This document shows, one piece after another, positions 1 to 45,992 of a stretch of DNA of 45,992 nucleotides. Positions within the stretch are counted from its first letter, which is position 1. Each line of letters opens with the position of its first letter. A model generated the notes under the pieces. It ran no database searches. It was not told the DNA's origin and was given only the letters and a program-made list of their open reading frames with translations. The position numbers and the translations under genes were made by a program. The DNA comes from Clostridiales bacterium (GTDB taxonomy: Bacteria; Bacillota; Clostridia; Mahellales; Mahellaceae): the NCBI GenBank assembly GCA_030156435.1, contig JASGMM010000007.1, positions 1 through 45,992 on the forward strand, read 5' to 3'.

Positions 1-200
1 GCAGCATCCCTCCATTGACCGTTTTGCTTTATGCGCAGCACGCCGATGCCTATAGGGCATACCATCGGTTCATGGCCGGCCAGCACGCCCATATACCCAT
101 CGCTGGTGTAACCGTTGGAAACAGGGAATATTATCTCCTCTACGTCGCCGTCGAAGAACTCGCGATCGGGCGAAACTATGTCCAAATGAAAGTTCGGCAT
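1..200 (-). CDS. atpC: F1Fo ATP synthase epsilon subunit, partial (C-terminus outside window)
   Basis: This is the N-terminal 66 residues of the epsilon subunit, the small F1 stalk subunit that couples rotation to catalysis and can restrain ATP hydrolysis. It begins MPNFHLDIVSPDREFFDG and continues with the usual beta-sandwich motifs, including GVLAGHEPMV (typical of GVLxxHAPM in the family). The ATG at 198-200 lies one base after the atpD stop, so the genes are translationally coupled as the last pair of the operon. The gene runs off the left edge of the window, so its C-terminal helical domain cannot be judged. Confidence 0.93.
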   Translation of the reverse strand, partial: MPNFHLDIVSPDREFFDGDVEEIIFPVSNGYTSDGYMGVLAGHEPMVCPIGIGVLRIKQNGQWRDA

Positions 201-201
201 A

Positions 202-2481
<2,280 letters not shown>

Positions 2482-2498
<17 letters not shown>

Positions 2499-4020
2499 TT
2501 TTGTCACCCGGCCTTTGCTTATATTCTTCTATGAAAGCATGCAATGCCTGTTTTATGCTTGCTTCGGTATCATCATCCATTGTACCTGTTTGTTGTATGA
2601 ACTGCATGGCTTGTGGTGCATGGAGCTCCATATATTCGATTAATGACGGTTTTAAGTCGTTTATGGCTTCCACAGGTATACCTTCAAGATAGTTGTTTAT
2701 GGCCGCATAGAGCAGCACAACCTGATGGCTTACCGGCAGCGGTTTATATTGTTCCTGCTTTAACATTTCGGTAATTCTTTCGCCGCGTGCCAGGCGCCGG
2801 CGCGTGTTATCGTCCAGTTCGGCTCCAAATTGAGCGAAGGCGGCCAGTTCGCGGTATTGCGCCAGCTCCAGACGAAGTGTGCCGGCGATTTTTTTCATCG
2901 CTTTGGTCTGAGCGGCGCCTCCTACCCTGGACACCGACAAGCCAACATTTACAGCCGGTTTGACGCCGGCCAGGAATAATTCGTTTTCAAGATATATCTG
3001 ACCGTCGGTTATGGATATAACGTTGGTCGGTATATAAGCCGATATGTCGCCGGCCAGCGTTTCTATAATAGGCAAAGCGGTCATAGATCCGCCGCCTAAT
3101 CTTTCATCCAAACGCGCCGACCTTTCCAGCAGGCGTGAATGCAGGTAAAATACATCTCCAGGGAATGCCTCACGGCCCGGCGGACGGCGCAGCAGCAAGG
3201 AAAGGGTACGGTAGGCTACGGCGTGCTTGGATAGGTCGTCGTATATTATAAGCACATCCTTACCGCTATACATGAATTCTTCAGCTATGGCGCAGGCCGC
3301 ATATGGGCATACATATTGCAGCGCCGCAGGTTCGCTTGCCGACGCCAGTACCATGACGGTATAATCCATAGCGCCAAATTCATCAAGCGTATGTGCTAAT
3401 TGCGCCATAGATGACGCCTTCTGGCCTATACCCACATATACGCATATGACGTCCTGGTCTTTTTGGTTCAATATGGTATCCAATGCTATGGCAGTTTTGC
3501 CGGTTTGCCGGTCACCTATGATGAGTTCGCGTTGGCCGCGGCCTATAGGTATCATCGAGTCTATGGATACGATGCCGGTCTGCAATGGTACCGTTACCGG
3601 TTGTCGATCTATAATTGGCGGCGCGGGATTTTCTATGGGCCTGCTCTTATCGGACGGTATCGGGCCTTTGCCGTCTATGGGGCGGCATAGCGCATCCACT
3701 GCGCGGCCTATCAAAGCATCGCCCACAGGTACCGATATAACGCGGCCGGTGCGCTTTACCTGCGTTCCTTCCTTTATATCCGATGACATGTCCAAAAGCA
3801 CGGCTCCTACGCTGTCCTCGTTCAGATTCATAGCCAGGCCATATACATCGTTACCGAAATCCAGCATTTCATTGCTCATGCAATGCTCCAAGCCATATAT
3901 TATGGCTATGCCGTCGTTGTACCGGGTAACATAGCCGGTATCTTCAACATGGGCCTTTTGATCAAAGCCCTCTATCTCCTGACGAAGGATAGAGGCTATT
4001 TCATTTATTTTTACGGGCAT
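2482..4020 (-). CDS. atpA: F1Fo ATP synthase alpha subunit
   Basis: Non-catalytic nucleotide-binding subunit of F1, 512 residues, full length. Visible landmarks are the N-terminal segment [19 protein letters not shown], the P-loop [15 protein letters not shown], the region [38 protein letters not shown] (DDLSKHAxAYR motif) and the arginine-containing [13 protein letters not shown] motif near the catalytic interface. The insertion-free length and the gene order between atpH and atpG fit a standard bacterial operon. There are 16 bases between it and atpH. Confidence 0.98.
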
Positions 4021-4036
4021 TTAAACACCTCGCTTT

Positions 4037-4591
4037 CTAAACGGAAATATTGGCTGCAAGCCTTCTGGCAGCTGATTTTATGGCACTTAAGCGCGAAGCG
4101 ATGGAGCGATCTATCGTACGGCCGCCTATCTCCAATCTCAAGCCTCCTATTATGGATGGGTCTACGATATTTTCGATATATACCGATTTGCCATACGTTT
4201 TTTCCAGTTGACCCTTCAGCATAGCCATTATATCAGGATTCAGCGGGCGAGCAGCGACGGCCCGTACCTCGAGTATACCTGCATGGCGGCGATATAAATG
4301 GGCATATTGCTTTACTATATCGCCCAGCCGACTAAGACGGCGGTTTTTTATTATTATGCCGATGAACCTTATTATCTCCTCATCGCATGTATCGGAAAAT
4401 ATCCTTCTTACGGCACGCGCTTTTTCATCCATGGATATTATGGGATTCATCAATGCCTTAAAGAGATCGGAGCTGGCGCTTACAGTTTCCATGACGGTTT
4501 GCAATTGCTGCATATATGCCTCTATGCGGTTTTTATCCACAGCGGTTTCGAATAATGCAGCGGCGTAGTTTTCAGCGACTGAATCGGGCAT
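4037..4591 (-). CDS. atpH: F1Fo ATP synthase delta subunit
   Basis: Delta subunit (OSCP homologue), 184 residues, which ties the peripheral stalk to the top of F1. It starts MPDSVAENYAAALFETAVD, the typical N-terminal ARRYAxALFE-like helix. The C-terminal part has VDPSIIGGLRLEIGGRTID, matching the family signature (DPxLIGGxxxxIGxxxxD). The ATG is preceded by a GGGGGTAGGA stretch. Only four bases separate it from the atpF stop, which indicates co-translation with the b subunit it binds. Confidence 0.97.
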   Translation of the reverse strand: MPDSVAENYAAALFETAVDKNRIEAYMQQLQTVMETVSASSDLFKALMNPIISMDEKARAVRRIFSDTCDEEIIRFIGIIIKNRRLSRLGDIVKQYAHLYRRHAGILEVRAVAARPLNPDIMAMLKGQLEKTYGKSVYIENIVDPSIIGGLRLEIGGRTIDRSIASRLSAIKSAARRLAANISV

Positions 4592-4595
4592 ATTC

Positions 4596-5078
4596 CTACC
4601 CCCTTATGCCTTGTTCTATAATGGACTTTACAAGCTGTTCGTCGGTTTCAGCATCCAGCTCGCGCTGCAGTATTTCAGATACCGCTGCCATGGCAAGCGC
4701 GGCTATCTGATCCTTGGCATGCTCTATGGTCAGTTCTTTTTGCCTTTGTGCCTCAATTTGGGCTTTGGTGAGTATAGTTTCGGCCTGAGCTTTAGCATCG
4801 TTTAAGATGGCATTCATCTGTTGCTCGGCTTTGTCCCTTGTCTCCTTTAACAACTGATCGGAGCGCTGCTTTATATCGTTTAATTGCTGTACATACTGTG
4901 CATACAGCTCTTCGGCCTGCTGTTGACGCGTTTTGGCCTGCTCCAGCTGGCTCTGTATATTTTTGCTGCGGTTTTCCATGAAATTCATAAGAGGCTTATA
5001 GAGCAGCTTTTTCAATATATAATAGAGTATAAACAGGTTTATGACCACGAATATAGGTGTGGCCAATATATCCCACAT
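4596..5078 (-). CDS. atpF: F1Fo ATP synthase b subunit
   Basis: Peripheral stalk subunit b, 160 residues. One N-terminal membrane helix (about residues 4-26, IFVVINLFILYYILKKLLY) is followed by a long charged helix rich in Gln, Glu, Lys and Ala that should form the dimeric stalk. The usual motif of a cytoplasmic entry helix, KPLMNFMENRSKNIQ, directly follows the membrane anchor. Only one b gene is seen, so the stalk is probably a homodimer. It lies between atpE and atpH as in most Firmicutes. Confidence 0.97.
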   Translation of the reverse strand: MWDILATPIFVVINLFILYYILKKLLYKPLMNFMENRSKNIQSQLEQAKTRQQQAEELYAQYVQQLNDIKQRSDQLLKETRDKAEQQMNAILNDAKAQAETILTKAQIEAQRQKELTIEHAKDQIAALAMAAVSEILQRELDAETDEQLVKSIIEQGIRG

Positions 5079-5102
5079 AGCATCATTTCCTTTCGTGCTA
5101 TA

Positions 5103-5315
5103 TTATGCGAGTACCAGTATAAGTATGGCGGTCAGCAGGCCGTATATGGCGGTGGCTTCGGACAACGCCGCGCCTATGAGAAGGTTGCGGAATATAGCGT
5201 CGGCCGCTTCCGGTTGACGCGCTACGGCGTCTACGGCTTTGCCTGTGGCCATGCCTATACCTATACCTGCTCCTATGCCCGTTAATGCTGCTATTGCAGC
5301 TGCTATTGCTGTCAT
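5103..5315 (-). CDS. atpE: F1Fo ATP synthase c subunit (rotor ring)
   Basis: Two-helix proteolipid of 70 residues forming the rotor ring. A glycine-rich first helix ([16 protein letters not shown]) is followed by the polar loop ARQPEA (residues 32-37) and a second helix with the ion-carrying glutamate E53 in [10 protein letters not shown]. Na+-type c subunits carry a glutamine in helix 1 (the GQGYAAGKA pattern of Ilyobacter). Here that position is isoleucine (GIGMATGKA), so proton coupling is the better inference. A GGAGAT ribosome site precedes the ATG. Confidence 0.97.
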
Positions 5316-5330
5316 AATATTATCTCCCTT

Positions 5331-5999
5331 CTATTCCAGTGCTTCTCTTAGATATATCATGCTCAAAAATAGGAATATCACTGTTTGAATGAGGCCGTCG
5401 AACAAATCGAAATACAGGCTCAGTATCGGTGGCACCCCTATGGGTATAAACGAAAATACAAGATCCATTATTATCATGGATGCCAGTACATTGCCGAATA
5501 ACCGAGCAGCCAGCGATAACGGCCGTATAAAATAATCCATGATATTGAAAGGCACCATTATTGCTATCGGTTCGGCTATGCTATGCAGCCAGCCACCCAC
5601 ACCCTTGTATTTTATTGAACCGAATATAATCATTATCATGGTCATTATGGCGAGCGTCGCTGTCAGCATTATGTCGCTTGTAGGAGGGCGCAGGCCGAGT
5701 ATGCCCAGCATATTGGCCACGGCCAGAAACAGCGCTACAGTGGTCAGATAAGGGATGAACGGACCGGCTTTATCGCCGAGGTTTTGCTTTATAAAGGATG
5801 ATATCATATCCCACAAGGCCTCTACGGCATTTTGCAAGCCATGCGGCACGATTTCCCACTTCAATGTCAAACGTATGATAATTGCCGCGCTTATCAGTAT
5901 GGCCATTACTATCCACATATTTACCACCGTCTGGGTGACCGGTATACCGCCCAATATCGGTATGGTAAAGACGGTTTTAGCCGTTATCTCGATGTCCAT
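5331..5999 (-). CDS. atpB: F1Fo ATP synthase a subunit
   Basis: Membrane stator subunit a, 222 residues, holding the two ion half-channels. The essential arginine is R166 in LSLAARLFGNVLAS, and the preceding EPIAIMVPFNIMDYFIRPLS helix is typical. About five hydrophobic segments can be seen. The ATG at 5997-5999 has a strong AGGGAGGTGA ribosome site 8 bases upstream. The N-terminal 23 bases overlap the end of atpI, and 15 bases separate it from atpE. Confidence 0.97.
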   Translation of the reverse strand: MDIEITAKTVFTIPILGGIPVTQTVVNMWIVMAILISAAIIIRLTLKWEIVPHGLQNAVEALWDMISSFIKQNLGDKAGPFIPYLTTVALFLAVANMLGILGLRPPTSDIMLTATLAIMTMIMIIFGSIKYKGVGGWLHSIAEPIAIMVPFNIMDYFIRPLSLAARLFGNVLASMIIMDLVFSFIPIGVPPILSLYFDLFDGLIQTVIFLFLSMIYLREALE

Positions 6000-6315
6000 C
6001 TGGTTTTGTCACCTCCCTTCGCATATGCATTATTACTGTAACAGGCATGACGATACCATACACGCCAAGGCCTATTATAAAACCAAAGGTAGCGGCGGGC
6101 TTTAAAAGATAAATCATGCCGGCAGCTACGATTAAAAGTAATATATTCCATAGCGGGTATATCATAGCCTTAGATATTATATTTGCCGTAGATGTGGGTT
6201 TTATGTACCCGCTTATGAGCGATAAGAACGCGCCGAAACGCCATATCGCGAGGGCGGTGCCTATGGCTATGCCCAGCGGTATATATATATTGCGATTTAA
6301 AATATATATTATCAA
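5977..6315 (-). CDS. atpI: ATP synthase subunit I (assembly factor); start uncertain, possible frameshift
   Basis: Small hydrophobic protein at the head of the atp operon, matching AtpI by position and by its four hydrophobic segments. AtpI is thought to help assemble the c ring or import Mg2+. The TTG at 6313-6315 is the only ordinary start in this frame, but it has no ribosome site and cuts the first membrane helix, which continues upstream in frame as TADATIIVAALAALIIYIL. This frame is open back to a TAA near 6402. An ATG at 6408-6410 opens a different frame (MAKEKRR), which would join by a +2 shift in an A-rich stretch. A real frameshift, a sequence error or a non-standard start are all possible. 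Confidence 0.8.
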   Translation of the reverse strand: MIIYILNRNIYIPLGIAIGTALAIWRFGAFLSLISGYIKPTSTANIISKAMIYPLWNILLLIVAAGMIYLLKPAATFGFIIGLGVYGIVMPVTVIMHMRREVTKPDGHRDNG

Positions 6316-6419
6316 TGCGGCCAGTGCAGCGACAATTATTGTTGCATCGGCGGTTTTGCGGCGTATTTTCCTTGTATCATTCGTATGTATCGCCTCTTTT
6401 CCTTAGCCATTTTATACTA

Positions 6420-6448
6420 ATGATAATACTTTTCCAAATTGATTTCAA
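6420..6448 (-). promoter_or_regulatory. Candidate sigma-A promoter of the atp operon
   Basis: On the minus strand a TTGAAA box (6443-6448) and a TATCAT box (6420-6425) are separated by 17 bases. Transcription would start near 6413, just before the ATG at 6410, so the leader would be almost absent. The match is moderate, and no transcript evidence can be had from sequence. Confidence 0.4.
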
Positions 6449-6556
6449 TAGCAACTTTAATGCCAATGTTAATTTATAGTATGGCAAATTCAACGCTTGC
6501 AATGATATAAAGCCTACGCCAGCACCGAGCCATTACGAATTGCAGCTGGAGAAGGT

Positions 6557-6585
6557 TTAACAAGGGCTTGCTTTTGGTGTATAAT
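6557..6585 (+). promoter_or_regulatory. Candidate sigma-A promoter for the patatin-like gene
   Basis: TTAACA (6557-6562) and a perfect TATAAT (6580-6585) are spaced by 17 bases and point at the gene starting at 6733. This predicts a 5' leader of about 140 bases. The leader holds an imperfect inverted repeat (GTATCGCAAGC near 6599 and GCTTCGATAC near 6643). I see no known riboswitch in it. The rest of the 6411-6732 gap contains only the divergent atp promoter. Confidence 0.55.
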
Positions 6586-6732
6586 ACAATAAAGCAATGT
6601 ATCGCAAGCAGCACATGGGCACATCCAAGCTGTCCATCTCAGCTTCGATACGTCCATGTTTTCAAAAATGGAATTCGAAATCATGGAGCTAAAAGGATTA
6701 TCGAGCAAATATTTTATCATAGGAGGATTTAT

Positions 6733-7482
6733 ATGAAGGTAGGGCTTGCCTTGGGCGGAGGAGCGGCGAGAGGATACGCGCATATAGGGGTATTGAAGGC
6801 GCTGGAGAGCCGGGGTATACACCCTGATTATGTGGCGGGCTGCAGTATGGGAGCCCTCATAGGAGCTATCTATTGTACGGGCATATCTATAGACATGTTG
6901 GAAGAATTGGCTATTACTATTACACCGAAATATTGGTTGGATCTTTCATTATCGCGTACAGGCTTACTTCAGGGCAAGAAACTTGAATCGGTTATCGCCA
7001 CGCTGACGGGTAACCGCAAAATGGAAGACCTCAGCATACCGTTTTGGGCTGTGGCCACCGATGTTATGGCTGGCGAACCGTATATATTCAAAAGCGGCAG
7101 TATAGCCACCGCGGTCAGAGCCAGTACGGCTATACCGGCGATATTTGAACCAGTCTACCTTGATGATCACATATTGGTGGACGGCGGATTTGTAGATCTT
7201 ATTCCAGCGGATTTGGTCAAAGAAATGGGGGCTGATGTCGTAATAGCTGTAGATGTGGGATTTTCATCGACCTCGATTAATCCGTCCAATGCCGCTGAAT
7301 TGCTCATGCTTTCCATAGATACACTGCAAAAGCAACTTTATAAGTATAAGGTAATAGATGCGGATTATATAATACGTCCTGACGTGTCGGGTATAAAGCC
7401 TAATCAGTTCGAGAGGGCACAGGAGTGCATAAAGATAGGGGAACAGGCTTTGGAAGGTATGATATTTGAGCATTGTTTGTGA
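6733..7482 (+). CDS. Patatin-like phospholipase (RssA/YlbK-type)
   Basis: Predicted serine lipid hydrolase of 249 residues with a Ser-Asp catalytic dyad. The N-terminal oxyanion motif GGGAARGYAHIGVL is followed by the nucleophile elbow GCSMG (Ser38), and the aspartate is D150 in ILVDGGFVDLIP. All three elements of the patatin fold are intact, so the enzyme is probably active on acyl lipids; the substrate is unknown. The ATG at 6733 is chosen because AGGAGG lies 6 bases upstream, and the family start MKxGLALGGG fits. It stands alone between its own promoter and that of the next gene. Confidence 0.93.
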   Translation: MKVGLALGGGAARGYAHIGVLKALESRGIHPDYVAGCSMGALIGAIYCTGISIDMLEELAITITPKYWLDLSLSRTGLLQGKKLESVIATLTGNRKMEDLSIPFWAVATDVMAGEPYIFKSGSIATAVRASTAIPAIFEPVYLDDHILVDGGFVDLIPADLVKEMGADVVIAVDVGFSSTSINPSNAAELLMLSIDTLQKQLYKYKVIDADYIIRPDVSGIKPNQFERAQECIKIGEQALEGMIFEHCL

Positions 7483-7507
7483 TAAAGATCTGCAGTATTT
7501 GTGGGAT

Positions 7508-7536
7508 TTGCGCATACGTCATATAGGGTATATAAT
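7508..7536 (+). promoter_or_regulatory. Candidate sigma-A promoter for the ABC exporter
   Basis: TTGCGC (7508-7513), a 17-base spacer and TATAAT (7531-7536) lie just upstream of the exporter gene, whose ribosome site GAGGAG is at 7555-7560. The -10 box is perfect and the -35 box moderate. Confidence 0.5.
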
Positions 7537-7567
7537 TAGCTAAAAGTGATCGATGAGGAGAGTACAT

Positions 7568-9322
7568 ATGCAGTATCTGTTGCGTTTGGTAAAGCAGGCC
7601 AGACCTTATTGGAAGTACCTTATAGCTGCTGCTCTAAGCATGCTGGCAGTGACGGGGCTAAACCTCATAGGGCCTAATCTTATTAGCCGTTTGGTTGAAG
7701 TAGTGACTAATCTCGACCAATACCCCGATGCTCGGAGAGTTATATTGAATTTGGCGCTCATACTTCTTATATCTTATGCTGGCAGGACACTATTCGCCTT
7801 CTTATACCGCTACTTAGCGCACTATGCGGCGTGGCGCCTTGTAGCAGATATGCGCGTTGTAGTATACGACAAGCTCCAGCAGCTATCGCTTAGATATTAT
7901 CATGATAAGCAGACAGGCCAGCTCATGTCTAGGGTAACCAACGATACGGCCACTTTCGAAATGCTGATAGCCCATGCTGTGCCCGATCTGGTTACCAATG
8001 TCCTCATACTCATAGGCGTAGCCATCGTCCTATTTTCAAAAAACGCCGCTTTGGCGGCACTGACGCTTATACCCATACCGTTTTTGGCTTATGCTGGCTT
8101 TGTATTCGTCAAAAAGATACAGCCCAATTTCAGATATGCCCAGAGAGCACTGGCTGATTTCAATGCCGATTTGCAGGATAATCTATCGGGCATACGCGAG
8201 ATACAGATATTTAATAGGCAGGAATACGAAACAACAAAACTCAGACAGCGTTCTTATGCTCATGCAGATGCGATATTACGAGCGCTTAAACTAAGCGGAA
8301 TATTCCATCCTATAGTGGAGTTTTTCAGTTCGCTGGGCACGGTTATCGTGGTGGCGATGGGTGGCCTTATGGCTATGGCCGGCAATCTCCCCGTGGAGGA
8401 TATAGTTGGCTTTGTACTGTACCTTGGTATGTTCTATCAGCCTATAGGAGCGCTGGGGCAGGTAATGGAAAACCTGCAGCAGGCTTTAGCCGGGGCCGAG
8501 CGTGTATTTGAGGTATTGGATACCGAACCAGACGTTAAGGAGAAAGAGAATCCTATCGAGCTCAAGGATGTAAAAGGTGAGATAACGTTTGAAGATGTAA
8601 CTTTCTATTACAGGCCAGATGTGTATGTTTTGAAAGATATATCTTTTGAGATAAAACCCGGGCAGATGGTGGCCTTTGTAGGTCCTACTGGCGTGGGCAA
8701 AACTACCATAATGAGCCTATTAGCTCGCTTTTATGATCCCGTGTCCGGATGCATAAAGATAGACGGCATCGATATACGCGATGTAACGTTGCGCTCGTTG
8801 AGGGATAATATAAGCATAGTGTTGCAGGATGTATTTCTTTTTAACGGTACTGTAGCTGAAAATATAGCGTATGGCACTGAAGATGCAACCATGGATGATA
8901 TAATAAATGCTGCTAAAATAGCATGTGCTCACGATTTTATAATGACTTTTCCAGATGGCTACGATACCTATATAGGAGAACGCGGCGTAAATTTATCCGG
9001 TGGGCAAAAACAGCGGCTAGCCATAGCCCGCGCTGTGCTGCGCGATACGCCTATACTGATACTGGATGAGGCCACTTCATCTGTGGATGCCGAGACCGAG
9101 CGCCAGATACAGAATGCCATAAATAATCTGGCCAATAGCCGTACCATACTCATAATAGCCCATAGACTATCTACTGTAAAAAAAGCCGACAATATCATCG
9201 TGCTCGACGAGGGCCGCATAGTTGAGCAGGGTACACATGAGGAGCTGATGAAACGCGGTGGCCTTTACAGTTATCTATGCTCTATGCAGTTCAATACCGA
9301 GGATACGGTAAAGATGGCTTAA
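7568..9322 (+). CDS. ABC exporter, fused membrane and ATPase domains (MsbA/LmrA-like)
   Basis: Half-transporter of 584 residues with about six membrane helices in the first 300 residues followed by a nucleotide-binding domain. The Walker A motif GPTGVGKTT is at about residues 372-380, the signature LSGGQKQR at about 476, Walker B LILDEATSSVD near 500, and the switch histidine is in AHRLST. The protein should dimerise in the membrane to export a lipid, drug or peptide; the substrate cannot be told from sequence. The ATG at 7568 fits the GAGGAG ribosome site better than an ATG at 7553. Its stop directly abuts the stop of the convergent peptidase gene. Confidence 0.93.
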   Translation: MQYLLRLVKQARPYWKYLIAAALSMLAVTGLNLIGPNLISRLVEVVTNLDQYPDARRVILNLALILLISYAGRTLFAFLYRYLAHYAAWRLVADMRVVVYDKLQQLSLRYYHDKQTGQLMSRVTNDTATFEMLIAHAVPDLVTNVLILIGVAIVLFSKNAALAALTLIPIPFLAYAGFVFVKKIQPNFRYAQRALADFNADLQDNLSGIREIQIFNRQEYETTKLRQRSYAHADAILRALKLSGIFHPIVEFFSSLGTVIVVAMGGLMAMAGNLPVEDIVGFVLYLGMFYQPIGALGQVMENLQQALAGAERVFEVLDTEPDVKEKENPIELKDVKGEITFEDVTFYYRPDVYVLKDISFEIKPGQMVAFVGPTGVGKTTIMSLLARFYDPVSGCIKIDGIDIRDVTLRSLRDNISIVLQDVFLFNGTVAENIAYGTEDATMDDIINAAKIACAHDFIMTFPDGYDTYIGERGVNLSGGQKQRLAIARAVLRDTPILILDEATSSVDAETERQIQNAINNLANSRTILIIAHRLSTVKKADNIIVLDEGRIVEQGTHEELMKRGGLYSYLCSMQFNTEDTVKMA

Positions 9323-10759
9323 TTATTCATATATCCACTGCTCGAACAATTTGTCTATAGCATCGGTGTCGCCACATATCTCGGCTGCTAATCTCTGAAA
9401 ATCTTGGGTGGTGGCTATCTTCCACTTATATCGGCGTAGATATTCCTGCAGCAGCTTAAAGTAACTGTCATCGCCCATTTGTTGCCTCAGGGCGTCGTGA
9501 AACAGCGCTCCTTTGTCGTATACTACTATATAATACTGTGATTTAGAAAAACCTGATATAGGACTGTATAATACGCCGTCCGAGGTCGTCTTAAGACGCT
9601 GGCTTATTTTATTGAGAGCCTGTTGCTTACGCTGTGCCCCATAGCGCGATTCATAGTATATCACTTCGGAGTATCGCGTTAGCCCTTCGTCCAGCCATGG
9701 CTCGCGAAATTCATCATTGCCCACCATATTGAACCACCATTGGTGAGCTATCTCATGCACTACCTCGCGTTCAACATCCCTGCCGCGAAACACAGCCGGC
9801 GCATATAATGCTATGCCTGAGTATTCCATACCGCCGGAGCGCAACGGGGCCTCTGCCAGCACCATATAGTCATACGGATATATCCCGAAACGCTTTTGGA
9901 AGATCGATAAAGCGTGTTCGGCATAGTCCAGCATAGACTGTGCCACAGCAGGAGAACCATTGGCATATGCTGCAGTGACGGTGATATCTCCCACCTTTTT
10001 GCTGACCGTTTTATAGTTTGCCGATGCAGCGAAGCAAAAGGTACGGGCTGGGGATGCCGTGACATGAACCAGGCGGCGATCGCCTTCGACCGTATCGTAT
10101 TCTACATGGCCGCCAAACACCGCTTTTTGCTTAGCCGGCATAGATAACTTTACATCGTAATCGGCAGCGTCGCTTATGTACGGATCGCCGGTGTAATAAT
10201 ATGGCGAGATTATCCAACCACTGTCGCTGCGTGCGGCTAAAGATGGATAGAAGCGCGACAATGCATAAACGCCGTTTTTATAGCCATAGTCACCGAGTTT
10301 ATCAGTAACGACCGGTATATTGCTGGTAAAGAAGATATCAAGCTTTACCTTTTTCCATGGATATATTGGTTTGGGAGGCTGTATCACCACCGTATTGGCG
10401 GAGTATTCGAACTTAACCTCCGCCTCGTCCAGCATGATTTTTTGTATCTCAGTAAGGCGTTCATCAGTATTTTGATAAAGCTGTAAATATATATCATTGA
10501 GAGGCTCATCGCCTGTATTTTTGAAAAATATGGTTTCCTGGCCGGATATAGTATTCTTTTCGGTATCCAATACCAGGCTCATTTCATACCGTGGCCTATT
10601 TAGTTCAGGTTTTGTATCATCTGCTGGCTCCTGTTGCTGCACTGCGTCGCTGATTTGCGGCGCAGGTGGCGTGGGCGATGGGCGTGCCGGCGACAGCATA
10701 GCACAGCCTGACGCTGTTACCGATAGTATTATTACAAGCCATATAAAACGATGTTTCAT
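9323..10759 (-). CDS. M1-family metallopeptidase, lipoprotein
   Basis: Secreted zinc aminopeptidase-like protein of 478 residues. A signal peptide ends in a lipobox-like ASGC with Cys19, followed by a Pro-rich linker, so it should be anchored outside the membrane. The zinc site is HEIAH (H335, E336, H339) with the third ligand E358 in WLDEGL, and SGGMEYSGIALY corresponds to the substrate-recognition GAMEN region. The N-terminal half is the beta-rich M1 saddle domain. The start has AGGAGG 5-10 bases upstream. It is divergent from the glutaredoxin-like gene and meets the ABC exporter tail to tail with no gap and no visible terminator. Confidence 0.92.
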   Translation of the reverse strand: MKHRFIWLVIILSVTASGCAMLSPARPSPTPPAPQISDAVQQQEPADDTKPELNRPRYEMSLVLDTEKNTISGQETIFFKNTGDEPLNDIYLQLYQNTDERLTEIQKIMLDEAEVKFEYSANTVVIQPPKPIYPWKKVKLDIFFTSNIPVVTDKLGDYGYKNGVYALSRFYPSLAARSDSGWIISPYYYTGDPYISDAADYDVKLSMPAKQKAVFGGHVEYDTVEGDRRLVHVTASPARTFCFAASANYKTVSKKVGDITVTAAYANGSPAVAQSMLDYAEHALSIFQKRFGIYPYDYMVLAEAPLRSGGMEYSGIALYAPAVFRGRDVEREVVHEIAHQWWFNMVGNDEFREPWLDEGLTRYSEVIYYESRYGAQRKQQALNKISQRLKTTSDGVLYSPISGFSKSQYYIVVYDKGALFHDALRQQMGDDSYFKLLQEYLRRYKWKIATTQDFQRLAAEICGDTDAIDKLFEQWIYE

Positions 10760-10831
10760 CTAGTCCTCCTATAATAAACGCTATATATTTTATTATCGGA
10801 TATTATAAGTATATCATAACAGCTTTTTGCG

Positions 10832-10840
10832 TGGTATAAT
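10832..10840 (+). promoter_or_regulatory. Extended -10 promoter for the glutaredoxin/FTR pair
   Basis: TGGTATAAT is an extended -10 element (TGnTATAAT). No convincing -35 box is seen at 17 bases. It lies about 50 bases before the start at 10889. Confidence 0.45.
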
Positions 10841-10888
10841 AATAGCGGAAAGATTCTCACAGTATTTTCTGAAGAAAGGGCGATATTT

Positions 10889-11179
10889 ATGGAGTGGAAA
10901 CATGTCGATGGAGAAGACAGGGGCAAGGTCAATTTCTTCGCTTTGAGCACGTGCATATGGTGCAGAAAAACCAAAGCGCTTTTGAACAGATTGGGTGTGG
11001 ATTATTATTACATCGATGTCGATCTGGTCACCGGAGATGATGTTGACAAGGTGAGGGACGAGATGGGCAGGTGGAATCCTATGCTTTCATTTCCTACTAT
11101 TATCATAGACGATGACAAAGTGATCATTGGTTACAGGGAGCAAGAGCTTAAGGAGGCGCTTGGATATGGGGATAAATAA
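10889..11179 (+). CDS. Glutaredoxin-like protein
   Basis: Thioredoxin-fold disulfide reductase of 96 residues with the active site TCIWCRKTKALL (C22 and C25) and the cis-proline region LSFPTIIIDDDKVIIGY. The C-terminal stretch YREQELKEAL is typical of NrdH/GrxC-like proteins in anaerobes. Its 3' end overlaps the next gene by 14 bases, and that gene encodes a ferredoxin-thioredoxin reductase catalytic chain. The two therefore probably form one redox pair, with the reductase supplying electrons to this protein. I infer the pairing from the overlap. Confidence 0.9.
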   Translation: MEWKHVDGEDRGKVNFFALSTCIWCRKTKALLNRLGVDYYYIDVDLVTGDDVDKVRDEMGRWNPMLSFPTIIIDDDKVIIGYREQELKEALGYGDK

Positions 11180-11654
11180 AGAGGATATAGAGAAGCTATA
11201 TGAAGAAAAAAAGGTCGAAGCCGAAAGCTCAGGATATAAGTTGAACCCAGATGTTGATTTTACGCTTGGCTTGATGGAAGGCCTGCTTATAAACGAGAAA
11301 CGGTATGGCTATCAATCCTGCCCGTGCAGATTGGCATCAGGCAAGATTGAAGAAGATCAGGATATCATATGCCCATGCGATTACAGAGATGCCGATGTGG
11401 CGCAGTATGGCTCTTGTTATTGCGGCTTATATGTATCGCAGGAGATTGCAAATGGCGATGCGCAAATACAACCCATTCCGGAAAGAAGAGGGGAAAATGA
11501 AGAACACAAGGGTGTAGATTCTTCCTTTAGCAGTTCACTTTCGTTGCCGGTATGGCGATGTAAGGTTTGCGGATATCTATGTGCCCGCCAGCAGCCACCT
11601 GAGGCATGCCCTATATGCAAAGCAAAAAAAGAAAAATTTGAGAGATTTATGTAA
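11166..11654 (+). CDS. Ferredoxin-thioredoxin reductase catalytic chain fused to rubredoxin
   Basis: Two-domain redox protein of 162 residues. Residues 1-105 match the FTR catalytic chain, with paired cysteines CPC (52-54), CPC (69-71) and CYC (84-86) that bind a 4Fe-4S cluster and an active disulfide. The plant enzyme has CHC at the last pair, so the histidine is a tyrosine here. After a Ser-rich linker, residues 130-160 are a rubredoxin-like iron site (C132, C135, C148, C151) of the rubrerythrin-tail type, WRCKVCGYLC. The ATG at 11166 follows AAGGAGG. The fused rubredoxin may be the electron donor in place of a separate ferredoxin; this is inference. Confidence 0.9.
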   Translation: MGINKEDIEKLYEEKKVEAESSGYKLNPDVDFTLGLMEGLLINEKRYGYQSCPCRLASGKIEEDQDIICPCDYRDADVAQYGSCYCGLYVSQEIANGDAQIQPIPERRGENEEHKGVDSSFSSSLSLPVWRCKVCGYLCARQQPPEACPICKAKKEKFERFM

Positions 11655-11747
11655 ATTGAAATATAGCGCAGCGGCATAATAATTGAGAATACTACAAAGA
11701 ATACTATGTGTTTATAATTCAAAATTATTATGTCAGGAGGAAATATT

Positions 11748-12803
11748 ATGAAAAAGCTGCGAGTAGGGATTATAGGTGTGGGTATGGCGTTTGAAAAGCT
11801 CCATTATCCTGCATATCAGCAATTGCAGGATAAATATCAGATAGTAGCGCTATGTGATCAGGACAGGCAGAAAACTGAGAATTGGCGCAATACGTTGGGC
11901 CTCAAGCCGGAGGATATATATGATGACCATAGGGATATTATAAAGCGCACCGATATAGATGTTTTCGATATAATGGTGCCTATAGAGCTTAACTTTCAAG
12001 TTACTGAAGATGTTGCTAAGGCGGGCAAGCCTATAATATGTGAAAAACCGCTGGCGCCTACACGCCAGGAAGCTGAGGCTGCAAGGGAGCTGCCAAAGCG
12101 ATATAATATACCGATAATGATAGCCGAAAATTACCGGTATAACGAAGAGAATAATATAATCAGGGACCTCGTCCGCACACAGGATATAGGTGAGGTTTAT
12201 TATTTTATAGAAAACCGCGTCGTGAATTTTCCGGATGAAATGCTCAAAGATGATTTTGCGGCACGCGAATGGCGCCAGCACCCGGAATTCCCCGGCGGCA
12301 TATTCATGGATTACTGCGTCCATGATATAGCGGGTTTACGCCATATATTCGGTGCCATAGACAGCGTGCATGCTTTCGGCCGTAAGCAAAGGGATATGGA
12401 GGAAGATGAATTCTCCCCTTATTCTGTAATTCAGGCTAACATGCAGTTTAAGAGCGGCGTGCTTGGCCAGTTCAGCTTCTTTGGTGAGGGTATGGAGTTG
12501 CAGCGGCCGCTTATAGGCCTGCGCATATTCGGTACAAAAGGTGAAGTGTATTTGGAAGAGCGTTCATGCGGCACGGTAAACATTGCATATAATGATGGTA
12601 CCAGTAGGCAAATACCATATACGCCGGGCCGCGGCTATTATAACGAGCTGGCCAATTTCTACAACGCCGTAATGGGGCAAGAGCTGCTGTATACAACGCC
12701 GGAAATGGAGTACGGCGATGCTATAACGATATTCGCGATACTGGATTCTATACAGAGGAAATCTCCCGTAGCTGTGGACAGAGAATTGGCTTTTGTAAGA
12801 TAA
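11748..12803 (+). CDS. Gfo/Idh/MocA-family sugar oxidoreductase
   Basis: NAD(P)-dependent dehydrogenase of 351 residues. An N-terminal Rossmann motif VGIIGVGMAFEKLHYPAY is followed by the family signature CEKPLAPTRQEAE (the EKP lysine) and a C-terminal alpha/beta domain used for substrate binding. The substrate is probably a sugar or inositol derivative but cannot be specified. The start at 11748 has CAGGAGG 7 bases upstream. The neighbouring TIM-barrel isomerase and galactonate dehydratase suggest a role in sugar-acid use. A terminator-like hairpin follows at once. Confidence 0.92.
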   Translation: MKKLRVGIIGVGMAFEKLHYPAYQQLQDKYQIVALCDQDRQKTENWRNTLGLKPEDIYDDHRDIIKRTDIDVFDIMVPIELNFQVTEDVAKAGKPIICEKPLAPTRQEAEAARELPKRYNIPIMIAENYRYNEENNIIRDLVRTQDIGEVYYFIENRVVNFPDEMLKDDFAAREWRQHPEFPGGIFMDYCVHDIAGLRHIFGAIDSVHAFGRKQRDMEEDEFSPYSVIQANMQFKSGVLGQFSFFGEGMELQRPLIGLRIFGTKGEVYLEERSCGTVNIAYNDGTSRQIPYTPGRGYYNELANFYNAVMGQELLYTTPEMEYGDAITIFAILDSIQRKSPVAVDRELAFVR

Positions 12804-12809
12804 CGCGAT

Positions 12810-12832
12810 AAGGAGTGCCAAAGGCGCTCCTT
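12810..12832 (+). terminator. Terminator-like hairpin after the Gfo/Idh gene
   Basis: AAGGAGTGCC, a three-base AAA loop and GGCGCTCCTT form a 10-bp stem with one G-T pair. The following bases AGATTTTATA are only moderately T-rich. The hairpin sits 7 bases after the stop codon. From 12833 to 12963 nothing else is recognised. Confidence 0.65.
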
Positions 12833-12963
12833 AGATTTTATAAGAGAAAAACCGAAACATGACGAAGACCCAATATGCGTTGTACAGATATAATCTTGCG
12901 CAAATCATCGTTGTGACTGCTTCTACTATGGCATATATCGCCGCATAGTCAAAGTCAATACGC

Positions 12964-12992
12964 TTGCAAATGCATTATCGGAAATGTATAAT
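12964..12992 (+). promoter_or_regulatory. Sigma-A promoter for the TIM-barrel isomerase gene
   Basis: TTGCAA (12964-12969) and TATAAT (12987-12992) are separated by exactly 17 bases, 32 bases before the ATG at 13025. The two boxes match the consensus well. Confidence 0.65.
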
Positions 12993-13024
12993 GAAAGAAA
13001 GATTATGAATAGGGGGTTATATTT

Positions 13025-13882
13025 ATGGAGATAGGCGTTAGTTCATATAGTTATAGCAAATGTCGAATGGACGGTTTACAGATAGTACATAAAGCGGCCG
13101 AAATGGGTTTTAAACACATCGAATTCTCCGGTTTGCCGCTGATGCCCGATGGCATGGACCCATTGGTTTATGCTGCGGAAGTGAAACAGGCATGTGACGA
13201 GGCCGGCATCGAAATAGTAAATTACGCTGTAGGCGCCGATTTTATAAACAACGGTCTGGATAACGAAATAGAACGCCTGAAACAAGAAGTTAAGATAGCC
13301 TTTGAGTTGGGGGCCTCATTCATGCGTCACGATGCTACTTATGGCTTTTCACCGGATTATCATGGACCGAGAGGCTTTGATGATGCGCTGCCGGTTTTGG
13401 TGAAGGGTTATCGGGCTGTGACCGAATATGCTGAGGAGATGGGCATAAAGACCATGGTAGAAAATCATGGATTCTTTTGTCAGGATAGCGACAGGGTAGA
13501 GAAACTGATAAACGGCGTAAATCACACGAATTTTGGGCTTTTGCTAGATATAGGCAATTTTCTCTGCGCCGATGAGGACCCGGCTATCGCAGTGGGCAAA
13601 CTGCTGCCGTATGTGTTTCATGTACACGTTAAGGACTTTCATGTGAAAAGCGGTATGTTGCCTGATCCGGGCGATGGTTGGTTCAAATCGCGTGCCGGCA
13701 ACTATCTTAGAGGGGCTATTATAGGTCATGGCGATGTGCCCGTTATACAGTGCCTTAAAATGCTCAGGACATATGGTTATGATGGCGTGATATCTATAGA
13801 GTTTGAGGGAATGGAGGATCCGATACTGGGTATAAGCGTGGGCAGGAATAATCTTGAGAGGTATATGCGTTTGATAAAATAA
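13025..13882 (+). CDS. Sugar phosphate isomerase/epimerase (xylose isomerase-like TIM barrel)
   Basis: AP-endonuclease-2 superfamily TIM barrel of 285 residues. It starts MEIGVSSYSYSK and shows the characteristic metal-site motifs: MVENHGF with a Glu ligand, LLLDIGNFLCADEDP with an Asp ligand, VFHVHVKDFH with His ligands, and the final VISIEFEGMEDP with a Glu ligand. These enzymes isomerise or epimerise sugars and cyclitols; the exact substrate is unknown. Together with the upstream Gfo/Idh enzyme this is a common pairing in inositol or uncommon sugar degradation. The ribosome site is AGGGGG at about 13012-13017. Confidence 0.9.
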   Translation: MEIGVSSYSYSKCRMDGLQIVHKAAEMGFKHIEFSGLPLMPDGMDPLVYAAEVKQACDEAGIEIVNYAVGADFINNGLDNEIERLKQEVKIAFELGASFMRHDATYGFSPDYHGPRGFDDALPVLVKGYRAVTEYAEEMGIKTMVENHGFFCQDSDRVEKLINGVNHTNFGLLLDIGNFLCADEDPAIAVGKLLPYVFHVHVKDFHVKSGMLPDPGDGWFKSRAGNYLRGAIIGHGDVPVIQCLKMLRTYGYDGVISIEFEGMEDPILGISVGRNNLERYMRLIK

Positions 13883-13898
13883 AGGCTCACCCAGTTTT

Positions 13899-14423
13899 TT
13901 ATATTATCCAGCCTATACCTAGTGCCGATATGATGCCAAGAAGCGTGCCGGCTATTATATCGGATGGATAATGGTAACCGAGGTACACGCGCGATAAAGC
14001 CACCAAAACTTCGGTTGGTATACTTATGGCAGCGACGGCCGGCCAATATAAAGTCAATGATGTGGCCAAGGCGAAGCTCGCTGTAGAATGACCGGATGGA
14101 AAAGAGGGGTCCTTTGGTAGCTTACCCAGTATGTTTACATCTTTAAGCGTGGCAAAGGGCCTCATCCTGCGCAGCAATAGTTTAAGTAATTGCACTAGAC
14201 AATGACTGGATACTAAAGCCGCTAAAGCCTGCCAGCCGGCGACTTTAGCATCGTTTTTTCCGAAAAGTATTATAGAAAGCGCTAATCCTATCGTGAAAAA
14301 AGCATTTCCCATATGCGTTATACGCGGCATCGCTGCGTCCAGCGTCCGGCATTTTAGTTTATGGTTTATAAAATAGAAGGTCATGGCCTCTATGTTTTTT
14401 ACTATACTTGCGCAATGTTGCAC
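13899..14423 (-). CDS. PAP2-family membrane phosphatase
   Basis: Membrane lipid phosphatase of 174 residues with about five hydrophobic helices. All three PAP2 motifs are present: KLLLRRMRP (KxxxxxxRP), PSFPSGHSTAS (PSGH) and SRVYLGYHYPSDII (SRxxxxxHxxxD). Enzymes of this family dephosphorylate phosphatidic acid or undecaprenyl pyrophosphate outside the membrane, and the latter would fit with the cell-wall-type genes next door. A GTG at 14421-14423 is used as start because AAAGGGG lies 9 bases upstream. It converges on the isomerase gene with a 16-base gap. Confidence 0.9.
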   Translation of the reverse strand: MQHCASIVKNIEAMTFYFINHKLKCRTLDAAMPRITHMGNAFFTIGLALSIILFGKNDAKVAGWQALAALVSSHCLVQLLKLLLRRMRPFATLKDVNILGKLPKDPSFPSGHSTASFALATSLTLYWPAVAAISIPTEVLVALSRVYLGYHYPSDIIAGTLLGIISALGIGWII

Positions 14424-14520
14424 TATAAAACCCCTTTACGAAAATTATTTTATCTAGTTATATCATTTGCATGCGCTGAATTTGCCATATTACGAATCGA
14501 AGGGTTAATTTTTTTATATG

Positions 14521-14549
14521 TTGACGATATACCGACTATGAGGGATAAT
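14521..14549 (+). promoter_or_regulatory. Sigma-A promoter for the FemAB / racemase pair
   Basis: TTGACG (14521-14526) and GATAAT (14544-14549) are spaced by 17 bases, upstream of an AAAAGGAG ribosome site at 14567-14574. This is among the best -35 boxes seen in the window. Confidence 0.6.
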
Positions 14550-14586
14550 ATATACGGTTCACTAATAAAAGGAGAAACGCGTTTCG

Positions 14587-15693
14587 ATGAGAGTAATAAT
14601 AAACGGCGATAAGGATTTATACACAAAGTTTGTGGAAAGTCATCCCAAGGGCCACATACTTCAAACTCTGGAATGGGCTGCGGTTAAAGACGATAATTGG
14701 GAACATATATATGTGATGGTTGAAGACCAAGGGGATATCAAGGCATCTATGCTGCTGCTCATAAGAAAACTGCCGATAATAGGCAAAAATATGATATATT
14801 CGCCTAGAGGGCCTGTATGCGATATGCATGACAAAACGGTGTTGACATTCCTTATTACTGAGGTGAAAAAGCTGGCCAAACAGTATAACGCAATTATGCT
14901 CAAGATAGATCCGGATATAAAAGCCGATGATATAGAGGTTATCAAAAACCTTAAGGATTTAGGCTTTATGAGGAATGAAGAGGCCTTAAATTTCGAGGGT
15001 ATACAGCCACGCTTTGTATTTCGCCTTGACATAAGGCCTGATTTAGATGAACTTATGGCCAATTTTCATAGCAAGACGCGCTATAATATACGATTGGCCG
15101 AAAGAAAGGGCGTAACGGTTCGCATGGGTACGCGCCAAGATTTACCGGCATTTCATCAGATTATGGAGGTTACAGGTTTAAGGGATAATTTTGTGGTCCG
15201 GCCGCTTTCGTATTTCGAGAAAATGTATGACTGCTTGCACGATAGAGGATACCTGGAGTTGGCTTTAGCAGAGTATCAAGGGCAGATTATCTCGGGCATT
15301 ATTTGTCTTTTTTGTGGTGATAAATGCTGGTATCTATACGGGGCCAGTAGCAATGAGCACAGGAATGTCATGCCGAATTATCTTCTGCAATGGGAGATGA
15401 TAAAACGCGCCAAAGAGCGGGGCTGTACAATGTATGATTTTCGCGGTGTGTCCGGTGATATAAATCCAGATAACCCTTTATACGGCCTTTATAGATTTAA
15501 GAAAGGCTTTAATGGAGAATTTACTGAGTTTATAGGCGAATTCGATATGGTATTGAGCCCTATGTGGTATTCTATATGGCAAAAGGCTGTACCTGCATTC
15601 CGAAAGGCACGCCGCAAGGTGACGCTTATGTTGAAACGCTCAAAAGAGGATGTAGAGAAGCACGAACATGATGCCGCAGGAGGAATGGAATAG
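14587..15693 (+). CDS. FemAB/FemX-type peptidoglycan aminoacyltransferase
   Basis: Member of the FemXAB (double GNAT fold) family, 368 residues. It shows HILQTLEWAAVKDDNWE at the N-terminus, FHSKTRYNIRLAERKGV in the middle and the acceptor-site region WYLYGASSNEHRNVMPNY followed by YDFRGVSGD. Family members transfer amino acids from aminoacyl-tRNA to lipid II to build peptide cross-bridges. The stop is followed immediately by the GTG of an alanine-racemase-like gene, so both are probably made together. The C-terminal 30 residues are very basic. Confidence 0.88.
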   Translation: MRVIINGDKDLYTKFVESHPKGHILQTLEWAAVKDDNWEHIYVMVEDQGDIKASMLLLIRKLPIIGKNMIYSPRGPVCDMHDKTVLTFLITEVKKLAKQYNAIMLKIDPDIKADDIEVIKNLKDLGFMRNEEALNFEGIQPRFVFRLDIRPDLDELMANFHSKTRYNIRLAERKGVTVRMGTRQDLPAFHQIMEVTGLRDNFVVRPLSYFEKMYDCLHDRGYLELALAEYQGQIISGIICLFCGDKCWYLYGASSNEHRNVMPNYLLQWEMIKRAKERGCTMYDFRGVSGDINPDNPLYGLYRFKKGFNGEFTEFIGEFDMVLSPMWYSIWQKAVPAFRKARRKVTLMLKRSKEDVEKHEHDAAGGME

Positions 15694-16794
15694 GTGCTTG
15701 CAAGGTATTTGGAGGTCGATAAGCATGCCATTGTAGATAATTTGAAGGCTATACAAAGGGAAGTAGATGTGCCCGTCATGGCAGTAGTAAAAGGCAATGC
15801 TTATGGGCATGGCGCCGTAGAGGTATCGGCAGCATTGGCTGATACTGGTGTAGAATGGTTTGGAGTAGAATTTATGGATGAGGGTGTACGGCTTAGGGAA
15901 AGTGGCATAGAAGGAAGGATATTGTGTTTTACCGGCCCGGTGGATAAAGATGATTGCCGGGTATTCATAGAGTATGACATAACGCCGGCCATATATAATC
16001 TCGATGCTGGGGCTATGCTAAACGACGTAGCTGAGGAAAAGGATATTATGTTTAAGGTACATTTGAAATTTGACACGGGTATGGGGCGTTTCGGTTTTAC
16101 ATACGATGAATTGGACGGAGTTATTGATAGATTAAAGACATTTGAACATTTGGAGTACGAAGGGGCATTTACCCATTTTGCAGCGGCATTTGTTAAAAAG
16201 CCAGATTATACGCTGTTGCAGTTGGAGCGTTTCAATAAATGTCTGGACAAGCTGGAGACAGGCGGTATAAAAGTGCAGATACGCCATGCAGCCAACTCGG
16301 TGGCGGCCATGGATTTTCCGCAGGCACGGTTGGATATGGTGCGTGTGGGAGGGGCGCTTTTTGGTACTGCTATGTTTAGAAATAGATCGGTTAAGCTCAA
16401 AAAAGCGGCTTTATTAAAAGCGATATTAATGGATGTGAGGGATATGCCCGAAGGCGCATATGTAGGTTATGGCTGCACGTATCGTACGTCCAAGCCTATG
16501 CGCATAGGCGTAATACCCTTTGGCTATTTCGAGGGGCTAAAGGTACAGCGCCGCAACTATGCATTTCATTTTTTAGATTTATTAAGAATATTGTATCACG
16601 ATATTATGGATTATCTTAGGCCGGTACCAATCGTATTCAAAGACGGCAGGCCTTTGCGTATCCTCGGCAGGATAGGTTTGCAGTTGGCCGTTGTGGATTT
16701 AAGCGGCGTTGACGCTCACCCGGGCGACGAGGTTTCAGTGGCTATAGATCCCATATATCTTGACGATACGGTGCCGAGGGTGTATAAATATTAA
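15694..16794 (+). CDS. Alanine racemase-like PLP enzyme, divergent C-terminus
   Basis: Fold-type III PLP enzyme of 366 residues. The cofactor lysine is K33 in MAVVKGNAYGHG. Conserved stretches include KFDTGMGRFGF, RHAANSVAAM and VRVGGALFG, and the tyrosine base is in YVGYGCTYRT. Two things differ from ordinary Alr: the second catalytic-site motif (usually CMDQ) reads GLQL in GRIGLQLAVVDL, and there is an extra segment (about residues 286-310) before it. It may therefore act on another amino acid or be regulatory. The GTG start follows AGGAGG by 9 bases. Pairing with FemAB suggests supply of a D-amino acid for the wall; that is inference. Confidence 0.82.
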   Translation: MLARYLEVDKHAIVDNLKAIQREVDVPVMAVVKGNAYGHGAVEVSAALADTGVEWFGVEFMDEGVRLRESGIEGRILCFTGPVDKDDCRVFIEYDITPAIYNLDAGAMLNDVAEEKDIMFKVHLKFDTGMGRFGFTYDELDGVIDRLKTFEHLEYEGAFTHFAAAFVKKPDYTLLQLERFNKCLDKLETGGIKVQIRHAANSVAAMDFPQARLDMVRVGGALFGTAMFRNRSVKLKKAALLKAILMDVRDMPEGAYVGYGCTYRTSKPMRIGVIPFGYFEGLKVQRRNYAFHFLDLLRILYHDIMDYLRPVPIVFKDGRPLRILGRIGLQLAVVDLSGVDAHPGDEVSVAIDPIYLDDTVPRVYKY

Positions 16795-16818
16795 ATATAA
16801 AGAAAGCGGGGAACAGAT

Positions 16819-17967
16819 ATGAAAATAACATCTCTTAAGCTTTATAAGGTTAGGCCCAGATGGCTCTTTCTTAAGATAGAGACCGACGAAGGTATAACCG
16901 GATGGGGGGAACCTGTGGTGGAGGGCAGGGCAGATACCGTCAAAGCGGCTGTAGAAGAACTAAAGGGTTATTTGGTGGGGCGAGATCCTTTGAAGATAGA
17001 GGACCACTGGCAGGTCATGTACCGCGGGGGCTTTTATCGCGGCGGCCCGGTGCTCATGAGCGCTATAGCTGGCATCGATCAGGCTTTATGGGATATAAAA
17101 GGTAAATTTTACGGTATGCCGGTATATGAGCTGCTCGGAGGGGCGTGTCACGATAGAATAAGGGTGTATTCATGGATAGGTGGGGATCGCCCGCACGATA
17201 TAGCCGAAGAGGCAAAGCAGCGCGCGCAGTTTGGCTTTACGGCCGTTAAGATGAATGCAACCGATGAGATGCACTATATAGATAGCTTCAGCAAAGTGCA
17301 GGCTGTGGCAGACCGTATAGCGGCTATACGCGATGTACTGGGCTACGAAATGGATGTGGCGATAGATTTTCACGGCAGGGTGCATAAGCCTATGGCCAAG
17401 GTGCTGGCTAAGGCGCTGGAACCTTATCATCCGATGTTTATAGAAGAGCCGGTATTGCCGCAAAACAACGAAGCCTTGAGGGATATAGCCATGCATGCAG
17501 ATATACCGATAGCCACTGGTGAGCGCATGTTTTCGCGTTGGGATTTCAAGGAGTTGCTGCACAGCGGTTACGTCGACGTGATACAGCCGGATCTATCCCA
17601 TGCTGGAGGTATATCCGAGTGTAAAAAAATAGCCGCTATGGCAGAGGCCTATGATGTGGCGGTAGCACCTCACTGTCCGCTCGGCCCCATAGCGCTGGCT
17701 GCATGTATACAGCTCGATGCCTGCACGCCCAATGCTTTCATACAGGAGCAGAGCCTGGGTATACATTATAATAAAGGCAGCGATTTGCTGGATTACTTAA
17801 AAGACCCTGAGGTATTCGCATATAAAGATGGGTTTGTTGATTTGCCCAAAGCCCCGGGGCTAGGCGTAGAGATAGATGAGGAGAGGGTTATAGCAGCCGA
17901 TGCCGAGGGTTACGAATGGAAAAATCCCGTATGGAGGAATGTTGACGGCACGGTGGCTGAATGGTAA
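16819..17967 (+). CDS. dgoD: D-galactonate dehydratase (enolase superfamily)
   Basis: Enolase-superfamily acid-sugar dehydratase of 382 residues, the same length as E. coli DgoD. The metal ligands D183, E209 and E235 and the catalytic H185 and H285 fall at identical positions ([29 protein letters not shown]). Segments such as [20 protein letters not shown] and [13 protein letters not shown] are also nearly identical to the E. coli enzyme. It converts D-galactonate to 2-keto-3-deoxygalactonate. No keto-deoxygalactonate kinase or aldolase is seen next to it, so the rest of the pathway must be elsewhere. Confidence 0.93.
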
Positions 17968-18045
17968 ATTTATAATTTGTTGACCGTTTGTTTAAAATGT
18001 TTTGATATTATTATCATGCAAATATGTTTTTGAGGAGGGTGCTAC

Positions 18046-18990
18046 TTGATCGAAGTCCAAAATGTTACCAAGCGCTATGGCCAACATGTTGCTGTAGATA
18101 ATGTAAGCTTTACAGTCAACGATGGTGAGATCCTGGGCTTTCTTGGCCCAAACGGCGCTGGCAAGTCTACTACTATGAATATCATAACCGGTTATATATC
18201 GGCCACTGAAGGTACGGTCAAGATAGACGGTATAGATATTCTGGATCAGCCGGAAGAAGCCAAAAAAAGGATAGGCTATCTCCCAGAATTTCCACCGCTG
18301 TATATGGATATGACAGTATCGGAGTATCTTGACTTTGTATGCGACATAAGAAAGGTGTCGAGCGCCGAACGCAAGCAAAGCCTGGAGAGGATAATGGATA
18401 TTGTCAAGATAGATGATGTGAAGGGCCGCTTGATTAAAAACCTTTCAAAAGGCTATAAACAGCGCGTCGGCGTGGCACAGGCCATGATAGGAAATCCGCA
18501 GGTGCTTGTCTTGGATGAGCCGACAGTCGGCTTGGATCCAAGGCAGATCATAGAGATGCGCGATCTTATAAAAAAGCTGGGCAAATCTCATACTATCATA
18601 CTGAGCTCGCATATATTGCCTGAGGTCAGTGCTGTATGCGATCGTATAATTATCATAAACAAAGGTAAAATCGTGGCAGCCGGTACACCTGCTAACCTAT
18701 CCAAGCATTTAGGTGGAGGGCGTTTATCGCTCAGAGTGGCGGCGCCGGAGAAGCAGGTCATGGCGGCGTTAGAACAGGTGCCTGGCGTTGCTAGGGTGGA
18801 GCCTAGGGGTACCTTTGAACCTGGTACTATAGATATCGTGGTAGATCCGGACGAAGAAGTGGATATTCGCCGTCCTGTCTTCAATGCATTGAGCCATGCT
18901 GATTGTCCTATTTTAATGATGCGGCCTTTGGATCTCAGCCTGGAGGAGATCTTTATGCAGGTTACGACACAGGAAAGCGAGGTTTCATAA
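18046..18990 (+). CDS. ABC transporter ATP-binding protein (GldA-like)
   Basis: Cytosolic ATPase of 314 residues. Walker A is GPNGAGKSTT, the signature region is LSKGYKQRVG (the LSxGxxQR variant typical of ABC-2 exporters), Walker B is VLVLDEPTVGLDP, and the switch His is in LSSHILPE. A C-terminal regulatory extension of about 90 residues follows the ATPase core. The TTG start at 18046 has GAGGAGG 7 bases upstream. It opens a four-gene unit with a permease, a GldG-like protein and a DUF4340 protein, a set known from gliding bacteria but widespread in non-gliding Firmicutes. Confidence 0.93.
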   Translation: MIEVQNVTKRYGQHVAVDNVSFTVNDGEILGFLGPNGAGKSTTMNIITGYISATEGTVKIDGIDILDQPEEAKKRIGYLPEFPPLYMDMTVSEYLDFVCDIRKVSSAERKQSLERIMDIVKIDDVKGRLIKNLSKGYKQRVGVAQAMIGNPQVLVLDEPTVGLDPRQIIEMRDLIKKLGKSHTIILSSHILPEVSAVCDRIIIINKGKIVAAGTPANLSKHLGGGRLSLRVAAPEKQVMAALEQVPGVARVEPRGTFEPGTIDIVVDPDEEVDIRRPVFNALSHADCPILMMRPLDLSLEEIFMQVTTQESEVS

Positions 18991-18996
18991 TATACG

Positions 18997-19860
18997 ATGA
19001 TAGGTGTATATAAAAAAGAATTAAAAGCCTATTTCTCAACCCCTACCGGTTATGTCTTTATGGGTTTCTTCTTATTGATAGCCGGATTTTTCTTCGCTAT
19101 ATCCAATCTGTTTCCTATGGTGGCTAATTACAATGCCATGTTGAGCAATTTAACATTTATATTCCTGATAGTGGTGCCTATATTGACTATGAGGCTTATG
19201 GCTGAAGAGATGCGCCAAAAGACCGATGTTCTTCTTTTAACGTCGCCTTTGAGCGTTAACGAGATGGTGCTGGGGAAATACTTTGCGGCTGTGACGGTAT
19301 TTCTCATAACGCTGCTCATTACATGCCTTTATCCGCTCATGATGAGCTTTTTCGGCGATATAGCGGTGTGGGAGATAATAGGTGGATATGTGGGGTTTTT
19401 CCTATTAGGGTCCACTTTCATAGCGGTTGGGCTATTCATATCATCGCTCACGGATAATCAGGTCATAGCAGCTGTGGTAACGTTCAGCGTGCTGCTGCTT
19501 TTATGGGTTATGGATGCGTTGCAGAGCGTAGTGCCTACAGATATAATATCTGGAGTAGTATTTGCATCGGCTTTGGTAGCCGCGGTTGCTATATGGCTTT
19601 ATTCAGCGACGCGGAATATATATGTCAGCCTCGTTACGGCTATAGCCGGCGGTGCAGCGATAGCTGGGGTTTATATAGCTAATAAGGATATTTATACAGG
19701 TTTCATAGGCAAGGCATTAGCTTGGTTTTCGGTATTGAACAGGTATAATGAATTCAGCCTGGGCATCTTAAGCCTGAGCCCTATTGTATATTATATTACG
19801 TTTTCAGCGGTATTCGTGTTTCTGACTATAAGAAACATAGAGAAGAAAAGATGGAGTTAG
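18997..19860 (+). CDS. ABC-2 type transporter permease (GldF-like)
   Basis: Membrane permease of 287 residues with six or more hydrophobic segments, starting MIGVYKKELKAYFSTPTGYV, the characteristic opening of GldF-type permeases. The RLMAEEMRQKTDVLLLTSP stretch after the second helix is the usual cytosolic coupling region. It begins 6 bases after the ATPase gene and is followed after 15 bases by the GldG-like gene. The substrate is unknown. Confidence 0.9.
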   Translation: MIGVYKKELKAYFSTPTGYVFMGFFLLIAGFFFAISNLFPMVANYNAMLSNLTFIFLIVVPILTMRLMAEEMRQKTDVLLLTSPLSVNEMVLGKYFAAVTVFLITLLITCLYPLMMSFFGDIAVWEIIGGYVGFFLLGSTFIAVGLFISSLTDNQVIAAVVTFSVLLLLWVMDALQSVVPTDIISGVVFASALVAAVAIWLYSATRNIYVSLVTAIAGGAAIAGVYIANKDIYTGFIGKALAWFSVLNRYNEFSLGILSLSPIVYYITFSAVFVFLTIRNIEKKRWS

Positions 19861-19875
19861 GGGGAAAGTATCATA

Positions 19876-21306
19876 ATGAAGCTTAATATAGCAGCCTCTT
19901 TCCGCAATAAAAAATTCAGATACGGGGGCTACTCTGCTTTAATCACTGTCGTGGTCATAGCTATATTGATAATAGTAAACCTTGTCGTGGATCAGATACC
20001 ATGGAAAGTAGATTTGACCAAGAACAGGTATTTCTCATTGTCGGATCAGAGCTATAAAACCATGGATACCATAAAAAAAGATATAACGATATACGGCCTA
20101 TATAAGACCGGGCAAGAGAACCTGACTGTAAAGGAGATACTCGATCAATATGCCAATTACTCCGATAAAATAAAGATAAAATTCATCGATCCGGTCAAGA
20201 ATCCGACATTTGCGCAAAAGTACAGCCAAGACGGTACGAGCTTGAGCGAAGGTTCGCTGATAGTGGATGCCGGAGATAAATATAAGGTTATAGATCAATA
20301 TGATCTGGTGAACTCCAGTTATAATCAGTATACCGGACAGATGCAAGCTGATTCGCTGGCAATAGAACAACAGGTCACAGGAGCGCTTATATACGTGACA
20401 TCGGAGAAAAGCAGTGTGCTATATGCCCTGCAGGGGCATAATGAGGAAGCCGTTCCTTCAGATCTTTCAAAGCAGCTTGGGAATCAAAACTTTGAGTTAA
20501 AAGAGCTGAATTTGGTTACGTCGGATAAAGTGCCAGATGATGCCGAGGCGATATTGGTTTTATCGCCCAAAAAGGATATATCTGCTGAGGAAGATAAAAA
20601 GCTGCGCGATTATCTGTCCAAAGGCGGCCGCGCGATATTTATGATGGATTTATTGAATAGCGAATTGCCTAATTTCCAAGCCTTGTTCAATAGTTACGGC
20701 GTAGAACTTGAACGCGCGGTGGTGATGGACGGCGATCGCAGCCATAACGCCGGCGATCCGGTGCTGTTGGTGCCGTCTTTTGGTGCTCATGATATAGTCA
20801 GCCCGCTTAAGTCCAATAAACTTACGGTGATTATGCCAGCAACGCAGCCTATAAAAGAAGTGAGCATAAAAAAGAGGTCCATAGAGATACAGCCGCTCCT
20901 CACAACGTCTTCCAACTCATGGGCTAAGGTTAACTTGGAATTTACGTCGTCGGAAAAAGAAGCCGGCGATTTGGAAGGCCCGTTTAATGTGGCCGTTGCC
21001 ATAACCGATAAATCTTCCGATGTTGATGTAAAAGATACCAAGATAATATTGATGGGTTCTTCGGCTATAGTGAATTCGCAGATTACAACACAATTTCCGG
21101 CTAATATAGACATGGTGATGAACAGCATAAATTGGTTGCGAGATCAAACCGAGAATATCTCTATAGCTCCTAAGAGCCTGACTCCAGATTACCTCAATAT
21201 GACATCTTTACAGGTCATTATACTCGCAGCCATAGTGGTTATAGTAATACCGCTTATAATATTAGGTATGGGCCTCAGGGTATGGCTGGTAAGGAGGCAC
21301 CTATGA
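19876..21306 (+). CDS. GldG-like ABC transporter auxiliary protein
   Basis: Protein of 476 residues with one membrane helix near each end (about residues 18-40, and 445-470 ending WLVRRHL). Between them lies a large extracytoplasmic domain of the GldG / ABC-type uncharacterised transport family. Visible family features are DLTKNRYFSLSDQSYKTM and a Rossmann-like part with GGRAIFMMDLL. It probably works with the GldA/F-like pair as a substrate-handling or structural component. A GGGGGAAAG ribosome site precedes the ATG. Confidence 0.88.
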   Translation: MKLNIAASFRNKKFRYGGYSALITVVVIAILIIVNLVVDQIPWKVDLTKNRYFSLSDQSYKTMDTIKKDITIYGLYKTGQENLTVKEILDQYANYSDKIKIKFIDPVKNPTFAQKYSQDGTSLSEGSLIVDAGDKYKVIDQYDLVNSSYNQYTGQMQADSLAIEQQVTGALIYVTSEKSSVLYALQGHNEEAVPSDLSKQLGNQNFELKELNLVTSDKVPDDAEAILVLSPKKDISAEEDKKLRDYLSKGGRAIFMMDLLNSELPNFQALFNSYGVELERAVVMDGDRSHNAGDPVLLVPSFGAHDIVSPLKSNKLTVIMPATQPIKEVSIKKRSIEIQPLLTTSSNSWAKVNLEFTSSEKEAGDLEGPFNVAVAITDKSSDVDVKDTKIILMGSSAIVNSQITTQFPANIDMVMNSINWLRDQTENISIAPKSLTPDYLNMTSLQVIILAAIVVIVIPLIILGMGLRVWLVRRHL

Positions 21307-22703
21307 GAAGAACGCGCAATGTCATTATACTGGTTGTAGTGTTGGCATTGCTTGCCGGAACATATGTGTATCTTACAAAACATCCCCAGCAAGCCGAACA
21401 GGATACTGAGAGCGTAGAGATTTCCAAGCTCAATAAAGACGACATAGTCAAAATGATGCTTGAGAGTAAAGACGGAAGCTTGACCTTTATCAAAAAAGAT
21501 GACAAATGGGTGGCTGAGGGCAACGAATCTATAGGTTTGAATCAAACCACGGTTGATGACATAGCTTATACCTTTGCCAGCCTATATGCCGAGCAGGTGG
21601 TCGAAGAAAATCCTCAAGATTTGGCCCAGTATGGACTTAAAGAGCCTGTGGTTAAGGCAACAGCTACGCTCAAGGATAATACAACCAAGACGCTTTATTT
21701 GGGCAATAAGACGCCTACCGGCACGTATTACCTTATGACCGAAGGTGATCCGAAGGTATATGAGGTGTGGATGAATCATGGCGAGCATTTGAGCTATACC
21801 TTAAACGATGTGCGGGATAAAACGCTGCCTCAAATAAATACGCAAGAACTCACGTATTTGAAGATGTGGAAAGAGGGCGGCCGTACAATAGAGATTAAGA
21901 CCAATGAAAGCCAGACCGAGGACCAGGCTCAATTCGGACTGGGGCTGTGGCAAATGACGCAACCTTATAGCGAGCCCGTCGGTGTGGACACGCAGAATTT
22001 CCAGCCGGTGCTTGATGCTCTGCCCAATATCGCCATCGAGGGGTTTGTGGAGGATAATCCAAAGGATCTGGCACAATACGGCCTGGATAAGCCCAAAGGT
22101 GAGCTGATCGTCAAGGATAAGCAAAATACGCTTCACATACTCATCGGCGATGACAAAGATGATACACAGGTTTACTTTAAGACAGCCGATTCGCCTTCGG
22201 TGTATGTCATGAGCAAGGATAAACTGTCGTTTATGGATACTAAGCCTTATGATATAATGGAGAAATTCGCATATATAGTAAATATAAACGATGTCGACAG
22301 GATTATAGTAGAGGCTAAAGGCAAGACTCACGATATAACGCTAACCCGCACGACCAAGAAGGCTGAAGAAGAAGGCGAAGAAGATGAGGAGGTTACCACC
22401 TATAAAGTGGATGGCAAGGTTGTCGAAGAAGATCCATTTAAGAAATACTATCAAAGCCTTATAGGCATGACAGTGGATGCCGAGAATGACAAACAATTAG
22501 AAGAGGTTCCGGAGGTTAAGACCACCTTCTTCTTGAATAAAGGGAATAAGCGCGAGGTGCACGTGAACTATGTGCCATATAACAATGACTTTTATGCGGT
22601 ATTCCGCGGTGACAAAGCCGAATTCGTATTGTCCAAACAGCAGGTCGATAAGATGCTGCAGGATCTTGAGGATCTCATAGCCGGCAAGCTTAAGGCCGAT
22701 TGA
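21303..22703 (+). CDS. DUF4340 domain protein of the Gld-like ABC unit
   Basis: Protein of 466 residues with an N-terminal membrane anchor (about residues 5-25, VIILVVVLALLAGTYVYL) and a long extracytoplasmic region of two similar halves. Both halves carry the phrase NPxDLAQYGLxxP (near residues 100 and 255), the hallmark of DUF4340 repeats. The ATG at 21303 is chosen because AAGGAGG precedes it. It overlaps the previous stop in an ATGA arrangement, so the two products are translationally coupled. The function is unknown. Confidence 0.88.
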   Translation: MRRTRNVIILVVVLALLAGTYVYLTKHPQQAEQDTESVEISKLNKDDIVKMMLESKDGSLTFIKKDDKWVAEGNESIGLNQTTVDDIAYTFASLYAEQVVEENPQDLAQYGLKEPVVKATATLKDNTTKTLYLGNKTPTGTYYLMTEGDPKVYEVWMNHGEHLSYTLNDVRDKTLPQINTQELTYLKMWKEGGRTIEIKTNESQTEDQAQFGLGLWQMTQPYSEPVGVDTQNFQPVLDALPNIAIEGFVEDNPKDLAQYGLDKPKGELIVKDKQNTLHILIGDDKDDTQVYFKTADSPSVYVMSKDKLSFMDTKPYDIMEKFAYIVNINDVDRIIVEAKGKTHDITLTRTTKKAEEEGEEDEEVTTYKVDGKVVEEDPFKKYYQSLIGMTVDAENDKQLEEVPEVKTTFFLNKGNKREVHVNYVPYNNDFYAVFRGDKAEFVLSKQQVDKMLQDLEDLIAGKLKAD

Positions 22704-22707
22704 TGAT

Positions 22708-23466
22708 ATGGACGTTGAATTAAAAGAAGGAGAGAGATTGGATGATCTTCAGTGTGGCGGGCTTAAGATCATCCAAAGTCCACGGCTTTTCAGCTTTGGC
22801 ATAGATGCGGTGTTGCTTGCGAATTTTGCTCGCATAAAACCGGGCGATATAGTCGTGGATCTTGGCACGGGCAGCGGTGTTATACCGCTGCTTTTAACTT
22901 GTAAGACAGCAGCAAGCAAAATATACGGCTTGGAGATACAGCATGAAATGGCCGATATGGCCCAGCGCAGCGTCAGACTGAATGATCTTGAAGGTCGCGT
23001 GGATATAATAGAAGGGGATATAAGGAAGGTCAGCGATAGAATGGGCATGAGTTCGGTGGATGCTGTAATATCCAATCCACCTTACCGCAAAGAGGGCAGC
23101 GGTCATGTAAGCCCATCGGATGCAAGGGCTATAGCTACCTATGAGTTCGAATGTACGTTAGATGACGTTATAAAGGCTGCATCGACGCTTTTGAAAAATA
23201 AAGGCCGTTTTTATATGATACATCGCCCGGCCCGCTTGGTCGATGCCATATGCGGTATGCGCAAGGCTGGCATAGAACCCAAAAGGCTGCGCATGGTACA
23301 GCCTTTTGCTGATAAAAAGCCCACTATGTTTCTAATTGAAGGCATTAAGGGCGCTCATCCCCACATAGATATTATGCCGACTTTGATCATATACGAGGCT
23401 GAGGGGATATATACGGACGAGATATACAGAATATATGGCATGGAGGTGCCGGAGCATGGCAGATGA
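22708..23466 (+). CDS. tRNA1(Val) adenine-N6 methyltransferase-like protein (TrmN6/YfiC family)
   Basis: SAM-dependent N6-adenine methyltransferase of 252 residues. The SAM motif is VVDLGTGSGVIPLLL and the catalytic motif is SNPPY. The opening LKIIQSPRLFSFGIDAVLLANF is characteristic of the TrmN6 family, whose E. coli member methylates A37 of tRNA-Val. Its position before rsmI and abrB matches yabB of Bacillus. The stop overlaps the rsmI start by 11 bases. Confidence 0.9.
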   Translation: MDVELKEGERLDDLQCGGLKIIQSPRLFSFGIDAVLLANFARIKPGDIVVDLGTGSGVIPLLLTCKTAASKIYGLEIQHEMADMAQRSVRLNDLEGRVDIIEGDIRKVSDRMGMSSVDAVISNPPYRKEGSGHVSPSDARAIATYEFECTLDDVIKAASTLLKNKGRFYMIHRPARLVDAICGMRKAGIEPKRLRMVQPFADKKPTMFLIEGIKGAHPHIDIMPTLIIYEAEGIYTDEIYRIYGMEVPEHGR

Positions 23467-24310
23467 GCAAAAAGATGCAAAGCCTGGCTGCTTATATATA
23501 TGCGGTACGCCTATAGGCAATCTTGAGGATATAACGCTCAGAGCGTTGAAGGTGCTGCAAAATGTTGATTATATAGCTGCTGAGGACACGCGTCAGACAT
23601 TGAAGCTGCTAAATCATTACGATATTCATAAGACGCTTATAAGTTGCCATGAGCATAATGAGAAACAGCGCGCCGAAGAGATAGTGGATTTACTTTATAA
23701 AGGCTGCAGCGTTGCTCTGGTCACCGATGCCGGTATGCCGGTTACATCGGATCCAGGCAACGTAGTGGTCGAAGCAGCGCATGAAGCGGGTTTGCCTGTA
23801 AGCGTCGTACCGGGGCCGACGGCGGTATCGGCGGCTCTGGCATTGTCGGGGTTTAGAGGAGACAGGTATGTATTCGAGGGATTTTTGCCTCGAAATAAAA
23901 AAGAGCGGCAGTCGCGTTTAGAGGCGCTAAAGTACGAGCGCCGGACAGTGGTGCTGTATGAGGCACCGCATCGCTTGCTGACGACGCTGGACGACCTTTC
24001 GGTTTGGCTTGGTGACAGACCCGTAGCAGTGGTCCGGGAGATTACCAAGATACATGAACAAGTGCTCAGGGGTACGATAGGCGAGATGATAATGCATTTC
24101 AATGATATACCGCCTCGGGGCGAATTCGTGTTGGTGCTGAAAGGCTATGAAGGGGCTGAGATGCAAGATGCCGATGATGGCATGACTGTAGAGCAGCGCA
24201 TATCAGCTTACATGCAGCGTGGCATGAGCAAGAAGGATGCGGTCAGACAGGTGGCTGCCGATACTGGCCTACCCAAAAACGAAGTATATAAAAAAGCCCT
24301 GCTCCTTTAG
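23456..24310 (+). CDS. rsmI: 16S rRNA (cytidine-1402-2'-O)-methyltransferase
   Basis: RsmI, 284 residues, which methylates the ribose of C1402 in the decoding centre of 16S rRNA. The diagnostic motifs are TPIGNLEDITLRAL, AAEDTRQTLKLLNHY, SCHEHNE, VTDAGMPVTSDPG and VPGPTAVSAALALSG. The ATG at 23456 is preceded by GGAGG a few bases upstream and lies inside the end of the methyltransferase gene before it. The last codons and stop lie inside a strong hairpin shared with the convergent abrB gene. Confidence 0.96.
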   Translation: MADEQKDAKPGCLYICGTPIGNLEDITLRALKVLQNVDYIAAEDTRQTLKLLNHYDIHKTLISCHEHNEKQRAEEIVDLLYKGCSVALVTDAGMPVTSDPGNVVVEAAHEAGLPVSVVPGPTAVSAALALSGFRGDRYVFEGFLPRNKKERQSRLEALKYERRTVVLYEAPHRLLTTLDDLSVWLGDRPVAVVREITKIHEQVLRGTIGEMIMHFNDIPPRGEFVLVLKGYEGAEMQDADDGMTVEQRISAYMQRGMSKKDAVRQVAADTGLPKNEVYKKALLL

Positions 24311-24318
24311 GAGCAGGG
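24297..24318. terminator. Bidirectional terminator between rsmI and abrB
   Basis: CCCTGCTCCT, a TT loop and AGGAGCAGGG form a perfect 10-bp GC-rich stem. On the minus strand it is followed by a run of T (the AAAAA at 24291-24295), making a good terminator for abrB. On the plus strand TGAAAAACTATTATTT follows, which is weaker. The rsmI stop codon lies in the loop side of the stem. Confidence 0.85.
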
Positions 24319-24328
24319 TGAAAAACTA

Positions 24329-24607
24329 TTATTTGCTCTCGCCAGCAGCCTCTTTTTTATCGCCGAATTCATCGGCTATCTCGGCCAGACAGTTTTTGCA
24401 TATGTTTTTGCCTTTGTAAGGTTGTACGTCGGCGGCATCACCGCAGAATATGCAGGCGGGTTCATATTTTTTCAGTATGATGTGCTCGCCATCCACATAA
24501 ATCTCCAGCGCATCCCTTTGGGATATATTGAGCGTTCTCCTCAGTTCTATGGGTATCACTACCCTGCCCAGTTCATCAACTTTCCTTACGATTCCCGTAG
24601 ATTTCAT
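24329..24607 (-). CDS. abrB: AbrB-family transition-state regulator with zinc-ribbon-like tail
   Basis: DNA-binding regulator of 92 residues. The N-terminal swapped-hairpin domain MKSTGIVRKVDELGRVVIPI is practically identical to Bacillus AbrB and continues with ELRRTLNISQRDALEIYVDG. The C-terminus differs, carrying two CxxC pairs (C52/C55 and C70/C73) that could bind zinc or sense redox state, a layout common in clostridial AbrB proteins. The ATG at 24605-24607 has GGAGGAG upstream; an earlier in-frame start would add ten non-family residues. Conserved placement beside rsmI supports the name. Confidence 0.95.
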   Translation of the reverse strand: MKSTGIVRKVDELGRVVIPIELRRTLNISQRDALEIYVDGEHIILKKYEPACIFCGDAADVQPYKGKNICKNCLAEIADEFGDKKEAAGESK

Positions 24608-24650
24608 AGTATCTCCTCCTTCAACATATTTCGACAAAATTTACGTTTCT

Positions 24651-24679
24651 ATCTTACCAAACGTGACATTAAAAGTCAA
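24651..24679 (-). promoter_or_regulatory. Sigma-A promoter of abrB
   Basis: On the minus strand TTGACT (24674-24679) and TAAGAT (24651-24656) are separated by 17 bases and lie about 45 bases before the abrB start. The stretch 24680-24860 is AT-rich with nothing further recognised. Confidence 0.6.
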
Positions 24680-24867
24680 TATGTTTGCAGAAAAAAACCA
24701 TAAATTTTTCTTTATCCTTCAACTACTAGATGTATATACCAAAGATGATAACTAAAGTATAGCATATAACGCTAATAAAATCAATATATGGTTTTATAGG
24801 GCTCTTCAACCATAACATTATTAACCATCGAAATTCTATATATTTTTGCTCTATGATATCTGGGATA

Positions 24868-24876
24868 TGATATAAT
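24868..24876 (+). promoter_or_regulatory. Extended -10 promoter of nurA-herA
   Basis: TGATATAAT is an extended -10 element; the TATAAT itself is at 24871-24876. TTGCTC at 24846-24851 is a possible but too distant -35 box (19 bases). The ribosome site GAGGTG follows at about 24891. Confidence 0.5.
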
Positions 24877-24904
24877 GGTAATATATAGCCGAGGTGTTTA
24901 GAAG

Positions 24905-25903
24905 ATGTTGGATATAGAAAAAGAATTAAAAGATAAATTGCTCAAGTTCAACGATACATTGAAGAAACGATACAAAAATGGCAGCGGGTTCAATGTAACC
25001 CTGCTCAATCTCCTCGAGCAGCATGTAGGACGACTGACAAAGCTGTCCAGGCTTGCACCACAGCAGGTAGCCGCTATAGCGCCTAAAGGGATTGTGGCCG
25101 TAGACGGATCCATAAATACCGCCGGCTCATCCTATCCGCATTATGTGGCTGTCATGCGCTCCATGGCGCAGAGCACGTTTGCTTGCCATGAGCCCATATA
25201 TAAATATGAGATATACTCTCCTTTGTTTGAGGACAAAGATGTGGATATAAACGCCGAAGTCGATGGCGTACCGGCGGCTGTTCAAGACGAGAACAGACGG
25301 TCGGCACATATGGCATGTTTGGAAATAGAGGCAGCTATAGAGGCCATAGAACGCATGGCTCCATCAGTACTCATGATGGATGGTTCGCTTGCACAATTCA
25401 GGATAAAATGCCGCGATACATGGGAGAAATTGTACCGTCTGGTGCTGGAACGCGATGTACTGCTTATAGGAGTGGTGGAGGAGATAAAGACCGCTATAAT
25501 AAAACAGGCGCTGAAGGACTATCTGCCTGATGACATGAAGGATATGTATGACCGCGAGCTTATATTCGGTATTTTATCGCCGGGTCAAATGTTGGCTATA
25601 GATGAGGATTGTTTGGGTCAAGGTAAACTAGGCCTTGCGGCCTGCTTTATGCGCACGTCGATGGACCCGCATCCGATAGCCATGGATATGCCGGCCGAAC
25701 AATCTGACCATATGGAGGATATGGCCGCACTGGTGTATGCGCTGACGCCGCAAGACGGCCGAGGTATACCATTATGGTTGGATATGGTGGATAATCAGGT
25801 TCGCATAACTAATCAGATGATGGAAGCGTTGATAGACGAATATATAGATGCCGATCTACGCCACCGTTTACTAGTGGCTAAGCGGCAAAACAGGGATATA
25901 TGA
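24905..25903 (+). CDS. nurA: NurA-domain nuclease
   Basis: Predicted 5'-3' nuclease of the NurA family (RNase H-like fold), 332 residues. The metal-binding motifs are GIVAVDGSINTAG (D67) and VLMMDGSLAQF (about D158), with a later acidic motif in LWLDMVDNQVRI. In archaea NurA forms a complex with the HerA translocase and resects double-strand breaks with Mre11-Rad50. The herA gene follows after 12 bases, confirming the pair. No Mre11 or Rad50 gene is in the window. Direct adjacency to the CRISPR locus may mean a defence role, which is inference. Confidence 0.9.
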   Translation: MLDIEKELKDKLLKFNDTLKKRYKNGSGFNVTLLNLLEQHVGRLTKLSRLAPQQVAAIAPKGIVAVDGSINTAGSSYPHYVAVMRSMAQSTFACHEPIYKYEIYSPLFEDKDVDINAEVDGVPAAVQDENRRSAHMACLEIEAAIEAIERMAPSVLMMDGSLAQFRIKCRDTWEKLYRLVLERDVLLIGVVEEIKTAIIKQALKDYLPDDMKDMYDRELIFGILSPGQMLAIDEDCLGQGKLGLAACFMRTSMDPHPIAMDMPAEQSDHMEDMAALVYALTPQDGRGIPLWLDMVDNQVRITNQMMEALIDEYIDADLRHRLLVAKRQNRDI

Positions 25904-25915
25904 GGTGAGGATTTT

Positions 25916-27772
25916 ATGATACAGGTAGTAGGGCTTACCACCCAGCAGGAGGTATGGGTGGCATCTAAGGATAAACCATTCAGGATAAACCAGATGCTTA
26001 TAATAGAAGATCAATTTCAGGGACCGCAGCGCGGCGAAGTAGTAGAAACCAATTCCTATAACCGCTTTATACCTCTCAATATAAACGGGGGCGGTATGGT
26101 GGATGCATCCATATTAGAATCGCTCAAGCAGCTCGGATACAATATAGGGCAGGATACCATACATTTGGCAAAGGTCCGCCTTGTAACCGAGGCCCAGTAT
26201 CCCATACAAACCGGATGTACAGCACGCACGCCGAGATTTGATGAGGTCAGCGACCTCATGGTAACGGTGTCGCCTCAGGAGGGGCTGATATTGGGCGTCA
26301 TAAAGAGCAGCGATGAGGTGGCCGAAGATATGCCGCCGGGATTGAAGGATATAGCCCTCCTGTATGAAGGCGGTAAGGCCAGGCCACAAAACGGCGTTCC
26401 GTTTATATTCGACATAAAAGCCATGCAACAGTATCCGCATATAGGCGTATTTGGCGGCTCCGGTTCGGGTAAATCCTTCGGCATGCGCGTTATGCTGGAG
26501 GAATTGATGAAGTTACGCATACCGGTGTTGGTGCTGGATCCACATCTGGAGATGGATTTTTCGACGCGTGCTAGCGGTTTACCCGATGGATGGGAGGTCG
26601 ATTACAGCGCGAACTTCCGTCGCTTGAATATAGGCCAGGATATAGGCGTAGCTTTTGATAAGCTGTCCAATGCCGACTTGAAAAATCTTTTAGGCGCGTC
26701 CAGCCCCTTGAGCGAGTCGATGGCTAATGCAGTCGAAACATTACACAAACGCAGCGACAGTTACCAGACATTCAGCGATAGGCTGGATATGCTGGATGAA
26801 GCGTTGGAGGATACTGAGGCGGGGTTACGGGCCAAGCTTGAAAGCGCAGACAACCAGTATCAACGTCAACGTTACGAACAATGCATAGAATTGAGGCGTA
26901 CTTACAGGGACCTGCCACTGGCGTCCGTACGCGCCATATCATGGCGTCTGCGCCGTTTGTTTAACGACGGTCTGTTCAGCCATGACATACAGCCGGTAGA
27001 GGAGGGCTTGAAACAGGGCAAGCTCATGGTAATACAGGGTTCAAGCCAAATGATAAACGTTTTCGGTACATATCTGTTAAATAATCTTTACCATAAGCGA
27101 CGAGATTATAAAGATGCTCAGGCCAGAGGAATAGGTGCCGACTATTTCCCGCCCTTTATAGTGGTAGCCGATGAGGCCCATAACTTTGCTCCAAAGGGTT
27201 ATGACACGCCGGCCAAGACCGTCTTAAAAGAGATAGCGCAGGAAGGGCGCAAGTATGGTACTTTCCTTATACTGGCCACCCAGCGCCCCACGTCCTTGGA
27301 TGAGAACATAACGGCGCAGCTCAATACCAAGCTGGTATTTCGTACGGTGAGAAGCATAGACATAGCTACCATAAAAGAAGAAACCGATATAACCCCAGAA
27401 GAGGCCCGCCGCTTGCCGTATCTGCCGTCGGGCGATGCTTTCGTATCATCGGCCATCATCGGCCGCACAGTACCTATACGTGTGCGTATGGCCAGAACAG
27501 CCAGCCCGCATAATAAGAACCCGTTCGATGAGCTGAAGGATATCTTCGATAAGCAGGAACAGGAGCTGCTGCGCTATATAGAGGACAAGCTGCCCATATA
27601 TGACGCCGATATGGTGCAAAAAGCCGCCGAGATAGAGCGTGACAGCAAAGGCGCCTATACTTTCACCGTTGATCAGTTAAAAGACCTGTTGGACAGGCTG
27701 GTACAACAGGGCAGGATAACCGGCCGCAGCAGCGTGTTAGGCTATATATACGATAAGCCGGAGGGAAAATGA
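25916..27772 (+). CDS. herA: HerA-type hexameric DNA translocase
   Basis: FtsK/HerA-superfamily ATPase of 618 residues. An N-terminal HAS-barrel-like region (residues 1-130) precedes Walker A GGSGSGKS (180-187). Walker B is VVADEAHNFAP (about 413-423), followed by the sensor LATQRPTSLDENI and an arginine-finger region LVFRTVRS. The hexamer pumps DNA to the NurA nuclease. The C-terminal 100 residues are helical and charged. The ribosome site is GAGGTGAGG. It probably shares one transcript with nurA; no terminator is seen before cas6. Confidence 0.92.
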   Translation: MIQVVGLTTQQEVWVASKDKPFRINQMLIIEDQFQGPQRGEVVETNSYNRFIPLNINGGGMVDASILESLKQLGYNIGQDTIHLAKVRLVTEAQYPIQTGCTARTPRFDEVSDLMVTVSPQEGLILGVIKSSDEVAEDMPPGLKDIALLYEGGKARPQNGVPFIFDIKAMQQYPHIGVFGGSGSGKSFGMRVMLEELMKLRIPVLVLDPHLEMDFSTRASGLPDGWEVDYSANFRRLNIGQDIGVAFDKLSNADLKNLLGASSPLSESMANAVETLHKRSDSYQTFSDRLDMLDEALEDTEAGLRAKLESADNQYQRQRYEQCIELRRTYRDLPLASVRAISWRLRRLFNDGLFSHDIQPVEEGLKQGKLMVIQGSSQMINVFGTYLLNNLYHKRRDYKDAQARGIGADYFPPFIVVADEAHNFAPKGYDTPAKTVLKEIAQEGRKYGTFLILATQRPTSLDENITAQLNTKLVFRTVRSIDIATIKEETDITPEEARRLPYLPSGDAFVSSAIIGRTVPIRVRMARTASPHNKNPFDELKDIFDKQEQELLRYIEDKLPIYDADMVQKAAEIERDSKGAYTFTVDQLKDLLDRLVQQGRITGRSSVLGYIYDKPEGK

Positions 27773-27949
27773 AGCAGAGGATGAAATTGCGTTTTTAGAT
27801 ATGTTGAACAGGCTGCTCGTGAGAAATTTGCGGATGACAGTTGTTATATTAGGATAAAACACTATCTCGGGCAGCCGGAAAATTTTTTTATAATCGCAAC
27901 CGTTATATTATTCTTGGGTGATATAATTTACGTAGAGGAGGAGTGTGCT
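27773..27949 (+). other. herA-cas6 intergenic region with coding-like remnant
   Basis: No complete gene is found in these 177 bases. Two overlapping frames look protein-like. One, from 27771 to a stop at 27855, reads EAEDEIAFLDMLNRLL. The other is in frame with cas6 from 27785 and reads AAREKFADDSCYIRIKHYLG. Neither has a start of its own with a ribosome site. They could be the remains of a third gene of the nurA-herA unit, or chance. The right half holds the cas6 promoter block. Confidence 0.35.
27885..27927 (+). promoter_or_regulatory. cas6 promoter block, copy 1 of a duplicated element
   Basis: The block is TTTTTATA (27885-27892), 3 bases, GCAACCGTTATA (27896-27907), 14 bases, TATAAT (27922-27927). 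An almost identical block with the same spacing lies before the large-subunit gene at 28938-28980. At a 17-base spacing the -35 hexamer would be ACCGTT, a poor sigma-A match, so an activator or other DNA-binding protein may read the conserved part. Confidence 0.6.
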
Positions 27950-28933
27950 ATGAGCATTAATGAGGAAATAAGCAAAGCCATTAAAGATTTTACTTTGGCA
28001 AAATATAACTTAAGGATAAAAAGCGGCAAAGAAGGTTTAGAATTGCCGCCATATAAGGGTTCTACCTTCAGAGGTGTATTCGGTCATGCTTTTAAATCGA
28101 CTATATGCAGTCATGCTCAAGACTGTCATGAATGTGAAGTAAAGAGTATTTGCGCATACAGTTATATCTTTGAGACAACTCCACCTGATGATACTATGGT
28201 ATTAAAAACGTATGATGATATACCGAGGCCTTTTGTTATAGAACCGCCCTTAAACTCCAGAACTCACTATGACGAGGGTGATAGGCTTTCATTTAACCTG
28301 ATACTGATCGGTCGTGCTATTAAATATTTGCCATATTTCATATATGCATTCCAGAAAGCTGGAGAAATGGGTATAGGCAAAGGACGGCGGCCTTATAGTC
28401 TCGATGAAGTTAAAACGATAGAATTATTCAGCGATAAAGGGGAAACCATTTATACGATTTATGACGGCAAGGTGATCAACAACGACAGATACATTAGAGG
28501 TTCGGAAATCGTAGAGATAAGCAAACGATATAAGAACGTAGAGCACTTAACTTTATCATTTGATACCATGTTGCGTATTAAGAAGGACAAGCATTTGGCC
28601 ACAAAAATGGAATTTCATATTCTGATAAGGAGTATCTTAAGACGATTCTCTAATCTATGTTATTTTCACCATGATTATCAACCTGAACTGGATTACAAGA
28701 GAATTATTGAAGCATCGCAACAAGTTAAAATAGTGGAAGATGATACCGATTGGGACGATTGGGAAAGATTTTCCAATAGACAGGATAGCCGTATGCGATT
28801 TGGCGGCCTCGTTGGCAAGATAACGTATGAAGGTCATATAGGAGATTTCATGCCGTTACTTTTACTCGGTGAACAGATTCACGCAGGCAAAAATGTTACT
28901 TTCGGTTTGGGTAAATACTCTATTATGGTATAA
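27950..28933 (+). CDS. cas6: CRISPR pre-crRNA endoribonuclease Cas6
   Basis: RAMP-fold protein of 327 residues that should cut the array transcript within each repeat, leaving an 8-nt 5' tag. The N-terminal part has the RGVFGHAFK motif followed by a cysteine cluster C-x4-C-x2-C-x4-C within about 20 residues, as in Cas6 of the PF10040 group. The C-terminus has the glycine-rich loop GKNVTFGLGKYSI expected of Cas6. The ATG at 27950 follows GAGGAGGAG by 6 bases; in-frame starts upstream would read through the promoter block. It stands in its own promoter unit before the effector genes and may also have served the lost type III system. Confidence 0.9.
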   Translation: MSINEEISKAIKDFTLAKYNLRIKSGKEGLELPPYKGSTFRGVFGHAFKSTICSHAQDCHECEVKSICAYSYIFETTPPDDTMVLKTYDDIPRPFVIEPPLNSRTHYDEGDRLSFNLILIGRAIKYLPYFIYAFQKAGEMGIGKGRRPYSLDEVKTIELFSDKGETIYTIYDGKVINNDRYIRGSEIVEISKRYKNVEHLTLSFDTMLRIKKDKHLATKMEFHILIRSILRRFSNLCYFHHDYQPELDYKRIIEASQQVKIVEDDTDWDDWERFSNRQDSRMRFGGLVGKITYEGHIGDFMPLLLLGEQIHAGKNVTFGLGKYSIMV

Positions 28934-28937
28934 ATTA

Positions 28938-28980
28938 TTTTTATAGATGCAACTGTTATAGCATTGCGCTATGTTATAAT
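28938..28980 (+). promoter_or_regulatory. Effector operon promoter block, copy 2 of the duplicated element
   Basis: The block is TTTTTATA (28938-28945), 3 bases, GCAACTGTTATA (28949-28960), 14 bases, TATAAT (28975-28980). It matches the cas6 block in order and spacing, with one difference in the 12-base core. It predicts separate but co-regulated transcription of cas6 and the effector genes. Confidence 0.6.
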
Positions 28981-29015
28981 AGTCCAAATAAGAGTGATAA
29001 AAAAGGGGTGTAAAA

Positions 29016-31214
29016 ATGGCTTATTCTTTAGAGAATACTATAGAACAGGAAATATACGGTTTCTTAACGGCCCAAGATATTGAAGAAGAAGAATTGCCGC
29101 AGCGTATAAAAGAGCAAATACTAAGAGGCAGCGTATATGCCGAGTTTCCTACTGCTAAAGATGGCAGCTATAGGTTGGTATTATTTAGGTTGGCATCTCC
29201 GGTTACTATGAGGGAAGAGGTGTTTTTGGGTTCTATTCTCTTGAATTCGTTTTTGAGCCAAAATGTGCTATTGGCATGTCAAGGTAAGCAGATGGGTCAT
29301 ATTGCTATGGTAGCTAATGATTTGGAGAACTTTTATTACCTTTGGTACACCGATGAAACGTTGGATAAGCTGTTGGAAATATATCGGCAGCAGTTAGAGA
29401 ATAATCTGCTTGATCTCTATTTAGGGCCACAGAATGAAGAGAAGGGCATACACGGCGATATATACAAGCTTTTCGATTTCCATAAGAATAACATAGAGGC
29501 TTTTCCTATATTTGCTATGCCAAGGGCTTATGTGCCTGAGCTGGGGGAGATAGCTCGTAAATTGTTGCTGCAGCGTATAAATGATTTTGATTTCCACAGC
29601 CAAGCTAACCCTACCAAAATAACGGCTAATATGGCATTTTTCCTGTCTCGCGAAGGAAATGAATTCCAATCGCCATATGTTCTAATTGCCCGTATGACTG
29701 GGAGGTATGGTTCAAAGACGGGCATAACTGTTCGGGAATTAAGTAGGGCATTTAATATATCCGATACATATGATTTAAGCACGAAGACCGGCGAAACCGC
29801 ATGTGCAAAGGATATAAAAGAAAGCCTTGGTAAGGCCAAATATTCACCGGATCGCACGAAGGCATTATTTACCGAAATCGTGAATATAGGTGATAAGTTA
29901 GCAAAAAATGAGCCCGATGAATGGGATATGAAATACGCCAGAGATAAAGCGTTGGAGTTGTCTCCTGCTGAACTGATAGATGAACTGCTCGGTCAATGCC
30001 AAATGGGGTATTTAATGCTCGGTGATCACAAAGAAGATGCAAAAGGTATATATTGCCGGTGTTGCGGCGCTAATGTGGCTGAGCTTAAAGAGAACCACAT
30101 CATAATGGGAGAGGATGTTGGTAAGTACCACAATCAGTTTGTCAACCATGATGCGGATGCAGATACGAAAATATGCATAAAATGCTGCGTGCAATCTTAT
30201 TTGGCGCTTAGAGTGACGGGTAATATAGCCGGTAGTCTAGCCTTTGTTCCATGCCAATCGAGTATGATATTTCATTTTGGCGATCATACTGATGCCGATA
30301 TCAAAAATATAGCTGCTTTATTAAAGCAAGTATTTACTCTGGTAAAGGCAAGAAAGGCTAATAAAAGGATTCTATATGAGTTAAGGACAAAGAAAAACGA
30401 GATGGTTAAAAAATTGGATAGCACGAAGTCATCAAGGAAACAAAATGAACTTCAGGAACAACTGAACGAAGTTGATGAGGCTTTACAAAGAGCGATGAAT
30501 GAAGATGCCGCCTATGTGGAATTGCTTAAACAACAACTTAAGTATAAAATTGATCCTGATACCGATCCGGCTATAGATGTCTTTTCTGAGGCAGACATCG
30601 ATATTGATATACCCGAAAACTATGTTTTTGGTATAGGATTAGGTAACTATAGGCTCATGGCCTTTATTCTGCCTGAATTTAGAAACTACGACAATAAAAA
30701 ATCCCACGATTTTGTGCAACAGAAATTCAACAACAGCAAGATAACCAATATAACCGTTTTGGCGTTTTTGCGTAAATTATGCGGTTGTAACGGCCCATAT
30801 TATTATATGACTTTACCGGCACTGGATGAAAGGAATTTCTCCACCGATACCTTCTATGTACATGATAAAGAATACAGCGCTGAGGAGGTGATGGGATATT
30901 TTGAGCTTTTTACCGAATTCAGCGGTCAAGTAATGAAACGGGGCAGGGACAATAATCTTGTTAGAAAGATGATTTTAGCTGAGCGTATGCTGTACGATCC
31001 TCTTATCACGCTCTCCGAAGTTATGCGTCATTCCAGAGCGTTGTCGATGGATAACGCGGATAAATACCATGTTATAATTGATCCTATCTCCAGGCAGCCG
31101 GATCTCAATAAATATCTATACTTATACCTTAAGTCAAGGGATTTTGAAATATCTAATAATAAGGAGATGAAGCAATATGGAAGAATTTGCATTGAGCGAA
31201 AAAGAATTAGATGA
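29016..31214 (+). CDS. Type I-D-like effector large subunit (Cas10d/Csc3-like) without HD domain
   Basis: Large protein of 732 residues in the place of the effector large subunit. A zinc-binding region with CRCCG (about residue 346) and CIKCC (about 386) recalls the zinc finger of Cas10d. A long charged helix, probably coiled coil, covers about residues 442-510 (ELRTKKNEMVKKL onwards). No HD motif is found at the N-terminus, unlike typical type I-D Cas10d, and no GGDD cyclase motif is present, so it should not make cyclic oligoadenylate. The HD nuclease is encoded separately at 39493. I place it as Cas10d-like from context (Csc1- and Csc2-like neighbours) and the zinc region; a divergent Cas8 is the alternative. 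Confidence 0.65.
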   Translation: MAYSLENTIEQEIYGFLTAQDIEEEELPQRIKEQILRGSVYAEFPTAKDGSYRLVLFRLASPVTMREEVFLGSILLNSFLSQNVLLACQGKQMGHIAMVANDLENFYYLWYTDETLDKLLEIYRQQLENNLLDLYLGPQNEEKGIHGDIYKLFDFHKNNIEAFPIFAMPRAYVPELGEIARKLLLQRINDFDFHSQANPTKITANMAFFLSREGNEFQSPYVLIARMTGRYGSKTGITVRELSRAFNISDTYDLSTKTGETACAKDIKESLGKAKYSPDRTKALFTEIVNIGDKLAKNEPDEWDMKYARDKALELSPAELIDELLGQCQMGYLMLGDHKEDAKGIYCRCCGANVAELKENHIIMGEDVGKYHNQFVNHDADADTKICIKCCVQSYLALRVTGNIAGSLAFVPCQSSMIFHFGDHTDADIKNIAALLKQVFTLVKARKANKRILYELRTKKNEMVKKLDSTKSSRKQNELQEQLNEVDEALQRAMNEDAAYVELLKQQLKYKIDPDTDPAIDVFSEADIDIDIPENYVFGIGLGNYRLMAFILPEFRNYDNKKSHDFVQQKFNNSKITNITVLAFLRKLCGCNGPYYYMTLPALDERNFSTDTFYVHDKEYSAEEVMGYFELFTEFSGQVMKRGRDNNLVRKMILAERMLYDPLITLSEVMRHSRALSMDNADKYHVIIDPISRQPDLNKYLYLYLKSRDFEISNNKEMKQYGRICIERKRIR

Positions 31215-31851
31215 GTTTTGCTATACGGTGTTTAAGGCTATGGATGCTTTAGGTTTTCTCCCCATATCTTTAAAGAGCCGTGAAGCGACACCAAGCCGTT
31301 TGGAGAAATATCCGCGACTTTTGTTAGGATATTTGCAGCGCTACGATGATTCTATCATTGCTTTTAAGGAATGGGAAAGTAAATTGCTGCGTGATGTGCC
31401 GAGCGATGATGCTAACTTTCGCAAGGATAAATACTTTGGGGTGGTCAGCAACGTCGAGAAATGGCTGGAGAATCACAAAGATATGTTCAGTGGCAGAAAT
31501 AAAAAACTGGTCATACAACATTTGCGCGGTAGCTTATATGCTCGTATATTTGCATATATGTATCCGCGCCGAGCCATATGCTTTGCGGTCAGCGATGAAA
31601 TGCGGGATAGGAAAGGCTCGTATGAAGAAGCGTTGCAGCAGTTTGATAATATAGTTGCGCAATCCCGTGAACTGCATGATATCAAAGGTATTATGGACGA
31701 TGAAGAATGGAATATGGCGTTGACTGACGCTAAGCAGATATTCGCTGATGCATCTGGGTTTTACAGGAAAGTTATTGAAGGAAAAATGAAGGAGACAAAA
31801 GAAACGATAGAAGGAATAGAAAGGGAGGACGATTACTATGATGAGCGATAA
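31177..31851 (+). CDS. Helical protein overlapping the large subunit gene; candidate small subunit (Cas11-like)
   Basis: Protein of 224 residues, almost entirely predicted helix, with a very acidic C-terminus (EREDDYYDER). I recognise no domain. The start overlaps the large subunit gene by 38 bases and has its own AAGGAG site at about 31160; the end overlaps cas7 by 14 bases. In known type I-D systems the small subunit Cas11d is an internal product of the cas10d 3' end. A separate overlapping gene at the same place could do that job here. Size and helicity fit, but sequence similarity is not evident to me. Confidence 0.5.
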   Translation: MEEFALSEKELDEFCYTVFKAMDALGFLPISLKSREATPSRLEKYPRLLLGYLQRYDDSIIAFKEWESKLLRDVPSDDANFRKDKYFGVVSNVEKWLENHKDMFSGRNKKLVIQHLRGSLYARIFAYMYPRRAICFAVSDEMRDRKGSYEEALQQFDNIVAQSRELHDIKGIMDDEEWNMALTDAKQIFADASGFYRKVIEGKMKETKETIEGIEREDDYYDER

Positions 31852-32818
31852 TCTGAGCAATTTTATAAAACAAATGAATGAATTGAAAGATGTATTGGAA
31901 CCACAGCCCTTTGGTAATGGTGGAAAGAAAATAGCCAAGCCTTCTATGGTAAAGAAAGTGGCAACCATTATAGGGGTTAAAACTACTGCCTCCAGGTTTA
32001 TACCGGTTTCTCATGAGGGCTATTCAACAGATACTTACATAGATAGGGTGGATATTTTTGGTGTAAACAGGGCTGAATTTATAGGCCGTAAGCAAAAAGG
32101 GATAGAACGCAGAGCGCATATGACCATGTTCCGGGAGTTATTGGAAAACATGTCCGGTCAAAAATGGGAGGACGTATTTAAAAAGTACTTCGGTGATACG
32201 TGCATAATTCCCGATGATCTCTGCCTTGCCTGTTGGAATTGCTCATTGTTTGGCGGATTAGAAGCCGGGAAAGGCGCTGTTTTTTCTAGAATAAGGTATT
32301 TTGACACTTACTCTATTGAACCGGCAGAATTTGCAGTGGCCATGGAAGGCAGTGAAGAAGGTATGGCTATAGGTAATACTGTATCTGAGAATTTATCGGC
32401 AAAACGTGGTTCTGATTCATATCATCAATATGAATACGTAAAAGCCGGTACGCATTTTCCATTTATCGCTATAATTGAGAATCCGACATTATTAGATGTC
32501 ATAGGGTACATAAGGGCTGTGCGTATAGCGGATAATCAAGGGTACGGCAAATACTCAGCTAACCATGGTAAGTTTGACACTCAATTTTTAGCCGTTTCAA
32601 CCGGCTATCCACGATTTTCTGTGTTGGATATGATAGAGTGGGCGGGGGAAGATTACTCGATAAAAAATGTACTTGATATGTTTAACGGCAAGAAGCCGGG
32701 CGTTGAGTTTGATACGGTAACCGATGTACCTATAGCCCTTTACGGAGATGAAATAGACGAGATGGCGCAGCTATTATCCAGAGAGTTTAAAATGTATTTT
32801 GAGATGTTAAAGGGATGA
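31838..32818 (+). CDS. cas7: Cas7 backbone protein, Csc2-like
   Basis: RAMP protein of 326 residues, expected to form the crRNA-binding filament of the effector. It has a cysteine motif LCLACWNCSLFGG (C129, C132, C135), then FSRIRYFDTYSIEPAEF and EYVKAGTHFPFIAIIENP, followed by a region rich in Gly/Tyr (NQGYGKYSANHG). The order CxxC / FG / TFP-like / DP-like / R-x-YG resembles Csc2 of type I-D. The ATG at 31838 or 31841 may be used. The stop overlaps the cas5 start in an ATGA arrangement. Confidence 0.75.
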   Translation: MMSDNLSNFIKQMNELKDVLEPQPFGNGGKKIAKPSMVKKVATIIGVKTTASRFIPVSHEGYSTDTYIDRVDIFGVNRAEFIGRKQKGIERRAHMTMFRELLENMSGQKWEDVFKKYFGDTCIIPDDLCLACWNCSLFGGLEAGKGAVFSRIRYFDTYSIEPAEFAVAMEGSEEGMAIGNTVSENLSAKRGSDSYHQYEYVKAGTHFPFIAIIENPTLLDVIGYIRAVRIADNQGYGKYSANHGKFDTQFLAVSTGYPRFSVLDMIEWAGEDYSIKNVLDMFNGKKPGVEFDTVTDVPIALYGDEIDEMAQLLSREFKMYFEMLKG

Positions 32819-33585
32819 TTGACATGGAGTTATTTTGCAGACGTTTCGTCTTGCGTAACTGTGGGCGCTTTTTACACATAAGCTCCGATTTCGGTTCAAA
32901 ATATAAAACTCATTTATTTGTTACATCAGAGGCCTTATATGCGGGTATGACCAGGGAAATGACGCGAAAGCCTAAAATGGTGGATATAAAAGAAGATGTA
33001 TATGATTTTTATGCCACTTATGATATCGCAGGATTCCCGGTATGGTTTACTCCCGGCATATTTGTGGAGGACACCGCGATTTTGGAACCGATTAGGTCGC
33101 GCAAGATGATCGATGTAAATACTTTTAACGTTATGGATGAAGATTATCCCGGTACAGGATCGGGCAAGAAACGGCATTCATCCCCTACTTACGGCACTAT
33201 GGAGAGCATATTGCCGGGTAATTACCTCGTATTTTTTGGGTTTTCGACATGTGAAAAATATTTGAGTAGTTATCAAATGGGGAGCGTTTATATGTTGGGC
33301 AAAAAGCGCACTATGTGTCAAATAGTTGATATGTCGCCAGTATGTTTATGTGATTACGATAGGAATGGAGATGTTTACCCCGTACAGATTGATCACATGC
33401 AAATCAATGATTTCTCTGAATATACTATACACGCTGTGACTATGCGGTATATGCTTGTAAGCGGCTTGTATAAGAAAGAAGTGGTTAAATGCCGCTTTAG
33501 CGGTAACGGTTTTGAAGATGGTAATTGTATTCCGGCTCAAGAATACGCTTTCCCTTTAGCCGCTATACCTGAAGCCCTTTCTTGA
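32815..33585 (+). CDS. cas5: Cas5 protein, Csc1-like
   Basis: RAMP protein of 256 residues that should cap the 5' tag end of the crRNA. The recognisable part is FPVWFTPGIF (a Y/W-TPA-like motif of Csc1), a proline/glycine turn ESILPGNYLVFFGF and SVYMLGKKRTMCQI, matching the Csc1 pattern of a hydrophobic strand followed by LGK. Assignment is by these short motifs and by position after the Csc2-like gene. Two starts are possible, 32815 (ATGA overlap) and 32824 (better spaced from AAAGGG). Confidence 0.7.
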   Translation: MIDMELFCRRFVLRNCGRFLHISSDFGSKYKTHLFVTSEALYAGMTREMTRKPKMVDIKEDVYDFYATYDIAGFPVWFTPGIFVEDTAILEPIRSRKMIDVNTFNVMDEDYPGTGSGKKRHSSPTYGTMESILPGNYLVFFGFSTCEKYLSSYQMGSVYMLGKKRTMCQIVDMSPVCLCDYDRNGDVYPVQIDHMQINDFSEYTIHAVTMRYMLVSGLYKKEVVKCRFSGNGFEDGNCIPAQEYAFPLAAIPEALS

Positions 33586-33733
33586 GTGGAGGAACTCGCC
33601 TCTATCTTCAGTTGATAAGGGTTGGGGATGGGGGCGGGCACTTCGCTTAAAAGGCGATCTTAAAGTAATTGGTTGAGTTCTGATTTGTTTTAAATTAATG
33701 AGGTGAAATAATTGCATATAGTGATTTATTATA
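33586..33733 (+). other. Upstream part of the cas5-cas1 gap
   Basis: No gene is supported. The stretch is G-rich near 33618-33640 and has a GAGGTGAAATAA sequence at about 33700 that would place a ribosome site before a TTG at 33713. The frame behind it (MHIVIYYSF) ends inside the first degenerate repeat after 15 codons and is probably not a gene. Confidence 0.4.
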
Positions 33734-33865
33734 GTTTCACTCTAAGACCCGATATATAATGGGGATTGAAAGGGTTTTTAGTCGACCTAAGAAGAATTGA
33801 AACATAGATATATAATTTAAAGACCCGATATAATGGGGATTGAAAAGTATAAAGGGGATTGAAAG
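33734..33865 (+). repeat. Degenerate CRISPR repeats (mini-array relic) between cas5 and cas1
   Basis: Three pieces of the array repeat in the same orientation. The first, 33734-33772, is nearly complete, with GTTTCACTC at the start, a two-base insertion (GATATATAAT for GAGATAAT) and the normal end GGGGATTGAAAG. The second, 33818-33847, lacks the first ten bases, has GATATAAT and an extra A. The third, 33854-33865, is only GGGGATTGAAAG. A 45-base spacer-like piece lies between the first two and contains one more repeat-like end, ATTGAAAC. It may be an old array, a regulatory crRNA-like gene, or the cas1 promoter. Confidence 0.85.
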
Positions 33866-33892
33866 GAAGACGAAGGGTGAATCAATATATTT

Positions 33893-34900
33893 ATGGACAT
33901 TGTAGTAGATGATTTCGGCATATCCTTAGGGAAGAAAAGCGAGAGATTGCTGATAAAAAAGAAAGGCGAAGTTTTGAGTGAAATACCGTTTTTCGATGTT
34001 TCACAAATAATTATTTCATCTTCCGGTGTTTCTATATCAACGGATGTAATACAAGAATGCATGGCTAACGGTATACAGATCAGTTTCCTCAGTTTTAACG
34101 GTCAGCCGTATGCGCGTATTTCCTCACCGAATCTCACAGGCACGGTCATTACTCGCCGCGAGCAGCTTATGGCATATAACGACAAACGCAGTGTGCTTTT
34201 GTCGAAGGAGATTATTAACGGTAAGATAAGAAACCAAGGCAACGTGCTTAAATACTTTGCACGCTATTGTAAAAATGCTGATCCAAAGCTCTATAGGCAG
34301 ATGTACGAGGGGGTGGGACAATTGGATGCTAGGCTATCGGAGCTTGCGGTTATCGATGGGGATAAAATAGACGACGTAAGGTTACAAATAATGTCTGTAG
34401 AGGGCAGAGCATCCGATATATATTGGCAAAATGTAAGATTGTTGCTTCAAGATAAGGTGGATTTTGCTAAAAGAGAGCATCGGGGAGCGACTGATCCTGT
34501 TAATTCGTTGCTTAATTATGGTTACGGTATGCTCTATTCGCAAATATGGGGAGCATTGATCTTGGCCGGACTGGAACCATTCGCCGGTTTCATGCATGTT
34601 GATAGGCCGGGCAAACCCTCCATGACGTTAGACCTTATAGAGGAATTTCGCCAGACCGTTGTGGACAGAGTAGTTGTAGCCATGATACGTAAAGGTGCCG
34701 AAGTTGAGCTGGTGGAGGGGAGACTAACGGATCAGATACGTAAAACGCTTATATCCAAGATAAACGAGAGATTGGACAGCAAAGAAAAATATGATGGCAA
34801 AGATTTTACGATACGTACTATAATACAGAAACAAGCGCGGCGGATTGCTACTTATTTACGCGGCGAAAATAAATATAAGGCTTTTGTGGGTAAATGGTAA
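33893..34900 (+). CDS. cas1: CRISPR integrase Cas1
   Basis: Cas1 of 335 residues, the metal-dependent integrase that with Cas2 inserts new spacers at the leader end. The catalytic ligands are E170 in SVEGRASDIYW, H235 in GFMHVDRPGKPSM and E250 (with D247) in LDLIEEFR. The N-terminal beta-strand domain and the C-terminal helical domain are both complete, and KQARRIATYLRGE near the end is typical. No strong ribosome site is seen directly before the ATG; the degenerate repeats end 28 bases upstream. It opens the adaptation-helicase operon. Confidence 0.97.
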   Translation: MDIVVDDFGISLGKKSERLLIKKKGEVLSEIPFFDVSQIIISSSGVSISTDVIQECMANGIQISFLSFNGQPYARISSPNLTGTVITRREQLMAYNDKRSVLLSKEIINGKIRNQGNVLKYFARYCKNADPKLYRQMYEGVGQLDARLSELAVIDGDKIDDVRLQIMSVEGRASDIYWQNVRLLLQDKVDFAKREHRGATDPVNSLLNYGYGMLYSQIWGALILAGLEPFAGFMHVDRPGKPSMTLDLIEEFRQTVVDRVVVAMIRKGAEVELVEGRLTDQIRKTLISKINERLDSKEKYDGKDFTIRTIIQKQARRIATYLRGENKYKAFVGKW

Positions 34901-34912
34901 AGGAGGTGACCT

Positions 34913-35188
34913 ATGAAAACATTGGTTATTTTCGATATACCGTCGAATAAGATAAGAAACAAAATAGGAGAGGCATGCAAAGACTATGGCTTGATGCGCA
35001 TACAAAAAAGTTCTTTTTTTGGCGATATAAATAATAATAGGCGAGAAGAATTGAGGCTGAGGCTAAAGAAGATATTAGATATAAGAGAAGGCAATATACA
35101 AATGTTTCCTATATGTGACAAAGATCTACAAATGCGAAAGGTTATCATTAATCAAAAGGAAGAGCTGTCATATGAAACCGATAACTAA
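34913..35188 (+). CDS. cas2: CRISPR adaptation protein Cas2
   Basis: Cas2 of 91 residues, the ferredoxin-fold dimer at the core of the Cas1-Cas2 integration complex. It starts MKTLVIFDIPSNKIRNKI with the conserved D8, and RIQKSSFFGDI is the usual second motif. The strong AAAGGAGGTGACC ribosome site before the ATG is nearly a perfect anti-SD match. Its last six codons overlap the start of cas4. Confidence 0.96.
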   Translation: MKTLVIFDIPSNKIRNKIGEACKDYGLMRIQKSSFFGDINNNRREELRLRLKKILDIREGNIQMFPICDKDLQMRKVIINQKEELSYETDN

Positions 35189-35783
35189 TGATAAGATAGC
35201 GGACATGATAAACGTAACCGATATAAAACAATATATATATTGTCCCAGGATAATATATTATACGTATGTTATGCCCGTAGAGAAAAAATTGTCCTTTAAA
35301 ATGGAGTATGGCAAAGAACAACATATGGAATTAGATCGGCTGGAAAAACGGCGCAAGTTTGTATCTTACGGTTTCGCTGAAGGAAAAAGGATATTTCATT
35401 TGACCGTTGCGTCCGAGAGATTGAATCTTTTGGGCGTGATAGATATGGTTATAGAGGCATATAACGGCCATATGAAATTCTATTACCCGGTGGAGTTCAA
35501 AAACACCTCCGGTAGAATCCAGCTAAATCATAAATATCAGTTAACGGCCTACGCTATGCTTTTGGAACAATGGTCTGATAAACCTGTGGGGAATGGTTTT
35601 ATATATATTATTCCATCTAAGGATATTTACTCCGTGGCGATTACTCAAAATATGAGGGACTATGTAAAACGCGTTATCGGTGCCATTTATAATATTATAA
35701 AATCGGAGAGTTATCCCGAAACGCGTTCAATGAGATGCTGCCATGACTGTGAATATAAGAATTATTGTGCTGATTTGGGGTGA
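35172..35783 (+). CDS. cas4: Cas4 exonuclease
   Basis: PD-(D/E)XK nuclease of 203 residues with an iron-sulfur cluster, used to trim new spacers and choose the PAM end. Cluster cysteines are C24 (IYCPRIIYY) and C190, C193 and C199 near the end. The nuclease core is H50, D91 (LLGVIDMVIE), E108 and K110 (YPVEFKNTSG), followed by the QLTAYAMLL helix. All key residues are present. The ATG at 35172 follows AAGGAAGAG and overlaps cas2 by 17 bases. A second Cas4-family gene follows after 4 bases. Confidence 0.95.
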   Translation: MKPITNDKIADMINVTDIKQYIYCPRIIYYTYVMPVEKKLSFKMEYGKEQHMELDRLEKRRKFVSYGFAEGKRIFHLTVASERLNLLGVIDMVIEAYNGHMKFYYPVEFKNTSGRIQLNHKYQLTAYAMLLEQWSDKPVGNGFIYIIPSKDIYSVAITQNMRDYVKRVIGAIYNIIKSESYPETRSMRCCHDCEYKNYCADLG

Positions 35784-35787
35784 AGAT

Positions 35788-36705
35788 ATGTATTTCTTGA
35801 GTCAAGAAGAAAGGAAGCATTTGCTTAAAGGATATTTGCCGCGTTCACGAGAAGTCGATATTGCCGAAGAACTGCGTGGCTGGAATTGGAATGAGCCGCC
35901 CTTAGTTCCTATTTACGACATTAAACTTCCGTTGTATGAGATAGCCAATAAATATTGCGATACCGGACGAGATGTTTATTTGAAACGTGTGGAAAATGTT
36001 AAAGTACAGCCAAATACGGATATGATAACGGGCAGCGCATTTCACGGTATATTGGTATCCTTTATCGTAAAGGCTAAAAAACTGATATATAATTTGGGAG
36101 TCGACGAATACACTAAAATTTTTGATGAATTAAAAGTTCCGGATTATAATGCATTGGAAAGCCAGAACAGCTTATTGGATGCGACTGCGTATGAAAGCAT
36201 AAAGAGCAAAGCCCGATTGATATGGGAATATGAATATGCGCAGGCCGTAGGGCGTATACAGGATGTATTGGCGCGCCAACCATATGTAGGTGAGGATAGT
36301 CTGATATCCCTGGCTTTACCTGTAATAGTGGAGCAAAAATTAGATGGTTCGTTTTTAGGCTTGAGCCGTTATCTGAGCGCCGATGCTTTTACCCTTTCCG
36401 AGCCAATGGTGGTTGATCTGAAATTCGGCCCCAAAAAGGACTTCCATAGGCTTACTACGACAGGTTATGCGCTTGTCATGGAAAGCGTTTTTGAATTTCC
36501 AGTTAACGTAGGGTGTATAGTTTATGGTTATTTTAAAAACAATCGATTGATCATAGAGAAGGATTTTCACATTATAGATGATGAATTGCGTCAATGGTTT
36601 ATAGAACAAAGGGATGACCGAATGCGCATGATATACGAAAGTATGGATCCGGGAGTATCTGAGAATTGTTATGATTCGTGCCCGTATTATGGCGTATGTC
36701 ATTAG
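35788..36705 (+). CDS. csa1: Cas4-family protein Csa1
   Basis: Protein of 305 residues of the Csa1 family, a Cas4 relative found mostly with type I-A systems of archaea. The N-terminus MYFLSQEERKHLLKGYLPRS with EELRGWNWNEPPL, and CDTGRDVYLKRV, match what I know of that family. Nuclease-like motifs are LKFGPKK (MVVDLKFG) and the preceding acidic VEQKL, with a C-terminal cluster CYDSCPYYGVC plus the upstream Cys in KYCDTGRDVY. The ATG at 35788 follows GGGGTGAAG. Csa1 is thought to work with Cas4 in spacer processing; the pair here is complete. Confidence 0.85.
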   Translation: MYFLSQEERKHLLKGYLPRSREVDIAEELRGWNWNEPPLVPIYDIKLPLYEIANKYCDTGRDVYLKRVENVKVQPNTDMITGSAFHGILVSFIVKAKKLIYNLGVDEYTKIFDELKVPDYNALESQNSLLDATAYESIKSKARLIWEYEYAQAVGRIQDVLARQPYVGEDSLISLALPVIVEQKLDGSFLGLSRYLSADAFTLSEPMVVDLKFGPKKDFHRLTTTGYALVMESVFEFPVNVGCIVYGYFKNNRLIIEKDFHIIDDELRQWFIEQRDDRMRMIYESMDPGVSENCYDSCPYYGVCH

Positions 36706-36727
36706 ATAAAGAGGGTGAGAAGGGTAA

Positions 36728-39499
36728 ATGTCGCAAATTGAATTAATGGTATACAATACGCTGCCTTCCGTGGGTGATTGTATGTTTGCCGATGAGGTAA
36801 ACCTTTTCAGATCATATATAGGTGATGACGAAGTGTGCCCTTATGTACATCAAGCCGAGGCTTTTAATCGTATCCACCAAGGAGATAACGTAACCATGGT
36901 GGCCGGAACGGCTGCAGGTAAAACATTGGCGGTGGCTGTACCACTTTTTGTGAAACTATCCAAAGGTTTAATAAATAAGATTATGTTTCTATATCCGACC
37001 ATAGCGTTAATGGACGACCAAAAGACGGTTATGGAGAAACTCGCACTTTTAAGCGGTTTACAAGATGAGGTAGGGTTAATATGCGGTGGTTTATCCAGAA
37101 CGGCCTTGATCAATAGTCTGTCCAAAAAAATACTGCTGGCCACGCCTGACGCCATATATTGGTTTTTCAGGAAGAACGTCAAATATAATTCGATAATGAT
37201 TTATGGTCTTTCACAAGTGGACGAATTCGTACTCGATGAGGCGCACCTGTTTTCAGGATTAACACTGCAAAACCTAAATCTTTTCTTTAAACGAATTGAA
37301 ATATTACAGCAACAATTTTTAGGCCGCGATTTGTTCCATTTGCATGTGCTAACCGCCACCCCCCATGATGAGCTTTTCTTACTGAATAACGGTTATCGCA
37401 TAGATGGTAGGTCCAAGTGCGGAGATGTAAAGGTTGTTTTTTATAATACCTCGCCGTATGAAAAAGCGGATGATTTTCAAAATCTTATAAGCCAAGCAGT
37501 AGAAAAAGGTTTCGATAAGGTATTGGTTATATGCAATGGCGCTATGGTAGCCCACCGCCTCTTTCAGCAGCAAGCCGGGAAATTGAAGGACAGGAGTGCG
37601 TTTTTGCCTCAACATTATATGCAGTTTGGTCGTGTAAAGCGATCCGATTTAGAAGAGGGGCTAAGGGAAGCCGGAGTTGAAGATGAACTCATACGCCGTT
37701 TGGAAAGAGTAACTATTGAAAATACGATGTATAGATTGCCTCAGTTCAAAGAAGTGTTTGTTGAGGTTTCTGCCTCGGATATTTTCGAACCGCTCCAGCG
37801 CGTATTGACCAAGCTTAAGGGACAGATAATGCAGGTTTTGTATCTGATATTTAAATGTCGCAAAGATTTTTCAGGCAAACTTTCTTATGACGAATTTCAT
37901 TACAATGTCGGCAGAAGGAGTAAGGCTTTAGAGCATATACTGGAAACTTTAATAGAAGATAAAGGCATACATGATTATTTTGGGTGGAAAGAAAGCTTGA
38001 CGGGTGCATTAAATACAATGCTGGAGCAGATAGAAGAAAAATTGTCCGTTGCTGAACCTATTATTCTGAAGTGGCCGGGCTTAGAGGGGCTTGCCGATAT
38101 ATTGGATGGAATGCATGAAACGATTATACAAGAAGTGATAAAACGATTTAAGGATGATTTTTCATTTGGTTATAGTAGTATAAAAGAATATAAGGGACGA
38201 TTTCCTGTAAATACCGATCCCTATATCTATTTAAAATGGCTGAGAAATTATTTTGAGGATGATTTGAATGACATAAAGGAGGTATTACTTGAAACGTTGG
38301 CCGATGATCTCGAATTTAGGGATAAGATCGAGATGCAACATGTAGCTTTTATTAAAGGGTATGATTATCCGTTAATCATATATTCCGGCAGCATGTCCAA
38401 ACCGTCAAGGGACGGTCTTATCAACCTTTTTGACGGTTTGGACAAGGCTATTTTAATTTCGACGTCTGCTGTGGAGGTCGGGGTTGATTTCGTTGCAGAC
38501 TTGCTCATAAGCGAGCAATGTGAAGCCGGCTCGTTTCTGCAGCGATTCGGCAGAGTAGGCAGAGCGGGTAATATGGCTGAAGCATGGATATTGGCCGATG
38601 GTGGAACCTTCGGCGACATAAAGGATAAAATTGGGAATAGTGGCGGTAGAATCAGCCGCGAAGATTTTACATCGTTAATAAACCAATCGTTCGCTCATAA
38701 GGAACATATATGGTATTCTTTATTGGGAGAAGCTTCTTACCGTTTAATCAATGATCAAATAGGTATGATTGGTACCGAGATAAATAAGCGGTCATTTATA
38801 AGCAAGGAAGCTGATATGCTAGCCGATTCACTCAATAAAAACGATATCGTACTGGCATATGGCCTACGCAGCACTATGCCTTCCATATCATTGAGGGATG
38901 TCGGGGTTACACGTGATGCGTTTTATATTTTACAGTTCGTAGAAAATGAACGCTTGAAAGTGGAGGACTCATATTTTGAAGTAGCTTCGGCCGATATATA
39001 TTTTAATGAATTGCTTTGGCGTAAACGAAACTGGCGTATAGGAATGAATGTAGACAGGATGCTAGAGGAAAGCCAGGCTGTTTTTCTATGGAATGGTACC
39101 GAATTGGAAATTATAAGCGAGAGAGGTATTGGAAAATGGATGTATGATGCTTTATTAAGTATATCGAATAAATTTCCGAATAAATGTATTATGTTAGCCT
39201 ATGGCGATGTGTACCTTCAACGATATGATACAGGAGAGGAAATGGGTTCCATAAAAGATGTGGTTGATAAATACGAGGCACCTCTAATAATCCCGAATCA
39301 GTTTTATATAGTGATGCCTAAAATGAAGGATGTCGCTGGGTTGAAGAAAAGGGGATTATATGGCATTGATGAGATATATTATGATGTGGATTATAATGGT
39401 CAAAGCACCAATGGTAAGGATTTGGCGATGTTGGACAGGATACAGGGAGCTTGTATGGCGTTTTATATAAAATGGATGAAGGAAGGCACGTTATGTTGA
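36728..39499 (+). CDS. cas3: CRISPR helicase Cas3' without HD domain
   Basis: Superfamily 2 helicase of 923 residues, recruited by the effector to unwind target DNA. Walker A is AGTAAGKT (59-66), motif II DEAH (170-173), motif III TATP (209-212) and motif VI QRFGRVGRAG (about 604-613), with STSAVEVGVDF as motif V. Motifs V and VI resemble the type I-D (cyano-type) Cas3. About 250 residues, from about 290 to 540, sit between the two helicase domains and I recognise nothing in them, making the protein clearly longer than typical I-D Cas3'. The nuclease is the separate HD protein encoded by the next gene, which overlaps by 7 bases. Confidence 0.92.
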   Translation: MSQIELMVYNTLPSVGDCMFADEVNLFRSYIGDDEVCPYVHQAEAFNRIHQGDNVTMVAGTAAGKTLAVAVPLFVKLSKGLINKIMFLYPTIALMDDQKTVMEKLALLSGLQDEVGLICGGLSRTALINSLSKKILLATPDAIYWFFRKNVKYNSIMIYGLSQVDEFVLDEAHLFSGLTLQNLNLFFKRIEILQQQFLGRDLFHLHVLTATPHDELFLLNNGYRIDGRSKCGDVKVVFYNTSPYEKADDFQNLISQAVEKGFDKVLVICNGAMVAHRLFQQQAGKLKDRSAFLPQHYMQFGRVKRSDLEEGLREAGVEDELIRRLERVTIENTMYRLPQFKEVFVEVSASDIFEPLQRVLTKLKGQIMQVLYLIFKCRKDFSGKLSYDEFHYNVGRRSKALEHILETLIEDKGIHDYFGWKESLTGALNTMLEQIEEKLSVAEPIILKWPGLEGLADILDGMHETIIQEVIKRFKDDFSFGYSSIKEYKGRFPVNTDPYIYLKWLRNYFEDDLNDIKEVLLETLADDLEFRDKIEMQHVAFIKGYDYPLIIYSGSMSKPSRDGLINLFDGLDKAILISTSAVEVGVDFVADLLISEQCEAGSFLQRFGRVGRAGNMAEAWILADGGTFGDIKDKIGNSGGRISREDFTSLINQSFAHKEHIWYSLLGEASYRLINDQIGMIGTEINKRSFISKEADMLADSLNKNDIVLAYGLRSTMPSISLRDVGVTRDAFYILQFVENERLKVEDSYFEVASADIYFNELLWRKRNWRIGMNVDRMLEESQAVFLWNGTELEIISERGIGKWMYDALLSISNKFPNKCIMLAYGDVYLQRYDTGEEMGSIKDVVDKYEAPLIIPNQFYIVMPKMKDVAGLKKRGLYGIDEIYYDVDYNGQSTNGKDLAMLDRIQGACMAFYIKWMKEGTLC

Positions 39500-40254
39500 T
39501 AGATGAATTCAAGAGATGCTATGGCAAGTCTACCGGAGCCTTGTCACTGTATGACCATGTTATTGGTTCCACGGTTATAGCAAAAGCTGTACTGGATAAG
39601 TTCGGAGGTGTTTATCCGGATTATCCGAAGAGTAAAAAGGATATGCTTATTTTTGCTACCTTTACGCATGATTTAGGCAAACTGGATACGGATTTTCAGG
39701 CCATGCTGTGTGCTGTTATAGCAGGAAAACCGATGCCGCCCAAACGTGTAAAGCATGAGGCCAGTACGTTGGATTACGTTGATTTGCTCGAAAATGGGCA
39801 GGGCGAGGTATATAATGTGCTTAATGATGAATTGCATTATGTTGTTGATAGTAAAATAGATTTAGAGATGGCTTTAGCATTTGCGGTATCACACCATGGC
39901 CTTTTTTACATGGCTTATGAAGCTACGGTTAATTATGGTAATCAGTGGCTGATACGCAGGGAGTGGACCACTAGGCCTTCACGGGAGATAAAGCGCATAA
40001 CATTAGTGGATCTTTTGTTTATGTATCACCCATTTGGAGGGCTGGTCATGATATCTGACCTTATACATTCGTTCTGCCATGAAAAAGGTATAGATTATCG
40101 CTATGTCTTAGAGAACAGCGACTCCTATAAAGGATTAATAGATTCTTTGATATGCAAAGCTGACGAATTGGAGGCAACGTTGAACAGGAGTGATCCAAGG
40201 GGTAATAGAAGCCTTGCAAGCTTGCTGAGGCTGTTGCTCGGTGAAATAAAATGA
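39493..40254 (+). CDS. Stand-alone HD nuclease Cas3''
   Basis: HD-domain metal-dependent nuclease of 253 residues. Metal ligands are H22 (LYDHV), H59 and D60 (FTHDLGKLD), H88 (VKHEAS) and H134/H135 (AVSHHGL), the full HD set of Cas3. It should degrade the DNA opened by Cas3'. A separate HD protein is the rule in type I-A but not in type I-D, where the HD is part of Cas10d. The ATG follows AAGGAAGG and overlaps the helicase gene. The next reading frame, a csm1-like remnant, begins right at its stop. Confidence 0.93.
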   Translation: MLIDEFKRCYGKSTGALSLYDHVIGSTVIAKAVLDKFGGVYPDYPKSKKDMLIFATFTHDLGKLDTDFQAMLCAVIAGKPMPPKRVKHEASTLDYVDLLENGQGEVYNVLNDELHYVVDSKIDLEMALAFAVSHHGLFYMAYEATVNYGNQWLIRREWTTRPSREIKRITLVDLLFMYHPFGGLVMISDLIHSFCHEKGIDYRYVLENSDSYKGLIDSLICKADELEATLNRSDPRGNRSLASLLRLLLGEIK

Positions 40255-40280
40255 GAGCATTAGGAGAGGGTGATTGTAAT

Positions 40281-40530
40281 ATGGGCGATAAAGAATTTAA
40301 TTCTGTTTTAATGGCGGGATTATTGCGATGTTGTGATATTATATGGGAATGGCACAATAACGGTAGCTTTTTGGAGAATCGCAAATTTAGCTATCCCGAT
40401 GATGTTGACGGCATATTGGTGGATAATCTTGTTAAAGGTCGTTCCGATGATGCGAGGCATTTGGTCCGCATATTGGATAATGCGTTCAGCAGCGTTAATT
40501 CATTCATTTATCCTCGTCAAGGCAACGACA
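40281..40530 (+). pseudogene. csm1 (cas10)-like 5' remnant, truncated by deletion
   Basis: About 80 codons in one frame, from the ATG at 40281 (GGAGAGGG upstream), that read like the beginning of Csm1. EFNSVLMAGLLRCCDI stands where Csm1 has the HD start GALLHDIGK, and ARHLVRILDNAFSS stands where it has a hydrophobic helix before ASxER. The HD pair itself is gone. No palm, GGDD or zinc domain follows: the frame runs on to 40649 only because it is read out of frame through csm4 sequence. This points to a deletion removing most of csm1, csm2, csm3 and the first codons of csm4. The identification is tentative. Confidence 0.45.
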
Positions 40531-41433
40531 GCGATTTAGCGGCTTTATCACGCCTTTTAAGTCTGATACTATATTCGGTCATTTATGCTGGGCATTATTG
40601 TATACAGAAGGACGGCAGGCATTGGATGAACTATTGCAGATGTGTTTAAAAGGTGAACCGCCGCTTGTTCTATCTAATGCCTATCCTGGCGATTTATTGC
40701 CAAGGCCGCTGGTAGCAATGGAGAAAATAGCGGAAAATCAGATCCTGGACCCAATAGATGCTTTGAAACGTTCTAAAAGGGGCAAGGCGCTGAAAGATTT
40801 GCGTTATGTTACCGTTGCTCAGTTCGATAAATTAAGAAAAGGTAGGGGCTTTGAGATGGAAAAGATTGAAGCCATAGATCCTATGGCACCGAAGATATTT
40901 TCCATAACACGGTTGATAGGTTACTCGGCACGACCGGCGAGGGTGGCCTATACGTTGAAGAAGAAACTTTCCCAAATGCCAGTGCATATCCGTATTTATC
41001 ATTGTATGTTTGGTGTAAACCGAATTGGCGTAGTAAATTGCTTAATTTGCTTGTTTTCGTAGGCAAAGAGGGCTTTGGCAAAAGGCGTTCGATAGGCAAG
41101 GGGCAATTTGAAGTAATGCCTCCCGACGATGTTAGCCGGATTTTTGAGTTGGACAAGCCCAATGCTTTCGTGAGCCTTTCGGATTTTATTCCAGCAAAAG
41201 ACGACCCTACTGACGGCACATTTCGAACATTTACTAAATATGGGAAACTAGGCGGAGAGTATGCGGCATCTGGCCAGCCATTTAAACGTCCATTACTGAT
41301 GATTGCGGCAGGCGCAGTATTTAAGGCTGAGCATGTAAAGCCCTTTTATGGGAAAGCATTGGAGTCAGTGGCTAAGGTTGATTCTCATATTATACACCCG
41401 GCTTTTGCTTTAGCGGTCCCGGCTAAAATTTAA
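40499..41433 (+). pseudogene. csm4: Frameshifted csm4 (type III-A RAMP protein), start lost
   Basis: Clear Csm4 sequence broken into two frames. The first (40499 to about 40890, no start codon) reads FITPFKSDTIFGHLCWALL, then GEPPLVLSNAYPGDLLPRPL, as in the N-terminal half of Csm4. The second (about 40891 to 41433) reads HNTVDRLLGTTGEGGLYVEE, GFGKRRSIGKGQFEV, FVSLSDFIP and ends HPAFALAVPAKI, the diagnostic C-terminal half. The switch of frame lies between 40870 and 40903. Joined, they give about 300 residues, the normal Csm4 length. The protein cannot be made as it stands. Lengths and reading frames were followed by eye. Confidence 0.85.
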
Positions 41434-41450
41434 ATTTTGGGAGAATGGAT

Positions 41451-42800
41451 ATGAAAAACGTATTACTTACATTTGTCGGTAAGCAGGATCCTTTTTCGGA
41501 GAAGACGGGGAAAGAGGGAGGTATAGTAACTATTGTAAGAAAATATAAGTTTGATATTGTAGTGATGTTACCGTCAGCGGATATGCCGGGGGTTAAAGAT
41601 TCTACGCAAACTAATGCTTATGATACGAAAGACTGGATCCATGATGAGGTTAGTACAGATATAGGTGTGTACGTTAAGCCTTTGAGTTTGTCGGATCCTA
41701 CAAGTTATCGGCAAATTATGTCGGAAGGAGAAAAAGAGCTTAAAGCACTAATGGACTCTTTGTGTAAGGAAGATGTAAAATTCTATCTAAATAGTTCTTC
41801 TGGGACACCGGAGATGAAAAGCATGTGGCTTGTTTGGGCCAACAGTGCTTTTATACCGAAGGCTGTGGTATTGCAGGTCGCGGACCCGACATTTGTAGCC
41901 GAAGGCGATAGAGTGAGGGAGCTAGATATAGATTTTATAGAAGAAGTAAATTGCAAAAATAGAGCGGCGCGTTATATAGAACAGGGGTTATTTAAGGTGG
42001 CGGCGGAAGAACTGAATTCTCTATCGCGGATAGCTTATAGTTCGGCAAGAACAGATAAAGCATGTATGTTGAGCGATATATGCATGTCATGGCATTGCTG
42101 GGATTTGATAAATTATAAAGAGGCTTATGACCGCTTGGCGAATGTATATAATAAATACTCCAACAGCCGCGATATAGCCGATACTTTGGCTATAATAAAA
42201 AAGCAGGTTGATTATTTGAACAATTTGAAAATGGAGACATCTTCCGAGAATATATATAATATGGTAGATCTTTTTTATAATATGAAAAGGCGGTTTGAAC
42301 GGGAGGATTATACTGATGCATTGGCCCGTTTTTGGCGATTATATGAAGGGTCTATGTATTACGTGCTCAGAACATATTATGGCGTAGAGCCTGAAAAATT
42401 GTGTGAGAGCCATAACAAACAAAATCTGTTTATGATTAGAAATGGCTTAAATGTAAATGAAAGGTTAAATTATAGTTCCGCGCATAAAGCATTAAAAGAT
42501 ATTTTTCGTGATAAAAGGCTGAACAATATCTTACAGCAAACTGTATTGATAGATAGACAAGATTCTCAGCAAAGGAAATCGGTACAAGAAGCATTGGAAG
42601 ATCTAAGGAACTTTAGGAATGAGTCTATTGTTGCTCACGGAATGAAATCTGTATCAAGAGATTATGCGGATGCGGCAGTAAAAGTGGCCCCTATTGTTCT
42701 AAAAGGGTTTTTCCGGGATGATATAAATGCGATATTGGAAGAGTATCCTTTTGAACATAGCAAGATGGAAACTATAGCACAATTTACACGTATGATATAA
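41451..42800 (+). CDS. csm6: CARF-HEPN ribonuclease, Csm6 family, intact
   Basis: Protein of 449 residues. The N-terminal CARF domain starts MKNVLLTFVGKQDPF and carries the ligand-loop motif NSSSGTPEMKSMWLVWA (about residues 114-130), followed by VVLQVADPTFV. The C-terminal HEPN domain has the RX6H active site RNESIVAH (R389 and H396). In type III systems such proteins are switched on by cyclic oligoadenylate made by Cas10 and then degrade RNA. No frameshift or stop is found. The ATG at 41451 is better spaced from GGGAGA than the ATG at 41445. It follows the broken csm4 after about 17 bases and is the last gene before the array. Confidence 0.9.
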   Translation: MKNVLLTFVGKQDPFSEKTGKEGGIVTIVRKYKFDIVVMLPSADMPGVKDSTQTNAYDTKDWIHDEVSTDIGVYVKPLSLSDPTSYRQIMSEGEKELKALMDSLCKEDVKFYLNSSSGTPEMKSMWLVWANSAFIPKAVVLQVADPTFVAEGDRVRELDIDFIEEVNCKNRAARYIEQGLFKVAAEELNSLSRIAYSSARTDKACMLSDICMSWHCWDLINYKEAYDRLANVYNKYSNSRDIADTLAIIKKQVDYLNNLKMETSSENIYNMVDLFYNMKRRFEREDYTDALARFWRLYEGSMYYVLRTYYGVEPEKLCESHNKQNLFMIRNGLNVNERLNYSSAHKALKDIFRDKRLNNILQQTVLIDRQDSQQRKSVQEALEDLRNFRNESIVAHGMKSVSRDYADAAVKVAPIVLKGFFRDDINAILEEYPFEHSKMETIAQFTRMI

Positions 42801-42836
42801 AGTCAGACTCATTACCGGAGCAACGAAATTATTATT

Positions 42837-42854
42837 GATTGTTACCGAACAATC
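42837..42854 (+). terminator. Hairpin after csm6
   Basis: GATTGTT, loop ACCG, AACAATC: a perfect 7-bp stem 37 bases after the csm6 stop, followed by an A-rich rather than T-rich stretch. It is a weak candidate for a terminator. A second, AT-only 6-bp hairpin (AGATAC / GTATCT, 42870-42888) with TCTATAATTTT after it could also stop the operon transcript. Confidence 0.35.
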
Positions 42855-42896
42855 TGTTAAAATAAAAAAAGATACATTTTAAGTATCTCTATAATT

Positions 42897-43021
42897 TTCG
42901 AAGATAGCCGAACGAACACCTAAATGGTGGTAATTCAGATGCTTAGTAACATAAGCTGTAATGTTTGAAATAGGCGGTAAGTAGCCATATATATAAGTAA
43001 TGCGAGCTTCGAAGATAACCG
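42897..43021 (+). repeat. Direct repeat TTCGAAGATA[GA]CCG in the leader
   Basis: The 14-base sequence occurs at 42897-42910 and again at 43008-43021 with one difference; the second copy overlaps the right arm of the long inverted repeat. The offset is 111 bases. The core TTCGAA is a palindrome. It may be a protein site; nothing more can be said. Confidence 0.6.
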
Positions 43022-43034
43022 CCTATTTCAAACA
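42962..43034 (+). repeat. Perfect 17-bp inverted repeat in the leader
   Basis: TGTTTGAAATAGGCGGT (42962-42978) and its exact complement ACCGCCTATTTCAAACA (43018-43034) are separated by 39 bases. The right arm lies 94 bases before the first repeat. It could form a long hairpin in RNA, be a double binding site for a protein, or be the ends of a 73-bp mobile piece, although no flanking duplication is seen. Confidence 0.85.
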
Positions 43035-43128
43035 AAGAACCCTTCTTCGAGATTTATAGCATGCACATTTATATCTGAATAGGCTTAGAAGCCGACTTTT
43101 AGCGGATGTTATCCGGTCGATCGGCTGG

Positions 43129-45992
43129 GTTTCATTCTAAGACCCGAGATAATGGGGATTGAAAGGATCGCATGAAGCTCATCTATTATGACACAATGAG
43201 AAGTTTCATTCTAAGACCCGAGATAATGGGGATTGAAAGGAAAAATTGCAGAACGAAAGAGCCGGTATATTGGCTGTTTCATTCTAAGACCCGAGATAAT
43301 GGGGATTGAAAGCATCGGCCATCTTCATTCCTCCTAAAAAAAAATAATTGTTTCATTCTAAGACCCGAGATAATGGGGATTGAAAGCTTCGTATATGCTG
43401 CGCACTGTCTTTTTTGCTTTAGCCGTTTCATTCTAAGACCCGAGATAATGGGGATTGAAAGCCGGATATCAATCCCCGGCCATCGCCTTACAGTGCCGGG
43501 TTTCATTCTAAGACCCGAGATAATGGGGATTGAAAGCCTGCTTTTGACGCATGAGGCTTAACAGGTATAAACAGTTTCATTCTAAGACCCGAGATAATGG
43601 GGATTGAAAGCGCTCTATTAACGCCGCCGTTAGCGCGCGCTGGGTTATGTTTCATTCTAAGACCCGAGATAATGGGGATTGAAAGAGGACCACACGCCGC
43701 CATGGCCCGCTCTGCGCTTGCTGTTTCATTCTAAGACCCGAGATAATGGGGATTGAAAGATTTATGCTGTGCCACATTACAAGCAGATTTGTATAGTTTC
43801 ATTCTAAGACCCGAGATAATGGGGATTGAAAGTAATACTTCACCAGTCGGCTCAATCAGTATAGCTTCAGTTTCATTCTAAGACCCGAGATAATGGGGAT
43901 TGAAAGGTGGACATCCATTCGTGAAAAGCTTCAATATTTGCGGTTTCATTCTAAGACCCGAGATAATGGGGATTGAAAGTCAAACCGTCTGTATCAACCA
44001 ATATTTCGGCCTCGCCGTTTCATTCTAAGACCCGAGATAATGGGGATTGAAAGTTTCATTCCACGTAAAATCCTGTATAGACATAGTCAGTTTCATTCTA
44101 AGACCCGAGATAATGGGGATTGAAAGTAATGCTTTTAACAGCGTTGGCACGGTTATACCTGCCGTTTCATTCTAAGACCCGAGATAATGGGGATTGAAAG
44201 ATCAGTCCATGTGGTATATGCTGACGCTATACCTTTAGTTTCATTCTAAGACCCGAGATAATGGGGATTGAAAGGTGCGCTATACTCAAGAAACCATCAC
44301 GCCCAGTAAATGTTTCATTCTAAGACCCGAGATAATGGGGATTGAAAGTCACCTTATACCGTAATAAAGCTATCACAACCGTAGGTTTCATTCTAAGACC
44401 CGAGATAATGGGGATTGAAAGACGAGTGCACCAGACTGGCTAGGAGTAACTGGAGGAAGTTTCATTCTAAGACCCGAGATAATGGGGATTGAAAGATCAC
44501 GCTGGGCTGTGTGAATATGGCACCTGTTTTGTAGTTTCATTCTAAGACCCGAGATAATGGGGATTGAAAGTATTATCGTCCTCTTACAGCCGCTTCTATA
44601 TCACGTAGTTTCATTCTAAGACCCGAGATAATGGGGATTGAAAGCTGACATGGGGATAAAAGTAATGGATATAAGGCATACAGTGTTTCATTCTAAGACC
44701 CGAGATAATGGGGATTGAAAGTGATATAAAAAGAGCTCTACAAGCTAAAAGGCAAAAGTTTCATTCTAAGACCCGAGATAATGGGGATTGAAAGACGTTG
44801 TAACACCATTTTTGACGAACAATACCGGCGCCGGTTTCATTCTAAGACCCGAGATAATGGGGATTGAAAGTATACATGTTATCGACGCATTTTAGCGTTA
44901 TTGTGTGTTTCATTCTAAGACCCGAGATAATGGGGATTGAAAGTGCTACAAAGGACAGAAAAAGGCAAGGAGATAAGACTGTTTCATTCTAAGACCCGAG
45001 ATAATGGGGATTGAAAGTAATGCCAGTTCGGCTATCTTACCCTTTTGCCGCAAGGATGAAGAAGGGTTTCATTCTAAGACCCGAGATAATGGGGATTGAA
45101 AGCATCGGTAAACAGTCGGTTGCCTTCTTCATCTATCACGTTTCATTCTAAGACCCGAGATAATGGGGATTGAAAGCGATATTCTCGATCGCTTTCGGTA
45201 GCCAGTACAGCCGGGTTTCATTCTAAGACCCGAGATAATGGGGATTGAAAGGTACTTGGCTACGGCCTTGCGCAAAAACTCGACCAATGGTTTCATTCTA
45301 AGACCCGAGATAATGGGGATTGAAAGCAACATTTATTGGTACCCCAGCCATTTTTAAGCCTCCCGTTTCATTCTAAGACCCGAGATAATGGGGATTGAAA
45401 GATCGCTAAAGAACGCGGCCAGTACATCCTGTTCGGCGGTTTCATTCTAAGACCCGAGATAATGGGGATTGAAAGAGCCCCGAATTTGTCGCCTATTTTT
45501 GGATATCCGCTCGTTTCATTCTAAGACCCGAGATAATGGGGATTGAAAGATATTCACCGTTTGCCGCATTATCAAGAAACGCTTTGTTTCATTCTAAGAC
45601 CCGAGATAATGGGGATTGAAAGTATTCTTCCTCTTCCTCAATCTTCACCTTAAAAGGTTTCATTCTAAGACCCGAGATAATGGGGATTGAAAGAAATTTT
45701 TGGACTAGTGAGGACGTTGGAAAGCTTAATGTTTCATTCTAAGACCCGAGATAATGGGGATTGAAAGTGTTCACATCAGCCCAAAACCTTTGAAATCCAA
45801 CCTTTGTTTCATTCTAAGACCCGAGATAATGGGGATTGAAAGCATGACCATCAAGCAATAAGTCATTATTGTATTCAAAGTTTCATTCTAAGACCCGAGA
45901 TAATGGGGATTGAAAGCCGATATGCGCAGCTACCTGTGCCCACGATAAGCCGTTGTTTCATTCTAAGACCCGAGATAATGGGGATTGAAAGC
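43129..45992 (+). CRISPR. CRISPR array, 39 repeats, continues past the window
   Basis: A 37-base repeat (begins GTTTCATTC, middle GACCCGAGATAATGG, ends GGGGATTGAAAG) occurs 39 times, from 43129-43165 to 45955-45991, all copies identical as far as I could follow. There are 38 complete spacers, mostly 36-38 bases; the exceptions are 34 (45623-45656), 39 (44795-44833), 40 (44645-44684) and 48 (45018-45065). I saw no duplicate spacers. The repeat has only a weak possible stem (CCC / GGG), like the little-structured repeats of archaeal-type systems. The array is still in progress at the right edge, so its end is not known. Confidence 0.99.

Follow-up and report, generated by a model that had tools for sequence, protein, structure and literature searches.

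A type III-A module, probably dead, left in a subtype I-D CRISPR operon of a Clostridiales bacterium

INTRODUCTION

How did pieces of a type III-A CRISPR module come to lie between the last gene of a type I operon and a CRISPR array, and is any of these pieces still likely to work? In the standard III-A operon, csm5 sits between csm4 and csm6. A first-pass annotation of the window (the whole stretch of DNA analysed here, 45,992 nucleotides) described a short csm1-like 5' end after cas3'', then a csm4 gene without a start and with one frameshift, and then an intact csm6. It proposed that a single deletion from csm1 into csm4, followed by the frameshift, had produced this arrangement, and that the type I and III-A systems had once shared cas6, the array and the adaptation genes. 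Our analysis upheld this description, with all coordinates right to within a few bases. We consider it very probable that the locus is a dead III-A module left in a living-looking subtype I-D CRISPR operon, broken by one deletion and one frameshift, and with an inactive Csm6.

RESULTS

The type I partner is a subtype I-D variant

The window spans contig 25 from end to end. The draft genome it comes from measures 2.19 Mb, is split into 104 contigs and is 99.6% complete. PADLOC assigned its CRISPR-Cas operon, from 27914 to 40254, to subtype I-D. The operon contains cas6, cas10d, cas11d, csc2/cas7d, cas5d, cas1, cas2, cas4, a csa1-type cas4, cas3' and a separate cas3'', as follows.

27914-28933, + strand: cas6, crRNA-processing gene, putatively shared (Pfam CRISPR_Cas6, 66 bits; 45-48% identity to Cas6 of the I-B + III-A loci G513 and G428)
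29016-31214, + strand: cas10d, I-D large subunit, variant (PADLOC Cas10_Id PDLC01506, 385 bits)
31177-31851, + strand: cas11d, I-D small subunit (PADLOC Cas11d, 141 bits)
31838-32818, + strand: cas7d / csc2 (TIGR03157 Csc2, 49 bits, above the cut-off)
32815-33585, + strand: cas5d / csc1-like (PADLOC Cas5d PDLC01497, 212 bits)
33893-34900, + strand: cas1, adaptation (52-59% identity to Cas1 adjoining csm5-less III-A loci, 24-31% to that of other III-A loci)
34913-35188, + strand: cas2 (matches Cas2 of L052, L054 and G513 at 93-113 bits)
35115-35783, + strand: cas4 (TIGR00372, 117 bits)
35743-36705, + strand: csa1-type cas4 (TIGR01896, 222 bits; 56-58% identity to Csa1 of csm5-less loci)
36728-39499, + strand: cas3' helicase (PADLOC Cas3 PDLC01533, 682 bits)
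39451-40254, + strand: cas3'' HD nuclease (TIGR01596 cas3_HD, 30 bits; 39451 taken as an upper bound for its start)

The I-D set of Cas10d, Csc2/Cas7d, Cas5d and Cas3' is present by NCBIfam and PADLOC profile matches, and, judged by these matches, the type I partner at the locus is a variant of subtype I-D. It resembles subtype I-D (Csc) systems in Cas10d, Cas11d, Csc2, Cas5d and Cas3', and differs from them in its Csa1-type second Cas4 and in the placement of the HD nuclease, which is a separate cas3'' gene here but is described as part of Cas10d in a review of I-D (PMC10212523). Family profile searches gave no HD match in the 732-aa Cas10d, so that the variant apparently pairs an HD-less Cas10d (29016-31214) with a stand-alone HD gene (39451-40254). 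The variant is rare: a scan with the large subunit, Cas10d, matched one of 391 genomes of the class, namely the window's own. A Cas3' query of the genome collection found no relatives. Between cas5d and cas1 (33734-33850), a pseudo-spacer of ~47 nt is flanked on both sides by a degenerate form of the array's repeat; the pair resembles crRNA-like regulatory RNAs of the CreR/CreA type, or an array relic, and has no seed match within the window.

Remnants of csm1 and csm4 precede an intact csm6

Downstream of cas3'', the following features were delimited.

40281-40535, + strand: csm1 (cas10) 5' remnant, putative, ~85 codons; its frame runs on to 40649 across the junction; HD motif lost
40499-40538, + strand: stretch with the deletion junction (the csm4 frame opens at 40499, csm4 homology begins at 40538)
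40538-40870, + strand: csm4 5' part, first frame, without a start codon (TIGR01903, 60 bits; PDLC01494, 95 bits)
40849-40891, + strand: csm4 frameshift region (frame change in the alignment with five intact Csm4; open-frame limits)
40882-41433, + strand: csm4 3' part, second frame, through the stop codon (PDLC01494, 168 bits; TIGR01903, 64 bits)
41445-42800, + strand: csm6, intact CARF-HEPN ribonuclease gene, 451 aa (TIGR02672, 91 bits; PDLC01816, PADLOC CARF-HEPN, 453 bits)
43128-45992, + strand: CRISPR array, 3' of csm6, with 39 identical 37-nt repeats and 38 different spacers, extending past the contig end

The first-pass annotation had named a lack of Csm4 matches as a refuting outcome; instead, each of the two frames gave highly significant Csm4 matches. 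The first frame covers TIGR01903 positions 26-136 and positions 12-101 of the PADLOC Csm4 profile PDLC01494. The second scores 57-64 bits against TIGR01903 (positions 134/172-303) and 137 bits against PDLC01494, or 168 bits when taken from 40882, and its match spans profile position 116 or 134 through the C-terminus (168 and 64 bits). On the strength of these profile matches, the identity as Csm4 is certain in both frames. When aligned with five intact relatives, the first frame begins at residue ~12 (SGFITPFKSDTIFGHLCWAL); it is open back to 40499, yet no ATG lies ahead of the start of homology. The second frame is open only from ~40867, and the alignment contains a single change of frame. 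Csm2 and Csm3 are absent, and 40254 to 41433 holds no gene besides the csm1 and csm4 remnants.

The stretch at 40281-40535 is harder to name. It matched nothing in Pfam, NCBIfam or PADLOC, and a PDB search returned chance matches only, with E above 1. An HMM of close Csm1 N-termini aligned with its N-terminus at 4.9 bits, which is below HMM significance, and 17 of 20,000 shuffles reached that score. With an HMM built from 13 diverse loci, 708 of 4624 shuffles did so; of the Csm1 profiles, only the close-clade one separates the remnant from shuffles. The first 16 residues of the remnant (GDKEFNSVLMAGLLR), placed ungapped and in register against the starts of four intact Csm1 (for example MNKEYQTILLAGLLHDIGK), gave an average BLOSUM62 score of 32.8. 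This value was reached by none of the 614 N-termini used as background, among which the best that is not itself a Csm1/Cas10 start had 18.5. In the remnant, RCCD replaces HDIG, and the HD residues are gone; up to the later ADN/SS (DN..SS) motif, it is ~33 residues shorter than Csm1.

A csm2 remnant, or an unrelated small gene, would be the other reading of this stretch, and phmmer did report a weak match to the Csm2 of G277 (E = 0.02-0.75, depending on the search). However, a Csm2 profile of six relatives failed to report the stretch, upon which the csm2 assignment was dropped, whereas the Csm1 profile matches at its N-terminus, the anchored Csm1 match beats the entire background, and csm1 would be expected at the head of the operon. 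We judge this other reading to be quite improbable, and take 40281-40535 to be a decayed csm1 start on the basis of the anchored N-terminal match and its position; it is the weakest identification of the locus.

In contrast to its broken neighbours, csm6 is whole. Its product matches TIGR02672, PF22208 and PF09670, retains the CARF NSSSGTP and HEPN RNESIVAH motifs, and is 30-39% identical to ten intact Csm6 proteins, with distant outgroups left out. Elsewhere in the genome, we found no second Csm4, no Csm5 and no Cas10 palm, the Cas10 searches giving only HD-domain cross-matches in other proteins. The Cas10/Csm1 polymerase palm is absent from the assembly, and merely the ~85 N-terminal codons are left at the locus.

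Relatives carry an unbroken module without csm5

Relatives were sought by a Csm6-based scan of public genomes and by Csm4-family searches in the class and the phylum; Csm6 replaced Csm4 as the scan query, because the Csm4 sequences initially aligned had diverged too far to yield a usable search pattern. An unbroken cas10-csm2-csm3-csm4-csm6 operon was found in five loci: those of Dethiobacter sp. SURF_39 (L052) and Pelotomaculum sp. PtaB.Bin104 (L054), together with L056, G513 and G428. The window's Csm4 is 38-42% identical to these five members of a csm5-less clade; the corresponding values are 29-30% for G277 and G372, and 19-26% for III-A loci from other clades. The relatives display this normal operon rather than an unbroken gene of different organization.

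In at least four other loci (L052, L054, G513 and G428), the csm operon adjoins cas1, cas4 and csa1, with cas2 called in all but G428. Compared with the window, Cas1 is 55-59% and Csa1 56-58% identical in these four, and Cas6 is 45-48% identical in G513 and G428. In G513 the adaptation genes precede the csm genes, as they do in the window, and the array of G513 lies between the two sets. The partners in the same cluster are I-B effectors in L054, G513 and G428, and a III-C set in L052. The repeats are 37 nt long and end in GGGGAYTGAAA plus one base, in the window and the csm5-less relatives alike. We found no intact locus joining I-D and III-A, either in the class-level sample with cas10d (391 genomes) or in small family searches, of which the one in the order reached three genomes.

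The absence of csm5 bears directly on the number of events. The window has no csm5, and a deletion between csm1 and csm4 would not remove that gene, which at first spoke against a single deletion. However, csm5 is absent genome-wide in G513, G428, L052 and L054 and in the more distant G277, apart from short cross-matches of low score; the control genome G372 gave 100 bits. L056 likewise showed only weak short matches. Because the closest relatives lack csm5 too, the gap is ancestral to the clade, and a second deletion to account for csm5 was rejected. With csm5 never present, one deletion and one frameshift suffice, as the first-pass annotation had it, and the one deletion also took csm2 and csm3. 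Measured on G513, it amounts to ~3.3 kb: csm2 and csm3 in full, the greater part of csm1, and ~11 codons from the start of csm4.

Given a draft in 104 contigs, and csm4 parts separated by just one frame change, the csm4 frameshift could have arisen as a mistake in sequencing or assembly. A broader version, in which the frameshift and possibly the junction too are such errors and the strain has an intact III-A module, is in our estimation very improbable, even more so than the csm2 reading. It would require that the assembly had collapsed ~3.3 kb of unique genes within a contig of 46 kb, which is unlikely, and neither Cas10 nor a second Csm4 is found on any other contig. Moreover, the csm1 remnant is itself diverged, with its HD motif lost, as real decay predicts.

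A decayed csm module in Desulfotruncus alcoholivorax DSM 16058 (L059) offers a parallel to the loss favoured here. There, the 5' half of csm4 is missing, and csm6 has been disrupted by frame changes and the loss of an internal segment; the adjoining cas2, cas4 and csa1 genes are whole (csm4 and csm6 at L059:173-1204). Both loci have a 5'-truncated csm4 and cas2-cas4-csa1 of the same clade. They differ in that csm6 is intact in the window and damaged in L059, that no type I-D effector was found at L059, and that the Desulfotruncus genome retains other Cas10 genes. As read from its sequence, L059 is a second case in which this module has decayed, independently of the window. In the ORF table, the cas1 of L059 is also divided between two frames.

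DISCUSSION

The locus is a case of ordinary modular decay. It keeps the Csm4 family (TIGR01903), the Csm6 family (TIGR02672) and the order csm1...csm4-csm6 of type III-A (Csm) systems, but it is broken and without csm2, csm3 and most of csm1, and the clade as a whole lacks the csm5 of the standard Csm complex. With the composite I-B + III-A loci of Firmicutes (L054, G513 and G428), it shares cas6 (G513 and G428), cas1-cas2-cas4-csa1, 37-nt repeats, the same csm families and their close linkage. Unlike in those loci, the type I partner is I-D instead of I-B, and the III-A module is not intact.

Because no intact I-D + III-A locus was found, we reconstructed the ancestor from the I-B + III-A relatives. 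It would have possessed cas6, the effector genes of a type I system, cas1-cas2-cas4-csa1, a single array and, without csm5, a cas10-csm2-csm3-csm4-csm6 operon, and both effectors would have used the same Cas6, array and adaptation proteins. With a single Cas6, the crRNAs of the array are expected to carry one handle type (ATTGAAAG). As to the shared cas6, array and adaptation genes of the first-pass annotation, the array type and the genes are indeed seen in the I-B + III-A relatives; that the sharing involved I-D in particular is what we infer from them. The ~3.3-kb deletion would then have brought csm4, from codon ~12 on, up against what remains of csm1, which breaks off at codon ~85, with the loss of the Cas10 cyclase, csm2 and csm3, and csm4 would have gained its frameshift afterwards. 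The locus may thereby provide a snapshot of the parting of two CRISPR effectors with one Cas6, one array and one adaptation set, with type III deleted and type I and the array kept.

What remains to be considered is csm6. The Csm complex presumably cannot assemble, and cyclic oligoadenylate would not be made. Transcripts of the I-D operon probably still include the gene, but its product, lacking the activator, would most likely be silent. With neither a Csm complex nor cyclic oligoadenylate from Cas10 to be expected, Csm6 is probably an inert leftover. An alternative would be that it was kept under selection as a stand-alone RNase of the I-D operon, responding to another cyclic nucleotide signal or to a I-D-linked trigger. 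Its full length and intact CARF and HEPN motifs, next to broken csm1 and csm4, would fit this possibility, as would a branch no longer than those of several functional homologues. However, a recent loss would by itself leave csm6 intact, the assembly has no Cas10, and in the parallel Desulfotruncus case csm6 decays along with csm4. We also know of no link between Csm6 and I-D. We regard retention by selection as unlikely, although somewhat less so than either the csm2 reading or an assembly error. If Csm6 is the inert leftover that we favour, an intact Csm6 without a cyclase could serve as a natural test of whether an orphan Csm6 is inert or costly.

Text passages of the 2025 classification (PMC12669027) describe a reductive evolution of type III, in which the loss of cOA synthesis correlates with accessory gene loss, and a III-A2 variant without Cas11; these passages make no mention of a csm5-less III-A. 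We do not claim novelty for the csm5-less clade.

The comparisons link the window to a III-A lineage that lacks csm5 and is accompanied by I-B, III-C and, here, I-D partners. Within this lineage, Cas10 carries GGDD in the four loci where it was checked. In G277 (L040:5930-7751), an IS21-type transposase pair, consisting of a Mu-type integrase and IstB, lies directly upstream of a csm5-less csm operon.

Follow-up and report, generated by a model that had tools for sequence, protein, structure and literature searches.

The window, i.e., the whole stretch of DNA that was analysed, is one entire contig of 45,992 bases that ends inside a CRISPR array, and it belongs to a 2.19 Mb draft genome (104 contigs, 99.56% complete). 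Within it, an intact csm6 gene follows the wreck of a type III-A (csm) operon, next to a type I-D system and that array, laid out as follows.

27914..33585, + strand: type I-D effector operon, cas6, cas10d, cas11d, cas7d and cas5d (PADLOC, Pfam)
33893..36705, + strand: adaptation module, cas1, cas2, cas4 and cas4/csa1 (PADLOC/NCBIfam profiles)
36728..40254, + strand: cas3' helicase and cas3'' HD nuclease (profiles, motifs)
40281..40325, + strand: remnant of csm1 (cas10), its first ~15 codons only (csm1 start profile)
40326..40537, + strand: ~210 bases separating the csm1 stub from csm4, origin unrecognised
40538..40873, + strand: first frame of the csm4 remnant (covers 15-119 of the 308 profile positions)
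40888..41433, + strand: second frame of the csm4 remnant (covers 123-303 of the 308 profile positions)
41451..42800, + strand: csm6, an intact CARF-6H-HEPN ribonuclease gene (ORF, profile matches, alignment, predicted fold)
41793..41816, + strand: CARF ligand loop SSSGTPEM (sequence, alignment)
42615..42638, + strand: HEPN active-site motif R-x6-H, RNESIVAH (sequence, alignment)
43129..45992, + strand: CRISPR array of 39 identical 37-base repeats and 38 distinct spacers, reaching the contig end

The type I-D system and the remains of the csm operon

The type I-D effector genes were recognised through PADLOC matches to Cas10d (1.9e-115), Cas7d (Csc2; 8.6e-14), Cas5d (2.5e-63) and Cas11d (9.5e-42), and a search of Cas10d for a GGDD motif found none, in keeping with the preliminary description of this DNA. 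The Walker A, DEAH and HDLGK motifs of the I-D Cas3 are all present, and its HD nuclease is encoded as a separate gene, as it is in all five related I-D loci (L109-L113), in each of which cas3', the HD gene and cas10d are adjacent in that order. In the window the cas3'-cas3'' pair is found instead downstream of csa1, adjoining the csm remnant, a position that suggests a rearranged hybrid I-D/III-A locus. The genome holds one array only of the window's repeat type; about three degenerate copies of that repeat lie between cas5d and cas1 (33735-33880) and are possibly a relic array. Upstream of the I-D operon, at 25916-27772, there is a HerA-like ATPase gene (PADLOC HerA/mad8 matches), and a promoter and terminator scan of 39400-43140 gave no sites above shuffles.

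The csm1 remnant begins directly after cas3'' and breaks off just ahead of the expected HDIGK position. Its 12 residues at 40290-40325, KEFNSVLMAGLL, were spotted by eye before a csm1 start profile was built from relatives, and they then ranked top of the 53,694 six-frame 12-mers of the window against that profile. Nothing of csm1 beyond its start was recognised at the locus by profile searches in six frames, and sixteen profiles, again in six frames, gave no match to csm1-6 or to the I-D genes in the bases that follow (40326-40537), where the reading frame stays open in the csm1 frame. A by-eye guess that the middle of the ORF at 40251-40649 was Csm2 was discarded, as neither the csm2 profile nor those of eight other locus genes scored above shuffles there. 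The csm4 remnant is nearly full length and both of its frames are free of in-frame stops, its damage consisting of the loss of the start codon and first ~14 codons and one frameshift near 40873-40888. The csm2 profile found no match at the locus, and the Csm3 profile (TIGR02582) found none there or anywhere in the 2.19 Mb draft genome. The operon therefore falls short of a functional type III-A system in having no Cas10/Csm1 with a GGDD palm, no Csm2 or Csm3, and a frameshifted csm4. The deletion of Cas10/Csm1 that the preliminary description had reported is thus borne out, with the amendment that csm4 is also broken and that csm2 and csm3 are gone. The frameshift in csm4 is a lesion separate from the loss of csm1-csm3, although, as read from the contig sequence alone, it could be a sequencing error.

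The Csm6 protein and its relatives

The reading frame of csm6 is open from 41445 to 42800 and would give 451 aa from 41445 or 449 aa from the ATG at 41451. The latter start is preferred, as had been proposed earlier, since a GGGAG sits 8 bases upstream of it and it agrees with the start position in the aligned relatives. The Pfam CARF model PF22208 matched the N-terminal region (30.4 bits, over its cut-off of 27.5), where the SSGTP-type loop is conserved, although the window protein has E at a loop position where the 17 other counted rows have Q. The HEPN domain matched PF09670 (38.3 bits, over its cut-off of 27) and has the R-x4-6-H arrangement expected of it; the arginine and histidine, R391/H398 when numbered from 41445 and R389/H396 from 41451, are invariant in 7/7 aligned sequences. 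The claim that the loop and the active site are intact is therefore upheld. The protein scored 453 bits (2.3e-136) against the PADLOC CARF-HEPN model and only 91.2 bits against the NCBIfam Csm6 equivalog TIGR02672, under that model's cut-off of 150, and is accordingly taken to be a divergent Csm6, assigned by fold and by the PADLOC model.

A PDB sequence search with Csm6 gave no match at E 0.01, and a fold search was therefore used, with an AlphaFold model of mean pLDDT 89. The best solved-structure match was Csm6 of E. italicus (E=2.4e-12), and the T. thermophilus and S. thermophilus proteins were also among the nearest. The solved III-A Csm6s (6tug from E. italicus, 5fsh/8jh1 from T. thermophilus, and Csm6' of S. 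thermophilus, 8pe3) have the same CARF-linker-HEPN order and fold and the same R-x6-H active site as the window protein, at only 13-16% identity; unlike them, it has E for Q after the SSGTP loop and no Cas10 partner was found for it.

Csm6 proteins of this kind are rare, being found in 4/391 genomes of the class (protein search, E 0.001), while the PADLOC family of Csm6 was found in 8/398 genomes of the phylum (E 1e-20), both counts including the source genome. A contig scan with the single Csm6 protein returned no relative; an alignment-based scan returned 39 loci. Of these, 17 were treated as close relatives (L044-L060, tblastn identity 25-41%); kept outside this set were L061, where the HEPN half alone matched, and the 21 loci L062-L082, most of which matched in the CARF half. 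The nearest Csm6 sequence is about 40% identical to that of the window. A csm1 profile match was present in the stretch read at 31/39 loci, and among the close set csm1 lies upstream in 14/17, the other three (L046, L048 and L049) being on contigs that end near the gene. Two of the 14 (L044 and L058) are apparently the same records as the profile seeds L019 and L021 and so match by construction; their csm1 was confirmed by direct reading, with GGDD. Given the 14 loci with csm1 upstream, Csm6 of the window's type is normally tied to a Cas10. In L061 (Clostridia bacterium DTU025), an ORF aligns to Csm6 in the linker and HEPN half alone (residues 174-445); the genome, apparently G561, has no Cas10 palm match, and the ORF is possibly a Cas10-free HEPN relative.

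The gene order csm1-csm2-csm3-csm4-csm6, without csm5, was found in six loci (L018, L020, L045, L047, L055 and L057). The last four, from Dethiobacter, Pelotomaculum and other Bacillota, encode Csm6s among the closest to the window's (up to 41%) and have the same csm4-csm6 order without csm5 and the same cas1/cas4/csa1 kit. Unlike the window, they have csm1, and they gave no match to its cas10d, cas11d, cas7d and cas5d in the stretch read. The I-D large subunit is itself uncommon (1/382 class genomes and 6/398 phylum genomes, the source genome included in both), and among the matches listed for the phylum set the source genome alone combines it with a PADLOC-family csm6. The five other I-D loci, read over 16-20 kb each, gave no csm profile match, csm6 included (0/5), and a plasmid search with Csm6 gave two distant CARF-half matches and nothing else.

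The search for an activating signal

As outlined in PMC12669027, PMC9704534 and PMC8730458, target recognition causes Cas10 to make cyclic oligoadenylate, and binding of this messenger to the CARF domain activates the HEPN domain. At this locus the synthase has been lost and the receiver kept, and no gene able to make the normal activating signal of Csm6 was recognised in the genome. Profiles for Csm1, the Cas10 palm, Csm3, SMODS and mCpol produced no credible cyclase in the draft genome, where Csm1_B (PF18211), the Cas10/Cmr2 palm (PF22335) and SMODS had no match at all. The palm search took in 11 genomes and matched in eight, the unmatched three being the source genome, a genus-mate (G002) and G561. 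A weak match to Csm1 (TIGR02578) belongs to an HD protein between folate genes, and a weak mCpol match, under the cut-off, falls in what reads as a membrane antiporter-like cluster; both were taken as unrelated genes.

The profile PF18144 does not span all CD-NTases, so CBASS is only partly excluded in this genome. Within that scope, the earlier observation that the window holds no source of cyclic oligoadenylate not only stands but extends to the draft genome, and the proposal that a second Cas10 elsewhere in the genome activates Csm6 finds no support: the genome-wide search for other Cas10 or CBASS/CD-NTase genes that had been suggested as a check gave none that is credible. Since the genome is a draft of 104 contigs and the window's contig ends in the array, a type III locus could sit in an assembly gap.

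Retention of csm6 after the loss of its partners

The preliminary description had reasoned that the retention of csm6 suggests its activation. If selection had held csm6 while the rest of the module decayed, csm4 should look clearly worse, and it does not. Conservation of the two genes was compared across 14 relatives (L018, L020 and 12/17 of the close loci; L046 and L049 have no csm4 in the stretch read, and L053, L059 and L060 were not entered), in which csm4 identity tracks csm6 identity (r=0.73, 91 pairs of intact relatives). Against the regression on csm6, the window's csm4 has a mean residual of +3.6 points, within the -7.7 to +6.4 spanned by the relatives. Near-invariant columns are kept at 25/29 in the dead csm4 and 63/77 in csm6, i.e., with no advantage to csm6, in counts that penalise the window in both genes as it has no close sibling. 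With no stop in 293 codons of csm4 (879 bases), neutral change can have reached at most about 0.09 per site (95%), and the lack of stops in csm6 sets a limit of 0.05 per site. Although csm6 is free of lesions over 1347 bases, the probability that a single small lesion would hit csm4 rather than csm6 is 0.39 under neutrality, by length alone. Given this figure and the equal preservation of the dead csm4, the intactness of csm6 is no evidence of selection, and the premise that retention points to activation fails; selection on csm6 alone may have acted, being compatible with the data yet not required by them.

Nor was there any acceleration in csm6, its end branch being 0.78 vs 1.0 for the nearest row. 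Conserved positions have changed at 9/36 in the CARF domain and 4/37 elsewhere (L046 and L049, cut at the contig start, were dropped beforehand), an excess that is not significant (Fisher p=0.14), and CARF-specific drift was rejected as a feature of the gene. A leave-one-out comparison of the Csm6 rows carries a bias, since close siblings exist for most of the other rows.

Very probably, then, Csm6 is an ordinary RNase activated by cyclic oligoadenylate that has been stranded by the recent partial loss of its III-A module. A module of the order csm1-csm2-csm3-csm4-csm6, without csm5, would have shared the locus with the type I-D system and been inactivated recently. Csm6 probably keeps its fold, and cyclic oligoadenylate could yet activate it; the cell, however, presumably no longer makes that molecule, and the protein would be silent or at basal activity. 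The I-D system and array would remain in use, and csm6 would be an effector heading for decay. Among the options offered earlier, recent loss is the supported one, owing to the state of the csm4 remnant, near full length and with no stops. A precedent for such loss comes from the escape mutants of Staphylococcus epidermidis described in PMC3784566, in which, when immunity was costly, the III-A system was lost through frameshifts in csm2, csm4 and cas10 and through deletions, as in the window, although under laboratory selection and with deletions that removed the entire locus. A search of literature, mainly of listings, brought up no report that we recognised of an intact Csm6 left beside a type I-D system. 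VC1899, as presented in PMC7969007, is an orphan CARF nuclease that, like the window's Csm6, lacks a type III system; it is reportedly not regulated by cA4 and founds a CARF family other than Csm6 (Can2-like).

It is unlikely that Csm6 is still used, and kept for that reason, with cyclic oligoadenylate supplied in trans by a Cas10 left out of the assembly or brought in by plasmids or other mobile elements. The draft state of the genome, the contig break inside the array, and a lesion-free Csm6 with its active-site residues kept would all suit such a supply; however, a completeness of 99.56% comes with no Csm1, palm or Csm3 match, there is a single array of the window's repeat, plasmids yielded just the two distant CARF-half matches, and the equally preserved dead csm4 makes selection unnecessary. 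Even harder to credit is an assembly error that hides csm1-csm3 present in the cell, in spite of the draft assembly and the 210 unexplained bases at the junction, as a displaced csm1 or csm3 would be expected on another contig, where none was found, and the csm4 frameshift is a second, independent lesion.

Nearly as doubtful is the adoption of Csm6, as an abortive arm, by the type I-D system or by some other signal not made by Cas10. The gene is intact, with the I-D genes on one side and the array on the other, and the Q-to-E change in its loop, unseen in 17 rows, accompanies the higher count of CARF changes; yet that excess is not significant, Cas10d has no GGDD, csm6 is near none of the five related I-D loci, and in the 2025 classification, as given in PMC12669027, types III-G and III-H lose cyclic oligoadenylate synthesis together with their CARF genes. 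The type I-coupled signal of the preliminary description therefore has no positive evidence. We give equally slight credence to the idea that Csm6 was kept after the loss of Cas10 as an RNase that serves the I-D system and is triggered by stress or infection, its CARF domain retuned to a non-Cas10 signal, and no greater credence to the Q-to-E change and the other unique CARF substitutions as marks of such retuning. Nothing at this locus calls for a new signal.

Were the CARF domain nevertheless retuned, a type I system would here possess a second-messenger arm that does without Cas10. If, as is far more probable, csm6 is a leftover of its lost module, what is captured here is a hybrid I-D/III-A locus shedding its signalling half, in which the effector briefly outlives the synthase, and it would caution that an intact orphan CARF gene is, on its own, poor proof of a new signal.
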